A stretch of 64,000 bases of DNA from a virus: positions 26,682 to 90,681 of the IMG/VR virus record IMGVR_UViG_3300021964_000028, one strand, 5' to 3'. Every line of letters begins with the position of its first letter. Within the stretch, counting starts at the first letter, position 1. Under the pieces are notes generated by a model. The model made no database searches. It was not told the DNA's origin and saw nothing but the letters and a program-made list of their open reading frames with translations. The position numbers and the translations under genes were made by a program. Positions 1 to 64,000 of the stretch are shown here, in pieces.

Positions 1-378
1 CACATATGTAGAGCACTCTCTAGAGAAGGGATTAAGGTAAACGTTACATTAATCTTTAACATTGCTCAAGCAGTTCTTTCTGCTAAAGCAGGAGCTCATT
101 ATGTATCTCCTTTTGTTGGAAGACTTGATGATCAATCTATTGCTGGACTTGAAGTTATACGGGGTATTTCTGAAGTCTATCGAGTTCATGGAGTCAAGAC
201 ACAAGTTCTATCTGCATCAATCCGCAGTGTACATAGAGCAGTACGGTCTTGGTATAATGGTGCTCAGGTAGTTACGATGCCACCAAAAGTATTTAATGAT
301 ATGTATGATCATATTCTTACTGACAAGGGACTTGAGATCTTTAACAAAGATTGGGAATCCGTAAATGCAAAAGTTTAA
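1..378 (+). CDS. talC: Transaldolase, TalC type (3' part)
   Basis: The 5' end lies outside the window; 125 codons remain in frame from base 1 to a TAA. The translation contains NVTLIFNIAQAVLSAKAGAH followed by YVSPFVGRLDD, which is typical of the small TalC/fructose-6-phosphate aldolase family. The enzyme moves a three-carbon dihydroxyacetone unit in the pentose phosphate pathway. Cyanophages carry this class to redirect host carbon towards NADPH and pentoses. Zwf, the entry enzyme of the same pathway, follows at 520. Only the C-terminal half can be judged. Confidence 0.93.
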   Translation, partial: HICRALSREGIKVNVTLIFNIAQAVLSAKAGAHYVSPFVGRLDDQSIAGLEVIRGISEVYRVHGVKTQVLSASIRSVHRAVRSWYNGAQVVTMPPKVFNDMYDHILTDKGLEIFNKDWESVNAKV

Positions 379-523
379 CGAAGTAATACTAAACATTACT
401 ATCGCAATCATCGACTTCCTCTATAGAGGAAGAAACTATCAACGTTTTTGGGTGCTTGATGAGATTGCTCGGGCACCCTATTTTGCGTTTCTGAATACGG
501 CAATGGGAGGACTAGAATCATGA
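365..523 (+). pseudogene. Truncated plastoquinol terminal oxidase (PTOX)-like fragment
   Basis: A 52-codon frame starts inside the end of talC (ATG at 365) and stops on the zwf start (ATGA overlap). It reads IIDFLYRGRNYQRFWVLDEI then ARAPYFAFL, which I recognise as the N-terminal segment of alternative-oxidase-family PTOX (known form: YR.RD..RFWVLE.IARVPYFAFLSVLH). After FAFL the similarity ends, and all di-iron-binding helices are missing. Cyanophages are known to carry full-length PTOX, so this looks like a deletion remnant. It could instead be a kept small membrane-associated peptide, since the frame is intact. No Shine-Dalgarno is obvious. Confidence 0.6.
450..484 (+). terminator. Possible weak terminator hairpin after talC
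   Basis: GGGTGC (450-455) and GCACCC (473-478) can pair around a 17-base loop and are followed by TATTTT. The hairpin lies inside the PTOX-like fragment, so it may be coincidental coding sequence. The long loop makes it a weak candidate. Confidence 0.3.
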
Positions 524-1851
524 AAGGGTTAGTTATCTTTGGTGCTACTGGAGATTTATGTAAACGAAAACTTATTCCTGCACTTTATAATCTTCATAAG
601 AAAAATCTTTTACCAAAGGATCTTGTGATTGTAGGTTCTGCAAGAAGAGATCCAGGAGTAAAGGCGTGGAAAGAATCTTTAGGTGAATATCCTGAAGATT
701 TTATGTATCATTTAGATTATCAATCATCTGATCTTTCAACAATCAAGTCTTTGAAAAATCTAGGTGACTATGAAGATACAACTTATTTCCTCTCTGTTCC
801 ACCAGAAAGGTATGGCGATGCGGTTACCAATCTAAAAAAAGCAGGTAAGTTAAATGACCCAGAAACATCCCGTGTGGTTATCGAAAAACCCTTTGGTTAC
901 GATCTTCAATCTGCTAATCGTCTATCATCTGTGGTGGCTGGACATTTACGCGAGAAACAAGTCTATCGCATTGACCATTATCTTGGTAAAGATACTGTTA
1001 ATAATATCCTTGCCACCCGTTTTAGCAATATATTATTGGAACCTCTATGGAACAGGCAGTACATAGAAGAAGTTCAAATCTTTGCTACCGAAACCATTGG
1101 TTGGGAAGGTCGTTCACAGTACTATGAGGGTGCTGGAGTTGTCAGAGACATGTTACAGAACCATTTGCTACAGGTTCTTGCATTGATTGCTATGGAACCT
1201 CCATGCAAAATTGATGCGAGAGAAATTCGCAGGGAAAAAACAAAAGTTCTTGCTGCAACTAGACTTGGACAAAGACTTGTTTGTGGGCAGTACATTGGAT
1301 ATAAAGATGAAGATGGTGTAGATCAAAGTTCTATCACTCCAACTTTTGTTGCTGGTGATCTTTATATTGATAACTGGAGATGGGAAGGAGTTCCATTTCA
1401 TTTTATGACAGGTAAAAAACTGCCTGTTGATTGTGTTGAAGTTATTATTAAATTTAAATCACCACCACAAACATTATTTGAAGGTCATGATTGTAATGAT
1501 CGTATTGTTATGAGATTGCAACCAGATCCTCATTTGGATATGCGGATTGATATTAAAGCTCCTGGTCTAAATGATTATGTTGAACCAGCAATATTACAAT
1601 ATCATTACCCACTTGAAAAATCTGTTGATGGTTATGAAAAACTTCTTTATGATGCAATTAATAAAGATCAATCTCACTTTGTACATTCTGAGGAAGTGTT
1701 GGAATCTTGGAGAATAGTTGATGATCTTTTATGTAAGGGTGATAGATGTCCTATAAGAACAGTGCCTTATGTATACCATAGCGGTCTTTGGGGACCAGAA
1801 TGTAAAACTAATCTCATTACTAAATGGGATTATCCATTAAAACTTAAGTAG
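520..1851 (+). CDS. zwf: Glucose-6-phosphate 1-dehydrogenase
   Basis: 443 residues. The enzyme oxidises glucose-6-phosphate to 6-phosphogluconolactone and makes NADPH, the entry step of the oxidative pentose phosphate pathway. Residues 8-18 (GATGDLCKRKL) are the NADP-binding loop, EKPFG sits at 122-126, and RIDHYLGK at 150-157 is the substrate and active-site signature. It is somewhat shorter than the usual 480-510 residues, with trimming towards the C-terminus. The start is supported by GGGAGGA at 505-511. It lies just after talC, and together they would supply reductant and pentose during infection. Downstream, where cyanophages often carry gnd, only a 12-codon frame beginning MKVGM remains. 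Confidence 0.96.
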   Translation: MKGLVIFGATGDLCKRKLIPALYNLHKKNLLPKDLVIVGSARRDPGVKAWKESLGEYPEDFMYHLDYQSSDLSTIKSLKNLGDYEDTTYFLSVPPERYGDAVTNLKKAGKLNDPETSRVVIEKPFGYDLQSANRLSSVVAGHLREKQVYRIDHYLGKDTVNNILATRFSNILLEPLWNRQYIEEVQIFATETIGWEGRSQYYEGAGVVRDMLQNHLLQVLALIAMEPPCKIDAREIRREKTKVLAATRLGQRLVCGQYIGYKDEDGVDQSSITPTFVAGDLYIDNWRWEGVPFHFMTGKKLPVDCVEVIIKFKSPPQTLFEGHDCNDRIVMRLQPDPHLDMRIDIKAPGLNDYVEPAILQYHYPLEKSVDGYEKLLYDAINKDQSHFVHSEEVLESWRIVDDLLCKGDRCPIRTVPYVYHSGLWGPECKTNLITKWDYPLKLK

Positions 1852-1859
1852 GAGGATCT

Positions 1860-1898
1860 ATGAAAGTAGGAATGAGGGAATGGAAACCGAATGAGTAA
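1860..1898 (+). pseudogene. 12-codon ORF, possible scar of gnd start
   Basis: A strong Shine-Dalgarno (GGAGG at 1851-1855) sits just before an ATG that encodes only MKVGMREWKPNE. The first five residues match the usual start of 6-phosphogluconate dehydrogenase (MKVGMIGLGRMG), the gene that commonly follows zwf in cyanophages. I read it as a possible deletion scar. Five residues are weak evidence, and a leader peptide is equally possible. Confidence 0.3.
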
Positions 1899-1940
1899 AC
1901 GAAAAAGTATTTGATTATGCTCGTATTAGGGCAACGATGT

Positions 1941-1948
1941 AATAAATA
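1941..1948 (+). promoter_or_regulatory. Late-promoter-like box
   Basis: AATAAATA differs at one base from the T4 late -10 element TATAAATA. It lies 26 bases before the ATG at 1974, a spacing like that of stronger examples elsewhere in the window. Confidence 0.4.
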
Positions 1949-1973
1949 TTTTTATCGTCCCTTTTTTAAAAAA

Positions 1974-2303
1974 ATGGCAAAACTTTCAGAAAAGATTACT
2001 GATGAACAGGTTGAAGAGTTTGATCTTAGAAAATCATTAGAACTTATTGAAAGATGTAGGTTTAAACAAGAAGATAAGCCTGGCATTGTTACCTATCATG
2101 ATATTGAGTTGAATAAAAAGTATAGGATCAATAACCCAGGTCATAAAGGAACTCATAATCAAATCGTAGAAGTCACTAGTTTCTTATACAAGTGGAACGT
2201 TGATGAAATGGTAGAGCAACCCCTTGGTGTTGGAATAAAGTTCCAAAAAAATAATAAGAGTGGAACTTACTACAAGATATCACATTTAAATGCAGTTGAT
2301 TAA
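1974..2303 (+). CDS. Hypothetical protein, 109 aa
   Basis: I do not recognise the family. The frame is open from 1911, but the ATG at 1974 (MAKLSEKITDEQVEEFD) is the more natural start because it follows a late-promoter-like box. The N-terminus is acidic and the middle contains a basic stretch KYRINNPGHKG. There is no signal peptide or membrane segment. A glutaredoxin gene follows after 5 bases, so the two are probably cotranscribed. Confidence 0.7.
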   Translation: MAKLSEKITDEQVEEFDLRKSLELIERCRFKQEDKPGIVTYHDIELNKKYRINNPGHKGTHNQIVEVTSFLYKWNVDEMVEQPLGVGIKFQKNNKSGTYYKISHLNAVD

Positions 2304-2308
2304 CTATT

Positions 2309-2545
2309 ATGGACTTTGTTATTTACACTAAAAATGGATGTTATTATTGTGATCAGATAAAAAAGGTATTAACGCTTGCAAATATTGAGTATTTGACCTA
2401 TGATTTAGATAAAGATTTTACTAGAGAGGATTTTTATTCTAAGTTTGGGACTGGTGCTACTTTCCCTCAAGTACTTCTAAATGGAAATCCACTTGGAGGA
2501 TGTACGCAAACAATCAAATATATAAAAGAAAACAACCTTTTTTAA
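2309..2545 (+). CDS. Glutaredoxin
   Basis: 78 residues, a complete single thioredoxin-fold domain. The redox site is C11-Y-Y-C14 (KNGCYYCDQIK). TFPQV near 50 supplies the cis-proline, and GGCTQT near 62 is the usual glycine pair. In T4-like phages such proteins (NrdC type) donate electrons to ribonucleotide reductase for dNTP synthesis. A degenerate relative lies at 48485-48724. The next frame overlaps its stop. Confidence 0.9.
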   Translation: MDFVIYTKNGCYYCDQIKKVLTLANIEYLTYDLDKDFTREDFYSKFGTGATFPQVLLNGNPLGGCTQTIKYIKENNLF

Positions 2546-2547
2546 AT

Positions 2548-2898
2548 GTGGAACAGGAAGTGTATTACGACGTAGAAAAATCTATTGATTACGCTTTTGA
2601 GGGAAAGTTTGTCATGAAGTTTTATGATTATTTGAAGGTTCGTAAAACTTTAAAACGAGAAGTAGAAGAGTTTATTTTAAGTGAAACTGCACAAAGTATT
2701 TCTTATATGATTAATGATCTTGAGGAATATATTAAAGGTGGTTCTGACGAACAACATAAACAACTTCGTGAGGGATATGGACATATTCCTAAACCTCAGG
2801 CAAGAAAAATTAAAAACTATCTTAGTGAAATACTAGAAGATGCGGAGAAGTACAACTATGAGAAGAGGAGAGGAAGACGAAAAAAAGCAACTAAATAA
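2548..2898 (+). CDS. Hypothetical protein, 116 aa, basic C-terminus
   Basis: Unrecognised. The frame extends back to 2500 inside the glutaredoxin gene; the GTG at 2548, just after the glutaredoxin stop, is the likeliest start. The middle is probably alpha-helical (KREVEEFILSETAQSISYMI). The tail is very basic (EKRRGRRKKATK), which suggests nucleic-acid or acidic-surface contact. The next gene overlaps its 3' end. Confidence 0.65.
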   Translation: MEQEVYYDVEKSIDYAFEGKFVMKFYDYLKVRKTLKREVEEFILSETAQSISYMINDLEEYIKGGSDEQHKQLREGYGHIPKPQARKIKNYLSEILEDAEKYNYEKRRGRRKKATK

Positions 2899-3073
2899 TA
2901 CAGATGATCCTTTAGAGATTAATAAAGGATTTGAGTTAATGCTAAAACGGAACAGGAGGGAATCACCTAAGCCTAAAACCTTTCAAGTTAGGTTTGGTAA
3001 GATGATATCTCTCTTCGGAAGAGAGATTCATTTTAACTTTAACCTAGAACTTGATATTAAAAAATCAAAGTAA
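2858..3073 (+). CDS. Hypothetical protein, 71 aa
   Basis: Starts within the end of the preceding gene; the ATG at 2858 (MRRGEEDEKKQLNN) is favoured over 2840. The N-terminal half is highly charged, followed by a short beta-like segment (GREIHFNFNLELDI). No recognisable domain. Confidence 0.55.
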   Translation: MRRGEEDEKKQLNNTDDPLEINKGFELMLKRNRRESPKPKTFQVRFGKMISLFGREIHFNFNLELDIKKSK

Positions 3074-3090
3074 CTCTCGGGAGAAATAAA

Positions 3091-3315
3091 ATGGAACAAG
3101 CATTAATACTCACCATGTCTGTAATGATGACCTTGCTATTCTTTTTAGTTGGTGGTATAGTAGGTTGGATCGCAAATAGAACTTATTTGGAGCACCAACC
3201 GATCAACATGCATCCCGAGTTTTTTGATCAGGATGGCAACATTATTCCAGATGAAATCCTAGCAGTACGTTTTGAGAATGACAATGACACAGAAGACTAC
3301 GACGACGAAGACTAA
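3091..3315 (+). CDS. Small single-pass membrane protein, 74 aa
   Basis: Residues 4-27 form one hydrophobic helix (LTMSVMMTLLFFLVGGIVGW). A soluble, strongly acidic tail ends NDTEDYDDED. A GGGAG Shine-Dalgarno precedes the ATG. Its role is unknown; it may sit in the host inner or thylakoid membrane. The following gene starts inside its last codons. Confidence 0.75.
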   Translation: MEQALILTMSVMMTLLFFLVGGIVGWIANRTYLEHQPINMHPEFFDQDGNIIPDEILAVRFENDNDTEDYDDED

Positions 3316-3877
3316 CCGAAGAAAACCAGCGATACAACCTACCAGTCTAGATTCAAACTGTTTTCAGCATGAGATTCTAGAACTAGTAAGCAATCAAAGG
3401 AGTGCCAGCAAAAAAATCCAATATCTACAAGAGTATCGTAACAATGCTCTTGTATCTCTTTTTATTTGGAACTTTGATGATTCTGTAATCAGTCTTCTTC
3501 CTCCTGGAGAAGTTCCTTATGCAGATATCAAAGAAATGAGTTCAGTTGGAGGCACTCTTTCTGATTCTGTTAATAGACAACTTAGTGGACAAGGAAAAGG
3601 TGTTGGATATAATGGAGTTGATGGCGATATTCGTCAAGGAAAAACTTCATTGAGAAATGAGTACGATAAACTTTATAACTTTGTAAAAAATGGCAACAAA
3701 ACATTGTCATCTATTCGTAGAGAGACTATGTTTATTAATATGCTTCAAGGATTGCATCCAAGTGAAGCAGAACTTCTGTGCTTAGTAAAGGATAAGAAGT
3801 TGACTGACAAGTATAAAATTACTTGGCAAAATGTAAAAGACGCTTATCCAGATATTCGATGGGGAGGTCGTTCTTAA
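3284..3877 (+). CDS. Conserved cyanophage protein (DUF6433-like), 197 aa
   Basis: A soluble protein that I associate with a conserved family in T4-like cyanophages. The region GGTLSDSVNRQLSGQGKG is polar, and an C-terminal part reads MFINMLQGLHPSEAELLCLV then DKKLTDKYKITWQNVKDAYP. The start is uncertain: ATGs at 3272, 3278 and 3284 are all inside the preceding gene. The function is not known to me. Confidence 0.7.
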   Translation: MTQKTTTTKTNRRKPAIQPTSLDSNCFQHEILELVSNQRSASKKIQYLQEYRNNALVSLFIWNFDDSVISLLPPGEVPYADIKEMSSVGGTLSDSVNRQLSGQGKGVGYNGVDGDIRQGKTSLRNEYDKLYNFVKNGNKTLSSIRRETMFINMLQGLHPSEAELLCLVKDKKLTDKYKITWQNVKDAYPDIRWGGRS

Positions 3878-3900
3878 TATAAACCCGATTTATAGTATTC

Positions 3901-4200
3901 ATGGCAAATAAAATTAATCCAAGCGACCCATCATCATATGGGTGCCAGATTCTTCTCGAAAAAACGACCATTGAACAAGCAAAAGATAAATCTTTTCCAA
4001 ATGATGCTCGATTGATTTGGTATGTTGTAGATGGAGAACAACATATGGATCTGACAAGATGTAAAAAAGTCGCAGATCTTTTTGATCTTTATTATGACAG
4101 ATATGGGAAAGGTGCTGTTCAAAAAATAGATTTTGGATATGGTACTATAAATCCTAAACTCTGGGGTAATACAAATAAATCTAAGAAGAGTAAAAAATGA
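3901..4200 (+). CDS. Conserved cyanophage hypothetical protein, 99 aa
   Basis: Begins MANKINPSDPSSYGCQILLE and ends in a lysine-rich tail (NKSKKSKK). The middle, DARLIWYVVDGEQHMDLTRC, looks like a compact alpha/beta domain. The stop overlaps the next start (ATGA), so the two are translationally coupled. Function unknown. Confidence 0.75.
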   Translation: MANKINPSDPSSYGCQILLEKTTIEQAKDKSFPNDARLIWYVVDGEQHMDLTRCKKVADLFDLYYDRYGKGAVQKIDFGYGTINPKLWGNTNKSKKSKK

Positions 4201-4391
4201 GTGAAGGATTTAAGGATGAAAAAGTTGAGATTGAAGTTCAACTTAATAAAAATGAGATCAACAAAATCTTGAAAAAATACAAACAAGCAAAAAAATACAT
4301 GAAGTCTTCTTTGTATGAAGTTAAAAAGTTGAATGGAACTGAAACATACATAACTAATCTTATTAAGGAAGCGGAGGATACTCCTTTGTAA
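4197..4391 (+). CDS. Hypothetical coiled-coil-like protein, 64 aa
   Basis: Highly charged and probably helical throughout (NKNEINKILKKYKQAKKYMK). It overlaps the preceding gene by four bases and ends one codon before speD, so all three probably form one transcription unit. No known domain. Confidence 0.7.
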   Translation: MSEGFKDEKVEIEVQLNKNEINKILKKYKQAKKYMKSSLYEVKKLNGTETYITNLIKEAEDTPL

Positions 4392-4718
4392 ATGGGAAAG
4401 CATTATTTGTTGAATCTCTATGGATGCCCTTTTAAACTTTTAGATGACCTTGCTATCTTGACAGATCTATTAGAAAATGCTGCTTATGCTAGTGGTGCTC
4501 AAGTCATTCAGAGCATCCATAAAAAGTTTAAACCTCAAGGCGTAACAGTATTAACATTACTTTCAGAAAGTCATATTAGTATTCATACATGGCCTGAAGA
4601 TGGAAATGCTGCGGTTGACATCTTTACTTGTGGTGATTGTAATCCAAAGATTGGATGTGATATTATTATCCAACAACTATGTGCAACCGATTATACACTA
4701 AGTTATATTGAACGCTGA
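4392..4718 (+). CDS. speD: S-adenosylmethionine decarboxylase proenzyme
   Basis: 108 residues, the short bacterial and archaeal class. The enzyme makes decarboxylated SAM for spermidine synthesis. The self-cleavage site is E59-S60 in LSESHISIHTWPE, so Ser60 would become the pyruvoyl group. His65 and Cys80 (DIFTCG) sit at the same spacing as the catalytic His and Cys of the Thermotoga enzyme. All key residues are present, so the enzyme should process itself. Several cyanophages carry speD. It ends a small operon; a separate promoter lies about 90 bases downstream. Confidence 0.95.
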   Translation: MGKHYLLNLYGCPFKLLDDLAILTDLLENAAYASGAQVIQSIHKKFKPQGVTVLTLLSESHISIHTWPEDGNAAVDIFTCGDCNPKIGCDIIIQQLCATDYTLSYIER

Positions 4719-4808
4719 CTAAAATCAACTTTTAAATCCAAAAAAGTCGGAAAAAAAATCCCAGCAAATTTTTGGTCTGTAGGGTCGAAGCAAAACTTTA
4801 CCCTCCAC

Positions 4809-4837
4809 TTGACTAAATAAAATATGAGATCTATTAT
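4809..4837 (+). promoter_or_regulatory. Sigma70-like promoter of the riboswitch operon
   Basis: TTGACT (4809-4814), a 17-base spacer, then TATTAT (4832-4837). The predicted start near 4844 falls two or three bases before the first paired base of the riboswitch-like RNA, so the transcript would begin with the aptamer. Confidence 0.7.
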
Positions 4838-4843
4838 GACTCA

Positions 4844-4913
4844 TACGTTCATCCGATTCGCTGTTTGCGAATAGCGAATCGGACGCAAGTAAGTCGCGGA
4901 ACGGAGTTCGTTC
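4844..4913 (+). ncRNA. Glutamine-II (Downstream-peptide) riboswitch-like RNA
   Basis: P1: CGTTC (4846-4850) pairs with GAACG (4899-4903). P2: TCCGATTCGCT (4852-4862) pairs with AGCGAATCGGA (4873-4883). Then comes GACGCAAGTAAG, the most conserved part of the glutamine aptamers (glnA and Downstream-peptide motifs) known from cyanobacteria and their phages. CGC (4884-4886) may pair with GCG (4896-4898) as the pseudoknot. A second CGTTC at 4909-4913 could compete with P1 for GAACG and sits next to the start codon of a 53-residue ORF. Glutamine binding is inferred from the motif. Confidence 0.75.
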
Positions 4914-4918
4914 ATCCC

Positions 4919-5080
4919 ATGTTAGAACTATTATTCTATACAACTCTCACCTGCCAGCAAACTGATGCTATCATCCTGCGTATGCAGAAAAATGAGAACA
5001 TTAGTAATGCCCTTAGGATTGAGTTAGTTGAGACAATGAAGGAGTCAAATCCTGAATGTTATTGGGACGCAAACGACTGA
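4919..5080 (+). CDS. Riboswitch-controlled small protein, 53 aa
   Basis: Starts MLELLFYTTLTCQQTDAIIL and ends YWDAND. The frame is open upstream, but that part is the riboswitch, so the ATG at 4919 is chosen; GGAG at 4903-4906 is the likely ribosome site and overlaps P1. Small ORFs after Downstream-peptide RNAs are a known conserved feature in cyanobacteria and cyanophages. The N-terminus is hydrophobic and the C-terminal half acidic. The function is unknown to me; a link to nitrogen status is inferred only from the RNA. Confidence 0.75.
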   Translation: MLELLFYTTLTCQQTDAIILRMQKNENISNALRIELVETMKESNPECYWDAND

Positions 5081-5120
5081 AGGAACGGGGCAACAATCCC
5101 ATTCTTTTAGGAGTAGACTA

Positions 5121-5291
5121 ATGCTTAACACACTTAATATGATTAGAACGCAGATTCAAAAGCAATCTGCTCTCCATGACGCTCAGATTTCTCATACTGC
5201 TTATCGTGGTATTGAGTATAACATCTGTGGTCATGAACCCAAGGAAACCCGCGGTACATTCTGCTATCGCGGCCATACTTATAATAAGTGA
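5121..5291 (+). CDS. DUF4278-type small protein, 56 aa
   Basis: Contains two YRG-x-x-Y units, YRGIEY at 28-33 and YRGHTY at 49-54, the hallmark of the cyanobacterial DUF4278 family. AGGAG lies 8 bases before the ATG. A terminator follows directly, so with the 53-residue gene upstream it forms a two-gene unit under the riboswitch-like RNA. I recall, without being able to check, that PirA, a PII-interacting regulator of nitrogen metabolism in cyanobacteria, is a small protein of this type; that would fit a glutamine-controlled operon. Confidence 0.8.
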   Translation: MLNTLNMIRTQIQKQSALHDAQISHTAYRGIEYNICGHEPKETRGTFCYRGHTYNK

Positions 5292-5310
5292 GTTACTTGT
5301 AAACGTATGG

Positions 5311-5341
5311 AAGAGGGTTCTTGACGAACCCTCTTTTTTTG
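5311..5341 (+). terminator. Rho-independent terminator
   Basis: A nine-base-pair perfect stem, AGAGGGTTC with GAACCCTCT, a TTGAC loop and eight T residues. It ends the riboswitch operon. Confidence 0.93.
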
Positions 5342-5370
5342 TGTAAAATATGGGAGGTTCTAAAAAGAAA

Positions 5371-5547
5371 ATGAACAAAGAAAAAGTATCACTCATTATC
5401 AAAAATATGGAATCTCTTGTTCGACTCCTTAAGATTGAGATTGAGCAGGAAGAAGAAAATGTACTTGGAGAATATGAACTGTTCCCCGGTTATCCAGTAA
5501 ATCTTCCAGATTCGAAATATGAACCAGACTACTATGAGGAACCGTAA
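5371..5547 (+). CDS. Hypothetical acidic protein, 58 aa
   Basis: The frame opens at 5350, but the first codons there contain the GGAGGT ribosome site (5353-5358), so the ATG at 5371 (MNKEKVSLIIKNMESLV) is preferred. A helical N-terminal half is followed by an acidic, Pro/Tyr-rich tail (PDSKYEPDYYEEP). It overlaps the next start by one base. Unknown function. Confidence 0.7.
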   Translation: MNKEKVSLIIKNMESLVRLLKIEIEQEEENVLGEYELFPGYPVNLPDSKYEPDYYEEP

Positions 5548-5750
5548 TGGGAATGTATGAATCTTTAAACTGCTTTGAAGAAGCACTTAAACATTTCGGT
5601 ACTAGAGTAGAAATGATTACTGCCATGGAAATGGCAAGAAAGATATCTGCTGAGGATGCCTATCAAATGATTAAGGATGAACTCAAAGAAGTAAAAAAAT
5701 GTCGTAAACAAATTAAAAAAGGAAATCAAAATGAATGTTCGTCTGATTAG
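5547..5750 (+). CDS. Hypothetical protein, 67 aa
   Basis: Mostly helical (EMITAMEMARKISAEDAYQM), with a lysine-rich segment KEVKKCRKQIKKGNQ near the C-terminus. The thyX start lies inside its 3' end, which suggests coupled translation. No recognised domain. Confidence 0.7.
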   Translation: MGMYESLNCFEEALKHFGTRVEMITAMEMARKISAEDAYQMIKDELKEVKKCRKQIKKGNQNECSSD

Positions 5751-6384
5751 TGTTACACCTGATTCCGAAAAAACTATGGGGTATGTTGCCCGTGTTAGCA
5801 ACCCCTCTAACCAAGAGAATCCAAAGGTTGCGGGTCTTCTTAAGTATTGTGTAAATCATCAGCATTGGAGCGTCTTTGAGCAGGCATTCATGACGCTTGA
5901 GATTGAGACTACCCGTGGACTAGCAGCTCAAATCCTGAGGCACCGTAGTTTCACATATCAAGAGTTCTCACAACGGTATGCCGATAGTTCTTTGTTGAGT
6001 TCAAATATTCCTCTTCCTGAACTTCGTCGTCAAGATACAAAAAACCGTCAGAATTCTATTGATGATATTGATGAATTTAAAGTTCAGAAGTATCAAATGT
6101 TGATGCAAGATTATTTTTCCAGAGGTATGGAACTATATCAAGAAATGCTCACTGATGGAATTGCAAAGGAATGTGCTCGCTTTGTGCTTCCTCTGGCAAC
6201 TCCTACCCGTCTTTATATGGCAGGTAGTTGCAGGTCTTGGATCACATATATTGCACTCCGAGAAAAAAATGGAACGCAAAAAGAGCATATGGATATTGCT
6301 AAAGAATGTAAAAAAATCTTTGCCGAGCAATTTCCTATCTGTACAGAAGCACTTGGGGGGGTAGAAAATCAATGGGTTCTGTAA
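5731..6384 (+). CDS. thyX: Flavin-dependent thymidylate synthase
   Basis: 217 residues. The enzyme converts dUMP to dTMP using FAD, NADPH and methylenetetrahydrofolate. The ThyX signature starts at R70-H71-R72 (RHRSFTYQEFSQRYA). It differs from the RHRxxSxxExSxR consensus by Thr in place of the first Ser. The N-terminal flavin-binding part and the C-terminal substrate-binding helix (LPLATPTRLYMAGSCRSWI) are both present. It fits the dNTP supply role of neighbouring phage genes. The start is supported by a GGAAATC-type purine stretch within the upstream gene. Confidence 0.95.
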   Translation: MNVRLISVTPDSEKTMGYVARVSNPSNQENPKVAGLLKYCVNHQHWSVFEQAFMTLEIETTRGLAAQILRHRSFTYQEFSQRYADSSLLSSNIPLPELRRQDTKNRQNSIDDIDEFKVQKYQMLMQDYFSRGMELYQEMLTDGIAKECARFVLPLATPTRLYMAGSCRSWITYIALREKNGTQKEHMDIAKECKKIFAEQFPICTEALGGVENQWVL

Positions 6385-6390
6385 TGTATC

Positions 6391-6398
6391 CATAAATA
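6391..6398 (+). promoter_or_regulatory. Late-promoter-like box
   Basis: CATAAATA, one base from TATAAATA, lies between thyX and the next gene, 28 bases before the preferred start at 6426. Confidence 0.5.
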
Positions 6399-6425
6399 AA
6401 TTCATATCATTAAGAGGTGAAAATT

Positions 6426-6674
6426 TTGGCAACATATCCCGTCGTCAATAAACAAACAGGTGAACAAAAAGAGGTTATCATGAGTATTCATGACTGGGGT
6501 CAGTGGTGTAAAGATAACCCAGATTGGACACGCGACTGGTCTGATCCTTCTACCTGTCCTTCTGCTTGTGAAGTGGGAGATTGGCAGAATAAGTTAGTCG
6601 CTAAAAACCCTGGTTGGAATGAAGTTTTGGATAGAGCTTCTAAAATGCCAGGATCAAAAGTAAGTAAAATCTGA
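6426..6674 (+). CDS. Conserved cyanophage protein, 82 aa, TTG start
   Basis: AGAGGTG at 6411-6417 acts as ribosome site for TTG at 6426, giving MATYPVVNKQTGEQKEVIMS; the GTG at 6417 overlaps that site and is less likely. The protein is rich in Trp and Asp (DNPDWTRDWSDPSTCPSACE) and ends like FmdB-type small regulators (KNPGWNEVLDRASKMPGSKV). The Cys pairs expected of an FmdB zinc ribbon are not in place. Function unknown. Confidence 0.75.
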   Translation: MATYPVVNKQTGEQKEVIMSIHDWGQWCKDNPDWTRDWSDPSTCPSACEVGDWQNKLVAKNPGWNEVLDRASKMPGSKVSKI

Positions 6675-6679
6675 ACCCT

Positions 6680-7456
6680 ATGCCCGCAAAGAAAAACAAA
6701 ACAGGTATTGGCATCGCAACTCCAGTTCCATTTGGTATGAGCAATCGCGTTATGAAAAGAAAAAAACCCATTAATACCAGTTTTATCAAAAAAATTGAAC
6801 CTCTAACGGACAATCAAGAAACTTTATTTGATAAGTATGCACAAGATCAAAATCTTGTTGCTTATGGTGCAGCTGGCACAGGTAAAACATTTATTACCCT
6901 TTACAACGCGCTTTTAGATGTTCTTAATGAAAAAACACCATACGAAAAGATTTACATTGTAAGATCTCTCGTTGCTACTAGGGAGATTGGATTCCTTCCT
7001 GGAGACCATGAAGATAAATCATCATTGTACCAAATTCCATACAAAAACATGGTCAAATACATGTTTGAAGTGGATGAGGCATCAAATGAGATGCTATATG
7101 CAAATCTAAAGACTCAAGGGACTATTTCTTTCTGGTCTACTTCATTTATTCGTGGAACAACTTTAGATAAATCAATTATTATTGTGGATGAGTTCCAGAA
7201 CCTTAACTTCCATGAACTAGATTCTATTATTACTCGCGTTGGGATAGACTCTAAGATTATGTTCTGTGGAGACGCTACTCAAACAGATTTACTTAAAGAA
7301 AGAGAGCGTAATGGTATTATTGATTTTATGAGAATCTTGCAATCTATGCCATCTTTTGATATTATTGAGTTTGGCGTAGAAGATATTGTCCGCTCAGGTC
7401 TTTGCAAAGAATATCTGGTTGCCAAAGAAACACTAAAAGCTGATTTGGATTTATGA
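6680..7456 (+). CDS. phoH: PhoH-family ATPase
   Basis: 258 residues. The Walker A motif GAAGTGKT is at 63-70, and the Walker B motif IIIVDEFQNL follows in the second third. This is the P-loop NTPase domain of PhoH proteins, widespread in marine phages. In bacteria PhoH is linked to phosphate starvation and RNA metabolism; the phage role is not established. The start ATG lies 6 bases after the previous stop. It overlaps the nuclease gene by four bases (ATGA). Confidence 0.93.
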   Translation: MPAKKNKTGIGIATPVPFGMSNRVMKRKKPINTSFIKKIEPLTDNQETLFDKYAQDQNLVAYGAAGTGKTFITLYNALLDVLNEKTPYEKIYIVRSLVATREIGFLPGDHEDKSSLYQIPYKNMVKYMFEVDEASNEMLYANLKTQGTISFWSTSFIRGTTLDKSIIIVDEFQNLNFHELDSIITRVGIDSKIMFCGDATQTDLLKERERNGIIDFMRILQSMPSFDIIEFGVEDIVRSGLCKEYLVAKETLKADLDL

Positions 7457-8121
7457 TTTTTAATCATGTTGATTTGGAGCTCCCTCGTCTTGAGAGGGAG
7501 CATATCGATGGAGTTCGTTATTATAAAGTACATGATAATGATGAACTCCATCGCTTTGTTTCTATTACTTCTGTCATCAGTCATTATAAAAAAGACTTTT
7601 TTAATAAATGGAGGCAGCGAGTTGGTGTAGAAGAAGCTGATAGGATTACTAAAAAAGCAACTAGTCGAGGAACTGACGCTCACACTTTAATCGAGCATCA
7701 TTTAAAAAATGAATCGTTACCTAAAGTTCGACCTATTTCCGAACTTTTGTTCAAGATTGCTAAACCAGCTTTAAATCGTATAAATAATATTCATACTCTT
7801 GAGGGATCACTTTATAGTACATATTTTGGTATTGCAGGTACTGTGGACTGTATTGCCGAGTTTGATGGAGAACTCGCCATTATTGACTTTAAAACCTCAG
7901 TAAAACCAAAACCTAGAGAGTGGATTGATGGTTATTTCGTACAATGCTGTGCTTATGCATGTATGTTGTATGAACTTACTGGGATTACGGTAAAGAAGTT
8001 TGTTATTATCATGACTTGTGAAAATGGTGAAGTAGAAGTATACGAAGAATACGACAAGAAAAAATATATTAAACTATTAACTCAATATATCAGGAAGTTT
8101 GTCGATGATAAGACTTCTTGA
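7453..8121 (+). CDS. PD-(D/E)XK exonuclease, Cas4/RecB-like
   Basis: 222 residues. The nuclease core is visible: GTVDCIAEFDG supplies the first acid, IIDFKTSVKPK is the D-x-K motif, and QCCAYACMLYEL matches the Q-xxx-Y motif of the RecB/Cas4 group. The closest type I can name is the Cas4 and mitochondrial genome-maintenance exonuclease-like family found in many cyanophages. It probably acts in DNA recombination, repair or host DNA breakdown. It is translationally coupled to phoH. Confidence 0.88.
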   Translation: MIFNHVDLELPRLEREHIDGVRYYKVHDNDELHRFVSITSVISHYKKDFFNKWRQRVGVEEADRITKKATSRGTDAHTLIEHHLKNESLPKVRPISELLFKIAKPALNRINNIHTLEGSLYSTYFGIAGTVDCIAEFDGELAIIDFKTSVKPKPREWIDGYFVQCCAYACMLYELTGITVKKFVIIMTCENGEVEVYEEYDKKKYIKLLTQYIRKFVDDKTS

Positions 8122-8146
8122 CATTGATGTGTTATAATGATAACAT
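8118..8146 (+). promoter_or_regulatory. Sigma70-like promoter before gp33
   Basis: TTGACA (8118-8123), a 17-base spacer, then TAACAT (8141-8146). A TATAAT at 8135-8140 is too close to the -35 to pair with it. The gp33 ATG follows at 8170. Confidence 0.6.
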
Positions 8147-8169
8147 TGTGCAAGTATTATGGAGATTAA

Positions 8170-8463
8170 ATGTCACTCAATCTATTGAATTTAATGCAAA
8201 TAGACTACAAACAAGAGTTTTCAAAAGAGATAGAATCAAAGTTTATTCTCCCTGCAAAGTTTGCACAAGAGATAGAAACTATAGTAAAAAATGAAGACAA
8301 TATGTCATATATTGATGCTATCATTTTTTACTGCGAAAAAAATAAAATAGAACTAGAATCTGTTCCTAAACTCATACCAAAACCTCTAAAAGAGAAGATT
8401 AAATATGAAGCTATGGAACTAAACTTTTTGAAAAAAACCTCTCGAGCTAGATTAAAGATTTGA
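8170..8463 (+). CDS. 33: Late-transcription coactivator gp33
   Basis: 97 residues, directly upstream of gp59 and then gp32, as in T4. In T4, gp33 bridges the host RNA polymerase beta flap and the sliding clamp, so late promoters respond to replication. The N-terminal MSLNLLNLMQIDYKQEF and the charged helical body fit cyanophage gp33 proteins. The stop overlaps the TTG start of gp59. The identification depends partly on gene order. Many TATAAATA-type boxes in the window imply that this late system is used. Confidence 0.75.
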   Translation: MSLNLLNLMQIDYKQEFSKEIESKFILPAKFAQEIETIVKNEDNMSYIDAIIFYCEKNKIELESVPKLIPKPLKEKIKYEAMELNFLKKTSRARLKI

Positions 8464-9056
8464 AATTGGACCCTCACGATTGCTTCAAAACCTATTTGTC
8501 AATCAAAAATCATTTTACTCAGGAAAAGTACGATTATCATAAGTACTGTGGAAAAACAAGATCGTCTTTGCAATCTTTTTACAAGAGAAAAGATAGATTC
8601 TTTTTTGAAAAAATGAGTCGTCAAAAAAGTGATGAAGAGATCTTGAGTTTTTTTGTTGCAAACTTTTCAAGTGCTGAAGATCCACAATCTTTATGGATTG
8701 GTGACATTATCAAGGAAGGTGAATCAGTTTATTTAAACTGGCAGAAAAAATCACAATCATTGAAATATTGTTTTGAGCAAGAAATAAATGATCTCTTTTT
8801 GGATGATGATTTTGTCTCATTGTTTAAAATCAATGGTTCTTCCCATCCAAAGATCTTAAAAAAGTTTTTAAGAAAAGAAGTTTCTTTAGAAACACTAGTG
8901 ATTCTAGATAAAATCTTAAACTTCAGACAAAGATTTGACAAAAAACTTACTGATCCAGTATGGCAGTTTGTTTCTCTCAAGATCAAAAAGTATTCATCAT
9001 TTATACATATTGATATATTTAAGTTTAAACGTATTTTAAAGGAGTGTTTAGAATGA
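8460..9056 (+). CDS. 59: Helicase loader gp59
   Basis: 198 residues starting at TTG (8460), which overlaps the gp33 stop. Its opening reads MKLDPHDCFKTYLSIKNHFT, followed by DYHKYCGKTRSSLQSFYKRK, resembling the N-terminal domain of gp59, which loads the gp41 helicase onto gp32-coated fork DNA. The composition is basic and aromatic-rich, as expected for a fork-DNA binder. Gene order gp33-gp59-gp32 supports the call, although a DUF1825 gene is inserted before gp32. Confidence 0.85.
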   Translation: MKLDPHDCFKTYLSIKNHFTQEKYDYHKYCGKTRSSLQSFYKRKDRFFFEKMSRQKSDEEILSFFVANFSSAEDPQSLWIGDIIKEGESVYLNWQKKSQSLKYCFEQEINDLFLDDDFVSLFKINGSSHPKILKKFLRKEVSLETLVILDKILNFRQRFDKKLTDPVWQFVSLKIKKYSSFIHIDIFKFKRILKECLE

Positions 9057-9394
9057 CATTTTTCGATTCTGATCTTGTTAGGGCAGAACTAGCAGAGATC
9101 TCTGAACTTCAGGAAGATCTTTACAGAAATGTGTTTAACTTTTATAGGATGGATAAACAACAGAAAGTTAATCATGTTGAACTCCTCCAAAAGTTGCTGG
9201 AGAAACAGAGAGTATTGTATACTCGTATGAGTCTTTCTGATGATCCAGAAGCACAGGATATTAAAAATAAAATCATTGAGTCTGCTAAACTGATGGGTCT
9301 GGACGAAGGGGTTGACATTTCATTCATGTTTGGTAACATGGAAAAAGCACTAGTCCAGATGAAGAAGGACATTGACAAGCACACCGATCACTAA
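9053..9394 (+). CDS. DUF1825 family protein, 113 aa
   Basis: Starts MTFFDSDLVRAELAEISELQ, matching the DUF1825 pattern (FFDSxxVxxE) found in cyanobacteria and cyanophages. The body is helical and acidic. ATG 9053 is preferred over GTG 9044 because GGAG at 9041-9044 is correctly spaced from it. It overlaps the gp59 stop. Position between gp59 and gp32 suggests a replication-linked role; the biochemical function is unknown to me. Confidence 0.85.
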   Translation: MTFFDSDLVRAELAEISELQEDLYRNVFNFYRMDKQQKVNHVELLQKLLEKQRVLYTRMSLSDDPEAQDIKNKIIESAKLMGLDEGVDISFMFGNMEKALVQMKKDIDKHTDH

Positions 9395-9475
9395 TACACT
9401 ATTCTTATGCGGCTAGGGAATCCGCACCAAAGCAAACCCAAACAGGCCAAATACTTACAAAAATACGAGGTTCAC

Positions 9476-10447
9476 ATGTCATTTGAAACCCTAAAAAAAC
9501 AGTCCCGTCTAGGAACTCTTACTGAAAAACTTGTTAAAGAAGTTGAAAAAAGTTCCGCCCGTGGTTCTGTTGATGACCGCTTTTGGAAACCAGAAATGGA
9601 CAAAGGTGGTACTGGTTATGCCGTAATCCGTTTTCTACCTGCACCAGAAGGTGAAGACATGCCATGGGCAAAAGTCTTCAGTCATGCTTTCCAAGGTCCT
9701 GGTGGTTGGTTGATTGACAACTGTCTGACTACTAACGGAGGAAAGTGTCCAGTTTGTGCAGAAAATAACAAACTATGGAACAGTGGTCTAGAGTCTGATA
9801 AAAATATCGCACGTAATCGTAAGCGTAAACTGTCTTACTATTCTAATATTTACGTTGTTAAGGATCCACTTCACCCAGAAAACGAGGGCAAAGTGTTCCT
9901 CTATAAGTTCGGCAAGAAGATTCATGATAAGATTCTTGCTGCTATGCAACCAGAGTTTGAAGATGAAGAAGCAATCGATCCATTCGACTTCTGGCAAGGT
10001 GCCAACTTCAAACTGAAACTGGCAAAAGTTGATGGTTATTGGAACTATGATAAGTCTGAGTTCGCTGCAACATCTGCTCTTCTGGATGATGATGATGCCT
10101 TGGAAGCAATCTGGAATAAGGAGTATTCTCTCCAAGAACTGGTTGCTCTCGATAAGTTCAAGTCTTATGACGATCTCGAAAAGCGTCTAAATGTAGTTCT
10201 TGGAGTTGGTAAGGTTGCGCCTAAGTCTCAGTCTTTTGATGAAGAGGAAAAATATGAAGCATTCTCCCCCAAAACCACTAAGACTGATAACGTAATGGAG
10301 CAACTAGAAGAAGCTGCCCGTTCTGCCCGAGCACCCGAACCACCTGAAACCATGAAGCGAGAACTTGCTAATCTATCTTCTATGGTTGATAAAGATGAAG
10401 ATGATGCAATGGCAATGTTTAATGCTCTAGCAAATGATGATTTTTAA
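9476..10447 (+). CDS. 32: Single-stranded DNA-binding protein gp32
   Basis: 323 residues from ATG 9476 (MSFETLKKQSRLGTLTEKLV); the open frame back to 9407 is probably leader. An N-terminal basic segment for cooperative binding is followed by the OB-fold core, with a Cys pair (GGKCPVCAEN) as in the T4 zinc site. A long acidic C-terminal tail (VDKDEDDAMAMFNALANDDF) would contact replication partners. It coats ssDNA during replication, recombination and repair. Its stop overlaps the stop of convergent gp53. Confidence 0.95.
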   Translation: MSFETLKKQSRLGTLTEKLVKEVEKSSARGSVDDRFWKPEMDKGGTGYAVIRFLPAPEGEDMPWAKVFSHAFQGPGGWLIDNCLTTNGGKCPVCAENNKLWNSGLESDKNIARNRKRKLSYYSNIYVVKDPLHPENEGKVFLYKFGKKIHDKILAAMQPEFEDEEAIDPFDFWQGANFKLKLAKVDGYWNYDKSEFAATSALLDDDDALEAIWNKEYSLQELVALDKFKSYDDLEKRLNVVLGVGKVAPKSQSFDEEEKYEAFSPKTTKTDNVMEQLEEAARSARAPEPPETMKRELANLSSMVDKDEDDAMAMFNALANDDF

Positions 10448-11115
10448 TCAAATAGTTTAGCATTAAATCCTTTCTTGAGGGTTCTGGACACATATTGTTC
10501 AGAACCTTTTTTATATTCCATTATTTCTTCAATGTCATCAAATAGAGTAGTAAGATACTTTGGTTTTAGTGTAAATATGGTTCTTTTTTTCTCTTCTATT
10601 CTTGTCTCATATTCATAGTTTGTCACTGGTACTGTAATATTTTCTTTAAGAACCTGTCCATCTCTAGTCGAATAGTATTCCATAGAAAAAGTTCTATCTA
10701 CATGAAGACCACCAGGAAACACTACTGTACCAGTCTCATCTTTTTGTTCTATTGATTCATAGTGATGAACTTTATAAAGATTTTCATAACTACCATATTT
10801 TCTTAGCATCAGTTCATCAAAACTTTCTTGTGGTAGTGGCCATTCATTTTGTAGGTTTAAGATGTTGTTTGATAGTAAAACTACCCAATCCAAAGTCGAT
10901 TCGCCATACAGATCATATGCCACGTTATCTGGTCTTTGGTTGCCAACTATAAAATACTTAGTAAAATAGTTGACGTTTTTGAAAATCTCGCTTCTGATTT
11001 GTCCTCTTTTAAAGAGATTTTTTACTGTGATATAGTTTCTAACACTATCATTACTTGGGTTTACGTTGACGTAATCAAAGTTAGGAACTTGTCTAAAGTA
11101 AGGTCTTAATGCCAT
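10444..11115 (-). CDS. 53: Baseplate wedge protein gp53
   Basis: 223 residues. The segment NQRPDNVAYDLYGESTLDWV then VLLSNNI is characteristic of the gp53 wedge family in T4-like phages, and its fold is LysM-like in T4. It joins wedges around the hub during baseplate assembly. It is the last gene of a minus-strand block with gp48 and gp4, two bases after gp48. Its final codons encode, on the other strand, the terminator of gp32. Confidence 0.9.
   Translation of the reverse strand: MALRPYFRQVPNFDYVNVNPSNDSVRNYITVKNLFKRGQIRSEIFKNVNYFTKYFIVGNQRPDNVAYDLYGESTLDWVVLLSNNILNLQNEWPLPQESFDELMLRKYGSYENLYKVHHYESIEQKDETGTVVFPGGLHVDRTFSMEYYSTRDGQVLKENITVPVTNYEYETRIEEKKRTIFTLKPKYLTTLFDDIEEIMEYKKGSEQYVSRTLKKGFNAKLFD
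10478..10512 (+). terminator. gp32 terminator inside the convergent gp53 gene
   Basis: AGGGTTCTG (10478-10486) pairs with CAGAACCTT (10500-10508), followed by TTTT. Read on the plus strand, it is a good intrinsic terminator 31 bases past the gp32 stop. It lies wholly within the 3' coding end of minus-strand gp53. Confidence 0.8.
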
Positions 11116-11117
11116 TT

Positions 11118-12368
11118 TTAGTACCCCATACCGCTAGCTTTTTCTTGGTCGTCTCTATAGATTGGTTCGAGTTCTGAGAATGTTAGACTGAGATTATATG
11201 ATGTCATTGATCCATCTGGATATGTCATGTAAGATCCATCGGGAGTATAATCAGTAGTGATGTTTGTTAGGGCACAAGTTTTGATGTTGTTTAAGAATGG
11301 ATGAGGTGCTCCAGTTTCCCCAAAGATGTACTGCAAATCAAACACATTTGGAGATTTTAAAAATAGTCCAGTGTTTGCTTTTTGTACGGCAGATTCTTTT
11401 TTCAATACTCTTATAATATTTCGTATATTATTTGCTTCTGCTGGTTCTCTTGGAGTAAACTTGTAGTTATATGAGAATGTTCTAAGTGATGGACCTTGGA
11501 AAAGCATTTCAAGATTATTATTTAAAACTGCACCAGTTGTTCTTGTAATCACATTTGCGCCAACTGCTTGACCAGCAAAATATGCTGTAATATATGCCCC
11601 AAGACCTTCCGTTGCTAAAAGATCATCGGCAAATGCTTTGCTATCTGTGATAAGACCTTTAAAAGCATCTGCAAATTTCCCATCACCTATACTATTGATA
11701 GCATTTGTTGCTGCTCCTGCTGCCCTTGCTTGGAAAACATTCATTTGATCTTGATTCCAAGAGACTGCGTTAGTGTCTCTAATCCCTGGTTGCATTGGTA
11801 AGAAAATGGTTGTCCCAAGTGATTTTTTTCTTCCAGGAGATTCTGTGGATGCAGTATTAAAATCATCTCTAGGTAAACCAGGAGGAATATATTCAATAAC
11901 AGTTATTTTTAAATAATCAAGTTCAGAGTCTCTTTTAAGTGGATATGATAGAGATGTTATTGGTGCGGTTCTTCTTTCGACTGTTGGCGTAGATTGATTT
12001 AATTCACCAGTTGAACCTAGATTAAAAGAAGCATCATTTTCAGAAACTGCAAAGTTAGTATTTGACCAATAATCCGATGCATTTTTGATTGTATTAGTAT
12101 AAACTGGATTATTTACTAGTTCTTCCATAAAGAAATCTGGAGCGCCCAACTGAAAAGCATCTCCAGTGTTTAAGTTATAATCTGCCCAACTTATAGATCC
12201 ATCAGAGTTAAAATAGTTTGCACCAGCAGATACCTCATTATTACTTAAAGGTATTTCTGGTGTTCGATTTATTTTTACCTGAGACCCAGAGTCATTTTTT
12301 GCTTCAACGTTAAATGATAAACCATCAATAAGGGTTGTGGGACTTACACTACCTTGACTTAATGCCAT
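11118..12368 (-). CDS. 48: Baseplate tail-tube cap gp48
   Basis: 416 residues. The C-terminal part (FSYNYKFTPREPAEANNIRN and DYTPDGSYMTYPDGSMTSYN, then LSLTFSELEPIYRDD) is typical of cyanophage gp48, related in fold to tail-tube proteins. In T4 it sits on the hub with gp54 and starts tube polymerisation. An exact late promoter precedes it, inside the end of gp4. Confidence 0.88.
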   Translation of the reverse strand: MALSQGSVSPTTLIDGLSFNVEAKNDSGSQVKINRTPEIPLSNNEVSAGANYFNSDGSISWADYNLNTGDAFQLGAPDFFMEELVNNPVYTNTIKNASDYWSNTNFAVSENDASFNLGSTGELNQSTPTVERRTAPITSLSYPLKRDSELDYLKITVIEYIPPGLPRDDFNTASTESPGRKKSLGTTIFLPMQPGIRDTNAVSWNQDQMNVFQARAAGAATNAINSIGDGKFADAFKGLITDSKAFADDLLATEGLGAYITAYFAGQAVGANVITRTTGAVLNNNLEMLFQGPSLRTFSYNYKFTPREPAEANNIRNIIRVLKKESAVQKANTGLFLKSPNVFDLQYIFGETGAPHPFLNNIKTCALTNITTDYTPDGSYMTYPDGSMTSYNLSLTFSELEPIYRDDQEKASGMGY

Positions 12369-12383
12369 TTACACTATTTTTAG

Positions 12384-12839
12384 TTATTTATAGGGGTTTA
12401 GTTCGTCTTCTGTTATAATCTTAAACTCTACCATATGGTCTTCGCACCATTCCCTAGCAGCTTTCCATTTTGCAATATTTTTAGTATACATCATAACTTC
12501 ATTAATGAAAGTTTTCTTTTGCTTTCCTTTTGTCTGCTTTGGTTCTATGGTTTGTTTTTTCGGTTTAACTTCTACAACGTATTTTTTAATATTGCCACTA
12601 TTTTCTTTAATCTTTACAATAAAGTCAGGAAAATATCTACGGACTTTTTTTGTCGTAGGATCAAAGTAAGGAATAAAAAATTCTTCACTACCCCATTCCA
12701 TTATCTTCTCGTTTAGATCACAGTACCTCATGAACTTAAGTTCCCAAGAAGATCTGTAAACTATGTTACTTGGGTTTCCTTTATATTTTTCTGGATGCTT
12801 AGGATGAAACTTTCCCTGATGATATTTACTTTCTCGCAT
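12384..12839 (-). CDS. 4: Head completion protein gp4 (gp50/gp4)
   Basis: 151 residues. The opening MRESKYHQGKFHPKHPEKYK, then NIVYRSSWELKFMRYCD and YFPDFIVKI...KYVVEVKPK, is the known gp4/gp50 pattern. It resembles TnsA-like PD-(D/E)XK nucleases: E in SSWELKFM, D in FPDF, E-x-K in VEVKP. In T4 the protein completes DNA-filled heads before tail joining. It is first in the minus-strand block, downstream of an exact late promoter. Confidence 0.92.
   Translation of the reverse strand: MRESKYHQGKFHPKHPEKYKGNPSNIVYRSSWELKFMRYCDLNEKIMEWGSEEFFIPYFDPTTKKVRRYFPDFIVKIKENSGNIKKYVVEVKPKKQTIEPKQTKGKQKKTFINEVMMYTKNIAKWKAAREWCEDHMVEFKIITEDELNPYK
12385..12392 (-). promoter_or_regulatory. Late promoter for gp48
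   Basis: Exact TATAAATA on the minus strand, within the last codon and stop region of gp4. The expected start is near 12378, ten bases before the gp48 ATG. Confidence 0.75.
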
Positions 12840-12862
12840 ACATAATATATAAGATCAAAAAG

Positions 12863-12870
12863 TATTTATA
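12863..12870 (-). promoter_or_regulatory. Late promoter for gp4
   Basis: Exact TATAAATA on the minus strand, 24 bases before the gp4 ATG. It lies immediately upstream of the plus-strand gp54 start, so the divergent control region is only 32 bases long. Confidence 0.8.
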
Positions 12871-12871
12871 A

Positions 12872-13732
12872 ATGTCTGCTGTACCCCCAAAGAGTTATAG
12901 TATAAGTGACTTTAAATCTAGGGCATTAAATCTTGCACAGACCTCGTTATACCAACTTACCATAGTTCCTCCACCAAGAATATTTCAACAAACTGAGAAT
13001 ATTAGTTTGCTGTGCCATGAAGCAACTTTGCCTGGTTCATCATTAGCGACTCATCAAGTAACTAATGACCATCATGGTGTTACTGAGAAGATGGCATATA
13101 GAAGAATGTATGATGAATCATTTAACCTAACATTTTATGTTGATCATCAATATAATGTAGTTGATTTTTTTGAAAAGTGGATTGAGTTTGTTGTTGGACA
13201 AGGATACACTCAATCACGAAATGCTTATAGAGAAGATACTGCATTTTATAGGATGACATATCCTGTAGACTATAAGCAAACAATCTATATAAGTAAGTTT
13301 GAAAAGGATTACTTTAGACCAACCAAAGCACCATTAGATCCAAAAAAACGTGGTGGATCTAACTTAGAATATGAACTTATTGGAGCTTTTCCTTATAATA
13401 TAGTTTCTATGCCAGTATCATATAATCAAAGTGATATTTTAAAGTGTTCTGTTGGTTTTTATTTCACACGTTATGTTGTTGAGAAGAAAGGAACAGTTAC
13501 TTACGGATCACCTGGATTTGCAAACTCAGGAAATCCCACTGCTCAAAGAACTCCTCCAACTACTTCTCAACAACCAATAAATGCTTTTGATTATAGTAAA
13601 ATGACTGGATTTAAATTCGATAACTATTATAATAACTTTGGTGTTGATGCTCAAGATAATACTAACTTTGGAAACTTCTTTAATGGTAGAAGAGTTGATC
13701 AAGGAGTATTTGGAGCAGAAGCACAAGCATAA
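12872..13732 (+). CDS. 54: Baseplate tail-tube initiator gp54
   Basis: 286 residues. The pattern LYQLTIVPPPRIFQQTENIS then LLCHEATLPGSSLATHQV and YNVVDFFEKWIEFV is that of gp54, which has a tail-tube-like beta fold. It starts tube polymerisation together with gp48. The C-terminus is Asn-rich and low in complexity (NTNFGNFFNGRR). It diverges from gp4 with almost no spacer. Confidence 0.9.
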   Translation: MSAVPPKSYSISDFKSRALNLAQTSLYQLTIVPPPRIFQQTENISLLCHEATLPGSSLATHQVTNDHHGVTEKMAYRRMYDESFNLTFYVDHQYNVVDFFEKWIEFVVGQGYTQSRNAYREDTAFYRMTYPVDYKQTIYISKFEKDYFRPTKAPLDPKKRGGSNLEYELIGAFPYNIVSMPVSYNQSDILKCSVGFYFTRYVVEKKGTVTYGSPGFANSGNPTAQRTPPTTSQQPINAFDYSKMTGFKFDNYYNNFGVDAQDNTNFGNFFNGRRVDQGVFGAEAQA

Positions 13733-13765
13733 CCCTACTAAATACATGTACTGATACATCAAATT

Positions 13766-14482
13766 ATGCCGTTACCAAAAATTGCAACGCCAACTTATGA
13801 ACTTGAGTTGCTATCTACAGGAAAAACTGTTAAGTATAGACCTTTCTTGGTAAAAGAAGAAAAAGTCCTTCTTATTGCTATGGAAAGTGAAGATGTTAAA
13901 CAGATTACTAATGCACTAAAGCAAGTATTGAAGTCTTGCATCTTAACGAGAGGTATTAAAGTTGAAGAACTTCCTACTTTTGATATTGAATATTTGTTTT
14001 TAAACATTAGAGGGAAGTCTGTTGGTGAAGAGATTGAAGTAAATCTGATCGCTCCAGACGACGGAGAAACCTCAGTGTCTGTAACTATAAATGTAGAAGA
14101 CATTGGTATTGAAAGATCAGAAAATCATGAAAAAACTATCAAACTGGATTCAAATCTACGAATGGAGATGAAATATCCATCTCTAGATGAGTTTATTAAA
14201 AACAACTTTGATTTTCAAGAGCAAACCTTAGAGCAGTCATTTGATCTTATTGCTGGTTGTGTAGATAAGATTTATAATGAAGAAGAAGTTTGGTCTTCTG
14301 CTGACTGCACTAAAAAAGACATTATTGAGTTCTTGGGTCAAATGAATAGTATTCAGTTTAAGGCAGTTGATGAGTTTTTCAATACTATGCCAAAACTTTC
14401 TCATAAGGTAACTTTTACAAATCCAAATACTGGGGTTGAGAATGTTGTCAAGTTGGAGGGACTAGCAAGTTTTTTCGGTTAG
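13766..14482 (+). CDS. 26: Baseplate hub protein gp26
   Basis: 238 residues, beginning MPLPKIATPTYELELLSTGK then TVKYRPFLVKEEKVLLIAME. This is the conserved opening of the T4 baseplate-hub family (gp26). It takes part in hub assembly. A TACTAAATA sequence near 13737, close to the late-promoter consensus, lies upstream. It is followed at once by a gp51-like gene, as in other cyanophages. Confidence 0.88.
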   Translation: MPLPKIATPTYELELLSTGKTVKYRPFLVKEEKVLLIAMESEDVKQITNALKQVLKSCILTRGIKVEELPTFDIEYLFLNIRGKSVGEEIEVNLIAPDDGETSVSVTINVEDIGIERSENHEKTIKLDSNLRMEMKYPSLDEFIKNNFDFQEQTLEQSFDLIAGCVDKIYNEEEVWSSADCTKKDIIEFLGQMNSIQFKAVDEFFNTMPKLSHKVTFTNPNTGVENVVKLEGLASFFG

Positions 14483-14493
14483 GAATGGTTTAC

Positions 14494-14658
14494 ATGGATT
14501 TAGAAAACTACTTTCAAGTTAGCTTTTCTATGATTCAGTACCATAAATATTCATTAACGGAATATGAAAACTTAATGCCTTGGGAAAGAGATATTTACGT
14601 TGGAATGTTGATTAATCATTTAGAGGAAGAAAAACTAAAACAACAACAGTCCACATGA
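14494..14658 (+). CDS. 51: gp51-like baseplate hub assembly protein, 54 aa
   Basis: MDLENYFQVSFSMIQYHKYS then LTEYENLMPWERDIYVGMLI and NHLEEEK. Small proteins with the PWERDIY...L motif follow gp26 in cyanophages and are annotated as the gp51 hub assembly catalyst. ATG 14494 is preferred; 14485 in the same frame is possible. The stop overlaps the next start (ATGA). Confidence 0.65.
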   Translation: MDLENYFQVSFSMIQYHKYSLTEYENLMPWERDIYVGMLINHLEEEKLKQQQST

Positions 14659-16559
14659 AGAAAGAAGAAGAACAAAAACTAGATTCTCTTTTAGATAGCA
14701 TAAGATCCGAAAATAGTGGGTCGAAGAATGTTGTTGTAAAAAAGATTGATCCAAAAAAACTTTTACCAGATGCTTCCAAAAAAACTACTGGCGATCAAAA
14801 CTCTGATGATAAGGCGCTTAAGTCCATACAAAAAGAGTTAGTTGAGATAAAAAAAAGTGTTAATGCTATAGTAGAAGCTTTTAAAAAGCAAAATCAACTT
14901 GCTAGATCTTCAATGGAGAGACAAAGGCAAGCAAAAAATACTAAAAGAAAAAAGGATAGAGAATCGTCTTTAGAATCTAAATCTAATGCAAAACGTGAAG
15001 GTGGTAAAATAGAAAAAGCAATATCACCCTTTGCAGAGTTTTTTGAAAAAATAATGAACTTTTTCAAGTTCATTCTTCTTGGGGGATTTCTTAAAGGACT
15101 TCTTAATATTATAAAAAATCCTAAAATATTATTAAAACCATTACAAAATATTATTAATAGTATTGTTGGATTTTTTAATGGTATTATTAAATGGATTGAT
15201 GATAATGTTATTGGTCCAATAAGAACTCTTATTGATTATATAAATGGCGGAATAAAAAATGTAGTTAATACTATTAATGATATTATTAAAGCATTACCAA
15301 GTTGGTTGCCAAAACCAGACCCAATAGATAATCCGCCAACAATACCACAGATACCAAATCTTCCCCAGATACCTGAAGCGACTTTTGCTAATGATCCAGT
15401 AAAGACTATACCAGTAGTTGCTCAGTTTGAAGAAGGTGGTGAAGTACAAAATATCAATAATTATAACAACGCCAATAACGTCACTAATAGTACAAACAAT
15501 GTCACTAATAGTACAAACAATGTCACTAATAACACTATTAAGGCTGGATCGACTGTTCTTCCGAGAAATAGATCTGTCAATGTTAATGACTTGTCATTTG
15601 CAAAAGGTGGTCAAATCGAAAATGATACTGGACTTACGATTAGTGGTCTGGGTAAAGACACTCAGTTGATTGCTGCTCAACCTGGAGAGGTTGTTATTAA
15701 TGCTAAAGCAGCTGAAAACTTTGGCGTTGATAAGTTATTGACAATCAACGCCAAATATGGTGGACCAGTAGCAAACAAACCTAGAGATGTTGCTTCCAAT
15801 AAGATCAAAGCAATGGCAAGTGGTGGTTATGCTGGTGGAAAGATTAAATACTTTAGTGTTAATGGTGGAGGAAATAAACTTTTAAACCCTGGTCAAACTT
15901 ATACTTATTCTGATTTGAGAATGCATCATAGTGGTCCAACTACTAGAAGAACAGATGGATATCCAAAAGACTATACACTATTACATGGAACTGATTTATC
16001 ATCAGCACCTAATGCAGATATTCCAGTACCACTAGATTCTGAAGTTATATTTAAAGATAAATCTGGGGGATATGGAAGCACTGTAGTTGTCAAGAATGCC
16101 ACAGGAAATATGCTTTTTGCCCACCTTAGTAGAATGGGCAACTTTGGGGTGGGGGATAAAATAAAAGCAGGAACTATCATCGGTACTCAAGGAAGTACTG
16201 GTGGAAACTATGCTGACCATTTACATATGGATGCAGAACCTGCAGGACATGAAGCATTTGTTAACTACATTACTTCAGGAAAACCAACGTTCGGATCAAC
16301 ATCTGCAGCAGGCAAATCTTCATCGGGAGAGATTGAGACTGAAATGAGTAGATCTGGAAGTCTTCAGATTCCATCTGCAGAAAATGTTGATAGTGGAATG
16401 AATTTTCTTAGATCTCTTGGACCTATGTCTGGTCAGATGAAATCTGGTGGAAGTGTAGCAAATACACCGAACCAGAAACCTGTTCCATCATTTAGTTCTA
16501 TTGATCCTGCTAATCCATCTTTGTTGGTCGTAAAATCTATCTATAATCTTGTAGGATAA
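14655..16559 (+). CDS. Baseplate hub/tail protein with M23 peptidase domain
   Basis: 634 residues. Region 1-130 is charged and coiled-coil-like. A hydrophobic amphipathic stretch at about 130-215 (FFKFILLGGFLKGLLNIIKN) resembles that of the next protein. Asn/Thr repeats lie near 275-293. The C-terminal domain at about 420-560 is an M23/LytM-type metallopeptidase: HGTD near 445, FAHLS near 491 and HLHMD near 522 supply zinc ligands. It would cut peptide crosslinks in host peptidoglycan at injection. The first motif has H-x2-D rather than H-x3-D. The stop overlaps the next start. Confidence 0.85.
   Translation: MKKEEEQKLDSLLDSIRSENSGSKNVVVKKIDPKKLLPDASKKTTGDQNSDDKALKSIQKELVEIKKSVNAIVEAFKKQNQLARSSMERQRQAKNTKRKKDRESSLESKSNAKREGGKIEKAISPFAEFFEKIMNFFKFILLGGFLKGLLNIIKNPKILLKPLQNIINSIVGFFNGIIKWIDDNVIGPIRTLIDYINGGIKNVVNTINDIIKALPSWLPKPDPIDNPPTIPQIPNLPQIPEATFANDPVKTIPVVAQFEEGGEVQNINNYNNANNVTNSTNNVTNSTNNVTNNTIKAGSTVLPRNRSVNVNDLSFAKGGQIENDTGLTISGLGKDTQLIAAQPGEVVINAKAAENFGVDKLLTINAKYGGPVANKPRDVASNKIKAMASGGYAGGKIKYFSVNGGGNKLLNPGQTYTYSDLRMHHSGPTTRRTDGYPKDYTLLHGTDLSSAPNADIPVPLDSEVIFKDKSGGYGSTVVVKNATGNMLFAHLSRMGNFGVGDKIKAGTIIGTQGSTGGNYADHLHMDAEPAGHEAFVNYITSGKPTFGSTSAAGKSSSGEIETEMSRSGSLQIPSAENVDSGMNFLRSLGPMSGQMKSGGSVANTPNQKPVPSFSSIDPANPSLLVVKSIYNLVG
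15477..15533 (+). repeat. 21-base tandem repeat in the M23 hub gene
   Basis: About 2.7 copies of a 21-base unit, AATGTCACTAATAGTACAAA plus C (the first copy has C at position 3). It encodes NNVTNST units. Copy number could change by slippage without breaking the frame. Confidence 0.9.
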
Positions 16560-19426
16560 TGGCATTACCACAAATACTAGGAGTAGCAGCAAGATTATTA
16601 GCAAAAGAGGGGGCGAAAGGTCTTACAAAATCTGCTGCCAAAAAAGTAGTTCAAGGAAAAGCTAAGAACTTGGCAAGAGAGAATGTAAGACAATATGCCA
16701 AGAAAAAGTTGAAAGAGAGGATGGTTTCTGGCGGATCAGGACAATCTGTAGGACCAAATATCCAAGAGAAAAAAGTATCAACAGCAAAACTGTTAAACAT
16801 ACCCAAACCTAAAGCACCAAAACTAGGGAAAGGATCTACTGGTAAATCAAAATATTCTCCAATATTAAAAGAGTTATCTTCAATAAATCAAGCACTAAAA
16901 TCACTGCAATCTACTTTAAAAAACTCTCAGAATATTGCAAAAAAAGAAGAAACTAATAGAAGAATACAACAATCCAGACAAAGATATTCGGATAGGGAAT
17001 CTTCATTAGAAGATAAAGATTCTGGTAGCGAAAAATCTGAAAAGGAAGAAGAACAACAATCTCTTGGATTTTTTGATATAATCAAAAGATTTTTTGGAAA
17101 TATTTTAGCTGGTGGATTATTAAAGCTACTTCTTAATAACAAGGACAAGATATTTAAAGGTATCAACCTCGGCATTAAAAACTGGAGGCATATAACCAGA
17201 TTTTTGCTGGGACCAGAACTTAGAAAACCTTTATCTAAACTATTAAAGTTTACTGCAAAGTCTTTATTAAATCCTTTTTACCTTCCAGGCAAAATACTTA
17301 AAGGTAGTATAAAACTATTAGGTAAAGGTATAAAACTAACCTTTAAGGGAATAGCGGGTGCAATAAATCTTGCTATAAAATCTGCATTAAAGGTTGCTAA
17401 AGGCATTATAGCGTCGATTAAAGCTGGTGCTAAACTTGGAGGAAAATCACTTAGGTTGGGTGTTAAAGGTGCTCAAGCAGCAGCTAGATTTGGTAGATCT
17501 GCTCTAAGATTTGGTAATAGAGCAGCTAAAGCATTTACTGGTGCTTTGAAGGGTGGACAAGGATTGAAAGGAGCAACTCAGGCAGTTGGAACTGCCTCTC
17601 AAAGATCTGCTCGTCAATCTGCTGCAATAAGGGCACAAGCACAAAAGGCAAAGGAAGCAAAACAAGCAGCGGAAAAAGCAAAGAAAGCGAAAGAAGCAGC
17701 AGATAAAGCAAAGAAAGCAAAAGAAGCAGCGGAAAAAGCAAAGAAAGCGAAAGAAGCGGCAGCTGCAGCACAAAAGGCAAAAGCAGCATCTAGTGCAGCA
17801 ACAACTGCTGGAACTGTTGCTAAAGCAGCTAGAAGATCTATAAGAATACCTATTATTGGTCCACTTCTAGTTGCACTTGACTCTTGGTTAAGTGGAGATC
17901 CACCAAGTCAAACATTGTTCAAAGCTGGTGGCGCTGCTATTGGTGGATTACTTGGAAACTTTATTCCCATTCCTATTTTAGGAATGATGCTTGGTGAATA
18001 TATTGGTGAGTATGTTGGTAATCTATTTTATTATGGTATCAAAACTCCAGGTGGTTGGAAAAAGGCGGGTGAGATTTTATTTGATGATTTAAAGAAGGCA
18101 TTTAATACTGGTAAACAAGTTCTAGATTGGTTGGGTAAAGGTGTTACCCGTTATGTAACTAACTGGCCAAAACTAAGAATCCCAAATCCAGCTATTCCTG
18201 GTCCATTAAGAGCGGCATTAGAAGCAGCTACATTATGGAGATCTGGTAAGTTTGAAGGGATGCATGATTTCTTAGGTAAGTTTCCTTTAAGTCCGTTTAA
18301 GTTTATTTCTGATAATCAGTGGTTTGGAAACAAGAAAGGTAAGTTCTCACATATTCCAGATCCTTCATTTATGGTTAGAGATCCTGTGGCATTTCTTAAG
18401 CATGTTAAAAACTCATTTATGGGAACTTCTAACGAAAAACCAAACTATACACCACCACCATTAGGTGATATGAAACTTCCTGGTGATGGAAGTGCAACTC
18501 AACCATCGGGAAGTGATGGCAATACACCAAATCCAGCTGCAGGTTTAGATACAAGACTTAGTGTTGGTACTGGGGAGTTTGGTGAAGGACCACTTATTAA
18601 AGCAGCAACTGCTACTGGAATCAAAGGAAAAGAACTTGCTGCTTTCTTAGCACAAATGTCTCATGAAACTGGAGGTTTTCAGTTCCCTAGAGAGTTGAGT
18701 GGAGGAGCATCGCATTATGGTGGTGGTGGTCCTTGGACAGCGCCTAATGGAAAAACTTATAAAGCAAAGTTCCATGGTAGAGGTTATGTTCAACTAACAC
18801 ATGACTACAACTATGAAAAATATGGAAAAATGTTTGGTGTTGACTTGCTAAGCAATCCAGATCTTGCAATGGATGGTGAACTTGCTGCTAAGATCGCAGT
18901 TGCTTATTGGAAGTCAACTGTCAGACCTGTAGTAAATGGTAACTGGGATAATGTATTTTTACATTCAAAAGCGATCAACTATCCTGCTGCGACTAGAGAA
19001 GATCAAGTTAATGGGATGGAAGATAGAAAAGCAAAATATAGAAAATACGTCGAAAAGTTAAATGCTGGTAAGATAACAACACCTGAAGCAACTCCTAAAT
19101 CACCTACAGTTCCTTCGCCAGAGCAACAAGATAATGAAACTGAAAACCCTCGCAGAGCAACTGATAAACTAAATCAATCTACTTCATCTGCGTTAAGTAT
19201 GTCTTCTCCTTCGCAAAAAATGGATACTAGCGTATTGAGTCAAAAAGCATCTTATGAACAAAAACGTGGTGGAATGACTGTACTACCTCTTCCTATGGGA
19301 AATGGCGGTGGAGATTCTTTTGGTGGAGGATCTTCAGTTTTACCATTACCTCCAGGATCTACATCTAAGATGTTAAATAGTTATTATAAAAGTCAACTCT
19401 TAGGCAACTTGTATAAAAACGGATAA
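16559..19426 (+). CDS. Baseplate hub/tail protein with GH19 muramidase/chitinase domain
   Basis: 955 residues. The N-terminal half is helical and amphipathic, with a Lys/Ala repeat at about 365-405. GxxxG-rich hydrophobic stretches lie at about 450-490. The C-terminal domain at about 665-845 is glycoside hydrolase family 19: MSHETGGF contains the catalytic Glu, and GRGYVQLTHDYNYEKYG matches the GH19 signature. It would cut glycan strands of peptidoglycan, complementing the M23 protein just upstream. It is flanked by gp27 and occupies the place where a tail lysozyme is expected. It shares a charged linker followed by hydrophobic helix design with its upstream neighbour. Confidence 0.87.
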   Translation: MALPQILGVAARLLAKEGAKGLTKSAAKKVVQGKAKNLARENVRQYAKKKLKERMVSGGSGQSVGPNIQEKKVSTAKLLNIPKPKAPKLGKGSTGKSKYSPILKELSSINQALKSLQSTLKNSQNIAKKEETNRRIQQSRQRYSDRESSLEDKDSGSEKSEKEEEQQSLGFFDIIKRFFGNILAGGLLKLLLNNKDKIFKGINLGIKNWRHITRFLLGPELRKPLSKLLKFTAKSLLNPFYLPGKILKGSIKLLGKGIKLTFKGIAGAINLAIKSALKVAKGIIASIKAGAKLGGKSLRLGVKGAQAAARFGRSALRFGNRAAKAFTGALKGGQGLKGATQAVGTASQRSARQSAAIRAQAQKAKEAKQAAEKAKKAKEAADKAKKAKEAAEKAKKAKEAAAAAQKAKAASSAATTAGTVAKAARRSIRIPIIGPLLVALDSWLSGDPPSQTLFKAGGAAIGGLLGNFIPIPILGMMLGEYIGEYVGNLFYYGIKTPGGWKKAGEILFDDLKKAFNTGKQVLDWLGKGVTRYVTNWPKLRIPNPAIPGPLRAALEAATLWRSGKFEGMHDFLGKFPLSPFKFISDNQWFGNKKGKFSHIPDPSFMVRDPVAFLKHVKNSFMGTSNEKPNYTPPPLGDMKLPGDGSATQPSGSDGNTPNPAAGLDTRLSVGTGEFGEGPLIKAATATGIKGKELAAFLAQMSHETGGFQFPRELSGGASHYGGGGPWTAPNGKTYKAKFHGRGYVQLTHDYNYEKYGKMFGVDLLSNPDLAMDGELAAKIAVAYWKSTVRPVVNGNWDNVFLHSKAINYPAATREDQVNGMEDRKAKYRKYVEKLNAGKITTPEATPKSPTVPSPEQQDNETENPRRATDKLNQSTSSALSMSSPSQKMDTSVLSQKASYEQKRGGMTVLPLPMGNGGGDSFGGGSSVLPLPPGSTSKMLNSYYKSQLLGNLYKNG
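17669..17768 (+). repeat. 30-base repeat encoding Lys/Ala decapeptides
   Basis: Three near-identical 30-base units encode AAEKAKKAKE or AADKAKKAKE in a row, giving a long charged alpha-helix within the GH19 hub protein. Confidence 0.85.
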
Positions 19427-20727
19427 TGGAAAATAAAGACGTACTATCTGGTAATATTGAAAAGTTTCTTATAACAAGTTTTAAGACCAATGCGTCTATT
19501 GATATTAGTGCTGGCATAACCGACTTAAGATACTATGAAAATATTTTATCCAATACTATAAGTTTGTCTGTTGTATTTACAGACACTGGATATAAGCAAA
19601 ATTCTAATGTTAAAGAATCTATATCAGTTTTAGATGGATTGCCATTAAGAGGTGGAGAAGAAGTTGATATAGTCATAGAAGATGCGAAGGATAATCCAAC
19701 AAGGTTAAAACTAAAACTTTATGTTAATAGAGTTAAAAGTGTAAACTCTAACACCAATACTGAAACTTATATAATCGATTTTTGCAGCGCAGAGACATTT
19801 GCCAACGAACAAAGTAGAGTAGTTGAAAGATATAGTGGTAAGATTTCTGAGAATGTTAAAACTATTTTAACCGATAAACTAAAGACTAATAAAAATATTA
19901 TTCTTGATGATACTCTTGTTGATTATGAGTTTATTGGTAATGATAGAAAACCGCTTCATGTTTGTACTTGGTTAGCATCAAGATCAGTTCCTTCTGGATA
20001 TGGCAAAAAGAATGCCTCTGCTGGTTACTTTTTATATGAAACATCAGACGCATTTAACTTTAGATCTATTGATGGACTAATGAGTCAAAAACCAAAGAAT
20101 CAATATGTTTACAGTGATACTGCTGAAAAGAAAGATGGTTTTGAGAAAGTTTTATCATATGGTATTGATAGAAATATTGACTTGCAGGAGCAACTAATAC
20201 TTGGATCTTACGCTAATAGATCAATATTCTTTGACTTTTATGCTATGGATTATGAGGTTAGAAACTATAGTGTCGATTCAGATCAAAATGGAAAAGCAGT
20301 AAACCTTGGAAAGGATGAAAATAATCATGTTGCAGATCAGTTTAGACAACCGATATCGAGATTAATGTCACATATTCTTGATGTTGGAACTCTTCCTCCA
20401 GGTAAAACTCCAGTATCTCAGTTAGAAAACTGGAAAACTAGTCCATTAAATCCAACTTATGATGTCAAAACCACAATGGTTCAATCAGTCATGAGATATA
20501 ATCAAATGTTCTCTATTAAGATAAATATAGTAGTAGCTGGAGATTTTGGTTTAAAGTCAGGAGATGTAGTTTATTTTGAGTTCCCTCAAGTAAAAGCGGG
20601 AGATCCTGATGTTGATGTGTTGTCTTCTGGCAAATATGTTATTTCCAGTTTATGTCACAGAATAACTTCTGCCGACACATTTACTAGTATGACGCTAGTA
20701 AGGGATACATTTAGAAAACAAAAGTAA
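19426..20727 (+). CDS. 27: Baseplate hub protein gp27
   Basis: 433 residues; T4 gp27 has 391. Its opening, NIEKFLITSFKTNASIDISA then GITDLRYYENILSNTISLSV, is the tube-domain start of cyanophage gp27. Its C-terminus (KYVISSLCHRITSADTFTSM then TLVRD) is also typical. It forms the trimeric hub that carries the gp5 spike. It overlaps the GH19 gene by one base. The next gene has an AAGGAGG site after its stop. Confidence 0.85.
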   Translation: MENKDVLSGNIEKFLITSFKTNASIDISAGITDLRYYENILSNTISLSVVFTDTGYKQNSNVKESISVLDGLPLRGGEEVDIVIEDAKDNPTRLKLKLYVNRVKSVNSNTNTETYIIDFCSAETFANEQSRVVERYSGKISENVKTILTDKLKTNKNIILDDTLVDYEFIGNDRKPLHVCTWLASRSVPSGYGKKNASAGYFLYETSDAFNFRSIDGLMSQKPKNQYVYSDTAEKKDGFEKVLSYGIDRNIDLQEQLILGSYANRSIFFDFYAMDYEVRNYSVDSDQNGKAVNLGKDENNHVADQFRQPISRLMSHILDVGTLPPGKTPVSQLENWKTSPLNPTYDVKTTMVQSVMRYNQMFSIKINIVVAGDFGLKSGDVVYFEFPQVKAGDPDVDVLSSGKYVISSLCHRITSADTFTSMTLVRDTFRKQK

Positions 20728-20737
20728 GGAGGAACAA

Positions 20738-20953
20738 ATGGAAAAGTCAATCGAAGATCATATTGAAAAGGATAAAAAAATCCTTGAAAATCCAATGATC
20801 TCTCCACAAATGAGAAGACACACCCAAGATGAGCTGGAACATCTGGAGTTGTATCATAAAAATCATCCCGAAGACCATCATGATCCAACAGCATTAGAAA
20901 TGTATTGTGACGAAAATCCAGATGCTAACGAATGTAGAATTTACGAAGACTGA
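20738..20953 (+). CDS. Hypothetical protein, 71 aa, His/Glu-rich
   Basis: Strong Shine-Dalgarno (AGGAGG). The protein is charged and His-rich (HLELYHKNHPEDHHDPTALE), with two Cys in the C-terminal acidic part. The clustered His and Asp residues could bind metal, but this is inference. It lies between gp27 and gp5 and overlaps gp5 by one base. It may be a small structural or assembly factor. Confidence 0.7.
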   Translation: MEKSIEDHIEKDKKILENPMISPQMRRHTQDELEHLELYHKNHPEDHHDPTALEMYCDENPDANECRIYED

Positions 20954-23337
20954 TGATTCAAGAAGGGTTTTTAAAAAGTCAGCAAGTAGGACGTGACGGA
21001 TTTGTATGGTGGATTGGTCAAGTTGTTCTTGAAGATCAGTGGGTAGTTAATATTCCTGGTCGTAGAACTGCTACCACTTCAGATCACTTGGGATTTGATT
21101 ATAGATACAAAGTTCGTATTATGGGATACCATACTGCGGATGTTCAAGCACTTCCCGATGAAGATCTTCCTTGGGCAGGTGTAATGCTTCCTGTAACTGC
21201 AGGAACTGGTAATGGTGGAGCTTCTCAAACACCAAGCATTAGGCAAGGTGACTTTTGCTATGGTTTTTTCTTAGATGGTGAAAATGCTCAACATCCAATC
21301 ATTATGGGTTTGATTGGATACAATCAATATGTTTCTATTAGCAAACTTCCTGCTGCTGCCTTTCAACCTTTCAGTGGATATACCAGTAGAGATCTTATCG
21401 CAAGGTATAACTTAAATGTTGTACAAGAACCCGCAAAAGCACAACAAAACCCAGAAGGAGTAACACAACAGCAAGGGCAAGAAATAAATCCACAAGTTAA
21501 TAACTCCAATATTCCAAAAAAGGATGGCGCTTCTGCTGAGCAAGCAATTGATGGATATGAAGCTGAGTATTTAGATTCTGAATGTGAACCAATCGCTATA
21601 AGCAAAATGCAAAGGGATATTAAAAATGCAATCCAAAAAATTGAAAAATATAAAAAAACACTATCAAAATGGGAGAATGCTGTATCTACAAAAGTAAATG
21701 ACATTAGAAATGATCTAAGCACCACAAATGTAACTAACTTTCTTGACAATCTTATTCAGTTTGAGATTGATGGATCAACAAAATCTCTTAGCGAAGTAAT
21801 AAAATGGGTTTTTGTAGAATCACAAAAGTTTGTTACTAAAAAAATAAATGACGCTGCTAAAGTATCTTATTTCAATCTATTTCCAAATCAAAGACCACAA
21901 TTAAAAGAAGGTATTGAGAAAGCTAGTGAAGCGGTAGTTTGTCTTTTTAGAAACTTAATATCCAATCTGTTAAAAATGATTGGTAACTTCTTAAAAGATT
22001 CTTTGAATAAGTTTGTAAATGTTCCTCTTTGTGCCGTTGAAAATCTATTGGGAGGAATTTTTGGTGCTATCACTGGTCTTATTAATGGTGCATTAAATAA
22101 TATTTTAGAACCTATTGCATCTTTACTTGGAAACGCTTTTGATATTGCTGGAGATGTTCTAGACTTTATTACTGAACTTTTATCATTTATTCTTTGTGAC
22201 GAAAAACCAGATTGCGCTAAAACAACCGAATGGAGTATATGGGATGGTCCAGAACCATCTGCAAATCTAGACGTTGCTTCTATTGTTGATAAAGTTAAAG
22301 GTATTGCATCTGCTGTTTCTAACTTTGATATTGATCTAGATTTTATTGGAGACGTAAATCTTGCTGGAATAATTGATAATGTTGCAGGTTGCTTTACTGG
22401 TCCTATCTTGTGTGGTCCTCCCACTGTGACTATCTTCGGTGGTGGTGGTTCTGGGGCGACTGCAAATGCAATCGTTAGCGGTGCAGGAAAACTGATTGGT
22501 GCTGATATTACTGTACCTGGATCTGGATATACTTCTGCACCATTTGTTAAGTTCCAAGATAACTGTGGAAAAGGTAAAGGTGGATTTGGAAGAAGTAAAA
22601 TAGATGATCAAGGACGTGTTGCAAGTATTCAAATAGTTACCTCTGGAACTGGATATTTACCTACATTTGACGGAAGTTATGGTGGTGATGGAAGAACTTG
22701 GGCAGATAAAGATGATACGATTGTTCAGAGAGCAGATGGAACTTGGGATTCTCCTTATGGACCAGGAGAAGAAGTTATATTAAATCCAGGAGATCAGGTT
22801 CTTTTCCCTGGAAATGATACATATGAAGAGATTACTGATGGATCAGTAGTAGTTACACCTCAACAACAGGATCAAGAACAACAGGATCAAGAACTAGTTG
22901 AACCTATTTCAAGTGATGGATCAGTAGTAGTTACACCTCAACAACAGGATCAAGAACAACAGGATCAAGAACTAGTTGAACCTATTTCAAGTGATGGTCA
23001 ATATCCAGTTGTTTTAGAGTTGATTGATGTTATTATAGATAGTCCAGGATATTCTTATAGTATTTCAGATGAAATAACTGTAACACCAGATAATGGTGTC
23101 AGAATATTCCCAATAATCAGTCCTATCGGATCTATTATTGGTGTAACAGTGGCAAGTGGTGGATTTGGATTCACAGACATTCCTGAGATAACAATTAGTT
23201 CTCAAACAGGATTTAATGCAAGACTTACTCCAGTACTAGGAACTAAGTTTGTTGGTGAGCAAGAGATTTCTGAGATTGATGATCCAGAAATCATAACAAA
23301 AGTGGTAACTGTAGTTGATTGTGTAGGTAGATTCTAA
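20953..23337 (+). CDS. 5: Baseplate central spike/hub protein gp5-like, no lysozyme domain
   Basis: 794 residues. The N-terminal 130 residues form the gp5 OB-fold (GRDGFVWWIGQVVLEDQWVV, DYRYKVRIMGYHTADVQALP and GDFCYGFFLDGENAQHPIIM). The middle is helical and amphipathic (about 310-420). The C-terminal third has Gly-rich repeats of the type ADITVPGSGYTSAPFVKF. No T4-type lysozyme domain is visible; cell-wall hydrolysis seems to have moved to the two preceding hub genes. A perfect 78-base in-frame duplication lies near residues 629-681. Confidence 0.8.
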   Translation: MIQEGFLKSQQVGRDGFVWWIGQVVLEDQWVVNIPGRRTATTSDHLGFDYRYKVRIMGYHTADVQALPDEDLPWAGVMLPVTAGTGNGGASQTPSIRQGDFCYGFFLDGENAQHPIIMGLIGYNQYVSISKLPAAAFQPFSGYTSRDLIARYNLNVVQEPAKAQQNPEGVTQQQGQEINPQVNNSNIPKKDGASAEQAIDGYEAEYLDSECEPIAISKMQRDIKNAIQKIEKYKKTLSKWENAVSTKVNDIRNDLSTTNVTNFLDNLIQFEIDGSTKSLSEVIKWVFVESQKFVTKKINDAAKVSYFNLFPNQRPQLKEGIEKASEAVVCLFRNLISNLLKMIGNFLKDSLNKFVNVPLCAVENLLGGIFGAITGLINGALNNILEPIASLLGNAFDIAGDVLDFITELLSFILCDEKPDCAKTTEWSIWDGPEPSANLDVASIVDKVKGIASAVSNFDIDLDFIGDVNLAGIIDNVAGCFTGPILCGPPTVTIFGGGGSGATANAIVSGAGKLIGADITVPGSGYTSAPFVKFQDNCGKGKGGFGRSKIDDQGRVASIQIVTSGTGYLPTFDGSYGGDGRTWADKDDTIVQRADGTWDSPYGPGEEVILNPGDQVLFPGNDTYEEITDGSVVVTPQQQDQEQQDQELVEPISSDGSVVVTPQQQDQEQQDQELVEPISSDGQYPVVLELIDVIIDSPGYSYSISDEITVTPDNGVRIFPIISPIGSIIGVTVASGGFGFTDIPEITISSQTGFNARLTPVLGTKFVGEQEISEIDDPEIITKVVTVVDCVGRF
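22837..22997 (+). repeat. Perfect 78-base tandem duplication in gp5-like gene
   Basis: Two copies with a period of 78 bases (second copy begins at 22915) encode the same 26 residues, GSVVVTPQQQDQEQQDQELV plus EPISSD. I see no base differences between copies, which suggests a recent event. Confidence 0.93.
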
Positions 23338-23957
23338 TGGCAGAACCAGTACGTTGCTACCATACTATTAGATATGGTAATGATCATGGAGAAATAATTT
23401 TTGGACACGTTCATGACGATGAGATTATTTCTGGTTGTCAGATTAGAACTGCAAATGATGGTGGGCGTCATTATATAACTATGGATAGTTCTGGTCTTTC
23501 TGAGACTGGTAGAAAAGGTGGAACTATAATGTCATCACCAGGATCCACTCAGATTGTTTGTGGTATGGATGTCGCAAAAGAAATACCAGCATTTATTACA
23601 ATAGCGAAAAATGGTGATATTGTTTTTAAAGCAAAACGGGGAAGGATCAGATTTATAGCAGAAAATATTGATTTGATTGCTAGTGGATCTGATGGAAAAA
23701 ATGGTAGAATCTTACTAAAAGGTAATGAAAAGGTTAGTATTAAAACTCAAATGTTTGATGTTGATGCTAATGCTTCGTGTAAAATAGTTTCAGAAAATAC
23801 TGTAGATATTATAGGAAAATCTATATTAAATGTTTATGGTGGTTTAATAGATTTTGCTGATGGAGCAACATCTATTAAAGGAGGAAAAGCATTGGGTGGA
23901 TCATTCCCATTCAGTAATGAAATTAAAAACTCACCTATTATTGGAGACTTTTTATAA
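23337..23957 (+). CDS. Spike-like beta-helix structural protein, 206 aa
   Basis: The C-terminal half has short alternating beta-strands (KAKRGRIRFIAENIDLIASG, then VSIKTQMFDVDANASCKIVS) resembling the beta-prism of gp5/VgrG spikes. The N-terminus contains His-rich HTIRYGNDHGEIIFGHVHDD. It starts one base into the gp5 stop, so it may complete the spike as a separate chain. This role is inferred. Confidence 0.65.
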   Translation: MAEPVRCYHTIRYGNDHGEIIFGHVHDDEIISGCQIRTANDGGRHYITMDSSGLSETGRKGGTIMSSPGSTQIVCGMDVAKEIPAFITIAKNGDIVFKAKRGRIRFIAENIDLIASGSDGKNGRILLKGNEKVSIKTQMFDVDANASCKIVSENTVDIIGKSILNVYGGLIDFADGATSIKGGKALGGSFPFSNEIKNSPIIGDFL

Positions 23958-24923
23958 ATGGCGAAACTACCTGATTGTCATATAACTAAGAGACTCTTTG
24001 TTGGCGAAGGTTTAGCCGCATGTCTAGGAGTATCTGCAGCTGAGATTCGTGGTTCTGCATATATTGAAGGTCCTGCCGTTGTAGGTGTCCCATTAAAGTT
24101 TCTTCCATATGAAGCTGGGGTGATGATCAGTAATGTTCAAAATACTGATATGCTTGCAGTACCAGCTCCAAGTATTGTAAAAATACGATCTACATCAGTA
24201 CCAACACCGATTGATGTAGTTATTGGAGATATTGCTGGACCTGTAGGAGTTAATATCTTCTGTGGTCCTATGCCATTTGTTGTTTCATCAACATCTATTT
24301 CTTTAAATACTTTATTGCGATTTGATGTTTCTAACTTTGACTCAAAGGTTGCATCTCTAAAATCTGATATTGGAGCAAAGTTTTTTGCAGGAACAAAACT
24401 TGAAACTGGATTTGATTCTAATCTGGGATTAGCATTTAATGCGGCACCTTTATTTGGTGAAGCTCCAGCAGCATATCCAGACTTTGCTAGTGATGCTACA
24501 ACTTTAAACACAACTTACGGTATTGCTCTTTCTAAAAAACCATTTGATATTTTACACCCAACTAAGGATGGACATAGACTTAGATATGTTTCTTTAGAAG
24601 GACCAGCAGCAGAAGTATATTGTAGGGGTAAATCTACTTCTGATGTTATTGATCTGCCAGATTATTGGTTGGGATTGGTTGAGGAAGATTCTATAACCGT
24701 TAACTTAACTTCAGTTGGTAGTGATCAAAATCTATACGTCAAAGAAATTGTAGACAACAAGATTTATGTTGGTGGTGGAGTATTGATGAATGGAGAAAGA
24801 TTATTTAAGTACCACTATACAGTATTTGCAGAAAGAAAAGATACTGAAAAGAATATTCCAGAATATAAAGGGTTGACACCAGATGACTATCCAGGCGATA
24901 ATAGTGAATATAGATTGAGTTAG
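23958..24923 (+). CDS. Tail-fibre-like structural protein, 321 aa
   Basis: The region around residues 195-270 (HPTKDGHRLRYVSLEGPAAE then VYCRGKS, DLPDYWLGLV, NLYVKEI) is a module I know from many marine phage tail proteins. The N-terminus carries a Gly/Ala-rich beta-like segment. Placed directly after spike genes, it is probably a baseplate or fibre component. The start follows the preceding stop without a gap. Confidence 0.7.
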   Translation: MAKLPDCHITKRLFVGEGLAACLGVSAAEIRGSAYIEGPAVVGVPLKFLPYEAGVMISNVQNTDMLAVPAPSIVKIRSTSVPTPIDVVIGDIAGPVGVNIFCGPMPFVVSSTSISLNTLLRFDVSNFDSKVASLKSDIGAKFFAGTKLETGFDSNLGLAFNAAPLFGEAPAAYPDFASDATTLNTTYGIALSKKPFDILHPTKDGHRLRYVSLEGPAAEVYCRGKSTSDVIDLPDYWLGLVEEDSITVNLTSVGSDQNLYVKEIVDNKIYVGGGVLMNGERLFKYHYTVFAERKDTEKNIPEYKGLTPDDYPGDNSEYRLS

Positions 24924-24924
24924 A

Positions 24925-25602
24925 ATGAAAAAAGTTCATGAGTTATTTCCTCTGGTAATCTACCAGGGAAGTTTGGATTGCCATGAAGAGTTTAAAAGAG
25001 ATAATATAGAAAGTTTAAAGAAGTATTGGTTTAATGGTTATGAGCATGAATCTCCAGAAGCGTCGTCAAATATTTTTGCCCATTTAAATACTGACTATTC
25101 TGTGTTCTTCAAATCACTTAGAAAGGTATTTGATGATTATTTTGATACGTTGAATATAAAATATGATAGATTAAGTTATCATATATGCAAATCATGGGTT
25201 GTTTATCATAGAGATGATACTACTCCGCCAATGGCACCACATAATCACAATGAGGCAAATATAAGTTTTGTGTATTATTTAAATACTGACGAAACTTCTG
25301 ATAGATTTGTTGCTATGCAAATGAATAACAGTAATGAAGTATGTCAAGGATTCTTTGATACTGCTGACGTACATAACCTCATGACAAACTTCAATAGATA
25401 TAACTGCAATAACTATACAATAACTCCTATAGAAGGTTCTGTTATTGTAATGCCTACTCAAACGTTCCATAAGACTATTAAAAAGAAAGCTAGAACAAAT
25501 GAAAGAATTGCTATTGCTGGAGATGTTCGGGTTACTTTAAAACCAGAACATTTTAAACATCATCAAGGTTGTACACATCCCTCACAATGGTTGGAAATAT
25601 GA
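24925..25602 (+). CDS. 2-oxoglutarate/Fe(II)-dependent dioxygenase-like protein
   Basis: 225 residues. H106-N-H108-N-E110 (APHNHNEANISFVYYLN) matches the iron motif of the small 2OG-Fe(II) oxygenase family common in cyanophages. GSVIVMPTQTFHKTI has the second iron His at 182, and NERIAI has Arg194 for 2-oxoglutarate. The substrate is unknown. Its position within tail genes suggests hydroxylation of a virion protein or a moron-like acquisition. The stop overlaps the next gene. Confidence 0.82.
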   Translation: MKKVHELFPLVIYQGSLDCHEEFKRDNIESLKKYWFNGYEHESPEASSNIFAHLNTDYSVFFKSLRKVFDDYFDTLNIKYDRLSYHICKSWVVYHRDDTTPPMAPHNHNEANISFVYYLNTDETSDRFVAMQMNNSNEVCQGFFDTADVHNLMTNFNRYNCNNYTITPIEGSVIVMPTQTFHKTIKKKARTNERIAIAGDVRVTLKPEHFKHHQGCTHPSQWLEI

Positions 25603-25925
25603 CGTATAAGATTGTAAATGATTCTAGAAAACCTATTTTAATAAAACATTCTGAAATATGTTCCCCTCCACCAAATGATCTTCTCATAGATGATGTTGAT
25701 ACATCTTATCCAGGGATTGTTATTAAATACGAAAATGGTTATTTGATTGAAGATGGTGTTCATAGAATGGCAAAACTTCAAAAACAAGGAATATTTGAGT
25801 CTCTATTTTATGTTGTAAGTATTGAAGAATATAGGAATGGAATGGTTTCCATGAAGTATCGAGAAACTTTTATAACTCTAGGTGCATGGAATCATAACTT
25901 TTTATCGCCAAGACCTCACAAATAA
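25599..25925 (+). CDS. ParB/Srx-like small protein, 108 aa
   Basis: Begins at the ATGA overlap (25599). The segment GIVIKYENGYLIEDGVHRMA then KLQKQG resembles the ParB/sulfiredoxin core, where a DGxHR loop binds nucleotide. It is paired with the 2OG oxygenase gene. Assignment is tentative and the function is unknown. Confidence 0.55.
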   Translation: MTYKIVNDSRKPILIKHSEICSPPPNDLLIDDVDTSYPGIVIKYENGYLIEDGVHRMAKLQKQGIFESLFYVVSIEEYRNGMVSMKYRETFITLGAWNHNFLSPRPHK

Positions 25926-25928
25926 ATA
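25921..25928 (+). promoter_or_regulatory. Late-promoter-like box
   Basis: AATAAATA overlaps the stop codon of the previous gene, 27 bases before the next ATG. Confidence 0.5.
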
Positions 25929-25954
25929 AACCATAGCAATGTTATGCGGAAGAA

Positions 25955-27583
25955 ATGGCTAAAAAAAGGAATGTTGAATCTATCGATAAGATTACATCCC
26001 AACTTATTACTGATAAGGTAGATATTGATAGATTTGCTAGAGAGCAAATAGTTACTTTAGAAACTGCTAAAGTACCCTATCAAGAGGCATCTAAAAATTT
26101 AGATCTTTATTTGCTTGAAAGTTGTCAAGAAGTAAATACTGCTTATGAAAATGTAGAAAAATCTTATCAAAAGAGAATAGATGCTGGCGGTGCCAGTGAT
26201 TTATTTTGGAGGATTGTGGGAGTATCTAGTCTTACTTCTACTACTCCAAATCCGAATACTGGACCACAAACAAAAGTTGTCGGTGTTTCATATGAGTTAA
26301 GATGTGAACGTTTGTCGAGAACGTATGATGCACAAGAAAATGTTGGATCAGGTTCTTCCACTTTTGATTTTAACCCTTCTAGCGTTCAAATATATCTTGG
26401 GAGAGAAGCGGGTATTGGTGATCAGCAACCATTAACGTCAGCTGGTAGTGATATGGATAGTGTTTTTAAACCTGTCAATCTTCATGGGATAAAGATAGAT
26501 ATAGAACCATATAGTAGAGATGTTCTCGAAACTTATGTAAATGTTTCGATTGGAACCGCTGATCTTGGAGGAACAAGACTATTTTTAGGTGAAATATATG
26601 ATGATATTGAAATTGGACAGTTAGTTTCTTCAGAACCACAAATCTTATTTCCAGACTCTGGTGTTAATATTGTAACTGGCGTTGGTACTGCAATCGCAAA
26701 TCTTACAGGAATACCAAATACTTCTGGTGTAAATGGTGAGATAGTGACCTATGTTGATTTACGAGACCCCGTAACTCAACTTGTAACTGCTCCATTATTT
26801 GATGGGCAATATCCGACATTCACATTTTCAATATCTCCAGATCAAGTCTCTGATAGTATTTCTGTTGGTGAACGTGATAGTCCTTATGAGCTTCAACAAG
26901 TGAAAAAAATGGTTGCATCTGATGCTGGAACAGGTGTAGAAGTAGAATACGATAACTCTGGGGTGGAAGTGTATAATGCAGAATGGCCACATTTTATGGA
27001 CGGATATCCAGACCCTAAGAATGTTAGTCGTATTATTAGAGAACCTAAAGTTGGAAGTGGAAAAGTATATTATCCAATTGGATTTGATAGAAAACCTTTG
27101 AAAGCTAGTGGTGGTAATGCTGCTGAGGGAGATACCAGAACAATATCGGAGTATATTTCTACATTTGGTGGATTTTTTGATCCTAACTCACCACAACATC
27201 CAGATTTTGTCCCCGCATATAGTAGTCAACTTAACAATACTCCAGAAATAGATGCTGAAATAAAATCTAATGAAACTGAAGCTTTACAAAAAGAGAGTTC
27301 ATTGAAATATAATGATGAGTTTTATAATAGTATTTCTCTTGCCAACAAAATAAAAAAGGAATATAATGATTTTAATATTAGAATATGGGCATATAGAGTT
27401 CAAATCGGAAAAGCTAAACAGGAAAAACTAGAAAAAGAAGAGTTTAAAACTCTTATCAATAATGATACATATAAACCTGTTGCCAATACTGGAGGGCCTC
27501 CAGTAGTAGATAGAAACTATCCAATGTCTTCTAATACCACTTTAATGACTTCGGCAGTTTTGACATTTGATATCACTGTATAA
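25955..27583 (+). CDS. Virion structural (baseplate-region) protein, 542 aa
   Basis: No domain recognised. The N-terminus is helical (KITSQLITDKVDIDRFAREQ); the middle is beta-rich and Gly/Ser-rich. The segment NAEWPHFMDGYPDPKNVSRI is distinctive. A helical stretch at about 430-510 is followed by a conserved-looking end (MSSNTTLMTSAVLTFDITV). Located between spike and gp9-like genes and preceded by a late box, it is probably a cyanophage-specific baseplate protein. Confidence 0.65.
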   Translation: MAKKRNVESIDKITSQLITDKVDIDRFAREQIVTLETAKVPYQEASKNLDLYLLESCQEVNTAYENVEKSYQKRIDAGGASDLFWRIVGVSSLTSTTPNPNTGPQTKVVGVSYELRCERLSRTYDAQENVGSGSSTFDFNPSSVQIYLGREAGIGDQQPLTSAGSDMDSVFKPVNLHGIKIDIEPYSRDVLETYVNVSIGTADLGGTRLFLGEIYDDIEIGQLVSSEPQILFPDSGVNIVTGVGTAIANLTGIPNTSGVNGEIVTYVDLRDPVTQLVTAPLFDGQYPTFTFSISPDQVSDSISVGERDSPYELQQVKKMVASDAGTGVEVEYDNSGVEVYNAEWPHFMDGYPDPKNVSRIIREPKVGSGKVYYPIGFDRKPLKASGGNAAEGDTRTISEYISTFGGFFDPNSPQHPDFVPAYSSQLNNTPEIDAEIKSNETEALQKESSLKYNDEFYNSISLANKIKKEYNDFNIRIWAYRVQIGKAKQEKLEKEEFKTLINNDTYKPVANTGGPPVVDRNYPMSSNTTLMTSAVLTFDITV

Positions 27584-27586
27584 ATA
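27579..27586 (+). promoter_or_regulatory. Late promoter
   Basis: Exact TATAAATA that overlaps the preceding stop codon, 33 bases before the ATG at 27619. Confidence 0.78.
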
Positions 27587-27618
27587 ATAAAAAATCGCCT
27601 CAAGATAGTAAAAATATT

Positions 27619-28239
27619 ATGTCTAAGTCTATTATCAATGTCGGTGCATTTGCTAATGACGCTAATGGAGATAGTTTAAGAGCAGCAGGTCAAAAAATCA
27701 ATGACAACTTTACTGAGATCTATGATTATCTTGGGAATGGATCTGCAATTTCTGGCACTGTTCAATCTGCACAAACTGCATATTATTCTGAGATATCGGG
27801 AATCTCCACTTATTCCAAAGGATTAGCAGATAGTCCTCAGATTGCTGTAGATGGTGTTTCATGTGCAGGTATTGTTACTATGGCAAATAGTAACATTGTT
27901 GGAACTGCAGCAACATTTATTGCTGCAGGTATAACTACGGTAAGTTCTTCTTTACAAGCATTTCATAAAGTTGATTATAGTAATAACGACGTACAAGTAC
28001 ATATTTCAGATTTTAAATCAGGATCTGTTTTTGAAGTTATTCTTAGAAACACATCTGGTGGTTCTAGAAATATTCAAATTTTCACAAGTGAAACTGATAC
28101 TGGTCATGTCGCCGTTCCTTTATTAGGATCACCCTATGATACTTTAGTTACTACTGGAATTATTAGTCTTGGTGCTACCAGAATGATGAGTGTACGAATA
28201 TGGAATGAGAACGGTTCCGTCTACGGCACGTATGGTTGA
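27619..28239 (+). CDS. gp9-like baseplate/tail-fibre connector
   Basis: 206 residues. The N-terminus NVGAFANDANGDSLRAAGQK then INDNFTEIYDYLG matches the T4 gp9 opening (DTGEIGNASTGDILFDGGNK, then INSDFNAIYN), the part that forms the coiled coil bound to the baseplate. The C-terminal half is a beta domain. It probably attaches a fibre to the baseplate. Its last codons overlap the -35 of a promoter for the next, early cassette. Confidence 0.75.
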   Translation: MSKSIINVGAFANDANGDSLRAAGQKINDNFTEIYDYLGNGSAISGTVQSAQTAYYSEISGISTYSKGLADSPQIAVDGVSCAGIVTMANSNIVGTAATFIAAGITTVSSSLQAFHKVDYSNNDVQVHISDFKSGSVFEVILRNTSGGSRNIQIFTSETDTGHVAVPLLGSPYDTLVTTGIISLGATRMMSVRIWNENGSVYGTYG

Positions 28240-28264
28240 CAACTGCCCTCCACCCTGCTAAGAT
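28236..28264 (+). promoter_or_regulatory. Sigma70-like early promoter of a three-gene cassette
   Basis: TTGACA (28236-28241), a 17-base spacer, then TAAGAT (28259-28264). The predicted start is near 28271. The promoter excludes an ATG at 28267 and points to ATG 28294 as the true start. Confidence 0.8.
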
Positions 28265-28293
28265 ATATGGGTAATCGAGAACAGGACAACGAA

Positions 28294-28470
28294 ATGCAAA
28301 ATGAGTACCTGACAAGGTGCGTTGTAGATCCATCTCGTAAAACAGTTTATATCTATGGGAGTGAAGGAAACGAAAATGAAATCGTTTGCGAGACCATTGA
28401 TCAGTTTATGAACATGCTTAAGTTTATTCGTGCTACAGTTGATGAAGACATTTTAGGTTACGCTGAATGA
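28294..28470 (+). CDS. Hypothetical protein, 58 aa
   Basis: MQNEYLTRCVVDPSRKTVYI then YGSEGNENEIVCETIDQFMN. It is short, acidic and looks alpha/beta. The ATG at 28294 is chosen because the upstream ATG lies at the transcription start. The stop overlaps the next gene (ATGA). First gene of an early cassette set among late tail genes. Confidence 0.7.
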   Translation: MQNEYLTRCVVDPSRKTVYIYGSEGNENEIVCETIDQFMNMLKFIRATVDEDILGYAE

Positions 28471-28655
28471 GACCAGAAACACGAGAAGCAATGGAAATGT
28501 TGTTCTCTGCTAAATGGAACTTGCCAAAAGCAGCACAACATGCTAATCTTACTAATAAGGAGATGAAGATTACTTTTAACGAGTATTGCAACTTTCATCC
28601 TCCATTATTATATGAACTTGATTTAGAAAATCCCGAACTATTACCTACTGACTAA
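28467..28655 (+). CDS. Hypothetical protein, 62 aa, HTH-like
   Basis: MRPETREAMEMLFSAKWNLP then KAAQHANLTNKEMKITFNEY. The segment WNLPKAAQHANLTNKEMK has helix-turn-helix character, so DNA binding is possible but unproven. Middle gene of the early cassette; the next ATG overlaps its stop. Confidence 0.7.
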   Translation: MRPETREAMEMLFSAKWNLPKAAQHANLTNKEMKITFNEYCNFHPPLLYELDLENPELLPTD

Positions 28656-28825
28656 TGAAAATCAATCTTTGGTATTCCGAACAAAAAAAACAATGGAGAT
28701 GGGTGTTGTGTGATGATACTGATAGAATGAGACAAGAGTCTGGTCAACAACCATTTCTAAGAGATGCAATGGAAGACGTTACAAATACTGTAGAATATAT
28801 GCTTAAAACAATGCAATCTGAGTAA
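28655..28825 (+). CDS. Hypothetical protein, 56 aa
   Basis: MKINLWYSEQKKQWRWVLCD then DTDRMRQESGQQPFLRDAME. ATG overlaps the previous stop (TAATG). Trp-rich N-terminus and helical C-terminus. The frame ends directly before a strong terminator, closing the early cassette. Confidence 0.65.
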   Translation: MKINLWYSEQKKQWRWVLCDDTDRMRQESGQQPFLRDAMEDVTNTVEYMLKTMQSE

Positions 28826-28826
28826 A

Positions 28827-28866
28827 AAGAAGAGGCTGTGTTTATTCACAGTCTCTTCTTTTTTTG
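28827..28866 (+). terminator. Rho-independent terminator of the early cassette
   Basis: GAAGAGGCTGTG (28829-28840) pairs with CACAGTCTCTTC (28847-28858) with one G-U pair, a TTTATT loop and a run of T residues. Confidence 0.92.
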
Positions 28867-28869
28867 ATT

Positions 28870-28877
28870 GATAAATA
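28870..28877 (+). promoter_or_regulatory. Late-promoter-like box
   Basis: GATAAATA, one base from consensus, lies directly after the terminator and 31 bases before the giant tail gene. Confidence 0.6.
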
Positions 28878-28907
28878 ACTTATAACGGAAACTATAATGT
28901 AAATAAA

Positions 28908-31900
28908 ATGGGTCTCTCCAGATTAGATAATTTTCTAAAGTCAACTCGCGGAACTATTCTTTACGTTGACCCAAATAGTCTTGACTCAACTGATAGCATT
29001 GAAAATCAAGGTAACTCTTTGACCAGACCCTTTAAAACTATTCAAAGGGCATTGGTTGAAGCATCTAGATTCTCATATCAAAGGGGAAAAGGTAACGATA
29101 GATTCGGTAAAACAACTATTCTACTTTATCCAGGCGACCACATTGTAGATAATAGACCTGGATGGATTCCTACTAGTAACTCATTCACCCTAAGAACTAG
29201 TGAGGTTAGAGACGACTTTGGTGAATGGACATTAGACACTAACTTTGACCTAAACTCAGAAAGAAACGCTTTATACAAACTAAACAGTATTCATGGTGGT
29301 GTCATTGTACCTAGAGGTACTTCTATTGTTGGTTTAGATTTAAGAAAAACTAGGATTATTCCTAGGTATGTTCCAAGTCCAACAAATGATCAGATTGAAG
29401 CATCTGCTATTTTTAGAGTAACTGGTGCATGTTATTTATGGCAGTTTACTATTCTAGATGCTGATCCAAATACCACATGTTATGCTGATTACACTACTAA
29501 CCAGTTTATTCCAAACTTCTCTCACCACAAACTGAGAGTATTTGAATATGCTGATGGTGTTAATAATGTAGTCATTAATGATGCGTTTATTAATGGTACT
29601 GCAGGTGAGTTCGATAGAACTGATCTTGACATGTACTATGAGAAAGTTGGTATTGTTTACGGTCAGAATGCTGGTAGAGAGATTCCAAATGACTATCCAC
29701 CATCTGATCTAGTTGATATTGAACCAGTTATTGATGAATATAGAATCGTTGGTCCAAAGGGTGATGAAGTAGGTATTGCTAGTATCCGTTCTGGCAATGG
29801 AACACTTTCTTCAACTCTTGTTACTGTTACAACATCTGAACCACTTGATGGTATCAGTGTGAATACTGCTATCGAGATTCAGGGCGTATCAACTCCTGGA
29901 TATGATGGTAAATATGTAGTTTCTGGTGTTAATAGTCCAACAGAATTTGAATATAAGGTACAAAATCCTCCTCCAGAAGCATTAGGAAACGTAACATCTT
30001 CAACTGTCAATCTGATTGTTGATACGGTATCATCTGCATCACCATATGTCTTTAACTGTACGCTACGAAGCGTATATGGTATGTGTGGTCTATTAGCAGA
30101 TGGATCTAAAGCAACTGGTTTCGTATCGATGGTGGTTGCTCAATATACTGGTGTTGGTCTGCAAAAGGATGAGAATGCATTTGTTAAGTATGATACTACT
30201 TCAGGTACATACAAGGATGCTACATCAAATCTTATCAATCTTTCATCAAATACTTTATCGCAATATAAACCAGATTATGAGAACTTCCATATTAAAGCGA
30301 CAAATAACTCTTACTTACAGTTAGTTTCTGTATTCGCTATTGGATTCTCTCATCAGTTTGTATCTGAGAATGGTGCAGATATTTCTCTCAATAACTCCAA
30401 CTCAAACTTTGGTAATAAAGCACTTGTTTCAAAAGGATTTAAACAGGATGCATTCAGAAAAGATGATGTTGGATATATCAGTCATTTAATTGCACCAAAA
30501 GAACTAGAGTCCGAAGACTATACAGTAGAGTTTTATTCTATTGACGTAAATACTACAGTTGGTGTTGGAAGTACATCAAGAATGTACTTATATAATCAAA
30601 CTAACGAAAACATTGTTCCAAATACTGTATTTGACGGATTTAGGGTTGGTGCTAAAGAAAATGATAAAATCTTCTTAGATGTATTTGATACGGCAGGTAT
30701 TAAGAGTACCTATTCGGCAACTATTGTTATGCCGAATGCAGATTTTACTGATGGCATTTATGGCGCATATAGAAGAGACGATTTAGAGTTTTCATCAAAG
30801 AAACAGTTCTCAGTAAGAAGAACAAATAATGATACTGAGAATGACATTTTCAATAATGTCATTTCTTTCAATGAACCTCACCAATTCTTAACTGGTGAAT
30901 CTGTAAGAATATTATCTGATAATGGTAACTTACCTGATGGTATTGAAGAGGATAGAGTTTATTTTGTTATTACAGATTCTCTAGATCCAGTTGGATTAGG
31001 AACTACACAGATCAAACTGGCAACATCACTATCAGACTCCTTCCAAGAAAATGTGGTATCTATTAATGAAAAAGGCGGAAACTTAAAGATTATCAGTAAA
31101 GTATCTGATAAAGTTGCTGGAGATTATGGACATCCTCTCCAATGGGATGATCAATACAATCAATGGTATTTAAATGTATCAAAGATTTCTGTCAGTAATC
31201 TAGGAGAAAATGATCTTTATAATGGTATTGTTGGACTTGGAACGACATCTCTTGGCAATGCTACATCCAGAACTTACTTTAAGAGAAAGATTGATAATAG
31301 ATCATATTCTGACAACCTCTATAGTTTGAGATTTGTTATTCCAAAAGATTCTAACATTGAATCTAGAGATCCACTTGATTCATTTATTTTACAAGAATCT
31401 AGTGCAGGCATTACAACATCTACAGAAGTTGTAAAGTATTTTGATCCAACAGGATCACTATCACTATCAAACTCAACAGAACTTAGAAATCCAAGATTTA
31501 TTTCCACATGTAGTTGGAGTGCTGGTCAAATCACTGTTGGCACAGAACTACCACACGATCTTGTTCCTGGTTCTGAAGTAACTATTATTAATGCTATCAG
31601 TGCTAATAATACTGATGGAACATTTAATAAAGGTTATAACGGATCATTTACTGTTACTGGTGTCAATAACTCTAGAGAGTTTACCTATAACTATGAATAT
31701 GATCCAGGTGCATTCCAAAGTGATGTAAATACGAGAGACGAAAATCTTCCACGTTTCTATAAGAGTAAGTTAAGAAATACTTTCCAAGCATATAAGATTG
31801 AGAATGTTAAGCAATACATTCCAAGTTATCAGGATGGTGTTTATCATATTATTCCAATAAGAGCTTCAGAGTCTCCTATTGTTGCACCATTTACTGATAA

Positions 31901-34874
31901 GAAATATACACAGTCTTTAAGGAATCTATATCCTAGACTTGATAGAGACAATCTAGTATCAGATCCAAAAGAAGCAAGATCATTTGCTACCTCAGAGAAG
32001 ATTGGTATTGTTGTTGTAGATGATCCACACAATAGTTTGACTAAAGAATCATCAAGATCATTCTTAAAAGATCTTGGTGTGGGTGTTGGAGTAACAAACA
32101 TTGTATCTGATAGTGTGGGAGTATCCCATACAATCTTTACTGATATTGATCATAGTCTTTTTGGTATTACAAACCTAAGTATCCAAAGTATTGGATCTCA
32201 ATATATTCCAGGCATTTACTATAATGTCCCATTAACATCTGGAGTATCATCAACTACAGGATTTAATGCAACTGCTAGAGTGAGCGTTAGTGCTGCTGGT
32301 ACTATTACAGATGTTACTATCATGAATCCTGGTAGTGCATATGGTATTGGTAATACATTATCACTTGCAACAAATATAAGCAGACAGGTTGGATCGTATG
32401 ATGCGACAGTAAGAGTTGAAGGTATTAATGATGCAACTGGCGAAACTCTAGAAGTTTCTGGTATTGGAACTGGTAACTATACAAATCTGTATAGAATCTC
32501 TGGATATGAAGTTGGAGATGCTAAGAAGGTATTTGCTTATTCATCTGAAGATATTATAGAACCAAATACTGGTGTAAATAGAATCATCGTTAGATCTACT
32601 GATAATGCTTCGATGATTAATGTTGGTAGATCAATCAAATCTTCCAGTGTCATTTATGATAATAGAGTTGGAGTTGCTACCTTTACATTCCCAAGAGCTC
32701 ATGGTTTCTCTTTAGATGATAAAGTTAGAGTTGGTGGAGCAACAACTGAAGTATTCAATGGAGACTTTATTGTTAAGTCTGTAGAATCTACAAGTTCTTT
32801 TGTTGCACCAACAAAGTTAAGTATCAATGTTAAAGGGTGGGATACTATAACTCCTATCGGAACTCCTATCTTCCATCCACATGGTTTAACATCAAGAGGA
32901 GGAACAGTTTCAAACGAATCTGAACTATATTCTTCAAGACTATTCACTACTTATGCTGGTGTTTCTACACAAATCGGAAATACTATTAATGTATCCGACT
33001 CTAACAATGATCCAATCACTATTAACAGCGCAGTAGAAAGAGGGTTTAAACTTGGGGATTATGTTCAGATTGGAAATGAGATTCTAAGAATCAGATCTGG
33101 AGTTTCCAGCGATACTGTATATGTTTTTAGATCTCTACTAGGAACTGCAAAAGAAACTCATAGAGATACTAGCGTAATCAATAAGATTAAGGTACAACCT
33201 ATTGAGTTTAGAAGAAACTCTATTATTAAAGCTTCTGCACATACGTTTGAATATGTTGGTTTTGGTCCTGGTAACTATTCAACATCACTACCAGATAAGC
33301 AAGATAGAGTTCTAGGTTCACAGGAAGAAGTTCGCGCTATTTCTGAAAAGAATGAAGGTGGCGTGGTATTCTTCAGTGGAATGAATAGTAATGGAGATTT
33401 CTATACTGGTAACAAGAAAATCAACTCTTCTACTGGTGAAGAAAATCTGTTTGATCTACCTGTACCAACAGTAACTGGTGAAGAACCAGATAAATCTAAA
33501 TCAATCTTTGGTTTTGAGGTACTATCTCCAATGGAGATTAGTATTGGTAGAGCTATTAGAGTTGAAGGTGGAAAGGACAAGAACGTTGTATCAAGATTTG
33601 ATGGTCCAGTAATCTTTAATAACAAACTCACATCATATTCTACTAAAGGTATTGAAGCAAACTCCTTATATCTCCAGGGTTCTGAAAACGTATCTAGAAA
33701 GTATACTTTATCTGGAACAAAACCAGATTATACTGGAAACTATGGTGATATCGTATTTTATTCAGATCCTAAGGATAAGGGATATACTGGATGGGTTTAT
33801 ACTCAAGAAAATAGATGGATGAATTGGGGATTTATTGGTGGACCAGCAATCCAACTATCAACAAATAATAATAATGTAGGATTTATTTCTGCAATCAATA
33901 TTGTTGGTCTAGGTCTGACATTAACCACTCAATACACTTCAGGTGCTAATGGTGGTATTTCTACTATTATTATTGATGATAATCCACTGATTGCCATTTC
34001 AACTGGTCCTTATAACCAACTTGTTGGTAATGCCAATCAAATGAACTTTGTTGGTGGTGGTATTACACTATCACAGATTGGACCTGCTGGAATAGTTACC
34101 GTCTACATGGAGAAGATCAATGTAGAAGCACTAGCACCATCTGGTCCATATCAGTCCATTCAGTTCCATGAAAGCGATGATACATTTGGCGGTGTTCCTT
34201 ATTTTGCGTATAACAATGTAACTGGAACACTTGATATTGGTCCTACATCTTGGACAAGTGATGGATTTGTAAGCTTTGGAACTACAAATCCAACATCTAA
34301 AGTTGAGATTTATACTGCTGCTGAAAGAGCACTTTATATTAACTCTACTTCTGGTACTGGTGAGATTGTAAGGATTGAAAACGTTGGTAGTGACCTGAGT
34401 CCATTCATCATTGATATTGATGGTAACGTTGGTATCAATACTGGAAATGTTCTAGCAGGTATTTCTCTACAAGTTAATGGTAATATTGGTGTTGTTGGAG
34501 ATATTAGATTCTTCAATCCAAATCAATCATTCTATGCTGGATTTAAGGCACAGGATGACCTTAGCACTAATCTTGTTTGGGAACTTCCAAAGATTGTTGG
34601 TTCTGCTAAGAGTATTATGATTAGTGAAACTTCTGGAACTATTGGATGGTCTACAATCTCAGATCTATTAGCAATAACATCAACCGATGCTCTACCTGAA
34701 GGAGATGCAAATCTTTATCATACTGTTCAAAGAGTTGTTAATGCTTACATGAACTCTTTAGGAAAACAGGTTGGTATTGCAATCACGTATAATCCAACTA
34801 CACAAAAGATTGATTATGAGACATGTTTAGAAGAAGGTAAATATTTCTTCTCTAGTTTTGGAGTTATGCTTTGA
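28908..34874 (+). CDS. Giant virion structural protein (baseplate/tail fibre), 1988 aa
   Basis: The opening ILYVDPNSLDSTDSIENQGN then SLTRPFKTIQRALVEASRFS is a conserved cyanophage structural family, with a pectate-lyase/beta-helix look (KTIQRAL, GVIVPRGTSIVGLDLRKTRI). Repeated domains of the type TVTTSEPLDGISVNTAIEIQ and PRAHGFSLDDKVRVGG recur along the chain. The C-terminus resembles fibre modules in neighbouring proteins (FGTTNPTSKVEIYTAAERAL). It ends at a bidirectional terminator. The exact baseplate position cannot be given from sequence; some relatives are annotated gp10-like. Confidence 0.8.
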   Translation: MGLSRLDNFLKSTRGTILYVDPNSLDSTDSIENQGNSLTRPFKTIQRALVEASRFSYQRGKGNDRFGKTTILLYPGDHIVDNRPGWIPTSNSFTLRTSEVRDDFGEWTLDTNFDLNSERNALYKLNSIHGGVIVPRGTSIVGLDLRKTRIIPRYVPSPTNDQIEASAIFRVTGACYLWQFTILDADPNTTCYADYTTNQFIPNFSHHKLRVFEYADGVNNVVINDAFINGTAGEFDRTDLDMYYEKVGIVYGQNAGREIPNDYPPSDLVDIEPVIDEYRIVGPKGDEVGIASIRSGNGTLSSTLVTVTTSEPLDGISVNTAIEIQGVSTPGYDGKYVVSGVNSPTEFEYKVQNPPPEALGNVTSSTVNLIVDTVSSASPYVFNCTLRSVYGMCGLLADGSKATGFVSMVVAQYTGVGLQKDENAFVKYDTTSGTYKDATSNLINLSSNTLSQYKPDYENFHIKATNNSYLQLVSVFAIGFSHQFVSENGADISLNNSNSNFGNKALVSKGFKQDAFRKDDVGYISHLIAPKELESEDYTVEFYSIDVNTTVGVGSTSRMYLYNQTNENIVPNTVFDGFRVGAKENDKIFLDVFDTAGIKSTYSATIVMPNADFTDGIYGAYRRDDLEFSSKKQFSVRRTNNDTENDIFNNVISFNEPHQFLTGESVRILSDNGNLPDGIEEDRVYFVITDSLDPVGLGTTQIKLATSLSDSFQENVVSINEKGGNLKIISKVSDKVAGDYGHPLQWDDQYNQWYLNVSKISVSNLGENDLYNGIVGLGTTSLGNATSRTYFKRKIDNRSYSDNLYSLRFVIPKDSNIESRDPLDSFILQESSAGITTSTEVVKYFDPTGSLSLSNSTELRNPRFISTCSWSAGQITVGTELPHDLVPGSEVTIINAISANNTDGTFNKGYNGSFTVTGVNNSREFTYNYEYDPGAFQSDVNTRDENLPRFYKSKLRNTFQAYKIENVKQYIPSYQDGVYHIIPIRASESPIVAPFTDKKYTQSLRNLYPRLDRDNLVSDPKEARSFATSEKIGIVVVDDPHNSLTKESSRSFLKDLGVGVGVTNIVSDSVGVSHTIFTDIDHSLFGITNLSIQSIGSQYIPGIYYNVPLTSGVSSTTGFNATARVSVSAAGTITDVTIMNPGSAYGIGNTLSLATNISRQVGSYDATVRVEGINDATGETLEVSGIGTGNYTNLYRISGYEVGDAKKVFAYSSEDIIEPNTGVNRIIVRSTDNASMINVGRSIKSSSVIYDNRVGVATFTFPRAHGFSLDDKVRVGGATTEVFNGDFIVKSVESTSSFVAPTKLSINVKGWDTITPIGTPIFHPHGLTSRGGTVSNESELYSSRLFTTYAGVSTQIGNTINVSDSNNDPITINSAVERGFKLGDYVQIGNEILRIRSGVSSDTVYVFRSLLGTAKETHRDTSVINKIKVQPIEFRRNSIIKASAHTFEYVGFGPGNYSTSLPDKQDRVLGSQEEVRAISEKNEGGVVFFSGMNSNGDFYTGNKKINSSTGEENLFDLPVPTVTGEEPDKSKSIFGFEVLSPMEISIGRAIRVEGGKDKNVVSRFDGPVIFNNKLTSYSTKGIEANSLYLQGSENVSRKYTLSGTKPDYTGNYGDIVFYSDPKDKGYTGWVYTQENRWMNWGFIGGPAIQLSTNNNNVGFISAINIVGLGLTLTTQYTSGANGGISTIIIDDNPLIAISTGPYNQLVGNANQMNFVGGGITLSQIGPAGIVTVYMEKINVEALAPSGPYQSIQFHESDDTFGGVPYFAYNNVTGTLDIGPTSWTSDGFVSFGTTNPTSKVEIYTAAERALYINSTSGTGEIVRIENVGSDLSPFIIDIDGNVGINTGNVLAGISLQVNGNIGVVGDIRFFNPNQSFYAGFKAQDDLSTNLVWELPKIVGSAKSIMISETSGTIGWSTISDLLAITSTDALPEGDANLYHTVQRVVNAYMNSLGKQVGIAITYNPTTQKIDYETCLEEGKYFFSSFGVML

Positions 34875-34875
34875 T

Positions 34876-34910
34876 AAAAAAAAGGGAGGGTTTGATCCCT
34901 CCCTTTTTTA
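34876..34910. terminator. Bidirectional terminator between convergent genes
   Basis: A perfect AAAGGGAGGG and CCCTCCCTTT stem around TTTGAT, with A residues on the left and T residues on the right. It can stop transcription from both the giant tail gene and the minus-strand gene. Confidence 0.93.
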
Positions 34911-35543
34911 TTAACACTCAGGCATTACTAAGACGTTATATGTGATTTGTTGTTTTGTTGGAGAGAGTGATGCTCTTGTTCTCCAATCCAGAGCATTCTT
35001 TCTTCTAACTGCAAACTCGATAGATTGTCCTGGTTTTAGGAAATACTCAGTTGGGAATGGAACTTCTTGCAGTCTTCCCCACTTTCTCCACCAGTTCCAA
35101 CCATATCCATAGAAATAATATTGTCTGGTGTTTAAGATTTCTTCTTTTGAAAATAAGAACATATATCCATTTGGATTATCTCCTCCACCATCTCTATTTC
35201 TTTGGAATCCCCACCAATATCTCCAATACCATCCATAGTTTAGACTCAATGAAGAAAGGTTCCTTCCAATAATACCTTCAATCCAGTCAGTGTCAATATC
35301 TGGAAGGTTTGGTAACTGAATGTAGTTTGCAACAGTTCTAGTGACTGTTCTTCCAAAAGAATCTACTTCTGGTCCAGGAAAAGTTTCTCCAGGAGTTAGG
35401 ATTCTAATCTCATTAGTTCCTGTACCTTCAATAGAAAGATAGTTAAAAATAACCCTTACATTTCCACCAGTATTATTGGTATACAGTGTAAAATCGTTCT
35501 GCTCACAAAAGTAACCAGTCAATACTTCAGTAATCGATGCCAT
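34911..35543 (-). CDS. Trp/Tyr-rich tail-cluster protein, 210 aa
   Basis: Unrecognised. A strongly aromatic core (SLNYGWYWRYWWGFQRNRDG and YYFYGYGWNWWRKWGRLQEV) suggests a carbohydrate or surface-binding domain. It is flanked by beta-rich ends and finishes with a lone Cys (MPEC). It is the only minus-strand gene among the fibre genes and has its own late-type box. It could be a fibre-tip or capsid decoration protein. Confidence 0.7.
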   Translation of the reverse strand: MASITEVLTGYFCEQNDFTLYTNNTGGNVRVIFNYLSIEGTGTNEIRILTPGETFPGPEVDSFGRTVTRTVANYIQLPNLPDIDTDWIEGIIGRNLSSLSLNYGWYWRYWWGFQRNRDGGGDNPNGYMFLFSKEEILNTRQYYFYGYGWNWWRKWGRLQEVPFPTEYFLKPGQSIEFAVRRKNALDWRTRASLSPTKQQITYNVLVMPEC

Positions 35544-35567
35544 TTTATCTTTAGAATACTTCTTCTA

Positions 35568-35575
35568 TATTTATT
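35568..35575 (-). promoter_or_regulatory. Late-promoter-like box (minus strand)
   Basis: AATAAATA read on the minus strand, 25 bases before the ATG of the aromatic-rich gene. It is back-to-back with a plus-strand late promoter 7 bases away. Confidence 0.5.
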
Positions 35576-35581
35576 TAGAGA

Positions 35582-35589
35582 TATAAATA
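35582..35589 (+). promoter_or_regulatory. Late promoter
   Basis: Exact TATAAATA, 38 bases before the ATG at 35627. Confidence 0.75.
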
Positions 35590-35626
35590 GTTAAAAATTT
35601 CAACTAAGAGGGGAGAGTGAACCTCA

Positions 35627-37375
35627 ATGGCAATTCAGAAGAACTTTGTCGTTAAAAATGGTCTTGAGGTAAGTGAAGCTCTAATCTATGCAGACAAAGT
35701 TGCCGATCAAGTAGGTATTGGTACGACAAGTATTGACGGTAACTGCAAAGTAGAAGTTAGGGGCAATATTAAGGTTAGGAACTTATACCTTGCAGAAACG
35801 CTTGGTATTGGATCAATACCAAATCTGCAAGGAACAACGGTAGACTATGGATATGGTCGAATACTATCAGGTATTGTAACGTCTATTGTGGGCACGTCTT
35901 TGACGTACTCGTCGGGTGTAATAAACAAGTTTTATTCAGTATCGGGATTTGTAACATCTCTTGCTGGATCTGGAGTAACGTATACAAATGCGTATCTCAC
36001 AAATATTGAAAACACTCATTTAAAAGTATCTGGTATTTCAACCTTTGATGCTGATGTAAGATTTGAAGATACCAGAAAACTAAAGTTTGGTAATAGTGAT
36101 GATTTTGAGATTTATCATGATGGTTCAAATTCTTATATTCGTGATGTAGGTGCTGGTAACGTCTATATTGATTCTGTTGATGGTTCTATCAATCTTAGAG
36201 TCAATGGTACTGAAAATGCTATTGTTTGTAATGAAAATACTTCTGTAGGTTTATATTATAATAATGTCCAGAAACTGTCAACCACAGCTGAGGGTATACA
36301 GGTTGATCCTGGCGTTTCTGTTGGGAATACTGCTGGACAAGCATATTCTTCACAAGATATTGCTGTATTCCGGACCACTAATCCAAATCTATCCAAGTTA
36401 AGAATCGTTGAGAGTAGAGATGTAACTGGAAATACTTGGAAATCTGCAAATACAAGGATCCAAAAGACTATTGGATCCACTGACATGGGTTATATCCAGT
36501 TTAATGGTGAGGGAAACTCCAAAGGTATGGAGTTTGGAACAGAAAATGATGAAAAGTTTGCTCAGTTTATCAGAGAGGGATCTGTAGAACTTTATTATGA
36601 TAATGTTAAAAAGTTTGAAACTATTTCGGATGGTATTAAAATCTATGATGACACAGTAAATGCTGGCATTTTAGATTTCTCACCAAATGGAATCGTAACA
36701 TCAAGATCTGGAATAGTAACTTATTACGGTGATGGTAATAACCTAGATCTATATTACAATGATGCTACTGGTATTGGTATCGGAACAACAGGTGGACTTG
36801 TAGGTTATGCAGTAACATTTTTAGACCTTAAAGGTGATGGTATTTCTACTGCATATTATGGTGGTCCGCAAGGCATTACAACCATTTTCTTTGAAGATAA
36901 GAAAGCAGGTACAGTTGCAATCGGTACATTACCACCACCAAATCCCAAAAATGGTCAAACTTGGTATAGTACAGAATATGCTAGGACATTTGTTTATATT
37001 AAAGAAGATGCTCTGGGATATGGTGGAGCAGCAAATGTCTGGGTAGATGCAGCACCATTTAACGTTGGTATTATTTCTGCTCTATCCAGAGTTTCATTTG
37101 ATCCAGGAACACCATCACAACCAGCAATATATTTCAGTGGAGACACATCAACTGGAGTGTACTCTCCAAGTTCAGGAAACTTTAATATAGTTTCTTTAGC
37201 AAGCACTATTATAAATGTTACTCCAAAAGGAGCAAATGTTTATGGTGGAGATGGACGTGACGGATATCTAACCGTAAATGAATCGGGTATAAACGTAGTT
37301 GGAGTTGCAAGTGTCAATAATAAAAAGATAATAGATCAAGTAACAGCATATGCTTATAGTGTAGCATTATCATAA
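35627..37375 (+). CDS. Tail-fibre-like protein, 582 aa
   Basis: Starts MAIQKNFVVKNGLEVSEALI. Contains the module KLKFGNSDDFEIYHDGSNSY then IRDVGAGNVYIDS and LYYNNVQKLSTTAEGIQV, repeated again near residue 320. This module is widespread in marine phage fibres. The C-terminus reads ISALSRVSFDPGTPSQPAIY then FSGDTSTGVYSP. A GGGGAGAG site precedes the ATG. Likely part of the long-fibre set. Confidence 0.8.
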   Translation: MAIQKNFVVKNGLEVSEALIYADKVADQVGIGTTSIDGNCKVEVRGNIKVRNLYLAETLGIGSIPNLQGTTVDYGYGRILSGIVTSIVGTSLTYSSGVINKFYSVSGFVTSLAGSGVTYTNAYLTNIENTHLKVSGISTFDADVRFEDTRKLKFGNSDDFEIYHDGSNSYIRDVGAGNVYIDSVDGSINLRVNGTENAIVCNENTSVGLYYNNVQKLSTTAEGIQVDPGVSVGNTAGQAYSSQDIAVFRTTNPNLSKLRIVESRDVTGNTWKSANTRIQKTIGSTDMGYIQFNGEGNSKGMEFGTENDEKFAQFIREGSVELYYDNVKKFETISDGIKIYDDTVNAGILDFSPNGIVTSRSGIVTYYGDGNNLDLYYNDATGIGIGTTGGLVGYAVTFLDLKGDGISTAYYGGPQGITTIFFEDKKAGTVAIGTLPPPNPKNGQTWYSTEYARTFVYIKEDALGYGGAANVWVDAAPFNVGIISALSRVSFDPGTPSQPAIYFSGDTSTGVYSPSSGNFNIVSLASTIINVTPKGANVYGGDGRDGYLTVNESGINVVGVASVNNKKIIDQVTAYAYSVALS

Positions 37376-37388
37376 TATCATTTCATCC

Positions 37389-37396
37389 CATAAATA
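37389..37396 (+). promoter_or_regulatory. Late-promoter-like box
   Basis: CATAAATA, 23 bases before the ATG at 37419. Confidence 0.55.
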
Positions 37397-37418
37397 ACAT
37401 TCAAGGAGTCTTAACACA

Positions 37419-40400
37419 ATGGCAAAGAAACTAGTATACAACTACACATTTAACCCAGGTGCTGCTGGTGTTGGTAATATAGTCATACATGGTTACTATC
37501 CACTAAAAACATTATTATTGGTTACTAATGTAACTGATAGTCAGATTATCTTTAGTTTTGCTGATCCCACTTATGCAGGATCTGTAGATTATAGTGATGC
37601 TACTGATGAAACCACTATTATCTTCAACTACGATACATCCAGCATGGATGCATCTGATCAAATTCAAATCTTTGTAGATGAGCAAGAAGCAAAGATTGAT
37701 TTTTCAGAAACATTTGTTGATCCTGTAAATAAACTAAGAGTTTCCAATCCACAAAACCTCATTGATACTGACTTTGAATATGGTCTACAACCAACTAAAT
37801 GGGAAACCATAGAACTTGTTAATAATATACCATCATTTTATTCAAAAGACTCCCAATATTCGATTGAAGATGTTGCTATTGTAGAAGCAATCAATAGATC
37901 TTCAACTGTTACAGTTACTACATCAACACCCCATGGATTATCTGTTGGTGTTCCTATTGACGTTCAAGGACTAACAAGTCCAACAGCTGAAGGAAAGTTT
38001 TTGATTACATCTGTACCTTCACCAAGTAGTTTCACTTACGTTGCAAAAGAGAATCAGATTTTAGAACAAGGTGCTGTCAATATTAATACCTCGTATACAA
38101 CTATTAGAACTGGCGAGTTTTTTATTGGATCCGATGTTAAGTTTAGAGAAGATGATGGATTAAGTTCAGATAATAGATCCAATAGTACAATCAATGTAAC
38201 AACTACTGATTATGTTCATGGATTCACTCCAGGATCAAACTTTTATGTTACAAACACTGTAGGTTCAAAGCAATATAGACTGGGATATGTAACTAACGAT
38301 CTTGCTTCTGACGATAGACCTAATGTTGATTTTGAAGATACCATTGAAACTAGCGGTACTATTACTCCAGCATTAACAGAAACAAAGAAAATGACGGGCA
38401 CATACGCCCTAAAGTTTGATGTAAACTCTGTTAGTACTGTTGATAATAGCATTACTTGGCCAAATCATAGATTAAGAGCAGGTGACGTTTTATTATATGT
38501 TCCTCCTTCGAATGATACTGAAATCGGAGGACTTCAAAGATTTCAACTCTATTATGTAAAGCAGGCATTGACTGCGGATAAAATCACTCTTTGCGAGACA
38601 TCAACTTCAACTACTGTTGCGGTTAATCCAGAAATCAATCTCACTTCTACTGGCACTTCTAACTTTGGAAGGCACCAGTTGATTTTAGCATATGAGTATT
38701 ATTATCTTAGAACTTGGTATAGTTCCTGGATAGGTCTTATTCCAAGACATGCAGGATATGGATCTGGATCTGGATGGGATAGAATACCCACTTCTCCATT
38801 CCAACCACATGGATTAAGTGGTAGATTAGCACAAAGATGTAAGTTTATTTTTAAAAATTATGGTCTAAACAACAATTGGACTGGAAATAGATCAGTTTAT
38901 GCAACAAATCGAAACGCAAACTATACTTTAGGAAAATCAGGAACAACTCCTGATGGATATGATTTTATTGAAGATTTCTCTAGATTTGATCTCCCACATC
39001 CATTTAACACTGCTACTAACACATCAGAACCAAACTATAATTGGGATGCAACGTTTAGATATTTTAGAAGATATAGTGATTATAGTTATCGGAACACGCA
39101 ACCTGGATTTGGATATATTTTCACAGTTGATTTGGATTTTGATACTGAAGGAGACTCAATTTATGTTGAAAACCATGGCGTGAGTGTTGGTTCGGCAGCA
39201 ACTGCATATTTCGAAAAGACTGGCGGCGGAAATGCGGTAACAAGATCTGATGTTGTTACTACTGAGGGCGTGGCACCAACAACGACAGTATTTTCTGGCG
39301 ATTTAAATGTCAATGTAACTGCTATATCACCAGATAGATTGAGAATAGGTGATCTGAATAGATTGCAACAATGGAATGGATCTTATAATCTAACATTATA
39401 TAGAAATAATGGAACAAAAGATACCTTCTATGTTCCTGGTATTTCTGTGATATCTAATAATGAAACTATATTTGTTGAAACAACAGGTACAGCAACTTTG
39501 CCTACGGGATTAACTGGACCAGTTAAACCAGAAAAAGGCAATGTTCAAGCGGTATATAATGCTTCTACAAGAGCATTAGATACTATTAGAGAAACACTTA
39601 CTTCAAACTCACTATCTACACTTTTAGCATATAACAATAGTCAAGAGTATTATCCTTTTGTTAATAGTAATATAACTGTTGATGGTGGCATACAAAGATT
39701 GGGTTGGAGAAGAACTGCACTTACGGTTGCTGGTTATTATCCAGAAGGATCTGGAAATGATGCAAATATTTGGTCAACAACTAGCAAGGACTTTACATCA
39801 CTAACTGGATGGGCAAATGGTCAAGCATTTGATCCTTTCGATACTACAAATCGTGCTGGTGAAGGTTGGTACATGTGCATCACACCGTTTACGGGTCAAA
39901 ATACAACCATTCCTTACTGGGTTAGTGTAAAGCAAATACCAGAATACATTGAAGATAATCCAGCAGTAGGTGCAAATGCATTCTTCTGGTCCAATAGACC
40001 AAATGAAGACTTTCCACCAACAAACTTATCAAGTGAAACAAACAATGCCAACTCTGAAGCAAACTGGACTGATGTTACTGGTTCTCAAGCAGGGCTAGGT
40101 TGGAGATATACTCATGAAGGAAGATGGTATCAACCAAATGCGAACAGGCATGGTTATATCTTCTTACAGGTAACAATAGCAAATAACACCTGGCCACAAT
40201 ATAAACCACAAAATACTGCTTTTGATATTTCTCCTATTCTACCATTTGAATCATTAGGCAACGTATCTGGACAAAGATATATTATTTGCTGTGTTATTCC
40301 AGTCAAAAACAATACTGCTGCTACAAACTTTGGTCTTACTGGAACTATCTACACCTTCCAAGAACTTACAGATATTGTTGCAAATGAAGTAGCAGAGACT

Positions 40401-43400
40401 CTATCCAACCCAGTATTAACTGTTGGTATAAACACAGTAAAATCTAGAGTCGTATCAAATACTAGATTAGCACTGCAAAATGATGATGGAGTTCTTTACA
40501 ACCTTAGTGGTTTTGGAACTGCTTCTCCTGGTGGAAATATCGTCATCAGCACAGAAGAAAAAACAGGTGGTGTTGATGGTTACTACCAAGCATATTCTGT
40601 AGATAGTAACTCATTTAAACTGGGCACAAATACAGGTATCGCTGAAAAAGTAGTCGAGTGGGATTATCAGAATGTAAATTCATTATATATTACTTCGGTT
40701 AATCACAAAATACCAAACACCCAAAAAGTAGTATATGATGAAATATCTGGTGGTATTCCTGGATTAACAACTAATACAGAATATTATCTCGATGTCACTG
40801 GTCCAGATACATTTGGATTTAAAAATAGTATCAGTGGTGATAGGATTACGATGGGCAGTACTTTGAGTGGTTCATTCAAACTAACTGTCAATAGTATTGC
40901 AGGTATCTCATCGATTCCAGGAACGGTTTCTATCTCAACTATATCTAAAGTTATTACTGGAACTGATACTGATTTCCCAAGGTATTTTAAAGTTGGAGAT
41001 GATTTTATAGTTGAAAATACCACTGTATCACCCTCAGAATACGTTAGACTTACCGTTGATTCTATCGTTGATAACACTGCTTTAACAGTAAGAGAATCTC
41101 CAGGAATATCTAATGAGACTGCAAGACTGTTTGTTCCAACAAAAATCAATGTTAGACCTGATGGGACAAATGTTCATAGACCTTTCGATGGTGGCGTTGA
41201 AATAACAGCAGGTAGTTCACCTAATAGCAATATTGTACGTCAAACTCGTAAATACTTTAGATATCAGTCAGGTAAAGGTATTCAATGTTCTCTTGCTATC
41301 AACTTCAATCCTCCAAGACAAATCGTATCTATGTTCGGTCAAACTAACGGAACATTAGTTGACAATCAAGACTATGAAGTTAATATAAGAAATAGAGCAT
41401 CTTCTGCATATATTTCATTTGGGGAAGATAGAAATGGTAATGTCTTATCTGATAACTCTAAGATTACTGTTTATGATATTGACACCTTAACTCTTAATGT
41501 TGGTGCTCCAGGACATCCTCTTTGGATTAAATCAGCACCAACAACGGGTATAGGTGATTCTATTTCACAGACATATGTAACTAATAATGGAACTGATGAA
41601 GGAAGCATTGTATTTGATACCACTACAGTTGGTGTAGGAACGTATTATTATCAGTGTGAAAATCATTCTCCTATGGGTGGTGAGATTGAAGTTCTTCCAA
41701 CTCCTTCTGCTGGTCCAGGTGAAACTTTTGTTAAGTTCTCTACATTAACTCCTCATGGATTATTGAAAGGAAATGATGTCAAAATAAGAGGTGCTGGTGA
41801 TTCTGCATACGATGGTTCTTATGAGATTGTGGCAGTAAACAATGAAGATGCATATTATATTTCTTCAACAACATCTGCAACTTCTATTGTTTCTTCCCCA
41901 TCATTAGAATACAATATCCAAGAGTGGAATAATAGTGCAGTTAGATGTGGATTGTTTGATTTCCAAAATGGATTCTTCTTTGAATATGACGGATCTACAT
42001 TGTATGCGGTTAGAAGATCATCAACTTTCCAACTTCCATTAAGAGCAGATGTGACTTTCCATAGTCATATTGTCAACTGGACAGCAGGCGCTAAGTTTAC
42101 TAATAAAGTAGACGTTAATGATTATATTGTTATTAGAGGAACTTCATATAAAGTGACTTCAGTTACTGATGAACAACTTAATATTCAACCTGCATATAGA
42201 GGTACAAGTGATGTTGGTATTACTATTACCAAGACAGTTGATACTAAAGTAGCACAGCAAGATTGGAATATTGATAGAGCAGATGGAACTGGTCCATCAG
42301 GATTTAAACTTGATAAGACCAAAATTCAAATGGCATATTTAGATTATTCTTGGTATGGTGCTGGTAAGATTCGCTTTGGATTTAAAGATACTTATGGTCA
42401 TGTTAAGTATTTCCACGAGTTCATTCATAATAACCTCCTAGATGAAGCATATATGAGATCTGGTAACATCCCAGGTAGATATGAAATCACTAACTTTGGT
42501 GGGGTTGTTCCGTCATACATTCCATCACTATTCCACTGGGGTACTTCAGTCATGATGGATGGTGGATTTGATGATGATAAAGCATATCAGTTTACAGCAA
42601 CTTCCAACTCACTTGTGTTCACAAACGGTGATGGTGATTCTGCGGATACTGTAGCAAACTCCGTTGTTTATTATACTTCGAGAAATGGTAGAAGAAACTG
42701 GTATTTGAGACTATTTGTTGCTCCTGTTAACTTGAGTAAGTTTACTAGTGGTTCTGCACTTTATACAGTGGATGGGCAACTAAATGGAGAGACTGTTAAC
42801 AGAACAGGATTCTTTGGATCTGCTGGTTTTGTTGACATCTTCATTGGTCAGACAAATGGAGGTCAAAACTTAGATATTACACCAAGTATTGTTTCTAGCA
42901 CAACTATCTACATTGGTGCTCCTCCATCAGGAGGTACTGCGGTTGAACTAGGTCCAGATACTGAGATCCCAGTTATTAGTATTAGACTTGCTCCATCTGT
43001 TGATAACAACCTAACTGGTCCTGTAGGTTCAAGAGATATTATTAACCGAATGCAGTTACAGTTGAAGTCATTAGGTATTACATTAACACATGATTGTAAT
43101 GTTGACCTGATCTTAAATGGATCTATTGATAATAAAGATTTCGCAGCAGTTGATACACCTTCACTATCCGAACTTATTGTTCATGATGGCGGAGATCAAC
43201 TAAAGAATGGAACTAAGGTGTTCTCATTCAGAGCATCTGGCGGTGCTGAAGATGCAACAGGTGCAAGACTTGGATCAACATCTGACTTTGATTTGAGCAA
43301 CATTACTGACTTGGGTAATAGTATCTTAGGTGGGGATGATATTTTCCCCAACGGTCCTGACCTATTGACTATTGCAGTTTCACCTATTGATACCTCTGGT

Positions 43401-43463
43401 GTTAATGCAACTTCTCCTCTGAAAGTTTCTGCTAGAATCACCTGGACAGAATCTCAAGCATAA
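37419..43463 (+). CDS. Giant tail structural protein with cupredoxin-like segment, 2014 aa
   Basis: The largest gene in the window. It opens MAKKLVYNYTFNPGAAGVGN and has beta-rich domains of the type TVTTSTPHGLSVGVPIDVQG, similar to those in the 1988-residue protein. At about residues 1340-1427 a segment resembles plastocyanin-like cupredoxins: PGHPLWIK supplies a His, and YYYQCENHSPMGG supplies Cys, His and Met. The C-terminal part, with LDYSWYGAGKIRFGFKDTYG, recurs in cyanophage structural proteins. Function in the tail is inferred from neighbours. Confidence 0.78.
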   Translation: MAKKLVYNYTFNPGAAGVGNIVIHGYYPLKTLLLVTNVTDSQIIFSFADPTYAGSVDYSDATDETTIIFNYDTSSMDASDQIQIFVDEQEAKIDFSETFVDPVNKLRVSNPQNLIDTDFEYGLQPTKWETIELVNNIPSFYSKDSQYSIEDVAIVEAINRSSTVTVTTSTPHGLSVGVPIDVQGLTSPTAEGKFLITSVPSPSSFTYVAKENQILEQGAVNINTSYTTIRTGEFFIGSDVKFREDDGLSSDNRSNSTINVTTTDYVHGFTPGSNFYVTNTVGSKQYRLGYVTNDLASDDRPNVDFEDTIETSGTITPALTETKKMTGTYALKFDVNSVSTVDNSITWPNHRLRAGDVLLYVPPSNDTEIGGLQRFQLYYVKQALTADKITLCETSTSTTVAVNPEINLTSTGTSNFGRHQLILAYEYYYLRTWYSSWIGLIPRHAGYGSGSGWDRIPTSPFQPHGLSGRLAQRCKFIFKNYGLNNNWTGNRSVYATNRNANYTLGKSGTTPDGYDFIEDFSRFDLPHPFNTATNTSEPNYNWDATFRYFRRYSDYSYRNTQPGFGYIFTVDLDFDTEGDSIYVENHGVSVGSAATAYFEKTGGGNAVTRSDVVTTEGVAPTTTVFSGDLNVNVTAISPDRLRIGDLNRLQQWNGSYNLTLYRNNGTKDTFYVPGISVISNNETIFVETTGTATLPTGLTGPVKPEKGNVQAVYNASTRALDTIRETLTSNSLSTLLAYNNSQEYYPFVNSNITVDGGIQRLGWRRTALTVAGYYPEGSGNDANIWSTTSKDFTSLTGWANGQAFDPFDTTNRAGEGWYMCITPFTGQNTTIPYWVSVKQIPEYIEDNPAVGANAFFWSNRPNEDFPPTNLSSETNNANSEANWTDVTGSQAGLGWRYTHEGRWYQPNANRHGYIFLQVTIANNTWPQYKPQNTAFDISPILPFESLGNVSGQRYIICCVIPVKNNTAATNFGLTGTIYTFQELTDIVANEVAETLSNPVLTVGINTVKSRVVSNTRLALQNDDGVLYNLSGFGTASPGGNIVISTEEKTGGVDGYYQAYSVDSNSFKLGTNTGIAEKVVEWDYQNVNSLYITSVNHKIPNTQKVVYDEISGGIPGLTTNTEYYLDVTGPDTFGFKNSISGDRITMGSTLSGSFKLTVNSIAGISSIPGTVSISTISKVITGTDTDFPRYFKVGDDFIVENTTVSPSEYVRLTVDSIVDNTALTVRESPGISNETARLFVPTKINVRPDGTNVHRPFDGGVEITAGSSPNSNIVRQTRKYFRYQSGKGIQCSLAINFNPPRQIVSMFGQTNGTLVDNQDYEVNIRNRASSAYISFGEDRNGNVLSDNSKITVYDIDTLTLNVGAPGHPLWIKSAPTTGIGDSISQTYVTNNGTDEGSIVFDTTTVGVGTYYYQCENHSPMGGEIEVLPTPSAGPGETFVKFSTLTPHGLLKGNDVKIRGAGDSAYDGSYEIVAVNNEDAYYISSTTSATSIVSSPSLEYNIQEWNNSAVRCGLFDFQNGFFFEYDGSTLYAVRRSSTFQLPLRADVTFHSHIVNWTAGAKFTNKVDVNDYIVIRGTSYKVTSVTDEQLNIQPAYRGTSDVGITITKTVDTKVAQQDWNIDRADGTGPSGFKLDKTKIQMAYLDYSWYGAGKIRFGFKDTYGHVKYFHEFIHNNLLDEAYMRSGNIPGRYEITNFGGVVPSYIPSLFHWGTSVMMDGGFDDDKAYQFTATSNSLVFTNGDGDSADTVANSVVYYTSRNGRRNWYLRLFVAPVNLSKFTSGSALYTVDGQLNGETVNRTGFFGSAGFVDIFIGQTNGGQNLDITPSIVSSTTIYIGAPPSGGTAVELGPDTEIPVISIRLAPSVDNNLTGPVGSRDIINRMQLQLKSLGITLTHDCNVDLILNGSIDNKDFAAVDTPSLSELIVHDGGDQLKNGTKVFSFRASGGAEDATGARLGSTSDFDLSNITDLGNSILGGDDIFPNGPDLLTIAVSPIDTSGVNATSPLKVSARITWTESQA

Positions 43464-43471
43464 TAATCCTC

Positions 43472-43502
43472 AGAGGGTATAAAACTGTTTTATACCCCCT
43501 CT
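43472..43502 (+). terminator. Intrinsic terminator-like hairpin
   Basis: GAGGGTATAAAAC and GTTTTATACCCCCTC form a long stem with almost no loop after the giant gene's stop. The T tract is short, so strength is uncertain. Confidence 0.65.
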
Positions 43503-43503
43503 T

Positions 43504-43511
43504 CATAAATA
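43504..43511 (+). promoter_or_regulatory. Late-promoter-like box
   Basis: CATAAATA directly after the hairpin, 19 bases before the next ATG. Confidence 0.55.
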
Positions 43512-43529
43512 TTTCAAAAGCAGATAAAA

Positions 43530-45545
43530 ATGTCACCTATCAACTTTCCAGATAGTCCTACTCCAGGAGATGTCTTTAGAGACTTTGATACTGGGTACAA
43601 ATATGAATATGATGGCGTAGTTTGGAAAAGTTACGTCGATGGATCATCATCAAGTATCAAAGTTATTGATGATGTTTCATCACTATTTGATAGTTTTCAA
43701 AGAACTTTTGAGTTGAGAGTTGGTGGGACGTTATTTTATCCAATCAGTGCTCAACATATTAGAGTAGCACTTAATGGAGAACTGCAAACACCATATACAG
43801 ATTATACCGTATCTGGAGCACAGATTACATTCGATGTTCCACCAACACCAGGAACTGAGTTTTCTGTTGTCAATCTTCTGGTCACAGCAGGGTCTCCATA
43901 CACTGAAAGTTATCTAACCAATCTAGACGTAGAGAATAAAGTTACAGCATTATCTGGTGTTGTAACTACTATTCTTGGAACTAATATCGAATATGTTGGG
44001 GTTGGTTCTTTTGGTACTGTTGCGATTGGAGAAACTGTTGTTATTAACTCTGATCAAGGATTAGAGAATATCCTTTCTATTGACCCTACCACATCACAGA
44101 CAATCTATGATGCTCTATTAGTAAGTCCAACTCAGAACTTTCCTAATATTAACGTAGCAGGTGTTTCTACATTAGGTTTTACATCAACTAGTGGATTGTT
44201 TGCAGCATCAAATACTACCACGCCAGCTGCAATAATATATGGAAATGTTGGCATTAACACTGATAATCCTGGTAATACTCTAGATCTTACTGGTGATGTA
44301 GACCTTTATGGAAAGGTTATTATTGGTCCCAAGGATTATGCTGATACACTAGATCCTAATGTTGCATTAGGAGGTACTTTTGGTCTTAGACCACTTAATA
44401 TCGTTGGTTCTGATGCATCAATAAAAATTGCAAGATATGAACCAATACCAGGTACTGTTGGTCCTATTATAGAACTGCAACAATTGAATTCTAGTACTTC
44501 TGATGTTGTAGGCAAATCTTACATATCAAGTTCGAAAGGTAGTATTAGACTGGGTAATGTTATTGGATATGGAAACACTCTTATTTCATTTGAAACATTT
44601 GATGAAATAACTGGGGTTACAGAATATCTTGTTCAAATAAATGAAAAAGGTAATACAGGTATTGGTACAACTAATGCATCCGAAAAACTGGTTGTTGTGG
44701 GTAATGCCATTGTCAGTGACAGAGTAAGTATTGGTAGTACACTTAAAGTTCTTGAAGATGCTTGGGTAAGAAATACCTTAAGTGTTGGAAGTTCAGATGT
44801 TTCAGGTAGCGTTCCTACAGATGAAGGTGTAATCTCTGCTGTTGGTAATGGTAAGAATGTTATTATCATCCAAGCAGATGAAAATACTGGTGATAGAGGA
44901 TTAGCATTTAGAAATGAGTTTGATCGTTATGCTGCATACATCAATCTAGCACCAAATGATACTCCAGATCAAGGAGATCTTGTATTTGGACATGCAGTAA
45001 CCAACGTTGCTAATGTTGATGACGTTGATGAAGTAATGAGATTAAGTAATGGTGGTGTTGGTATTGGAACCACCATTGCAAGAGAGTCTCTGCATGTTTT
45101 TGGTGGAACAAGACTTGAAGGTGATGTATATCTCAGGGGAGGTATGTTGGTTGAGAAATCAATAACCTCAAATGGTAGTGTTGGAAATCAAACATTAACT
45201 CCTATAGGTCTTTCTACGGGAACAAGTTTTTTCTATGATGCTGTCGAACTTGGAGAAATGATACCTCACTTCAGATATGATGCATCAACAACATTGTATG
45301 ATTCGTTAGATATTGGCGAATCTGTTACAGTTTCTATATCTGCAAATACAAATAACATAGGATTCTGTACAACTATCTACATTGATGGTGCATTACAATA
45401 TCTGTACTGGCCAAATGGTGTAGTACCAACAACTACCGCTGCCCAATCACGCGACAAATATGTATTTAATATCATGAAGACAGGTGTTCCACCAAATGAA
45501 TGGACAGTTATGGCAACAGTTTCCAACAACATTCTAGTCTCATGA
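43530..45545 (+). CDS. Tail-fibre-like protein, 671 aa
   Basis: The N-terminus INFPDSPTPGDVFRDFDTGY then KYEYDGVVWKSY is a common phage fibre anchor. Next comes VALNGELQTPYTDYTVSGAQ then ITFDVPPTPGTEF. The middle has repeated IGTT and VGIGT motifs (GNTGIGTTNASEKLVVVGNA), typical of trimeric fibre shafts. The C-terminus is a small beta domain. The stop overlaps the next gene's start, so the two are coupled. Confidence 0.8.
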   Translation: MSPINFPDSPTPGDVFRDFDTGYKYEYDGVVWKSYVDGSSSSIKVIDDVSSLFDSFQRTFELRVGGTLFYPISAQHIRVALNGELQTPYTDYTVSGAQITFDVPPTPGTEFSVVNLLVTAGSPYTESYLTNLDVENKVTALSGVVTTILGTNIEYVGVGSFGTVAIGETVVINSDQGLENILSIDPTTSQTIYDALLVSPTQNFPNINVAGVSTLGFTSTSGLFAASNTTTPAAIIYGNVGINTDNPGNTLDLTGDVDLYGKVIIGPKDYADTLDPNVALGGTFGLRPLNIVGSDASIKIARYEPIPGTVGPIIELQQLNSSTSDVVGKSYISSSKGSIRLGNVIGYGNTLISFETFDEITGVTEYLVQINEKGNTGIGTTNASEKLVVVGNAIVSDRVSIGSTLKVLEDAWVRNTLSVGSSDVSGSVPTDEGVISAVGNGKNVIIIQADENTGDRGLAFRNEFDRYAAYINLAPNDTPDQGDLVFGHAVTNVANVDDVDEVMRLSNGGVGIGTTIARESLHVFGGTRLEGDVYLRGGMLVEKSITSNGSVGNQTLTPIGLSTGTSFFYDAVELGEMIPHFRYDASTTLYDSLDIGESVTVSISANTNNIGFCTTIYIDGALQYLYWPNGVVPTTTAAQSRDKYVFNIMKTGVPPNEWTVMATVSNNILVS

Positions 45546-46342
45546 ATCTAGATTTTAATACTAAGCAGAAACCTTTCGATACTTTTGGATCATTTTCTTC
45601 TGGAAGTATAACTCCAACCTCACAAAGTGGTAGAAGTCCATATGATCCTGGGATTAGTGCTTATGATATCAAAAGAAGGTATCCAGATTCTCCTAATGGT
45701 TTTTATTGGATTAAAGGTGCTAATGGGAATGCAATACCTGTTTGGTGTCAGATGATCGATAATGGTAATGGTTTTGGGTGGATGTTAATCGCTACTGCTC
45801 AAGGTAATGGTAATACTGCTGCTGGAAATGCAGCATCATCAGCTATACATACTACCGCCGCTGTAGGTGAAATTGATCTTTCTACTGGCACTATTCCATC
45901 AGCATATAAGATTTCAGATGTAGATATAAACTATTGGACATCTAGAGCACGTCCACAACTAGATCACCCAAAACTTGTAAGTACACCAGTTTTTGGACTT
46001 GCGTGTCCTGCTACAGTTCCTGCTAATAAAAATCTATGGTATGGAGAAGTCATTGAATGGTTCATTCCAGATACTAATTGGACTAATAATAACATAGATT
46101 TTAGGGGGAAAAACACTGGGACATTTAGTAATAGAGGTTATGATACCTATAGTCAATATTTTTTAGGAACACCACTTAATAATAACTCATACCTTTCTGG
46201 AACATTTACTGGATTGGGTCCAACTCTATTTGAAAGTTGGAATTCATGGGGAAATCAAATAGTATTTGGTGCAAATATTGGTGGTGGTTTTTATCAAGTG
46301 GAATGGAGAACTAATGGATTTTGTTTCTATCGTGCAGGATAA
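45542..46342 (+). CDS. Fibrinogen-like (FReD-type) candidate adhesin, 266 aa
   Basis: Starts at the ATGA overlap (45542). Residues about 40-85, ISAYDIKRRYPDSPNGFYWI then KGANGNAIPVWCQMIDNGNG and FGWMLIA, match the opening of fibrinogen-related domains (GxYxI, WCxM, GGWxxI). The end VEWRTNGFCFYRAG has a second Cys. As the last gene of the fibre cluster it is a good receptor-binding candidate. Confidence 0.68.
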   Translation: MNLDFNTKQKPFDTFGSFSSGSITPTSQSGRSPYDPGISAYDIKRRYPDSPNGFYWIKGANGNAIPVWCQMIDNGNGFGWMLIATAQGNGNTAAGNAASSAIHTTAAVGEIDLSTGTIPSAYKISDVDINYWTSRARPQLDHPKLVSTPVFGLACPATVPANKNLWYGEVIEWFIPDTNWTNNNIDFRGKNTGTFSNRGYDTYSQYFLGTPLNNNSYLSGTFTGLGPTLFESWNSWGNQIVFGANIGGGFYQVEWRTNGFCFYRAG

Positions 46343-46366
46343 AACCAGTTTATAAACTGTCCACTT

Positions 46367-46393
46367 AACCCCGCAGCAACGCTGTGGGGTTTT
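46367..46393 (+). terminator. Terminator closing the tail cluster
   Basis: AACCCCGCAG pairs with CTGTGGGGTT around CAACG, followed by T residues. Just before it lies a 14-base perfect palindrome CAGTTTATAAACTG (46346-46359). A TATACT at 46393-46398 may serve as a -10 for the next gene. Confidence 0.85.
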
Positions 46394-46421
46394 ATACTAT
46401 ATGGGTATCCATGAGGTGAAC

Positions 46422-46520
46422 ATGTCAACCACAGATAAAATCATTTTTGTGGGATCCTTTTTCATTTTAATGAACTGGGGTGTTCGCGTTACTAATGCAA
46501 CCTTTGAGTTTTTGTTCTGA
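46422..46520 (+). CDS. Small membrane peptide, 32 aa
   Basis: MSTTDKIIFVGSFFILMNWG then VRVTNATFEFLF, a single hydrophobic helix. GAGGTGA precedes the ATG, and the stop overlaps the next ATG. Unknown role; the good ribosome site and coupling support it being real. Confidence 0.6.
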   Translation: MSTTDKIIFVGSFFILMNWGVRVTNATFEFLF

Positions 46521-46951
46521 TGTTGTACTTAGAACAGTCAGGAAAAGGGTCTAGAAGACTCTCTAAGGACGTTGTAACGTGGTTTATGTGGAAATACCTT
46601 CCTAGACACAATATAGAGGTTTCTTTGCTTCATAGAGGTCTTTTAAGAGAAGGTGTTTATGGGTGGTGTAGCGTACAAGATTGTGATCATCGACCAAGAT
46701 CCTTTTTGGTTGAGGTTCATAATAAACTAGACCAAGACACTTTCATTAAAGTTTTACTACATGAACTTTGGCATGTCAAACAGTTTGTTACTGGTGATAT
46801 GAGAGACAAAAAAGGTAAAAAACACTGGAAAGGAGTTGACATCTCTGATGTTGACTATGATGACGATCCTAGTGAGATTGAAGCAACTGAAATGGAAAAC
46901 CCATTGCATTACGAGTACAGTCTTGACAGACTCATCGGATCCATTGTATAA
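46520..46951 (+). CDS. SprT-like zinc metalloprotease, 143 aa
   Basis: HELWHVKQF (81-89) is the HExxH zinc motif with Leu-Trp inside. The third ligand could be a later Glu or His (EATEMENPLHYE). The layout resembles small SprT/WSS1-type peptidases. It may process phage proteins or act on DNA-protein crosslinks. Its last codons contain the -35 of the next promoter. Confidence 0.78.
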   Translation: MLYLEQSGKGSRRLSKDVVTWFMWKYLPRHNIEVSLLHRGLLREGVYGWCSVQDCDHRPRSFLVEVHNKLDQDTFIKVLLHELWHVKQFVTGDMRDKKGKKHWKGVDISDVDYDDDPSEIEATEMENPLHYEYSLDRLIGSIV

Positions 46952-46952
46952 T
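46923..46952 (+). promoter_or_regulatory. Sigma70-like promoter
   Basis: TTGACA (46923-46928), an 18-base spacer, then TATAAT (46947-46952). It shares TTGACAGACTCATC with the promoter at 57172, a sign of duplication or strong constraint. Confidence 0.83.
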
Positions 46953-46989
46953 CGCTTTGTCAGTATTGGAGTTCATTAAAGACTAATCT

Positions 46990-47184
46990 ATGAAAAAGAA
47001 GTTTGTTTCTCTTGTTCCTTTGAGTTCAGCAGCAAAGTTTCGATTTGCCACTGAAATGGATCATTTTCACGCATGTATGGTTTTAGGAGAGACTGATGAC
47101 ATGTTTGATTTGGTTTCTTTGAATGGTCAGTATTTGACTAAAGTTCCTAAGAAAGGGAACTCTCACTGGCAAGTTGTTAAATAG
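46990..47184 (+). CDS. Hypothetical protein, 64 aa, paralogue of 62594-62779
   Basis: MKKKFVSLVPLSSAAKFRFA, then FDLVSLNGQYLTKVPKKGNS HWQVV. It shares its order of elements with the 61-residue protein at 62594-62779 (PKSKKARNRF, VFLRSLNGKNFFWV, KDWN). The likely fold is a small beta-barrel. First gene after a strong early promoter. Confidence 0.72.
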   Translation: MKKKFVSLVPLSSAAKFRFATEMDHFHACMVLGETDDMFDLVSLNGQYLTKVPKKGNSHWQVVK

Positions 47185-47207
47185 TTTTACATTAGAGTAT
47201 TCTAACT

Positions 47208-47405
47208 ATGAAAGATCAGTACACCATTGACGACGGCGAATCCAAACAAGACAAATGGAATCGTGGTCTTGATATTTTTATTGAATCAGTGCATAAACCA
47301 GATCCTGCACTAAGGCAATGTGCCCATAATCAAAAGTGTTACCATGAGTTAATGGAAGTGAGAGATAATGTATTGAAATACTTAAATACACTTAGATGGC
47401 ATTGA
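47208..47405 (+). CDS. Hypothetical protein, 65 aa
   Basis: MKDQYTIDDGESKQDKWNRG, helical, with two Cys (RQCAHNQKCYHELMEV). Lies in the early gene string after the 46923 promoter and 2 bases before the next ATG. Unknown function. Confidence 0.68.
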   Translation: MKDQYTIDDGESKQDKWNRGLDIFIESVHKPDPALRQCAHNQKCYHELMEVRDNVLKYLNTLRWH

Positions 47406-47406
47406 A

Positions 47407-47601
47407 ATGAACTATAAACCATATAGTCCTGAGTGGCACAGATATAGGTATTTGAAGGAAGCGATTGATAAGTACCTGGATGATTATGTTGATAATCAGG
47501 ATATCATGAATGATATTTTAGATATTATCTGTGATCGTTCAGAAATAGCATACAAAGAGTTTAGTAAACTCAATGAACTAGAAGCAAAATTGCGTAACTA
47601 A
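47407..47601 (+). CDS. Hypothetical protein, 64 aa
   Basis: MNYKPYSPEWHRYRYLKEAI then DKYLDDYVDNQDIMNDILDI. Aromatic N-terminus and acidic helical body. One base separates it from the next start. No domain recognised. Confidence 0.68.
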   Translation: MNYKPYSPEWHRYRYLKEAIDKYLDDYVDNQDIMNDILDIICDRSEIAYKEFSKLNELEAKLRN

Positions 47602-47602
47602 A

Positions 47603-47920
47603 ATGCTTTCAACTCAATACAGACTAAAACTAGAGTTTATTTGCAAATGTATTGTAAATGGGGAAGAAGTAAAACTTGAAGATATTATTTGGGCAGAGAA
47701 ACTTGCTAAAGCAAATACTACTGCAAGGGATTGGTTAAACAAAGCACGCAGAAAGGCAGCAAATCCTGATATGCAGGAGGGAAGTATGGATGATTTTATG
47801 AATAAAATGGGTTTAGGAGATCCTGACCCATCAAATCACCGCACTGGTTTCGGTAGTGCTGATGAAATAGTAGACTGGTTTAGGCAAGACAAACCAGATG
47901 ATTGGCGCACTCGTGATTGA
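47603..47920 (+). CDS. Conserved cyanophage hypothetical protein, 105 aa
   Basis: MLSTQYRLKLEFICKCIVNG, then a helical basic region (ARDWLNKARRKAANPDMQEG) and an acidic C-terminus with GSADEIVDWFRQDKPDDWRT. I have the impression of a widespread cyanophage family but know no function. A regulatory hairpin before the HNH gene begins 15 bases after its stop. Confidence 0.72.
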   Translation: MLSTQYRLKLEFICKCIVNGEEVKLEDIIWAEKLAKANTTARDWLNKARRKAANPDMQEGSMDDFMNKMGLGDPDPSNHRTGFGSADEIVDWFRQDKPDDWRTRD

Positions 47921-47935
47921 TGGTGGGCAGCAACA

Positions 47936-48013
47936 GTAAGTCTTGGCGGAATTATGTTGCGTAAGACCCACCCATATGTTATGATAAATAATAATAGTCA
48001 CGCCAAGACTTAC
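47936..48013 (+). promoter_or_regulatory. 13-bp inverted repeat masking the HNH gene start
   Basis: GTAAGTCTTGGCG (47936-47948) and CGCCAAGACTTAC (48001-48013) are perfect complements separated by 52 bases. The right arm ends one base before the HNH ATG at 48015, so read-through RNA would hide the ribosome site. A late box lies inside the loop. Confidence 0.8.
47983..47990 (+). promoter_or_regulatory. Late-promoter-like box inside the hairpin loop
   Basis: GATAAATA, one base from consensus. Transcription would start near 47997, after the left arm and just before the right arm, giving an RNA that cannot form the stem. Confidence 0.6.
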
Positions 48014-48014
48014 A

Positions 48015-48476
48015 ATGAAAGTATCACAACATCCACTGTATCATACTTGGAATGGTATGGTTCGTCGCTGTAAAGACCCCAAAAATATAAATTATCCAGA
48101 TTATGGTGCTCGTGGAATAGAAATTTATGAAGAGTGGTCTGAAAGAGGGTTTCACGGCACCACACAAACTCCGCCAGGTTTTATAAAGTTTCTAAAATAT
48201 ATTGATGAAAATTTGGGTGAAAGACCAGAAGGATGCTCTATTGATAGAATAGACAACAACTCTGGATACATTCCTGGTAATATAAGATGGGCGGATAACT
48301 ATACACAAAATATAAATCGTAGATGTCCGAATGGTTCTTTGAGAAATATAAGAAAAGTTCCGTCTGGTAAATATCAAGTTAATATGTGGTATAAAAAAAC
48401 TAACTATTATGTTGGAACTTATAACACAGTAGATGAGGCAGTTATTGCCAGAGATAAGTATAGAAAAGAATTATAG
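48015..48476 (+). CDS. HNH endonuclease with AP2-like domain
   Basis: 153 residues. The N-terminal region HPLYHTWNGMVRRCKDPKNI then YPDYGARGIEIYEEW, with the HNH core CSIDRIDNNSGYIPGNIRWA (74-93), is typical of phage free-standing homing endonucleases. The C-terminal IRKVPSGKYQVNMWYKKTNY, then VGTYNTVDEAVIARDKYR, matches AP2 DNA-binding units. It cuts DNA and may spread by homing. No intron borders are seen, so it is free-standing between two small genes. Expression looks restricted to late transcripts. Confidence 0.92.
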   Translation: MKVSQHPLYHTWNGMVRRCKDPKNINYPDYGARGIEIYEEWSERGFHGTTQTPPGFIKFLKYIDENLGERPEGCSIDRIDNNSGYIPGNIRWADNYTQNINRRCPNGSLRNIRKVPSGKYQVNMWYKKTNYYVGTYNTVDEAVIARDKYRKEL

Positions 48477-48484
48477 GAGGCAAC

Positions 48485-48724
48485 GTGACTAAAACTGTAG
48501 TTATCTATTCTAATGGTAGTCAAGAATGTGAACGTATAAAAATGCTTTTACAAAGTCTTGATGGAGAATTTCATGAATATCTTGTAGATTGTGATTTCAG
48601 TGAAAGACAGTTTCGGATGGAGTTTGGAGATGAAGCAACATATCCACAAGTTGCGATAGGTAACAAACACATCGGAAATATGAATGAAACTCTTAAATAT
48701 ATGAAACAAAACGGAATGATTTAA
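48485..48724 (+). CDS. Glutaredoxin-like protein lacking the N-terminal active-site Cys
   Basis: 79 residues. It aligns with the glutaredoxin at 2309: VIYSNGSQECERIKMLL versus VIYTKNGCYYCDQIKKVL. The nucleophilic Cys is Ser12, with only Cys15 left. TYPQVAIGNKHIGNMNETLK keeps the cis-Pro but lacks the GGC motif. Normal dithiol chemistry is therefore unlikely. It may have become a binding or regulatory protein. GGAGG precedes the GTG-ACT leader; start ATG/GTG at 48485. Confidence 0.82.
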   Translation: MTKTVVIYSNGSQECERIKMLLQSLDGEFHEYLVDCDFSERQFRMEFGDEATYPQVAIGNKHIGNMNETLKYMKQNGMI

Positions 48725-48969
48725 TGAATACTTACAACTCAACACTTCTAATAATCTTTGGTGTTATTGGATACATAATGATAGTTGACAAAAATGTTGC
48801 AGACTATTTTATTCTTTTAACTAAGATTATTGGGTTAAATGCTGAGAGATTGTATTGGATGATACGGTTGCATCCTAAAAACTTTGTAACAACCTGGATC
48901 AGCAACCGAAAGTATGATAAGATTGCAAGGCAGATGCACAAGGAGTTCCAAGACCGCAGTGATCAGTGA
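48724..48969 (+). CDS. Small membrane-anchored protein, 81 aa
   Basis: MNTYNSTLLIIFGVIGYIMI is a hydrophobic N-terminal helix, followed by a basic soluble part (KNFVTTWISNRKYDKIARQM). It overlaps the previous stop by one base (TAATG) and the deaminase gene by 11 bases. Function unknown. Confidence 0.68.
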   Translation: MNTYNSTLLIIFGVIGYIMIVDKNVADYFILLTKIIGLNAERLYWMIRLHPKNFVTTWISNRKYDKIARQMHKEFQDRSDQ

Positions 48970-49363
48970 CAGCATTTACAAACTTGCTATTGAAGTTGCA
49001 AAATCATCACGCTCAAAAAAGAAAGTTGGTGCAGTTTTACTAAACAAAAGCAAAGTAGTTGTTTCTGGCACTAATCTAGAAAGAAAATCACATCCTCTAC
49101 AGGCAAGATTTGCTGAACGTGCAGGACTCAAAGAAAAGATTTATCTTCATGCCGAGATTTCCGCACTTGTCAAATGTAGAGAAGAATGTGATACTATAGT
49201 AGTTGCACGAGTTAATCCTCAAAACAAACTTCGAATGGCACGTCCATGCCCAATCTGTGAACTGGCACTAAAAGAAGCAGGGATTACAAAAATCCATTAC
49301 ACTACAAACCAAGGTTTTCTTTACGAGTATCAATGTTTGACAAAACTGACCATGATGAGATGA
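48959..49363 (+). CDS. Cytidine/deoxycytidylate deaminase-like protein
   Basis: 134 residues from GTG 48959, which has AGGAG at 48940 upstream; an ATG at 48914 would add residues from inside the previous gene. The zinc site is H64-A-E66 (LHAEISALVK) and P96-C-P-I-C100, the standard HAE...PCxxC pair. It probably deaminates cytosine nucleotides, as T4 Cd does for dCMP, feeding dTMP synthesis with ThyX. It is only distantly like T4 Cd, so substrate is uncertain. The next gene starts inside its end. Confidence 0.82.
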   Translation: MISDSIYKLAIEVAKSSRSKKKVGAVLLNKSKVVVSGTNLERKSHPLQARFAERAGLKEKIYLHAEISALVKCREECDTIVVARVNPQNKLRMARPCPICELALKEAGITKIHYTTNQGFLYEYQCLTKLTMMR

Positions 49364-49635
49364 AAGAGCGTCTTAGTGATGTTGTTTTTGAATATCTTTC
49401 CGATAAAGAATCACTGCCACTATTTCTATCAGACTTAAATGAAATAGTTAAAAGTAACTATGACTACTTCAAAACTTATGCAGATGGGTGTAAAGAAGTT
49501 TTAGATAAACTTCCTGTTTATCACAACGATCTTGTTGAGTACTCCAAGTATTATTATGATCGAGATCGTAATCGAAGCACCTCAATCAATAATGCTTCTA
49601 AAAAGGATTGGGATGACTTTTGGGAAGGTTTGTAA
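49333..49635 (+). CDS. Hypothetical acidic protein, 100 aa
   Basis: MFDKTDHDEMKERLSDVVFE then YLSDKESLPLFLSDLNEIVK. Predominantly helical. Overlaps the deaminase by 31 bases and the following ATG by one base, so coupled. No known domain. Confidence 0.68.
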   Translation: MFDKTDHDEMKERLSDVVFEYLSDKESLPLFLSDLNEIVKSNYDYFKTYADGCKEVLDKLPVYHNDLVEYSKYYYDRDRNRSTSINNASKKDWDDFWEGL

Positions 49636-49805
49636 TGGCAAATAACAAATGGAACATTGATGATGATGAGAGTCTATACGAGATCATCATGAACTTAGAA
49701 AAAAGAGTAAATGAGTTAGAAAAAGAAAATGTGGGAACCACAAACACACTTTACGAAATCTTGAACACTTTAGAAACAATCCAATGGCACTATCAAAATC
49801 AGTAG
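49635..49805 (+). CDS. Hypothetical coiled-coil protein, 56 aa
   Basis: MANNKWNIDDDESLYEIIMN then LEKRVNELEKENVGTTNTLY. A clear heptad-like helix. The start is at the TAATG overlap (49635). It overlaps the next gene by 22 bases. Function unknown. Confidence 0.68.
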   Translation: MANNKWNIDDDESLYEIIMNLEKRVNELEKENVGTTNTLYEILNTLETIQWHYQNQ

Positions 49806-49981
49806 AAGAAAGTTTGAATGAAGCGGAGAGTAATCTTCGCAATGCTCTAGCATTTGCTGCTAGACAAGAAAGACCTCTTGTTTGTAATAACATCTCCAAA
49901 CTTATTTTGGATATTGAACATATCAAGTCTTTTGATGAACTACTAGATACTATTGATCAATCTATTCAGATTGACAAATAA
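49784..49981 (+). CDS. Conserved cyanophage hypothetical protein, 65 aa
   Basis: MALSKSVEESLNEAESNLRN then ALAFAARQERPLVCNNISKL. Helical. I have the impression of a conserved small cyanophage protein, unknown role. Lies in a tightly overlapping string of genes. Confidence 0.7.
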   Translation: MALSKSVEESLNEAESNLRNALAFAARQERPLVCNNISKLILDIEHIKSFDELLDTIDQSIQIDK

Positions 49982-50021
49982 ACTACAAACAAGTAAACTT
50001 ACGGAGTAACCTAAAGAAGAA

Positions 50022-50255
50022 ATGAAGTACCTCTACGTTGTCGATCATTTTGTTCCATTCCCATCCTCTGAATATGGTGGTATTTGGAATGTAGTCGCTT
50101 CAAATAATGAAGAATGTTTTGATTTGATTACAGATTTTGATGCAGATGATAATGTTGGGCATTATTCTGATCTACGACAAAACATTATGAAAGCAAGGGT
50201 ATTTCCTCTTGCACAAGATATTGAATCATCAGTAATCGCTGAGTTTACAACATGA
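50022..50255 (+). CDS. Hypothetical protein, 77 aa
   Basis: MKYLYVVDHFVPFPSSEYGG then IWNVVASNNEECFDLITDFD. Looks alpha/beta, acidic in the middle. GGAGTAACC lies upstream. The next ATG overlaps its stop. Confidence 0.7.
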   Translation: MKYLYVVDHFVPFPSSEYGGIWNVVASNNEECFDLITDFDADDNVGHYSDLRQNIMKARVFPLAQDIESSVIAEFTT

Positions 50256-50431
50256 AGTTTTCATTAAAATCTGAAGTCTGTTACAAAGATTTGTATGGAT
50301 TTGTAGATTTTATTGACAGTGAGTGTATAGTTATTCAACTACCAACACCACCAGGTAGAAATCCTCCAAGAGTTGTTGTTTATCACTGTGACTTTGATAA
50401 AGTCAAAGTTTTGAAAGATAGTGATAAATAA
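50252..50431 (+). CDS. Hypothetical protein, 59 aa
   Basis: MKFSLKSEVCYKDLYGFVDF then IDSECIVIQLPTPPGRNPPR, probably a small beta-barrel. ATGA overlap with the gene before. The stop lies within a late-type box for the next gene. Confidence 0.65.
   Translation: MKFSLKSEVCYKDLYGFVDFIDSECIVIQLPTPPGRNPPRVVVYHCDFDKVKVLKDSDK
50423..50430 (+). promoter_or_regulatory. Late-promoter-like box
   Basis: GATAAATA within the last codons of the preceding gene, 22 bases before ATG 50453. Confidence 0.5.
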
Positions 50432-50452
50432 TAAAAAAATACTATTACTAAA

Positions 50453-50629
50453 ATGGCAAGATTAATGGCAAAACTAGGACTAGGTGTTTCCGTTGCGGAT
50501 TTCAACAACGATGAACACGTTGAAGATAGGACACCAACAGTCACTGCTGTTGCAGATGATATCTCTGTGTCAGAACCTGAAGGTAAACTTAATCTAGGTA
50601 TTTCTGTAGATACTGATCTTGATGAATGA
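50453..50629 (+). CDS. Hypothetical acidic protein, 58 aa
   Basis: MARLMAKLGLGVSVADFNND then EHVEDRTPTVTAVADDISVS. It has two similar ends (LGLGVSVADFN and LNLGISVDTDLD), suggesting a short internal repeat. The stop overlaps the next ATG. Unknown function; perhaps virion-related, given the late-type box. Confidence 0.6.
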   Translation: MARLMAKLGLGVSVADFNNDEHVEDRTPTVTAVADDISVSEPEGKLNLGISVDTDLDE

Positions 50630-50838
50630 TTAAAAAACGAGTTCAACCAGAAACTCCAACAAAACCTTTCCATGAAACCTTTCCTTTTGGTCTAAGTTGG
50701 ACCACAAAAGAAGGAAAGAAAGAACTTGAACACTTTGCTTATTTCCCATACGATGACTACAGATCAAGATACATGCAGCGATTCAAAAGTGAAGGAGGTA
50801 GAAAGTTCAAGCGATTCAAAACCAAACCAAGAGTATGA
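50626..50838 (+). CDS. Hypothetical protein, 70 aa, basic C-terminus
   Basis: MIKKRVQPETPTKPFHETFP then FGLSWTTKEGKKELEHFAYF. Ends with a basic tail (RKFKRFKTKPRV), suggestive of nucleic-acid contact. Overlaps both neighbours. Confidence 0.65.
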   Translation: MIKKRVQPETPTKPFHETFPFGLSWTTKEGKKELEHFAYFPYDDYRSRYMQRFKSEGGRKFKRFKTKPRV

Positions 50839-51043
50839 GTGGATTGATGATGCTTTCCGCGTAGAAGAAACACGTTTTATGTGGAAAAGTGTCCGTAAAG
50901 ATAATGGTAAAGACTTTTTATTTGGTGTTACTAAAGAAGCGGTGATTCATATGTCACGCTGGCATCTTAAATGTGAACAAGAAGGAACTCTTGAACAACA
51001 TACAAGAGTAGTTGGAGATGGTTTTGTTGGTGGAAAACTATAA
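50753..51043 (+). CDS. Hypothetical protein, 96 aa
   Basis: Starts inside the previous gene in another frame; ATG 50753 (MTTDQDTCSDSKVKEVESSS) is preferred, with ATG 50726 as alternative. A Ser/Asp/Glu-rich N-terminus is followed by a folded part (EYEWIDDAFRVEETRFMWKS). Unknown function. A late promoter overlaps its stop. Confidence 0.62.
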   Translation: MTTDQDTCSDSKVKEVESSSDSKPNQEYEWIDDAFRVEETRFMWKSVRKDNGKDFLFGVTKEAVIHMSRWHLKCEQEGTLEQHTRVVGDGFVGGKL

Positions 51044-51046
51044 ATA
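51039..51046 (+). promoter_or_regulatory. Late promoter
   Basis: Exact TATAAATA overlapping the preceding stop, 25 bases before ATG 51071. Confidence 0.78.
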
Positions 51047-51070
51047 ACACTAAACTGTGTTTATATAAAA

Positions 51071-51505
51071 ATGAAGTCTTACAAAGAGTTTGTTTCTGAA
51101 GCATTCAAAAGAACTGGCAAGAAAATATCCTTTGTAAGACTTCATCATGGGTCTGATGAAGACTCAGTAAAATCAATCAAAAAGAGTGGTCCTAGACCTT
51201 CACCTAAAGGTAGTGAGGGTCCAGGACATTATGTCACTCCAGATAAAAAGAAAGCATCAAAATATGCTGAGTTTACTTCTAAATCAAGAAAGAAGAAACC
51301 AGCAGTAGTATCATATAGAGTTTCAAAGAAAAGGATTACTAATACAGATAGTATTCCAAAAGGACTTACATCTCAAAAGAAAACTACAAGTGAGAAACCA
51401 GTTGTAAGAAATACACGAACTGGTCATGTTGCCATGGACGCTGACTATGCGAATAAGAAAATGATTCGTAAGACAGAACCTATTATTCGTAGAAAAAGGA
51501 GGTAA
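51071..51505 (+). CDS. Candidate head-packaged protein, ADP-ribosyltransferase-like, 144 aa
   Basis: The N-terminus MKSYKEFVSEA closely resembles the capsid-targeting sequence of T4 internal proteins (MKTYQEFIAEA), which gp21 protease cuts after Glu; here the site would be V-S-E. The body FVRLHHGSDEDSVKSIKKSG then GPGHYVTPDKKKASKYAEFT has the HG(S/T)...G-x-Y-x-T...A-x-x-Y layout of ADP-ribosyltransferase-like folds, with the C-terminal Glu unassigned. The chain is very basic. An exact late promoter drives it. A protein packaged and injected with DNA is inferred. Confidence 0.6.
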   Translation: MKSYKEFVSEAFKRTGKKISFVRLHHGSDEDSVKSIKKSGPRPSPKGSEGPGHYVTPDKKKASKYAEFTSKSRKKKPAVVSYRVSKKRITNTDSIPKGLTSQKKTTSEKPVVRNTRTGHVAMDADYANKKMIRKTEPIIRRKRR

Positions 51506-51510
51506 GTATT

Positions 51511-53508
51511 ATGGCAGATCCAAAAACTGATATAAATGAATCTTTATGTTGTATTGCTTTAAGATATATTGATAAGTATCCAACAAATAGTGTGGATGAT
51601 TTTGTTGACATGATAACTACTGAGGGTAAAAAACCAGAGGAGTGGAGTGATAATGGTGTTCTGGAAAATTTGGAAATAGGAAGAGGAAAATATAGAACAC
51701 ATTCAACATATAGATCTGCTTATGGTCAGAAAGATTCAAATAAAAATTTAAAATATGAAACTTGGATTAAAGGGTCATTTTATAGTGCTCAAGCAATAAG
51801 GAAAAAGTTAAATGTTGTTTTAAGTCAATACATCATATCAAGACCAGACGAAGAAGAAAATAATAAATCTTATATAATTAAAGAGAAATGTGCTTCTGCA
51901 ATCAAAAATTGGTCAAATGTTTTTAGCAGGACTGATGTAGCAAAAGCACAAAAATGGTCTCCGGGAATTTTATCTAAGTTAAACTCTGATAAAATTAATA
52001 TTGCAGATATTATGTTAATACATAAAAATCCTGAAGTTTATGATGAACTTGATGAAATTCAAGAAATAACAAATAAAGTAAAATGGAAGGATGTCTGTAA
52101 TAATCCATCAATCATTAAAAATTTACTAACACCCAAAAAATATAATGAATACATGAATAGAGCATGGTTGATAAAAGATATATTCAACATTTCTTTAAAA
52201 AAAGTATTGTCTGAAAATTTTCCTGTAAAACTGATAAACTTAGACAGAAACTCTGCCAAAGAATATGATAGTGATATTGACGAATTTCAATTTTTGCTAA
52301 CATCATTAGTTGGTGCTGCTAAATCTGGTTCTCTTTCTAATTTTGAAAACCTAATTAAAGAAACTATTGATTTAGAACCTGTTATTTTTTCTGCAAATGA
52401 TAGATTGGAAGTTAAATATAAACTTAATATCAAAAATCTTAACTTGAATAAAGTAAAGTCATATGATTATACAATGTGGACTAATTTTGGTGGAGGTCAA
52501 AAATCTGTTTACTTTTCTCAAGCAGGCAGTAAATCTGCTTCTGGAGAAGGAGGAATAACACTTATTTACTTTTCAAATTTGGTTAAAGATATTCCAAAGT
52601 TAAGAACGTTCCTAACATATATGAAACTAAAAAGAAAAGAATATTTTAATGCAGCATGTCAAAAATATGGTTTAAATTTTAGTGATTCTAAAATGGGAGA
52701 TTCTTCACTATCAAATGCCAAATATAATTCTATTCTTTATACATCAAATGATTTCAAAAAGTTAGTTCATGTTCTATTGACTGATGAACCAGTAACACAA
52801 AAAGATGTAATCACGCCTATAAAATATATCACCAAAAGTACTGGAGAGGTGATTATAAATGATGGTCAAAAATTAACCAAAATTGATTATAAGTCAATGT
52901 TAGTCTTGGAAGATTTTTTTAAATCATATGTTAATTTTTTATCAAACAATAGTAGTCAAATGGGAACATATTTTGGTTTGAGTGAAAAAACGAAAAAAAG
53001 TTTAATAACTCAAGGAAGAAAAATGTATCAAAAATTTGAACAAGTTTATAATAAAGAAGTTTTATCAAAGAAAAAGAAAAAATTAGATCAAAAAAAATAT
53101 GAAACTTTGAAAAAAGACATTGGTAAAATTAAAGGCATTAGTGGAACAGAGACAACAAAACTAAAAAATGAAAGAATACTTAACGCAGTTTCTTTGACAG
53201 AGAGTGAAATTAAGTCAATAAAACAATTTTCTGTCTCAGAAGCAAGAAAATGGAAAAGCAAAGAATATAAAAGTTTTAAAGAATCATATAAAAAAGGATT
53301 TGCACTTCTTGCAAATGCGGAGTTTGGTTATATGTATTCTGAATACGCAGATAAAATTAACGAATTGGTGAAAAAACAAGTATTACTATCATTATATGCC
53401 GCAGCAAGTGGTAGAGGTTATATTATATTTGAAGGAAAAAAATTTGAAATGGATGATTATTTTGAAAAAGATGTAAAAGGTGCTCCTTATCTAAAAGTTG
53501 GTATGTGA
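51511..53508 (+). CDS. Unknown large protein, 665 aa
   Basis: I recognise no domain. It starts five bases after the previous stop (GGAGG site), so it shares the late transcript of the putative injected protein. It is Lys/Asn/Ser-rich and visibly more AT-rich than neighbours. A near-central region YTMWTNFGGGQKSVYFSQAG then SKSASGEGGITLIYFSNLV is Gly-rich. The last third is basic and helical (SKKKKKLDQKKYETLKKDIG). No signal peptide or membrane helix. It could be a virion-carried effector or internal head protein, but this is a guess from context. Confidence 0.7.
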   Translation: MADPKTDINESLCCIALRYIDKYPTNSVDDFVDMITTEGKKPEEWSDNGVLENLEIGRGKYRTHSTYRSAYGQKDSNKNLKYETWIKGSFYSAQAIRKKLNVVLSQYIISRPDEEENNKSYIIKEKCASAIKNWSNVFSRTDVAKAQKWSPGILSKLNSDKINIADIMLIHKNPEVYDELDEIQEITNKVKWKDVCNNPSIIKNLLTPKKYNEYMNRAWLIKDIFNISLKKVLSENFPVKLINLDRNSAKEYDSDIDEFQFLLTSLVGAAKSGSLSNFENLIKETIDLEPVIFSANDRLEVKYKLNIKNLNLNKVKSYDYTMWTNFGGGQKSVYFSQAGSKSASGEGGITLIYFSNLVKDIPKLRTFLTYMKLKRKEYFNAACQKYGLNFSDSKMGDSSLSNAKYNSILYTSNDFKKLVHVLLTDEPVTQKDVITPIKYITKSTGEVIINDGQKLTKIDYKSMLVLEDFFKSYVNFLSNNSSQMGTYFGLSEKTKKSLITQGRKMYQKFEQVYNKEVLSKKKKKLDQKKYETLKKDIGKIKGISGTETTKLKNERILNAVSLTESEIKSIKQFSVSEARKWKSKEYKSFKESYKKGFALLANAEFGYMYSEYADKINELVKKQVLLSLYAAASGRGYIIFEGKKFEMDDYFEKDVKGAPYLKVGM

Positions 53509-53584
53509 CACTACACAAAGTGTCCATTGTATATTGATTTTCCTAGAGAATATATTATACTGTCTTCATACTTAGAAAAAATCC

Positions 53585-53749
53585 ATGTCCAAAGATTTTA
53601 AAATCAATCTTGATGAACGAGAAATCAACACTATCTTGTATGCTTTAAGTTGTCTTTCCGATACTACACAAGAATGGACTGCATACAACGATAAGTATGA
53701 ATATTCCGTATATTTGAAAGAAAAACTTGAAGAGATTATTGTAGAATAG
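53585..53749 (+). CDS. Hypothetical protein, 54 aa
   Basis: MSKDFKINLDEREINTILYA then LSCLSDTTQEWTAYNDKYEY. Helical. TATACT at about 53552 may be a -10. A terminator follows, so it appears to be a single-gene unit. Confidence 0.65.
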   Translation: MSKDFKINLDEREINTILYALSCLSDTTQEWTAYNDKYEYSVYLKEKLEEIIVE

Positions 53750-53755
53750 ACAATC

Positions 53756-53780
53756 AAAAAACTGACGCCAGTTTTTTGAT
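53756..53780 (+). terminator. Rho-independent terminator
   Basis: AAAAAACTG, ACGC loop, CAGTTTTTT. Symmetric A and T tracts mean it may also work on the other strand. Confidence 0.82.
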
Positions 53781-53844
53781 ATGATTCCATTGTTGACGAA
53801 TGTCAAGGAGTTCAAATCAAATAACAACAAATCAAAATAGGACC

Positions 53845-53873
53845 TTGCCTAGCGGTCCTTTGGGTGCTATAAT
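53845..53873 (+). promoter_or_regulatory. Sigma70-like promoter of the helicase gene
   Basis: TTGCCT (53845-53850), a 17-base spacer, then TATAAT (53868-53873). An AGGACC/GGTCCT hairpin overlaps the -35 region. It would start RNA near 53880, downstream of the ATG at 53800 of the long frame. Confidence 0.7.
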
Positions 53874-53898
53874 TCATTCATACGCAACAGAGACTACC

Positions 53899-55128
53899 TT
53901 GACCATCTCCCTTCGTCCTCACCAGCAACGTGCTTGCGATGCTATGCTGGCATTTGACAAGGGTCAAATCATTGTTCCTACTGGTGGAGGCAAGACTCTT
54001 GCCATTATTACTGATGTCAAAAATATCTTTGATTCCAACGATGGTGCTAAAACTATTGTTGTAGTTGTTGCTCCACGTATTCTACTTGCAGAGCAACTTT
54101 GTTCTGAGTTCCTTGAGCATATTGATAATGTTGCTGTGATGCACGTTCACAGCGGTGATACTAAGCATTTTAGTAGCACCAAACCAAATGCTATTCACAA
54201 TTGGTCATATCGAGCATACAGTAAGCAACTAATCTTTACCACATATCATTCCCTGCATCGTATTAAAGAAGCAGGTCTAAATGTTCACACCATTCACTTT
54301 GATGAAAGTCACAACTCAGTCCAGAAAAGTTTCTTTCCTGCCACAGAGTATTTCTCTGCTAATGCTAACCGCTGCTATTTCCACACTGCTACTCCCGTTC
54401 ATTCTGCGGTTGCTAACAAACCTGGAATGAACGATGGTGAAGTTTATGGGGATGTAATCTACAAGGTTCCTGCACCTGAACTTGTTAATGGTGGTTTTAT
54501 TGTTCCTCCACTCGTCAGTGTGAAGCAACTTGACATTGCTTCCTCTAACGTGTTTGAGAGAGATTGTAAGCACCTTCTAGAGACCATTGAGAGTGAATCT
54601 ATTCACAAGGGTCTTATTTGTGCAAAGTCTACAAAAATAATCGTTGGTCTTGTTTCTAACACTAGTTTTGTGGAGGAAATGAAAGAGCGTGATTATTCTG
54701 TACTTTACATCACATCTAAGACTGGTGCTGTCATTGATGGCAAGAAAGTGAAGCGTGATGTATTCTTCAAGACTCTAAATGCTTGGGGTAAGGACAACGA
54801 CAAAAAGTTTGTTGTCCTTCACCATAGCATCATTTCTGAAGGTATCAATGTCAGTGGACTAGAAGCAGTTATTTTCATGCGTTCTATGAACTACATTGGT
54901 ATTCTTCAAAGTGTGGGACGCACATTGCGTCTACATCTTGAAGATGCTCAAGGTATGCGAGATGGTACTATTCCTGCTGGACAGTACCATCTTTATCGCA
55001 AACCTTTTGGTAAAGTTGTGATTCCTGCCCATGATAAGGTTGGCATCACAACTGCCAAAAAGATCCAAAACGCACTTGACATTGTATTCCAGCAAGGTGA
55101 AGTGTGCGAAACCATTATCAAACGATGA
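53899..55128 (+). CDS. SF2 DNA/RNA helicase, TTG start
   Basis: 409 residues from TTG 53899 (MTISLRPHQQRACDAMLAFD); the open frame reaches back to 53800 but crosses the promoter. Walker A PTGGGKT is at 27-33, the DEAD-type box is DESH at 135-138, and motif VI is QSVGRTLR. RPHQQRA is the Q-like motif near the start. It belongs to the UvsW/type III restriction-helicase-like group, which acts in recombination or fork processing. It lies upstream of the restriction-like cluster, but separate promoters suggest independent roles. Confidence 0.87.
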   Translation: MTISLRPHQQRACDAMLAFDKGQIIVPTGGGKTLAIITDVKNIFDSNDGAKTIVVVVAPRILLAEQLCSEFLEHIDNVAVMHVHSGDTKHFSSTKPNAIHNWSYRAYSKQLIFTTYHSLHRIKEAGLNVHTIHFDESHNSVQKSFFPATEYFSANANRCYFHTATPVHSAVANKPGMNDGEVYGDVIYKVPAPELVNGGFIVPPLVSVKQLDIASSNVFERDCKHLLETIESESIHKGLICAKSTKIIVGLVSNTSFVEEMKERDYSVLYITSKTGAVIDGKKVKRDVFFKTLNAWGKDNDKKFVVLHHSIISEGINVSGLEAVIFMRSMNYIGILQSVGRTLRLHLEDAQGMRDGTIPAGQYHLYRKPFGKVVIPAHDKVGITTAKKIQNALDIVFQQGEVCETIIKR

Positions 55129-55159
55129 TCATGTTTAAGTATTCACCAATCATTAACAT

Positions 55160-55357
55160 ATGTCAAAGGGATTTACTATAGGAAAATGGGAATATGATAC
55201 ATTATATGCTGCTGTTCCTTTAGCGGGAAGCACATCTAAACTTGTAATAATACATCAAGGTCAACAAATAAAGGTGTGTAGAAATGAACAATCTGCACGA
55301 AACTTTATTGAAAAGCATAGAAAATCAAAATCAAAGGGTGTTCTGCCAGTTGATTAA
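55160..55357 (+). CDS. Hypothetical protein, 65 aa
   Basis: MSKGFTIGKWEYDTLYAAVP then LAGSTSKLVIIHQGQQIKVC. A small beta-rich domain followed by a basic helix (NFIEKHRKSKSKG). No recognised family. Confidence 0.65.
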   Translation: MSKGFTIGKWEYDTLYAAVPLAGSTSKLVIIHQGQQIKVCRNEQSARNFIEKHRKSKSKGVLPVD

Positions 55358-55428
55358 CTGTTCACTCATCACCCTGCTGTCGCGGTAGTGTGATATTATT
55401 AAAAGGTCAAAGCACACAACACAAACAC

Positions 55429-55797
55429 ATGGCAAAAGTCGTCTACAACAACTGTATTGGTGGTTTTGCACTATCAAACGATGCACTTTATCGCATGGTG
55501 CAACTTGGTTCTCCTTACATCAAACCAAATCCTGAGTTTGAAGCAACCAATGAGTATGGTGATGGAACTACCACCAAATGGTGGGAGGCAAAGTATATTT
55601 ACGACTGGGATCTTCCTCGTCACGATGAGATTCTAGTGCAAGTAGTTGCTGAACTGGGTGATCGTGCCAACGGTCCAGGCGCATCACTTAAACTTGCTGA
55701 TGTAGTCTCCCAGTATATTATTATGGACACTCGGGGTATGGAGCAAGTTATCCAACCTCAAGAGATCCAATGGCAAACCGCAACCAATCGTCTTTGA
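55429..55797 (+). CDS. Widespread phage protein of unknown function, 122 aa
   Basis: MAKVVYNNCIGGFALSNDAL, then PRHDEILVQVVAELGDRANG and GASLKLADV. I recognise this as a family seen in many phages (NxCxGGFxLS ... R.D..L...VEELG..A). ATG 55429 is chosen over the earlier in-frame codon at 55390, which falls in a promoter-like stretch (TATTAT at 55394). It overlaps the restriction enzyme gene by 28 bases, so coupling is likely. Confidence 0.78.
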   Translation: MAKVVYNNCIGGFALSNDALYRMVQLGSPYIKPNPEFEATNEYGDGTTTKWWEAKYIYDWDLPRHDEILVQVVAELGDRANGPGASLKLADVVSQYIIMDTRGMEQVIQPQEIQWQTATNRL

Positions 55798-56339
55798 TTA
55801 TGACCTACACATTTAACGGTGGTATTCAAACAGGCACAGTTGCAACTGATGCCCGTGCTCGCAAACTTGACGAGCAATGTAAGCATGTGAAGAAAACTAT
55901 TCTTCCTATTATTTCTGCGATCTATCCTGAAGTAACTATGCAGATCAGACTTACTAAAGCACAGATTCCTGGCAGTAAAGGTGCTTGCGAACCCGATGGT
56001 GGTTTGTGGTTCTACAAAGGCAAACTGATTTCAGTGTTTGAAGGTAAGAAACAGCAGGATCGAGGTAATGCTATCGAACGCTGGTTCAAAAACAACTATA
56101 TTTGCCGAAAGATCAATTCTGAGGTGAGTTATGTCACTTTCTGTACTGGTGAAGGTGCATATGATGATGGTACGATTGGCAAAACCCTGCATGTTGCTCA
56201 TCTTGCAGGAGTGAATCAGTATAATCCTGGAGATAACTCTGTATTTTACAATACAGACTGCTTTACACGAGAGTTTATTTCTGATACAATGCTAGAAGTG
56301 CTCTCAGAGCGTATTCAATCGGTAGATCTATCTCAATGA
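55770..56339 (+). CDS. EcoRI-like type II restriction endonuclease
   Basis: 189 residues. P75-D76-G-G, then E91-G-K93 (KLISVFEGKKQQ), then R98-GNAIERWFKN, corresponds in order to EcoRI PDGG...EAK...GNAIERSHKN (catalytic Asp91, Glu111, Lys113). A strand and Gly-rich stretch, VSYVTFCTGEGAYDDGT, match EcoRI YVLFLEGSN. It is shorter than EcoRI (277 residues). It would cut double-stranded DNA at a specific site. The methyltransferase start overlaps its stop (ATGA). ATG 55800 is an alternative start. Confidence 0.83.
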   Translation: MANRNQSSLIMTYTFNGGIQTGTVATDARARKLDEQCKHVKKTILPIISAIYPEVTMQIRLTKAQIPGSKGACEPDGGLWFYKGKLISVFEGKKQQDRGNAIERWFKNNYICRKINSEVSYVTFCTGEGAYDDGTIGKTLHVAHLAGVNQYNPGDNSVFYNTDCFTREFISDTMLEVLSERIQSVDLSQ

Positions 56340-57175
56340 AACCTTTATTCATCTGGGCAGGTGGTAAAACAAAGGTGCTAAAACATTATGCACCTTTTAT
56401 GCCATCTGCCCCTTTTTCTACATATTATGAACCATTCTTTGGTGGTGGTGCAATGTTTGTCCATGTGATGAACACATATAAACCAAAGAATGTTGTCATC
56501 AATGACATCAACGATGATGTGATGAACATCTATCGTTCGATTCGTAATGAATATGATGAGTTTATTGATAGAGTCGATAGTTTAGAATCTCAATATCTGC
56601 CATTGAGCAAAGAAGATCGCAAGAAGTTTTATTTTGATATTAGACATCTTCATGCATGGAACTATCAAGAATGGAGCAAACCATTTGAAGCAGCAACACT
56701 ATATTTTTTGATGAAGACTGGATTCAATGGTATCTATCAACTGAACAAGAATACTAATGGAAGGTATGGAACACCTGCTGGATTGCTGAACCAGAAGGAT
56801 AAGATCTATGATCGCTCTGTGATGCTATGGTGGAAACAAGCACTGCAAAGTGTAGATATTCGCTCTGGTGATTGGAAAGATGCCGTAACTGATGATCCTG
56901 ATGGTTTCTTCTTCTTTGATCCACCATATCGTGATAGTTTTGCAGATTATGGCAATGGATTTGATGAGCAGGCACTGCTAGACCTTATCGACTTTGCCGA
57001 TGCACAAAATACAGTTTTTGTTGCTAACCGTGCAGATGATAACTGGTTTGATGATAAATCAAAGTCATTAAATGTTCATTACTTTAACATCACATACACT
57101 GCTGGTCGTAGGAAGAAAACAGCAACAGGATATGCTGCAAAGCAAGCGCGTGAAATCCTACTTTACAAACCTTGA
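56336..57175 (+). CDS. DNA adenine methyltransferase, Dam/D12 class
   Basis: 279 residues. FIWAGGKTK (5-13) and YYEPFFGGGAM (30-40) form the SAM-binding FxGxG region. DPPYRDSF (195-202) is the N6-adenine catalytic motif. KTGFNGIYQLNKNTNGRYGT is the typical Dam-type helix before target recognition. The target is not readable; D12 enzymes often modify GATC. It is coupled to the EcoRI-like gene, so it may protect phage DNA from that enzyme. Many cyanophages have such a gene alone. Confidence 0.93.
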   Translation: MKPLFIWAGGKTKVLKHYAPFMPSAPFSTYYEPFFGGGAMFVHVMNTYKPKNVVINDINDDVMNIYRSIRNEYDEFIDRVDSLESQYLPLSKEDRKKFYFDIRHLHAWNYQEWSKPFEAATLYFLMKTGFNGIYQLNKNTNGRYGTPAGLLNQKDKIYDRSVMLWWKQALQSVDIRSGDWKDAVTDDPDGFFFFDPPYRDSFADYGNGFDEQALLDLIDFADAQNTVFVANRADDNWFDDKSKSLNVHYFNITYTAGRRKKTATGYAAKQAREILLYKP

Positions 57176-57200
57176 CAGACTCATCCGTCCATACTAATCT
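57172..57200 (+). promoter_or_regulatory. Sigma70-like promoter
   Basis: TTGACA (57172-57177), a 17-base spacer, then TAATCT (57195-57200). It starts within the methyltransferase stop region and is 24 bases upstream of ATG 57224. It shares TTGACAGACTCATC with 46923. Confidence 0.75.
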
Positions 57201-57223
57201 ACCTATGTTGTCCACACTACATT

Positions 57224-57745
57224 ATGTTTGACATCAAACAAATCAATCTTGAAGAGTTTTTCGGTTGTGTAGATGCAACTAACACAACGCAGATGAAGTC
57301 TAATACCTTCAAGACCTTTCGTACATGGTTGCAAGAGAAATCATTTGCCAAATGGAGTAATAATCAACTGAAATATGTTGGTGACTATACTGATGGCACA
57401 GATTTTACATCAGATGATGGTACTCGATATGAAATGAAAGGTGCTCTCGGTATGTTCAACAAGAATGGATCTACCAAGAGCATTGTTCTTAAGAACTTTC
57501 AATCTGATAATAAAGTAATCGAAAAGACTTTTGATTACATGCTACTGGTTGATACTAAGAACATGTCTATTGCATCAGTTGATTGGGAAACTGTAGAGAA
57601 GCGTATCTACTACACTCCCAAATCACCAACAGCAAAAGTAAAGTTTATTCCTGGTGATTTTACTATTCTAGCAACAGATATTAAACCCGCAAGTAAATCT
57701 ATCAGTGCAGGTGAGATTCTAGATAAGGTTGAGGTGATTCTGTAA
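57224..57745 (+). CDS. PD-(D/E)XK nuclease-like protein, restriction enzyme candidate
   Basis: 173 residues. TDGTDFTSDDGTRYEMKGAL places acids at about 57-65 ahead of E70-M-K72, the PD...ExK pattern. TKSIVLKNFQ and FDYMLLVDTKNMSIASVDWE follow as the beta-strands typical of type II restriction enzymes. I cannot name its family. Next to a methyltransferase and an EcoRI-like gene, it may be a second endonuclease. It has its own promoter. The next gene overlaps the stop by one base. Confidence 0.62.
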   Translation: MFDIKQINLEEFFGCVDATNTTQMKSNTFKTFRTWLQEKSFAKWSNNQLKYVGDYTDGTDFTSDDGTRYEMKGALGMFNKNGSTKSIVLKNFQSDNKVIEKTFDYMLLVDTKNMSIASVDWETVEKRIYYTPKSPTAKVKFIPGDFTILATDIKPASKSISAGEILDKVEVIL

Positions 57746-58050
57746 TGGCAACTTGGGAAGGTGAAGCATGGTTAGGATCTGCATCTGGAAGACAAAAAGT
57801 TAGAGTTCAGTCTAACACTTTCCATGGTGCAAAAGAGCAAATCGAGCAAATCTATGGATCTACAGATGTTTGGAATCTGAGAGAAGTTCGATCATCCTCA
57901 AGTTCTAGTTCTTCTGAAGGTGTTTTTTCACTGTTAGTTGTATTATTTGTCATTGGTTTGATTGTTCAATTTTGGCATATTGCTATGTGGATAATCTTAG
58001 GTCTGCTTATTCTTGGGGTTGTTGGTTATATCTTTGGAGATGATGAATAA
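57745..58050 (+). CDS. Small membrane protein, 101 aa
   Basis: A soluble N-terminus (MATWEGEAWLGSASGRQKVR then IEQIYGSTDVWNLREV) is joined by an eight-Ser linker to two hydrophobic helices (GVFSLLVVLFVIGLIVQFWH, then MWIILGLLILGVVGYIFG). It follows the nuclease-like gene at a TAATG overlap, so the two share a transcript. Possible role in superinfection exclusion is pure inference. Confidence 0.75.
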   Translation: MATWEGEAWLGSASGRQKVRVQSNTFHGAKEQIEQIYGSTDVWNLREVRSSSSSSSSEGVFSLLVVLFVIGLIVQFWHIAMWIILGLLILGVVGYIFGDDE

Positions 58051-58070
58051 TACTCTGTGACAGTCCTAGA

Positions 58071-58113
58071 AGCGTCCACAAGGCGCTTCCAACCCACCTT
58101 CCTGCCTTATACT
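58071..58113 (+). promoter_or_regulatory. Hairpin plus -10 module before an early gene
   Basis: GAAGCG and CGCTTC pair around TCCACAAGG near 58071-58090, followed by TATACT (58108-58113), then ATAAGAGTCAAC. The hairpin, -10 and AGTCAA layout recurs across the early region. Confidence 0.55.
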
Positions 58114-58140
58114 ATAAGAGTCAACAACACACCTCTGAGC

Positions 58141-58314
58141 ATGTCTGACGCTTACCTGGATGAAGTTCAAGTCGAAGAACTGATGGTCGAGGAAATGATA
58201 TATGATGATTACGCTCCCACAGAGGAAGATTGGGAGTCTAATCCTTTCTTCGACGATGATGCCGATCTCGAAGCATTCTCTCTTGAATGTGCATTTGGTC
58301 CTGAAGAGTATTGA
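58141..58314 (+). CDS. Very acidic hypothetical protein, 57 aa
   Basis: MSDAYLDEVQVEELMVEEMI then YDDYAPTEEDWESNPFFDDD. About a third of residues are Asp or Glu, which could mimic DNA (as Ocr-type anti-restriction proteins do), though this is inference. ATG 58141 is chosen because the upstream part is promoter. Confidence 0.68.
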   Translation: MSDAYLDEVQVEELMVEEMIYDDYAPTEEDWESNPFFDDDADLEAFSLECAFGPEEY

Positions 58315-58316
58315 TT

Positions 58317-58484
58317 ATGCTTTCAGCATTAAACAAACCACGCTCACCATCATTTTATCACGGACTAATGTTTAAGATCGCAATCACTGTCGGTCTTTTA
58401 TATTTTTTTTGGGAACCACTGCGTCCCGTTCGCCATGTGACAGCAGACGCACTGTCCTTCACTGCCGAACAGATCCGCCGATAG
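58317..58484 (+). CDS. Small membrane protein, 55 aa
   Basis: MLSALNKPRSPSFYHGLMFK then IAITVGLLYFFWEPLRPVRH. One transmembrane helix with a basic N-terminal side and a polar tail. Two bases separate it from the previous stop. Unknown function. Confidence 0.65.
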   Translation: MLSALNKPRSPSFYHGLMFKIAITVGLLYFFWEPLRPVRHVTADALSFTAEQIRR

Positions 58485-58523
58485 GGTCTAAACTTACTTC
58501 AGTTCACACAACCACACCGAACA

Positions 58524-58700
58524 ATGACCAAGCAACAGTCCCTCCAGTCTGCTCGCAACGTGATCACTGACAAGCAGGATGCTAACCGCGAAGAACTGAA
58601 ACGTGCTGCACTTGCAGCAGGTCGTGGTGCTCAAGCAGTCAGCAAAGCAAGCACTCTGCGCCTTGCTTTCTGGATTTCTTTTGGTGCTTCTGCTATCTGA
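58524..58700 (+). CDS. Hypothetical protein, 58 aa
   Basis: MTKQQSLQSARNVITDKQDA, then an Ala-rich helix and a short hydrophobic end (LRLAFWISFGASAI). Possibly a tail-anchored membrane peptide. Codon use looks more GC-rich and host-like than in the structural genes. A hairpin follows the stop. Confidence 0.62.
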   Translation: MTKQQSLQSARNVITDKQDANREELKRAALAAGRGAQAVSKASTLRLAFWISFGASAI

Positions 58701-58701
58701 G

Positions 58702-58722
58702 TAGGGCATTTGCCCTCTAGTT
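58702..58722 (+). terminator. Short terminator-like hairpin
   Basis: AGGGCA, TTT, TGCCCT stem directly after the stop, with a weak T stretch (CTAGTTTC). Confidence 0.55.
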
Positions 58723-58746
58723 TCATTCACTTTATTCTTGCAAATC

Positions 58747-59160
58747 ATGGGAACTCGCTCACGAATCGGTATCGAACTCTCTGACCAATCCATTCTTTCT
58801 GTCTATCATCACTGGAATGGTTATCCTGAATGGTTGGGTCGTATTCTAGAGACACACTACAACACCAGAGAACTGGTGGAAGAGTTGATTGATGGTGGTG
58901 ATATGTCTATCTGTTGGACTGATAAAGTGTGGGGACAACCTCGCACTGATGGACAGAAGTATGGTCCTGAGACTTATGCTGCCCGTGGTGAACATTGCCC
59001 TCCTCGTTTGGATAAAGATATGGAAGAGTTCTTCTCTATGGGTGAAGAATACTCTTACATCTTCCGTGATGGTAACTGGTTTGCCTATGATATGCACCAG
59101 TTTGATGACACTTTAGCACCAGAACCTGTTGAAATCCCTAGTGGAGCGTTGATGGTATGA
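58747..59160 (+). CDS. Conserved phage/bacterial protein, 137 aa
   Basis: MGTRSRIGIELSDQSILSVY then HHWNGYPEWLGRILETHYNT, and GDMS later, with EYSYIFRDGNWFAYDM near the end. I recognise this as a common family in phages and bacteria whose function is unknown. ATG 58747 is the natural start. The next gene overlaps (ATGA). Confidence 0.82.
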   Translation: MGTRSRIGIELSDQSILSVYHHWNGYPEWLGRILETHYNTRELVEELIDGGDMSICWTDKVWGQPRTDGQKYGPETYAARGEHCPPRLDKDMEEFFSMGEEYSYIFRDGNWFAYDMHQFDDTLAPEPVEIPSGALMV

Positions 59161-59435
59161 TTATCACCAAAGATCAACTGCAAGTAAAGCGTAGTGAGTG
59201 GGAGTGCTATATTGACACTCCCGATTCTGTCATTGAAAGTATCAACAATGAATTTCTTGAGATTCTGAACACGACAAACAGTCCAGTGCTTGCTCAGAAG
59301 CGGATTTATCGGTTTTTATATAATAATCATCGAAAGTGGGGATTTAGTGATTCTGAATGTAACGAAACTGCCACAAATGTGATCAATCAATACTATAATA
59401 GTAATATAAATCGTTGGGCATCTTTAATCCTATGA
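59157..59435 (+). CDS. Hypothetical protein, 92 aa
   Basis: MIITKDQLQVKRSEWECYID then TPDSVIESINNEFLEILNTT. Helical, two Cys. Linked by ATGA overlaps to both neighbours. No recognised domain. Confidence 0.7.
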   Translation: MIITKDQLQVKRSEWECYIDTPDSVIESINNEFLEILNTTNSPVLAQKRIYRFLYNNHRKWGFSDSECNETATNVINQYYNSNINRWASLIL

Positions 59436-59644
59436 TTGACCGTACATTTTTAGACAACATGACCCACGATCAGAAAGAATGTCTAGCAGAAGACTGTGAA
59501 GACTATCTTGTTCATCGTCACATTCCTCTGCATTCTCACTCTTACGATAACATTATCATGCAGGCGATTAAGGAAGGTTATCAACTATCAAAAAATAATA
59601 GGACACTTCCCAAACCGCCCACTATTCATCCATATTTCCCCTGA
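59432..59644 (+). CDS. Hypothetical protein, 70 aa, His-rich
   Basis: MIDRTFLDNMTHDQKECLAE then DCEDYLVHRHIPLHSHSYDN. Clustered His and Cys residues could bind metal. ATG 59432 overlaps the previous stop. Ends before a -10-like module at 59654. Confidence 0.68.
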   Translation: MIDRTFLDNMTHDQKECLAEDCEDYLVHRHIPLHSHSYDNIIMQAIKEGYQLSKNNRTLPKPPTIHPYFP

Positions 59645-59682
59645 TTTCTGCAATACTATAGGAGTCGTCGGGATTTCACCCC

Positions 59683-59961
59683 ATGCTCACTGTTAATCTC
59701 ACTGAAGATCAACTCTCGCTCCTGGAAGAACTTGTGGGTGAGAAGTTTAATGAAGTCGCACAAGCATGGTTGCCTGCTGAAGAAACAAAGGACATGAACA
59801 AACTTTGTTATGATACTATTTTGAACCTCCGTTGTGTTCGTATGTCCAAAGAGTATGATGAAAACAAGTGTCTTAAGGGTGGACTTTTTTCTAAGAAAGA
59901 GTATCTGGTGGATGTGGGTCTTGTGACGGATGAAGAACTTGCACAGCAGGGCATCTGCTGA
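59683..59961 (+). CDS. Hypothetical protein, 92 aa
   Basis: MLTVNLTEDQLSLLEELVGE, then KEYLVDVGLVTDEELAQQGI. Acidic and helical. Preceded by TACTAT (59654) and GGAGTC. A CAGCAG/CTGCTG hairpin overlaps its stop. Confidence 0.7.
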   Translation: MLTVNLTEDQLSLLEELVGEKFNEVAQAWLPAEETKDMNKLCYDTILNLRCVRMSKEYDENKCLKGGLFSKKEYLVDVGLVTDEELAQQGIC

Positions 59962-60009
59962 TCGCATTTCTACCCTATACTGATTACATCAACACAGGAG
60001 ACATCTCCA

Positions 60010-60453
60010 ATGATCACCGAAACCTTCTCCGAATACGTTGCTCAGCAAGATGCTCGTAACACTATTCAACTGAATGTCACCAAGCATTGTCTGATGCTGT
60101 GTGATGCTCTGCGCCAGAACTACATTGATTACAGCATCAAATCTCATCAACGTAATGTAGAGCGTGGTGATAGCGTTGATTATCACAATGCCTGCATTAC
60201 CGACCTGAAGAATGGTGAGTGTGATTACGAGTTCACTGTTGAGAGTGGACGTAAGTATCACAAAATCATGATGAGTGCCAATGGTTCTCGATCTGTTCAT
60301 GCCTTCGTTGATAAGAAGACTGGTGAAGTGTATAAACCTGCCAGCATTAAGTCTCCTGCCAAAGGTATTCGTTTCGATCTGCGATTGATTAAAGATCGTG
60401 AGTGGTTGCTGGAGAATGCTGACTGGGCAGGTTCTTATCTCTACATTCGATGA
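60010..60453 (+). CDS. Conserved cyanophage hypothetical protein, 147 aa
   Basis: MITETFSEYVAQQDARNTIQ, then a beta-rich core ECDYEFTVESGRKYHKIMMS with SRSVHAFVDKKTGEVYKPAS, which looks like a compact single-domain fold. TATACT at 59976-59981 and an AGGAG site precede it. The next small ORF overlaps its stop. Function unknown. Confidence 0.75.
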   Translation: MITETFSEYVAQQDARNTIQLNVTKHCLMLCDALRQNYIDYSIKSHQRNVERGDSVDYHNACITDLKNGECDYEFTVESGRKYHKIMMSANGSRSVHAFVDKKTGEVYKPASIKSPAKGIRFDLRLIKDREWLLENADWAGSYLYIR

Positions 60454-60542
60454 TATACTTTCTCATCATAAGTGCTGGCGTTGCGTGGGCAATGCTAGCA
60501 CTATTCTCTCCATGGTTTAATCATCTTGATAAGAAAAAATGA
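60450..60542 (+). CDS. Membrane peptide, 30 aa
   Basis: MIYFLIISAGVAWAMLALFS then PWFNHLDKKK. One transmembrane helix with a basic cytoplasmic tail, positioned between two ATGA overlaps, which supports real translation. Confidence 0.58.
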   Translation: MIYFLIISAGVAWAMLALFSPWFNHLDKKK

Positions 60543-60697
60543 CTGAAATGGATCTGAAAATCAGTGACCTCGCAGAAGAGTTTGAGGTCACTTGTGATTA
60601 TATCATTGATGAGTTTATCATTGATGATAAGTTGCAACCTTGCACAATGTTTTTCGTCATTATTGACGACAATCCAATAATCATTAATTTTAACTAA
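60539..60697 (+). CDS. Acidic hypothetical protein, 52 aa
   Basis: MTEMDLKISDLAEEFEVTCD then YIIDEFIIDDKLQPCTMFFV. Many Asp/Glu and Ile residues. Coupled to the membrane peptide upstream. Unknown. Confidence 0.6.
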   Translation: MTEMDLKISDLAEEFEVTCDYIIDEFIIDDKLQPCTMFFVIIDDNPIIINFN

Positions 60698-60729
60698 TAC
60701 TAACCAACCCTTCACTATCTAACAACATC

Positions 60730-60984
60730 ATGGCAAATCAGTTCTACACACTCAAAGCACTGCAATCACAGGTGCAAAGTCTCATCGAAGAGCAAGGTGA
60801 AGATGCACCTTGTGCGGGTTGGATTTACACTAGCGAAGATGTTGTAAAGTATGATGATAATGGAGATGAAGTACAACAACCCAAAGAAGTTTGTGAGAAT
60901 GTGTTAATCAACTTGCAAGACTACGATTTCATCTATCAGGCAATTGTGGATGCTATTGATACAGAACTCGGTGAGGTTAAGTAA
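60730..60984 (+). CDS. Conserved cyanophage hypothetical protein, 84 aa
   Basis: MANQFYTLKALQSQVQSLIE, with DAPCAGWIYTSEDVVKYDDN and an acidic helical end. Mostly likely a small alpha/beta domain. Unknown function. Confidence 0.7.
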   Translation: MANQFYTLKALQSQVQSLIEEQGEDAPCAGWIYTSEDVVKYDDNGDEVQQPKEVCENVLINLQDYDFIYQAIVDAIDTELGEVK

Positions 60985-61109
60985 CACTAACTGTGGTGTC
61001 ACTAAATGATACTCAGGTCAGATGCCTCCCAATCGGTAAAGTGTCACAAGGTTTCGGCACGAACCTCAAAATCGTGTATTATTAAAGAGTCAAAGAAACG
61101 AGTTCGATT

Positions 61110-61292
61110 TTGGTTTACACAGTTCACTGCCCTGAGTTTAATGAAACTGAGAATTGTGCTTCTCAGGAACATGCTATCGATGTGGCATATTCAATGTACG
61201 AAGAATTTAATTCTATTGTCTGGGTTGAAGATTACCTAGGTCATACAGTGATAGAATTAGGTGATCATATGGGAACTTACTCACCTAAGTAA
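61110..61292 (+). CDS. Hypothetical protein, 60 aa, TTG start
   Basis: MVYTVHCPEFNETENCASQE then HAIDVAYSMYEEFNSIVWVE. It starts at TTG 61110 after the leader AGAGTCAAAGAAACG; no ATG fits. The overlapping frame at 61006 lacks protein-like composition. Unknown function. Confidence 0.62.
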   Translation: MVYTVHCPEFNETENCASQEHAIDVAYSMYEEFNSIVWVEDYLGHTVIELGDHMGTYSPK

Positions 61293-61315
61293 CATTATTT
61301 CAAAGTGTTACAGGT

Positions 61316-61339
61316 CGGGCAATCTTCCACGGTTGCCCG
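61316..61339 (+). terminator. Hairpin after the 60-residue gene
   Basis: CGGGCAA (61316-61322) and TTGCCCG (61333-61339) form a perfect seven-pair stem. There is no T tract; a -10-like TAGAAT follows, as elsewhere in this region. Confidence 0.5.
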
Positions 61340-61385
61340 TTCCTATCCTGTAGAATAACAAAGTCAAACCAGCACACCTGAACCG

Positions 61386-61679
61386 ATGACTGACTCTACG
61401 ATGATCCTTGAACCATTGGCGAGTGACCTTTACCCCATTCCGGATGCTGCCGGAACCGTATCCTGGCAGCAAGCATTAATGTTTGCATTCTATTACGGTA
61501 ATCAGTGTTCGGAAATTGTCGTTTCTTTCACTAAAGAATACGATGTTAATAGGTTCGAAAGAATCGATTTGGGAGAATTAAATGTCTGGATTAATAACAT
61601 CGAGGAAGAAATGATTGAACAGTTAATGTTACCCCAAAGACGGGGTATTATGCCTGCCCTGAGCGGGTGGATTTATTAA
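61386..61679 (+). CDS. Hypothetical protein, 97 aa
   Basis: MTDSTMILEPLASDLYPIPD then EEEMIEQLMLPQRRGIMPAL. Acidic, with a Trp near the C-terminus. Preceded by an AAGTCAAACC leader like neighbouring early genes. Unknown. Confidence 0.68.
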   Translation: MTDSTMILEPLASDLYPIPDAAGTVSWQQALMFAFYYGNQCSEIVVSFTKEYDVNRFERIDLGELNVWINNIEEEMIEQLMLPQRRGIMPALSGWIY

Positions 61680-61758
61680 GTTACACATAGATTGATTGGG
61701 CATTGATTTTATCATGTAAGTCCCACACATTGACCATTAAACCATTGCATTTTTGATT

Positions 61759-61923
61759 ATGTTTTCTCGTGAAGTAATGCTGGGCATGATTCGTCAGTGC
61801 AAGACTGGTGATCAAATGTTGGAAACGATTGATTCTATTCTGAATGCTGAATCGAGTCAAGAAGATGACAACTATGATCCTCTAGAAGATTTCAACTACG
61901 TTGGTGCTCGTTGCCATTATTGA
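61759..61923 (+). CDS. Hypothetical protein, 54 aa
   Basis: MFSREVMLGMIRQCKTGDQM then LETIDSILNAESSQEDDNYD. A short helical pair with an acidic end. The next ORF follows after 4 bases. Confidence 0.62.
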   Translation: MFSREVMLGMIRQCKTGDQMLETIDSILNAESSQEDDNYDPLEDFNYVGARCHY

Positions 61924-61927
61924 TCCG

Positions 61928-62047
61928 ATGAGAATCGCACTTTTAGTATTGTTTACAGTGATAGGTGCTAATCTCATCAATCACACTGTAGAAACGGCGA
62001 CTCGATTACAGATTCAACAGGTACAGCGATTGCATCACCAAATATGA
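61928..62047 (+). CDS. Membrane or secreted peptide, 39 aa
   Basis: MRIALLVLFTVIGANLINHT has a signal-anchor-like N-terminus; the remainder is polar. Small size lowers certainty. Confidence 0.5.
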   Translation: MRIALLVLFTVIGANLINHTVETATRLQIQQVQRLHHQI

Positions 62048-62087
62048 TGCAAACTAGTTTCAAAAGTACAATCAAGTGAACAATCCA

Positions 62088-62303
62088 ATGTCTGAAACTG
62101 TGATGAACATCAACGAGCAGATTAGCACTGCATTTGCTAATCTTTCTGAACTAAGTGGGATGCACTATGATTATTGGATCTCACGATTGTATGATGTAGA
62201 TGGAGACATGGTTGAAGATGAGTGGTCCAATGTAACACTAACTGAAATGCAGTTAGATGTTGATGAACTGAGTAAAGATCTCATGGAAACAGTTACAAAC
62301 TAA
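62088..62303 (+). CDS. Acidic hypothetical protein, 71 aa
   Basis: MSETVMNINEQISTAFANLS then VDGDMVEDEWSNVTLTEMQL. Predominantly helical and acidic. ATG 62088 is preferred over GTG 62076. A strong terminator follows its stop. Confidence 0.68.
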   Translation: MSETVMNINEQISTAFANLSELSGMHYDYWISRLYDVDGDMVEDEWSNVTLTEMQLDVDELSKDLMETVTN

Positions 62304-62310
62304 GGTATAG

Positions 62311-62338
62311 GTGGACGGTTGAGAAATCGTCCACTTTT
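62311..62338 (+). terminator. Rho-independent terminator
   Basis: GTGGACG and CGTCCAC form a perfect stem around GTTGAGAAAT, followed by TTTT. Confidence 0.87.
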
Positions 62339-62393
62339 GCTTGATCTGGGCAGCGATCTATGGGATTCTATAGGAGTCAAAGGGAACACCCCA

Positions 62394-62597
62394 ATGCACA
62401 TCTTCACCAACGCCTCAAAGATCGGAACCCTGATTCCTCGCACTGGTTTATCCTATTGCGAGGATGATAACACTTACACAGAATATACTTTTGAGGTTAA
62501 TGCTTGGGCATGTTCTCTCGATGATCGTCCTTTTTGGACATACCCCAAGAAAGAATCTCAGGTTGATTTGTTCACTGAAATGTTTGGAGAATCATGA
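62394..62597 (+). CDS. Hypothetical protein, 67 aa
   Basis: MHIFTNASKIGTLIPRTGLS then YCEDDNTYTEYTFEVNAWAC. Looks beta-rich. ATG 62394 follows a TTCTATAGGAGTCAAAGG early leader. The next gene overlaps by four bases. Confidence 0.68.
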   Translation: MHIFTNASKIGTLIPRTGLSYCEDDNTYTEYTFEVNAWACSLDDRPFWTYPKKESQVDLFTEMFGES

Positions 62598-62779
62598 CAG
62601 CATTTGTAACACCTAAGAGCAAGAAAGCACGCAACCGATTCTGTAACTTAATGAGACAAGAATCGGAGTGTGTGATTGAACAAAACAAAGGTGATCGTGT
62701 GTTTTTACGTTCACTCAATGGCAAGAACTTTTTCTGGGTTAATCTACATCATGATAAGGATTGGAACCTGGAAATGTAA
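62594..62779 (+). CDS. Hypothetical protein, 61 aa, paralogue of 46990-47184
   Basis: MTAFVTPKSKKARNRFCNLM then VFLRSLNGKNFFWVNLHHDK. Same order of basic N-terminus, SLNG turn and closing KDW/HW element as the 64-residue protein at 46990. The two probably arose by duplication. Confidence 0.7.
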   Translation: MTAFVTPKSKKARNRFCNLMRQESECVIEQNKGDRVFLRSLNGKNFFWVNLHHDKDWNLEM

Positions 62780-62865
62780 CGATGTGCCAGTTGGACAACC
62801 TACACACAAAATAGGCACAGCACCCCGATCTCCTGTAATTTAGAAGAGTCAAAGGAACGCAACTC

Positions 62866-63096
62866 ATGGCAACTCCAATCTTTAACCTCTCTCCTGAAAT
62901 GCAAGCAACCTGGGATGACATCATGGGGCAAATGTGCGTCTTCGTCGATGATACAAATGCCGATGTCGATATGGCATACGATTGGGTATGTGAAATGCTG
63001 GAAATCGATTCCTTCATTGATAACAAGGAAGCATGGGATTCTTTCTACGATGTCTGGACATCATGTGACAATCGCAATGAACTGAACATTCTCTGA
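62866..63096 (+). CDS. Acidic hypothetical protein, 76 aa
   Basis: MATPIFNLSPEMQATWDDIM then FVDDTNADVDMAYDWVCEML. Rich in Asp and Trp. Preceded by AGAAGAGTCAAAGGAACG, the recurrent early leader. Unknown. Confidence 0.68.
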   Translation: MATPIFNLSPEMQATWDDIMGQMCVFVDDTNADVDMAYDWVCEMLEIDSFIDNKEAWDSFYDVWTSCDNRNELNIL

Positions 63097-63132
63097 ATCA
63101 TCAAACGTTCAACCTAATCTAACATCAAAACC

Positions 63133-63330
63133 ATGAATCGCTACTGCATCGAACTTGATCGAATCGAACCCAATGGTGATGTTCATACCATTGTTGAGTA
63201 TCGTCAACTGAAAGCAACAAAATCTAATCGTGGTCGTGATCGTCAAATGAACAATCTAGTTAATCAAATCATTGAGGAACTAAAGTATTATCAAGTTCCC
63301 CATAAGCGTTTCACTGTGCGCCACGTTTGA
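63133..63330 (+). CDS. Basic hypothetical protein, 65 aa
   Basis: MNRYCIELDRIEPNGDVHTI then VEYRQLKATKSNRGRDRQMN. Its basic loop (KSNRGRDRQ) suggests nucleic-acid contact. Four bases separate it from the next gene. Confidence 0.68.
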   Translation: MNRYCIELDRIEPNGDVHTIVEYRQLKATKSNRGRDRQMNNLVNQIIEELKYYQVPHKRFTVRHV

Positions 63331-63334
63331 CCTC

Positions 63335-63592
63335 ATGACTTTTCCTTACATTAACATCGACAATAGCACTCTTGGCAATCACACTTCTACCTTTTTCAAG
63401 GTAAGTGCTGATGCTCAAGAATCATGGATTAACGGTATCTTCCATAACTCAAGGTATGGAATCTTCTGTCTTGCTGATGGTAAACTAGAGTTAATCTCCA
63501 AAGGATTAAATACTGCTAAGTTTCGCAAGTGTAAATGTAGTGACCAAGAGACTGCATTCAATAAGATTAAACAATGGATGGAAAAGTTTTGA
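63335..63592 (+). CDS. Conserved cyanophage hypothetical protein, 85 aa
   Basis: MTFPYINIDNSTLGNHTSTF then RKCKCSDQETAFNKIKQWME. Beta-rich with a C-terminal helix. It is the last gene before the non-coding right end. Confidence 0.72.
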   Translation: MTFPYINIDNSTLGNHTSTFFKVSADAQESWINGIFHNSRYGIFCLADGKLELISKGLNTAKFRKCKCSDQETAFNKIKQWMEKF

Positions 63593-63607
63593 TCTAAAAT
63601 AACACTT

Positions 63608-63635
63608 AAGAGAGGATAAAACCTCTCTTTTTTTA
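63608..63635 (+). terminator. Rho-independent terminator
   Basis: AGAGAGG and CCTCTCT around ATAAAA, followed by six T residues. Marks the end of the early gene run. Confidence 0.9.
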
Positions 63636-63673
63636 TATTAAATGTATTAAAAAATATAGTTAAGTGTTTTATC

Positions 63674-63717
63674 TTTTCCACAATAGGTGTGGAAAACCCT
63701 GTGTATTGTGTGGAAAA
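63674..63717. other. Three perfect DnaA boxes, candidate replication origin
   Basis: TTTTCCACA on the plus strand at 63674-63682 and on the minus strand at 63688-63696 and 63709-63717. The first two form an inverted repeat 5 bases apart. TTTTCCACA is the cyanobacterial DnaA box. The stretch lies in gene-free, AT-rich DNA beside tandem repeats. Confidence 0.6.
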
Positions 63718-63735
63718 CTTATGATTTATTGTCTC

Positions 63736-63814
63736 ATTTAATGTACTCATAAGATGGTGAAATAACTGATTTAATGTACTCATAAGATGGTGAAATAACT
63801 GATTTAATGTACTC
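63736..63814. repeat. 33-base tandem repeat
   Basis: Two full copies and a partial third, each starting ATTTAATGTACTCATAAGAT, at 63736, 63769 and 63802. Non-coding. Confidence 0.92.
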
Positions 63815-64000
63815 AGGTCTCATTAAATGCTTCATTAAATGTACTTAAGATCTCATTAAATGCCTCATTAAATGTACTCAGGTCTTGTTAAATGTACTTA
63901 AGATCTCATTAAATATCTCATTAAATGTACTCAGGTCTTGTTAAATGCCTCATTAAATGTACTCAGGTCTTGTTAAATGTACTCAGGTCTTGTTAAATGT
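63811..64000. repeat. Short-repeat (iteron-like) array reaching the window edge
   Basis: Five copies of ACTCAGGTCT (63811, 63876, 63929, 63961, 63981), two of the variant ACTTAAGATCTCATTAAA, and ten TTAAATG. The final units repeat every 20 bases. The array continues past the window. No coding frame is plausible. Confidence 0.9.

Follow-up and report, generated by a model that had tools for sequence, protein, structure and literature searches.

EcoRI, a protein of 277 amino acids (aa) that recognizes GAATTC, belongs to a nuclease family (PF02963) in which the motifs PDGG, ExKxQ, and GNAIERxxKN follow one another in that order and the partner is an adenine methyltransferase (MTase), which for EcoRI is of the EcoRI_methylase type. 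The region of EcoRI between its catalytic lysine and GNAIER forms an arm around the DNA. Three residues of GNAIER, N141, A142, and R145, act on the inner base pairs of the recognition site, either touching them or wedging into them (PMC4081073). The bacterial systems MunI (CAATTG) and MluCI (AATT) have the AATT core that is also the predicted target of the nuclease described here, and a possible relation among EcoRI, MunI, and MluCI through mosaicism has been mentioned (PMC4081073).

In phage T4, the role that we propose below for this locus is filled by different enzymes and a different self mark, namely denA, denB, and ndd together with protection by modified cytosine. The pairs carried by Chlorella viruses, such as CviAII of PBCV-1, destroy host DNA and protect the virus's own. 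The existence of these Chlorella virus restriction-modification pairs was noted in a review that called Type II nucleases on phages rare (PMC4081073). The Mom-nuclease fusions of jumbo phages have been interpreted along lines similar to those proposed below (PMC7824862). The genes denA, denB, and ndd are missing from T4-like cyanophages, for which a so far undescribed route of host DNA degradation has been suggested (PMC2984593).

Here we describe a locus within a 64,000-nucleotide stretch of DNA (the window), part of a 90,681-bp IMG/VR virus record, that encodes a predicted EcoRI-family nuclease (N1), a Dam-fold MTase (MT), and a second predicted nuclease (N2) (Table 1). The annotated phages closest for N1 and MT are the Synechococcus phages S-RIM2 and S-BM1 (Kyanoviridae), and the window is therefore most likely a fragment of a T4-like cyanophage. 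The likeness to the Chlorella virus pairs is one of proposed function, a lytic virus with both a nuclease and a methylase, and those viruses infect eukaryotic algae, unlike the cyanophages considered here. We propose that N1 and MT very likely make up a Type II-like system of the phage, which would cut AATT where it is unmethylated, in the DNA of the host and/or of rivals, and spare its own. The AATT target is what is new here; the system was not found described in the open literature searched, which does not prove it undescribed.

TABLE 1 Coordinates of the features discussed (window positions unless a contig is named)
Feature	Position	Strand	Basis or observation
N1, EcoRI-family nuclease (predicted)	55770..56339	+	ORF, phrog_2400, motifs, profile comparison
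N1 catalytic codons (predicted)	D76 55995-55997; E91 56040-56042; K93 56046-56048	+	motif alignment
N1 GNAIER, AATT-reading segment (predicted)	56064-56081	+	identical to EcoRI segment
MT, Dam-fold (D12 class) adenine-N6 DNA methyltransferase	56336..57175	+	PF02086, TIGR00571; AATT protection predicted
N2, second PD-(D/E)XK nuclease (predicted)	57224..57745	+	D60, E70-x-K72 invariant; PvuII/DpnI/NhoI-like fold predicted
665-aa ORF, AT-rich stretch	51511..53508	+	AATT normal: 28 vs 29.7 expected
AATT depletion, genome-wide	1..64000	.	116 observed vs 493 expected
N1-MT intervening ORFs	L026:6644-7699, L005:4216-5127, L008:1334-2389
N1-MT intervening ORFs	L009:1522-2562, L011:3930-4874, L017:6812-7831

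N1 is a compact relative of EcoRI and a predicted nuclease

Comparison with homologues placed the likely start of N1 at an inner ATG (position 55800) rather than at the beginning of the open reading frame (ORF) at 55770, giving a protein of 179 aa. It matched phrog_2400 (4.8e-89), and a scan of viral contigs with the family alignment yielded 85 relatives with identities down to 33%. All of the features that the initial annotation had named for this cluster were found where it had placed them, including the series PDGG...EGK...GNAIER in N1. These motifs go beyond chance, since they are invariant or nearly so across 47 family representatives and are shared with the invariant residues of the EcoRI family; the residues invariant in N1 were G22, P75, D76, E91, K93, Q95, G99, N100, A101, E103, R104, W105, K107, N108, T123, and G129, and D76, E91, and K93 align with D91, E111, and K113 of EcoRI. 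PDGG, ExKxQ, and GNAIERxxKN occurred in a common order in N1, EcoRI, and five plasmid homologues (from Leuconostoc, Staphylococcus, Rhodococcus, Acinetobacter, and Paracoccus), one of which is just 27% identical to EcoRI. The profile comparison that had been suggested as a check gave the same answer: hhalign scored the N1 family at 97.4% (E 1e-11) against this EcoRI family and at 95.4% against EcoRI alone. The Pfam EcoRI family was matched weakly by 7 of the 47 N1 members (best E, 0.0013) and not by the window N1 protein itself; MT was the only one of the three window proteins to match Pfam. N1 and N2 were both unmatched in PADLOC, and in NCBIfam N1 was unmatched and N2 had only a weak, chance-level match.

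The AlphaFold model of N1 (pLDDT 77.9, built on a shallow alignment of 17 sequences) showed the alpha-beta-beta-beta-alpha-beta element order of PD-(D/E)XK nucleases, in which D76 immediately precedes a strand, the next strand contains E91 and K93, and GNAIER opens the following helix. A Foldseek search of this model against the PDB gave no significant match, so the fold is claimed from sequence and element order. The catalytic lysine and GNAIER are separated by 6 residues in N1 versus 27 in EcoRI, from which it follows that N1 is without the region corresponding to the EcoRI arm. N1 is thus a compact EcoRI relative and predicted nuclease, which differs from EcoRI in its length of approximately 180 aa, in being phage borne, and in having a Dam-like partner. 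No N1 homologues were found in bacteria or plasmids by a plasmid search and two scans of genome contigs. Within the EcoRI family itself, a divergent gene on a Paracoccus marcusii plasmid (L269:272-2142) overlaps an annotated DNA adenine methylase, a partner annotation that differs from M.EcoRI.

A Dam-fold methyltransferase accompanies N1

The ATGA overlap reported between the first two genes was confirmed, with the N1 stop codon at 56337 to 56339 and the MT start at 56336. MT, which had been recognized as a DPPY adenine methylase, contains FDPPY, matches the Pfam family MethyltransfD12 (PF02086; E 1e-31), and scores above the TIGR00571 cut-off; DpnM is its nearest PDB entry. Its description as Dam-like therefore holds for the fold but probably not for the specificity that the name might imply. 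In EcoDam, K9 and R124 contact the outer G-C pairs of GATC. The window MT has I and Q at these positions, and among the aligned N1-type MTases the R124 position is Q in every case, whereas K9 is replaced by I, M, V, or T in all but one, which has K. Because these contact residues are replaced, MT is probably not GATC specific despite its Dam fold, and GATC was disfavored as its target; the glutamine at the R124 position would be compatible with an outer A-T pair.

A complete phage-borne pair had been considered unusual. N1 was found in 65 Synechococcus phages of GenBank and in no fewer than 85 contigs of IMG/VR, so that in this virus group the pair is common. The linkage of nuclease and MTase genes that characterizes Type II systems was seen both as the overlap in the window and as adjacency elsewhere: among 66 distinct N1 genes, MT directly adjoined N1 in 34, was separated from it by an insert of 0.7 to 1.4 kb in another 14, and lay upstream in one. 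In one contig (L023) the two were fused into a single 472-aa ORF, and in another of 190 kb (G001) they were unlinked, with a 59% identical MT homologue located elsewhere.

In some phages, N1 and MT are separated by ORFs (Table 1) that differ from one another and encode 300 to 370 aa. Several have DGQH- or GNH-type motifs; by eye they look ParB/DndB-like, and one matched DUF6551 weakly.

AATT is depleted in genomes that carry N1

Word counts were compared to order-2 Markov expectations. AATT had the lowest z of the 16 palindromic tetramers in the window, and its observed/expected ratio (o/e) was 0.25 in the window phage, 0.25 in S-RIM2, and 0.27 in S-BM1. Across all genomes with N1 the ratio ranged from 0.00 to 0.83 (0.21 in G001, 0.73 in G005, 0.66 in G006, 0.44 in G007, 0.75 in G008, 0.66 in G009, 0.63 in G010, 0.83 in G011, 0.57 in G012, 0.16 in G033, 0.13 in G034, 0.57 in G035, 0.09 in G036, 0.27 in G037, and 0.35 in G038), while in cyanophages without N1 it was mostly 0.89 to 1.03 (S-PM2, 0.99; S-SCSM1, 0.99; S-RSM4, 1.03; P-SSM2, 0.91; S-SM2, 0.95; Syn9, 0.89; and G016 to G019, G022, and G023, 0.91 to 1.01). 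Mildly low values were measured in some phages without N1, G013 to G015 (0.70 to 0.88, with 0.71 in G014 and 0.70 in G015). The depletion followed N1 even where the N1 proteins shared as little as 33% identity. An unbiased scan of 136 tetramers in 11 genomes with and 12 without N1 gave a log2 difference of -1.73 for AATT (P = 4.7e-5, a nominal value that overstates independence because the genomes are phylogenetically related) and of -0.20 for the next word. In loci of 4 to 12 kb, the median AATT o/e was 0.41 around N1 versus 0.88 where N1 was absent, with some of the latter loci reaching down to 0.43. For TTAA, which has the same composition as AATT, the o/e was 0.74 to 1.05 in genomes with N1.

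The initial annotation had considered GAATTC as the target and had listed three such sites; these, at 6051, 44486, and 46240, are exactly those present in the window. However, every NAATTN context was depleted in G000 (GAATTC, 0.14; CAATTG, 0.20; TAATTA, 0.19; AAATTT, 0.25). Since the depletion occurs with every flanking base, the avoided word is AATT and not GAATTC, and on this genomic evidence we rejected GAATTC as the N1 target. The genomes point instead to AATT, which would set N1 apart from EcoRI. One AT-rich stretch of the window, occupied by a 665-aa ORF, had a normal AATT content (Table 1), whereas the rest of the window had 88 copies versus 465 expected (0.19). This difference indicates that the ORF is probably a recent arrival from which AATT has not been purged, and it serves as an internal control.

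Two related phages with N1 contain no AATT

No AATT was present in G002 (111,864 bp), in which 340 copies were expected, or in the 60 kb read of G004, which is 86% identical to G002 and in which 201 were expected. A further contig, G003, is the same phage as G002 (100% identity), so the AATT-free genomes represent two related phages and not three. N1 was intact in each of these contigs, and MTases of the families PF02086, PF01555, PF02384, and PF13651 were not detected in them, although the contigs may be incomplete. AATT and CCGG were the only tetramers of the 256 to be absent from G002; the lack of CCGG is a separate matter, since this word is also missing from several cyanophages without N1. 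We consider it likely that some phages carry an AATT nuclease without a methylase and are protected solely by the erasure of every AATT. If this is true, self would be recognized by a missing four-letter word, with no chemical mark, and the methylase-bearing carriers would be part-way along the same route.

Proposed role of the N1-MT pair

Under the mechanism that we propose, N1 would cut unmethylated AATT and MT would methylate the AATT sites of the phage, most likely at the inner adenine. During lytic infection, the pair would distinguish the DNA of its own phage, in which most AATT has been lost and the rest is methylated, from that of the host and/or competing phages, which N1 would fragment, with host DNA passing to nucleotide salvage. 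We infer these two activities, and the host or superinfecting phages as their victims, from protein sequences and genome composition. Many phages with N1 retain AATT at 20 to 80% of the expected level, which requires either protection by MT or a recent gain. Residual sites in MT carriers would be tolerated through methylation, and carriers without an MTase would have had to lose every AATT site. The initial interpretation is borne out as regards a pair of EcoRI-like nuclease and adenine methylase with a second PD-(D/E)XK nuclease, but not in its GAATTC target or the rarity of the arrangement.

The pair might mainly exclude superinfecting or coinfecting phages rather than degrade host DNA, a role that is compatible with the proposed system and that we regard as quite possible, if somewhat short of probable. 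Cyanophages that lack N1 and have the same listed host are not short of AATT, with several hundred sites in every 50 kb as expected, and would be cuttable, and the distribution of N1 is patchy. An AATT cutter would, however, hit the host chromosome as well, and the data separate neither role from the other. Whether its victims are hosts, rivals, or both, the proposed N1-MT system is a concrete candidate for host DNA degradation by cyanophages, with a predicted cut site, and it is immediately testable in S-RIM2 and S-BM1, for which the laboratory host Synechococcus WH7803 is listed. A virus that purges the target word of its own nuclease throughout its genome would have a compositional signature tied to one gene, and the AATT signature may help to foretell which phages are able to coexist in one host.

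N2, a second predicted nuclease

N2 contains the DGTRYEMK motif in a PD-(D/E)XK layout, as first described, and had no significant family match. Structure prediction, which had been suggested as a check, gave a confident model (pLDDT 88.9, 41 sequences) whose best PDB matches were PD-(D/E)XK restriction enzymes, namely the N-terminal domain of Eco15I, NhoI, DpnI, and PvuII (E 2e-4 to 5e-3); the predicted fold is shared with these proteins at identities under 18%. Relatives of N2 were found in at least 161 viral contigs. A different Dam-like MTase, MT2, starts at or overlaps the N2 stop codon in 60 of the 73 loci with enough sequence, whereas in the lineage of the window N2 follows the N1-type MT instead, and a second D12 MTase was not found in the 90.7-kb record. 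The second nuclease of the reported cluster is therefore present, but its own Dam-like MT2 elsewhere makes it less than obvious that N2 belongs with N1 and MT.

It is conceivable, but rather doubtful, that N2 is a methylation-dependent nuclease of the DpnI/NhoI kind that attacks modified DNA and is not a conventional restriction partner. Its closest folds, the Eco15I N-terminal domain, NhoI, and DpnI, were solved with methylated targets or cut methylated DNA, but the conventional enzyme PvuII is also among the matches, and the adenine MTase that directly adjoins N2 in those 60 of 73 loci fits better with protection. Word depletion revealed no clear word as an N2 target. G013 to G015 (L305, L306, and L319 to L322), relatives of the window phage that carry N2 without an adjacent MTase, avoid several palindromes (ATAT, approximately 0.5; GATC, approximately 0.5; TTAA, 0.46 to 0.76), unlike other cyanophages; no link between N2 and these low ATAT, TTAA, and GATC counts could be established. 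The apparent clamp-loader genes gp44 and gp62 flank the N2-MT2 region in L078. At this place S-PM2 has just a short Dam ORF (L314:34556-34954), and S-BM1 (L337:41344-42177) and S-SCSM1 have a Dam gene.

Host restriction and other readings judged improbable

AATT could instead have been lost to an AATT-specific restriction enzyme of the cyanobacterial host, with N1 incidental and MT a simple antirestriction device. Phages commonly avoid host restriction sites, which is the subject of one report (PMC6286503), and MT alone would be enough for protection. Among phages for which WH7803 is the listed host, there was nevertheless a split by N1 status, with an AATT o/e of 0.23 to 0.28 in S-RIM2 and S-BM1, which have N1, versus 0.99 in S-PM2 and S-SCSM1, which do not. 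This split disfavors host restriction as the cause, as do the tracking of N1 by the depletion across divergent N1 proteins and the presence in N1 of the segment with which EcoRI reads AATT, and we consider the explanation very improbable. Also very improbable is the reading that N1 and N2 process DNA or act as homing-type nucleases, in recombination, packaging, or mobility, with no role in self/non-self discrimination: PD-(D/E)XK nucleases do have such roles in phages and no MTase adjoins the N2-like genes of the S-SCSM1 type, but N1 has the base-reading residues of EcoRI and tracks the depletion of exactly AATT, and the genes for N1 and N2 each form overlapping pairs with an adenine MTase gene.

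A second word was also missing from some of these genomes. CCGG had 0 copies in many cyanophage stretches of 40 to 112 kb regardless of N1, including those of S-PM2 (L314), S-RIM2 (L313), G001, G002, G016, and G018, and was near expectation in G022 and G012. Its absence possibly reflects another host- or phage-encoded nuclease that targets CCGG.

Follow-up and report, generated by a model that had tools for sequence, protein, structure and literature searches.

A conserved intergenic module with phased DnaA boxes is a candidate replication origin of T4-like cyanophages

T4-like cyanophages rank among the main causes of death of Synechococcus and Prochlorococcus. We know of no use of host DnaA by phage T4 itself for replication. 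The T4 origin oriF is annotated between uvsY and gene 25 in the T4 record and, in its minimal form, consists of a promoter and an AT-rich element at which the RNA makes an R-loop; oriE contains 12-nt iterons and depends on an early-type (sigma-70) promoter (PMC3016281). Cyanomyoviruses lack motA, and a review cites a single theta origin predicted for Syn9 (PMC2984593). In cyanobacteria, the sequence TTTTCCACA is a documented DnaA box, with origins tested in Cyanothece and Anabaena (PMC4674748), which makes it reasonable to read a cluster of such boxes as a DnaA-dependent origin. In Escherichia coli, the cores of DARS1 and DARS2 carry box I opposite to boxes II and III at equal spacing (PMC5742627), and the start-to-start offsets that we measured on K-12 DNA are 14 and 12 bp in both. 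In the open-licence papers that made up the literature searched, we found neither a mapped replication origin of T4-like cyanophages nor an earlier account of the module described here.

The DNA analysed, hereafter the window, is a stretch of 64,000 nt that spans positions 26,682–90,681 of the IMG/VR record IMGVR_UViG_3300021964_000028; the locus lies at its right end. The left flank of the surrounding syntenic block contains a DNA helicase (53800–55128, plus strand; phrog_16 DNA helicase, E 1e-56) and a DNA adenine methylase (56336–57175, plus strand; phrog_56 DNA methyltransferase, E 4e-66). The helicase is placed like the gene annotated 'helicase' in cyanophages and like T4 UvsW, the counterpart of the methylase is annotated dam in S-RIM2 and S-SSM5, and the gene order matches that of S-RIM2, Syn9, and P-SSM7. 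The last gene encodes a small protein of 85 aa (63335–63592, plus strand; phrog_3308, E 6e-39), and a predicted intrinsic terminator with an 8-bp stem and a T run (63608–63637, plus strand; hairpin 63608–63629) separates it and the other upstream genes from the module. Next comes an AT-rich stretch, TTATATTAAATGTATTAAAAAATATAGTTAAGTGTTTTAT (63633–63672), a candidate DNA-unwinding element by nearest-neighbour energy: this 40-mer is among the least stable of the window, with only 0.02% of positions as weak. Three exact copies of TTTTCCACA follow, i.e., box I (63674–63682, plus strand), box II (63688–63696, minus strand; 14 bp from box I, start to start), and box III (63709–63717, minus strand; 21 bp from box II). 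To their right, a repeat search detected a 33-bp tandem repeat (ATTTAATGTACTCATAAGATGGTGAAATAACTG; 63736–63815) and an iteron-like array of TTAAATGTACTCAGGTCTTG units (63802–64000). The earlier note had described three perfect boxes within 44 bp, two of them as an inverted pair, followed by repeats in gene-free DNA, and each element of this description was borne out.

The earlier note had also judged so close a grouping very unlikely by chance. A simple Poisson estimate agrees, giving approximately 1e-6 per window for three boxes within 44 bp, and the window contains six TTTTCCACA 9-mers compared to 1.5 expected from shuffles. The further perfect sites are single ones, at 8547, 22564, and 50880, all on the minus strand, and amount to a mild window-wide enrichment. 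An antisense ORF that runs through the boxes (63415–63783) belonged to no family in its own right, its matches mirroring the plus-strand gene, so a minus-strand gene at this place was rejected. An Rfam search of the stretch gave no credible match, with eukaryotic snoRNA models scoring far below threshold. Elsewhere in the window, a perfect 78-bp tandem duplication with 15-bp repeats inside (22836–22997) probably lies in a coding region.

The repeats right of the boxes are regular in the first part and irregular in the second. The 33-bp unit is present in 2.4 perfect copies, while TRF reported periods of 12, 20, 32–33, 53, and 85 for the array (about 63802–64000). The array carries ten TAAATG cores, at 63824, 63836, 63857, 63869, 63889, 63922, 63942, 63954, 63974, and 63994, i.e., in steps of 12, 20–21, or 33 bp. 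The right edge of the window coincides with the terminus of the 90,681-bp record, so that the assembly breaks off within the array. The earlier note had looked to the sequence beyond this edge; the record itself cannot supply it, but two IMG/VR relatives, L007 and L008, start in the array and show its continuation. Both run rightward from the array into small genes, and L007 also encodes proteins that we take to be gp25- and gp6-like, judging by their sequences and by the shared order of genes. In both relatives the array terminates in ..AGGTCTTGTGATCTTAG, and in others (L393, L405, L406, L408) the segment TTAAATGTGCTCAGGTCTTGTGATCTTAGCG is present once or a few times between the boxes and the edge. 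Given these low copy numbers and the shared ending, the array of the window is best read as a local expansion of the TTAAATGTGCTCAGGTCTTGTGATCTTAGCG segment.

We scanned viral contigs for the pattern TTTTCCACA(0-30)TGTGGAAAA. Among the matches listed, total lengths clustered at 21–23, 32–33, and 43–44 bp, and one match was the complete phage P-SSM7. The reversed-sequence control in viral contigs, where one 28-bp class dominates among the matches listed, was set aside. A blastn search from the P-SSM7 site found the region in 235 cyanophage records. Among isolates selected by similarity to this site, the inverted pair occupies the same place in P-SSM7, S-CAM22, S-RIM2, S-SM1, S-SSM5, S-BM1, S-RIM12, and S-CAM8, i.e., past the small-gene cluster of the uvsW-helicase/dam region, with gp25/gp6 a few kb further on; Syn9 and S-PM2 have it there likewise, at 52.6 kb and 19.2 kb, respectively. 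In a second set picked by name only, the exact pair was found in Syn9, S-PM2, S-ShM2, and Syn19 and a one-mismatch pair in S-SM2, but no pair was found in P-SSM2, P-SSM4, S-SSM7, S-RSM4, P-RSM4, or P-HM1; nor was it found in S-CRM01 and ACG-2014f. Perfect boxes are scarce in the pair-bearing genomes of approximately 170–200 kb (two to seven in the first eight isolates, four in Syn9, eight in S-PM2), and in each of these ten the inverted pair sits at the module place; in S-SSM5 it accounts for both perfect boxes. Many T4-like cyanophages therefore have boxes at the orthologous place, as the earlier note's proposal needed of close relatives, and the observation is confirmed as extending from one phage to a conserved module. 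The stretch in the window is the left part of this module. The DnaA-dependent origin proposed in the earlier note gains from the conservation and from the identity of the box with a documented cyanobacterial one; the arrangement is not confined to this phage.

Two observations concern the surroundings of the module. In S-PM2 (AJ630128, 17414–19333), tRNA genes are annotated of which tRNA-Asn and tRNA-Leu overlap the DnaA-box triple; ARAGORN found no tRNA in S-PM2 15000–26000, and the annotated coordinates look misplaced. In most of the T4-like cyanophages examined, a near-invariant, single-copy element, CTACCCTAACCTACARAGG (seen in L213–L219 and L008), is found in the interval from the module to the genes that precede gp25. 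We discarded it as a module anchor, as many loci with it have no boxes within 1.3 kb despite its single copy in the isolates that carry it; its presence at box-less loci indicates that it belongs to the neighbouring conserved promoter region.

We then gathered modules independently of the boxes, through the conserved right edge (TTGTNNNCTTAGCRNGY..GTCAA), and removed near-duplicates, leaving 85. Within 250 bp left of the edge, at least one perfect box was present in 57 of the 85 modules and at least two in 47. In total, 119 perfect boxes were seen compared to the 0.7 that the remainder of those contigs would predict, and TTTTCCACA was the most recurrent 9-mer of the 85 stretches. The remaining 28 modules had no perfect box nearby, so the boxes are common rather than universal. 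Spacing was strongly constrained: same-strand boxes lie 11–12, 21–22, 32, or 42–43 bp apart and opposite-strand boxes mainly 12–14, 23–26, or 34–36 bp apart. This corresponds to phasing near 10–11 bp (R = 0.96 for the same strand, 0.75 for opposite strands), which none of 2000 random sets equalled in strength. The 14/21 geometry of the window recurs in L393 and in other viral triples.

The ligand of these boxes is expected to be host DnaA. No Bac_DnaA_C domain was detected in the 13 phage records searched (the window record and 12 cyanophage genomes), whereas search controls were positive in 12 of 14 reference genomes; without a phage-encoded DnaA-like DNA-binding domain (domain IV), the host protein would be the candidate. 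Larger cyanobacterial genomes have TTTTCCACA at dnaN in steps of 11, 20–22, or 30 bp. In contrast, about a dozen dnaN loci of small genomes, probably picocyanobacterial, had no perfect box, and among genomes of 1.6–2.4 Mb, again probably picocyanobacteria, phased clusters were found only in four (G039, G120, G128, G153). Inheritance of the inverted pair from a host oriC was rejected, since no more than 3 of 194 cyanobacterial genomes contain an exact inverted TTTTCCACA pair; the phage arrangement would thus not be a simple copy of a host origin. Some cyanobacterial chromosomes carry a +,−,− cluster of TTTTCCACA at one place, for example, as we take it from translations, between a priA-like and a principal sigma-factor gene (L165, L189) or beside guaA (L159, L169, L204); these clusters could be oriC or a DARS/datA-like site. 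Several chromosomal sites, not dnaN alone, carry direct triplets stepping by 21 bp (e.g., G047:C2:195734 and G123:C2:18150); these are perhaps DnaA-control sites.

The lack of boxes at dnaN regions of probable picocyanobacteria bears on the possibility that the phased sites bind a phage or host protein other than DnaA whose target is coincidentally similar, serving an origin or promoter control. The one-mismatch variants within modules point the same way in part, as they fall at positions 1, 2, 6, and 7 besides the positions 3 and 5 that DnaA tolerates. However, modules favour one variant, TTATCCACA, which is the best DnaA box of E. coli, and both sequence and spacing equal those of cyanobacterial origins. 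We regard a protein other than DnaA as distinctly improbable.

Several further features would suit an origin. Box-bearing modules are less stable than their own loci (KS p 6e-10). A ATGTATTAAAAAATATA stretch similar to that of the window adjoins the boxes of S-PM2 and of IMG/VR relatives; the window has a strong AT-rich minimum, Syn9 and S-SSM5 a moderate one, and in P-SSM7 and Syn19 it is not marked. The right edge falls into two spacing classes, the long one exceeding the short one by a helical turn (approximately 12 bp). Members of the long class have TTGAC(A/T)-17-(TGA)TANNNT on the minus strand, a leftward sigma-70-type promoter-like sequence; TGn is present in 40 of 47 members and at least four of six positions match TATAAT in 31 of 47. 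The leftward sequence of L393 matches at 11 of 12 positions with TG, and L007 and L008, which are nearest to the long class, have a poor -10 (TAGTGA), located beyond the window record. The corresponding -10 of the short class is weak (TAAGAC). Within approximately 100–150 bp there follows a rightward TTGACA-17 promoter-like sequence. The predicted leftward transcript would cross the iterons, the boxes, and the AT-rich stretch and then enter the terminator region, without any gene lying in that orientation. Folding 100 unique sequences of the right edge gave no consistent structure, and a conserved hairpin there, whether RNA or DNA, was rejected.

Since the module lies in an oriF-like neighbourhood and unites DnaA boxes with iterons, a promoter-like sequence, and, in several of the phages, an AT-rich element, a replication origin is its best single explanation, and we put a DnaA-dependent origin of T4-like cyanophages at about an even chance. 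We infer that host DnaA would bind the phased box cluster and that RNA made from the leftward sigma-70-type promoter, which relatives show on the right edge, would pass through iterons and boxes into the AT-rich stretch. Binding and transcript together would open the duplex, whereupon the phage T4-type replisome would be loaded and initiation could proceed; the RNA might prime the leading strand in the manner of T4 oriF. In favour are the cluster of DnaA-consensus boxes, helical phasing as in oriC, and the location near uvsW/uvsY and gene 25, with the theta origin predicted for Syn9 as outside support. Against it count the 28 box-less modules, the isolates without the pair, the unmarked AT-rich minimum of P-SSM7 and Syn19, the poor -10 of the short class, and the lack of boxes at dnaN loci of probable picocyanobacteria, which leaves the use of TTTTCCACA clusters by the likely hosts in doubt. 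Cumulative GC skew gave no support either: four genomes showed no origin-like minimum here, a measure that is confounded by nearly all genes lying on one strand. Taken together, anatomy and comparison partly support the DnaA-origin interpretation.

The same promoter-like sequences could mean that the cluster is an operator through which DnaA tunes divergent module promoters, one leftward and one rightward toward the genes before gp25. Relatives have such sequences beside the cluster on both strands, helical-turn spacing fits protein contacts on one face of the DNA, and triple clusters with 21-bp steps also exist at cyanobacterial chromosomal sites with no dnaN neighbour. Yet the boxes lie approximately 60–190 bp from the promoter-bearing edge, in no fixed position, the leftward transcript would meet a terminator and has no gene to express, and the AT-rich stretch and iterons are left unexplained. 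Transcriptional regulation is therefore rather unlikely in our estimation.

Box number and geometry also bear on titration of DnaA, which the earlier note had raised as an alternative. Boxes multiplied with the phage genome would draw off host DnaA, so that host initiation stops; each genome brings three boxes of the high-affinity type, genome copies are many late in infection, and likely hosts have few competing clusters. It is one of several DnaA-based readings, however, and with only two to four boxes per module, neither the conserved geometry nor the single conserved place would be needed for it, nor is the rest of the module explained. Titration is conceivable, and we give it very little weight.

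The box geometry suggests one further reading, which the earlier note had not foreseen. The three boxes could assemble ADP-DnaA head to head as in a DARS, so that ADP is released and host DnaA is recharged with ATP, which would either serve the phage's own origin, in the way that the ColE1 origin is served by its DARS, or disturb host replication. The +,−,− order of the window with 14 bp between boxes I and II is that of the E. coli DARS1/DARS2 core, the offsets being 14/21 in the window, 13/12 in S-PM2, and 14/12, 13/12, 23/12, or 24/12 in other viral triples. Such a triple was present in 22 of the 85 modules (and in mirror order in 4 more), compared to none of 2476 background segments. However, many isolates (S-RIM2, S-CAM8, P-SSM7) have the inverted pair only, at 23 bp, without box III; general helical phasing of DnaA boxes would yield such offsets fairly often; and a DARS core has no use for a leftward promoter, iterons, and an AT-rich stretch. 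To our knowledge, DARS occur in enterobacteria and none has been demonstrated in cyanobacteria. As shared DnaA–DnaA geometry could suffice and many isolates are pair-only, we rate a DARS-like element below an origin and consider it doubtful. A composite, in which a cyanophage DARS-like recharging element is fused to an iteron and promoter origin, such that a lytic phage activates the host initiator and then uses it, is also rather improbable.

If the module is an origin, it would suggest that this T4-like branch ties initiation to the host DnaA cycle, unlike T4. Being conserved, confined to a single place, and equipped with host-type DnaA boxes, it provides an exact address for origin tests. 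It would also offer a probe of origin recognition by picocyanobacterial DnaA.

Compared to known systems, the module combines features of several. With T4 oriF/ori(uvsY) it shares the neighbourhood of uvsW and gene 25, not immediate adjacency, and, in the long subclass, it has a promoter-like sequence that would point into a candidate AT-rich unwinding element as the T4 promoter does. T4 oriF differs in that this promoter is a MotA middle promoter and that the minimal form, as published, lacks DnaA boxes, whereas the cyanophage module has phased DnaA boxes and iterons and is separated from the helicase/dam genes by about a dozen small genes. T4 does contain two perfect TTTTCCACA copies in 169 kb, one of them (AF158101, 115853) 532 bp from the annotated oriF, probably by chance. 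Like oriE, the module has an iteron cluster and an early-type (sigma-70) promoter-like sequence; its repeats differ from the 12-nt iterons of oriE in stepping by 12 or 20–21 bp, in sequence, in lying beside DnaA boxes, and in map position. Iterons as such are nothing new among T4-like phages, being already present in oriE (PMC3016281).

Cyanobacterial oriC, with TTTTCCACA beside dnaN, has the identical box and the same 11-, 21-, or 22-bp spacing, but the chromosomal clusters are mostly direct repeats and the phage site has neither dnaN nor dnaA beside it. The E. coli DARS1/DARS2 core and the ColE1 DARS likewise have three DnaA boxes with box I opposite to II and III; the I–II offset of 14 bp is that of the window, and the 13/12 of S-PM2 is close to 14/12. 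The full 14/12 pattern is not matched by the window, where box III is displaced outward by about one helical turn (21 rather than 12 bp), and, unlike the E. coli elements, the cyanophage module also exists in pair-only versions.
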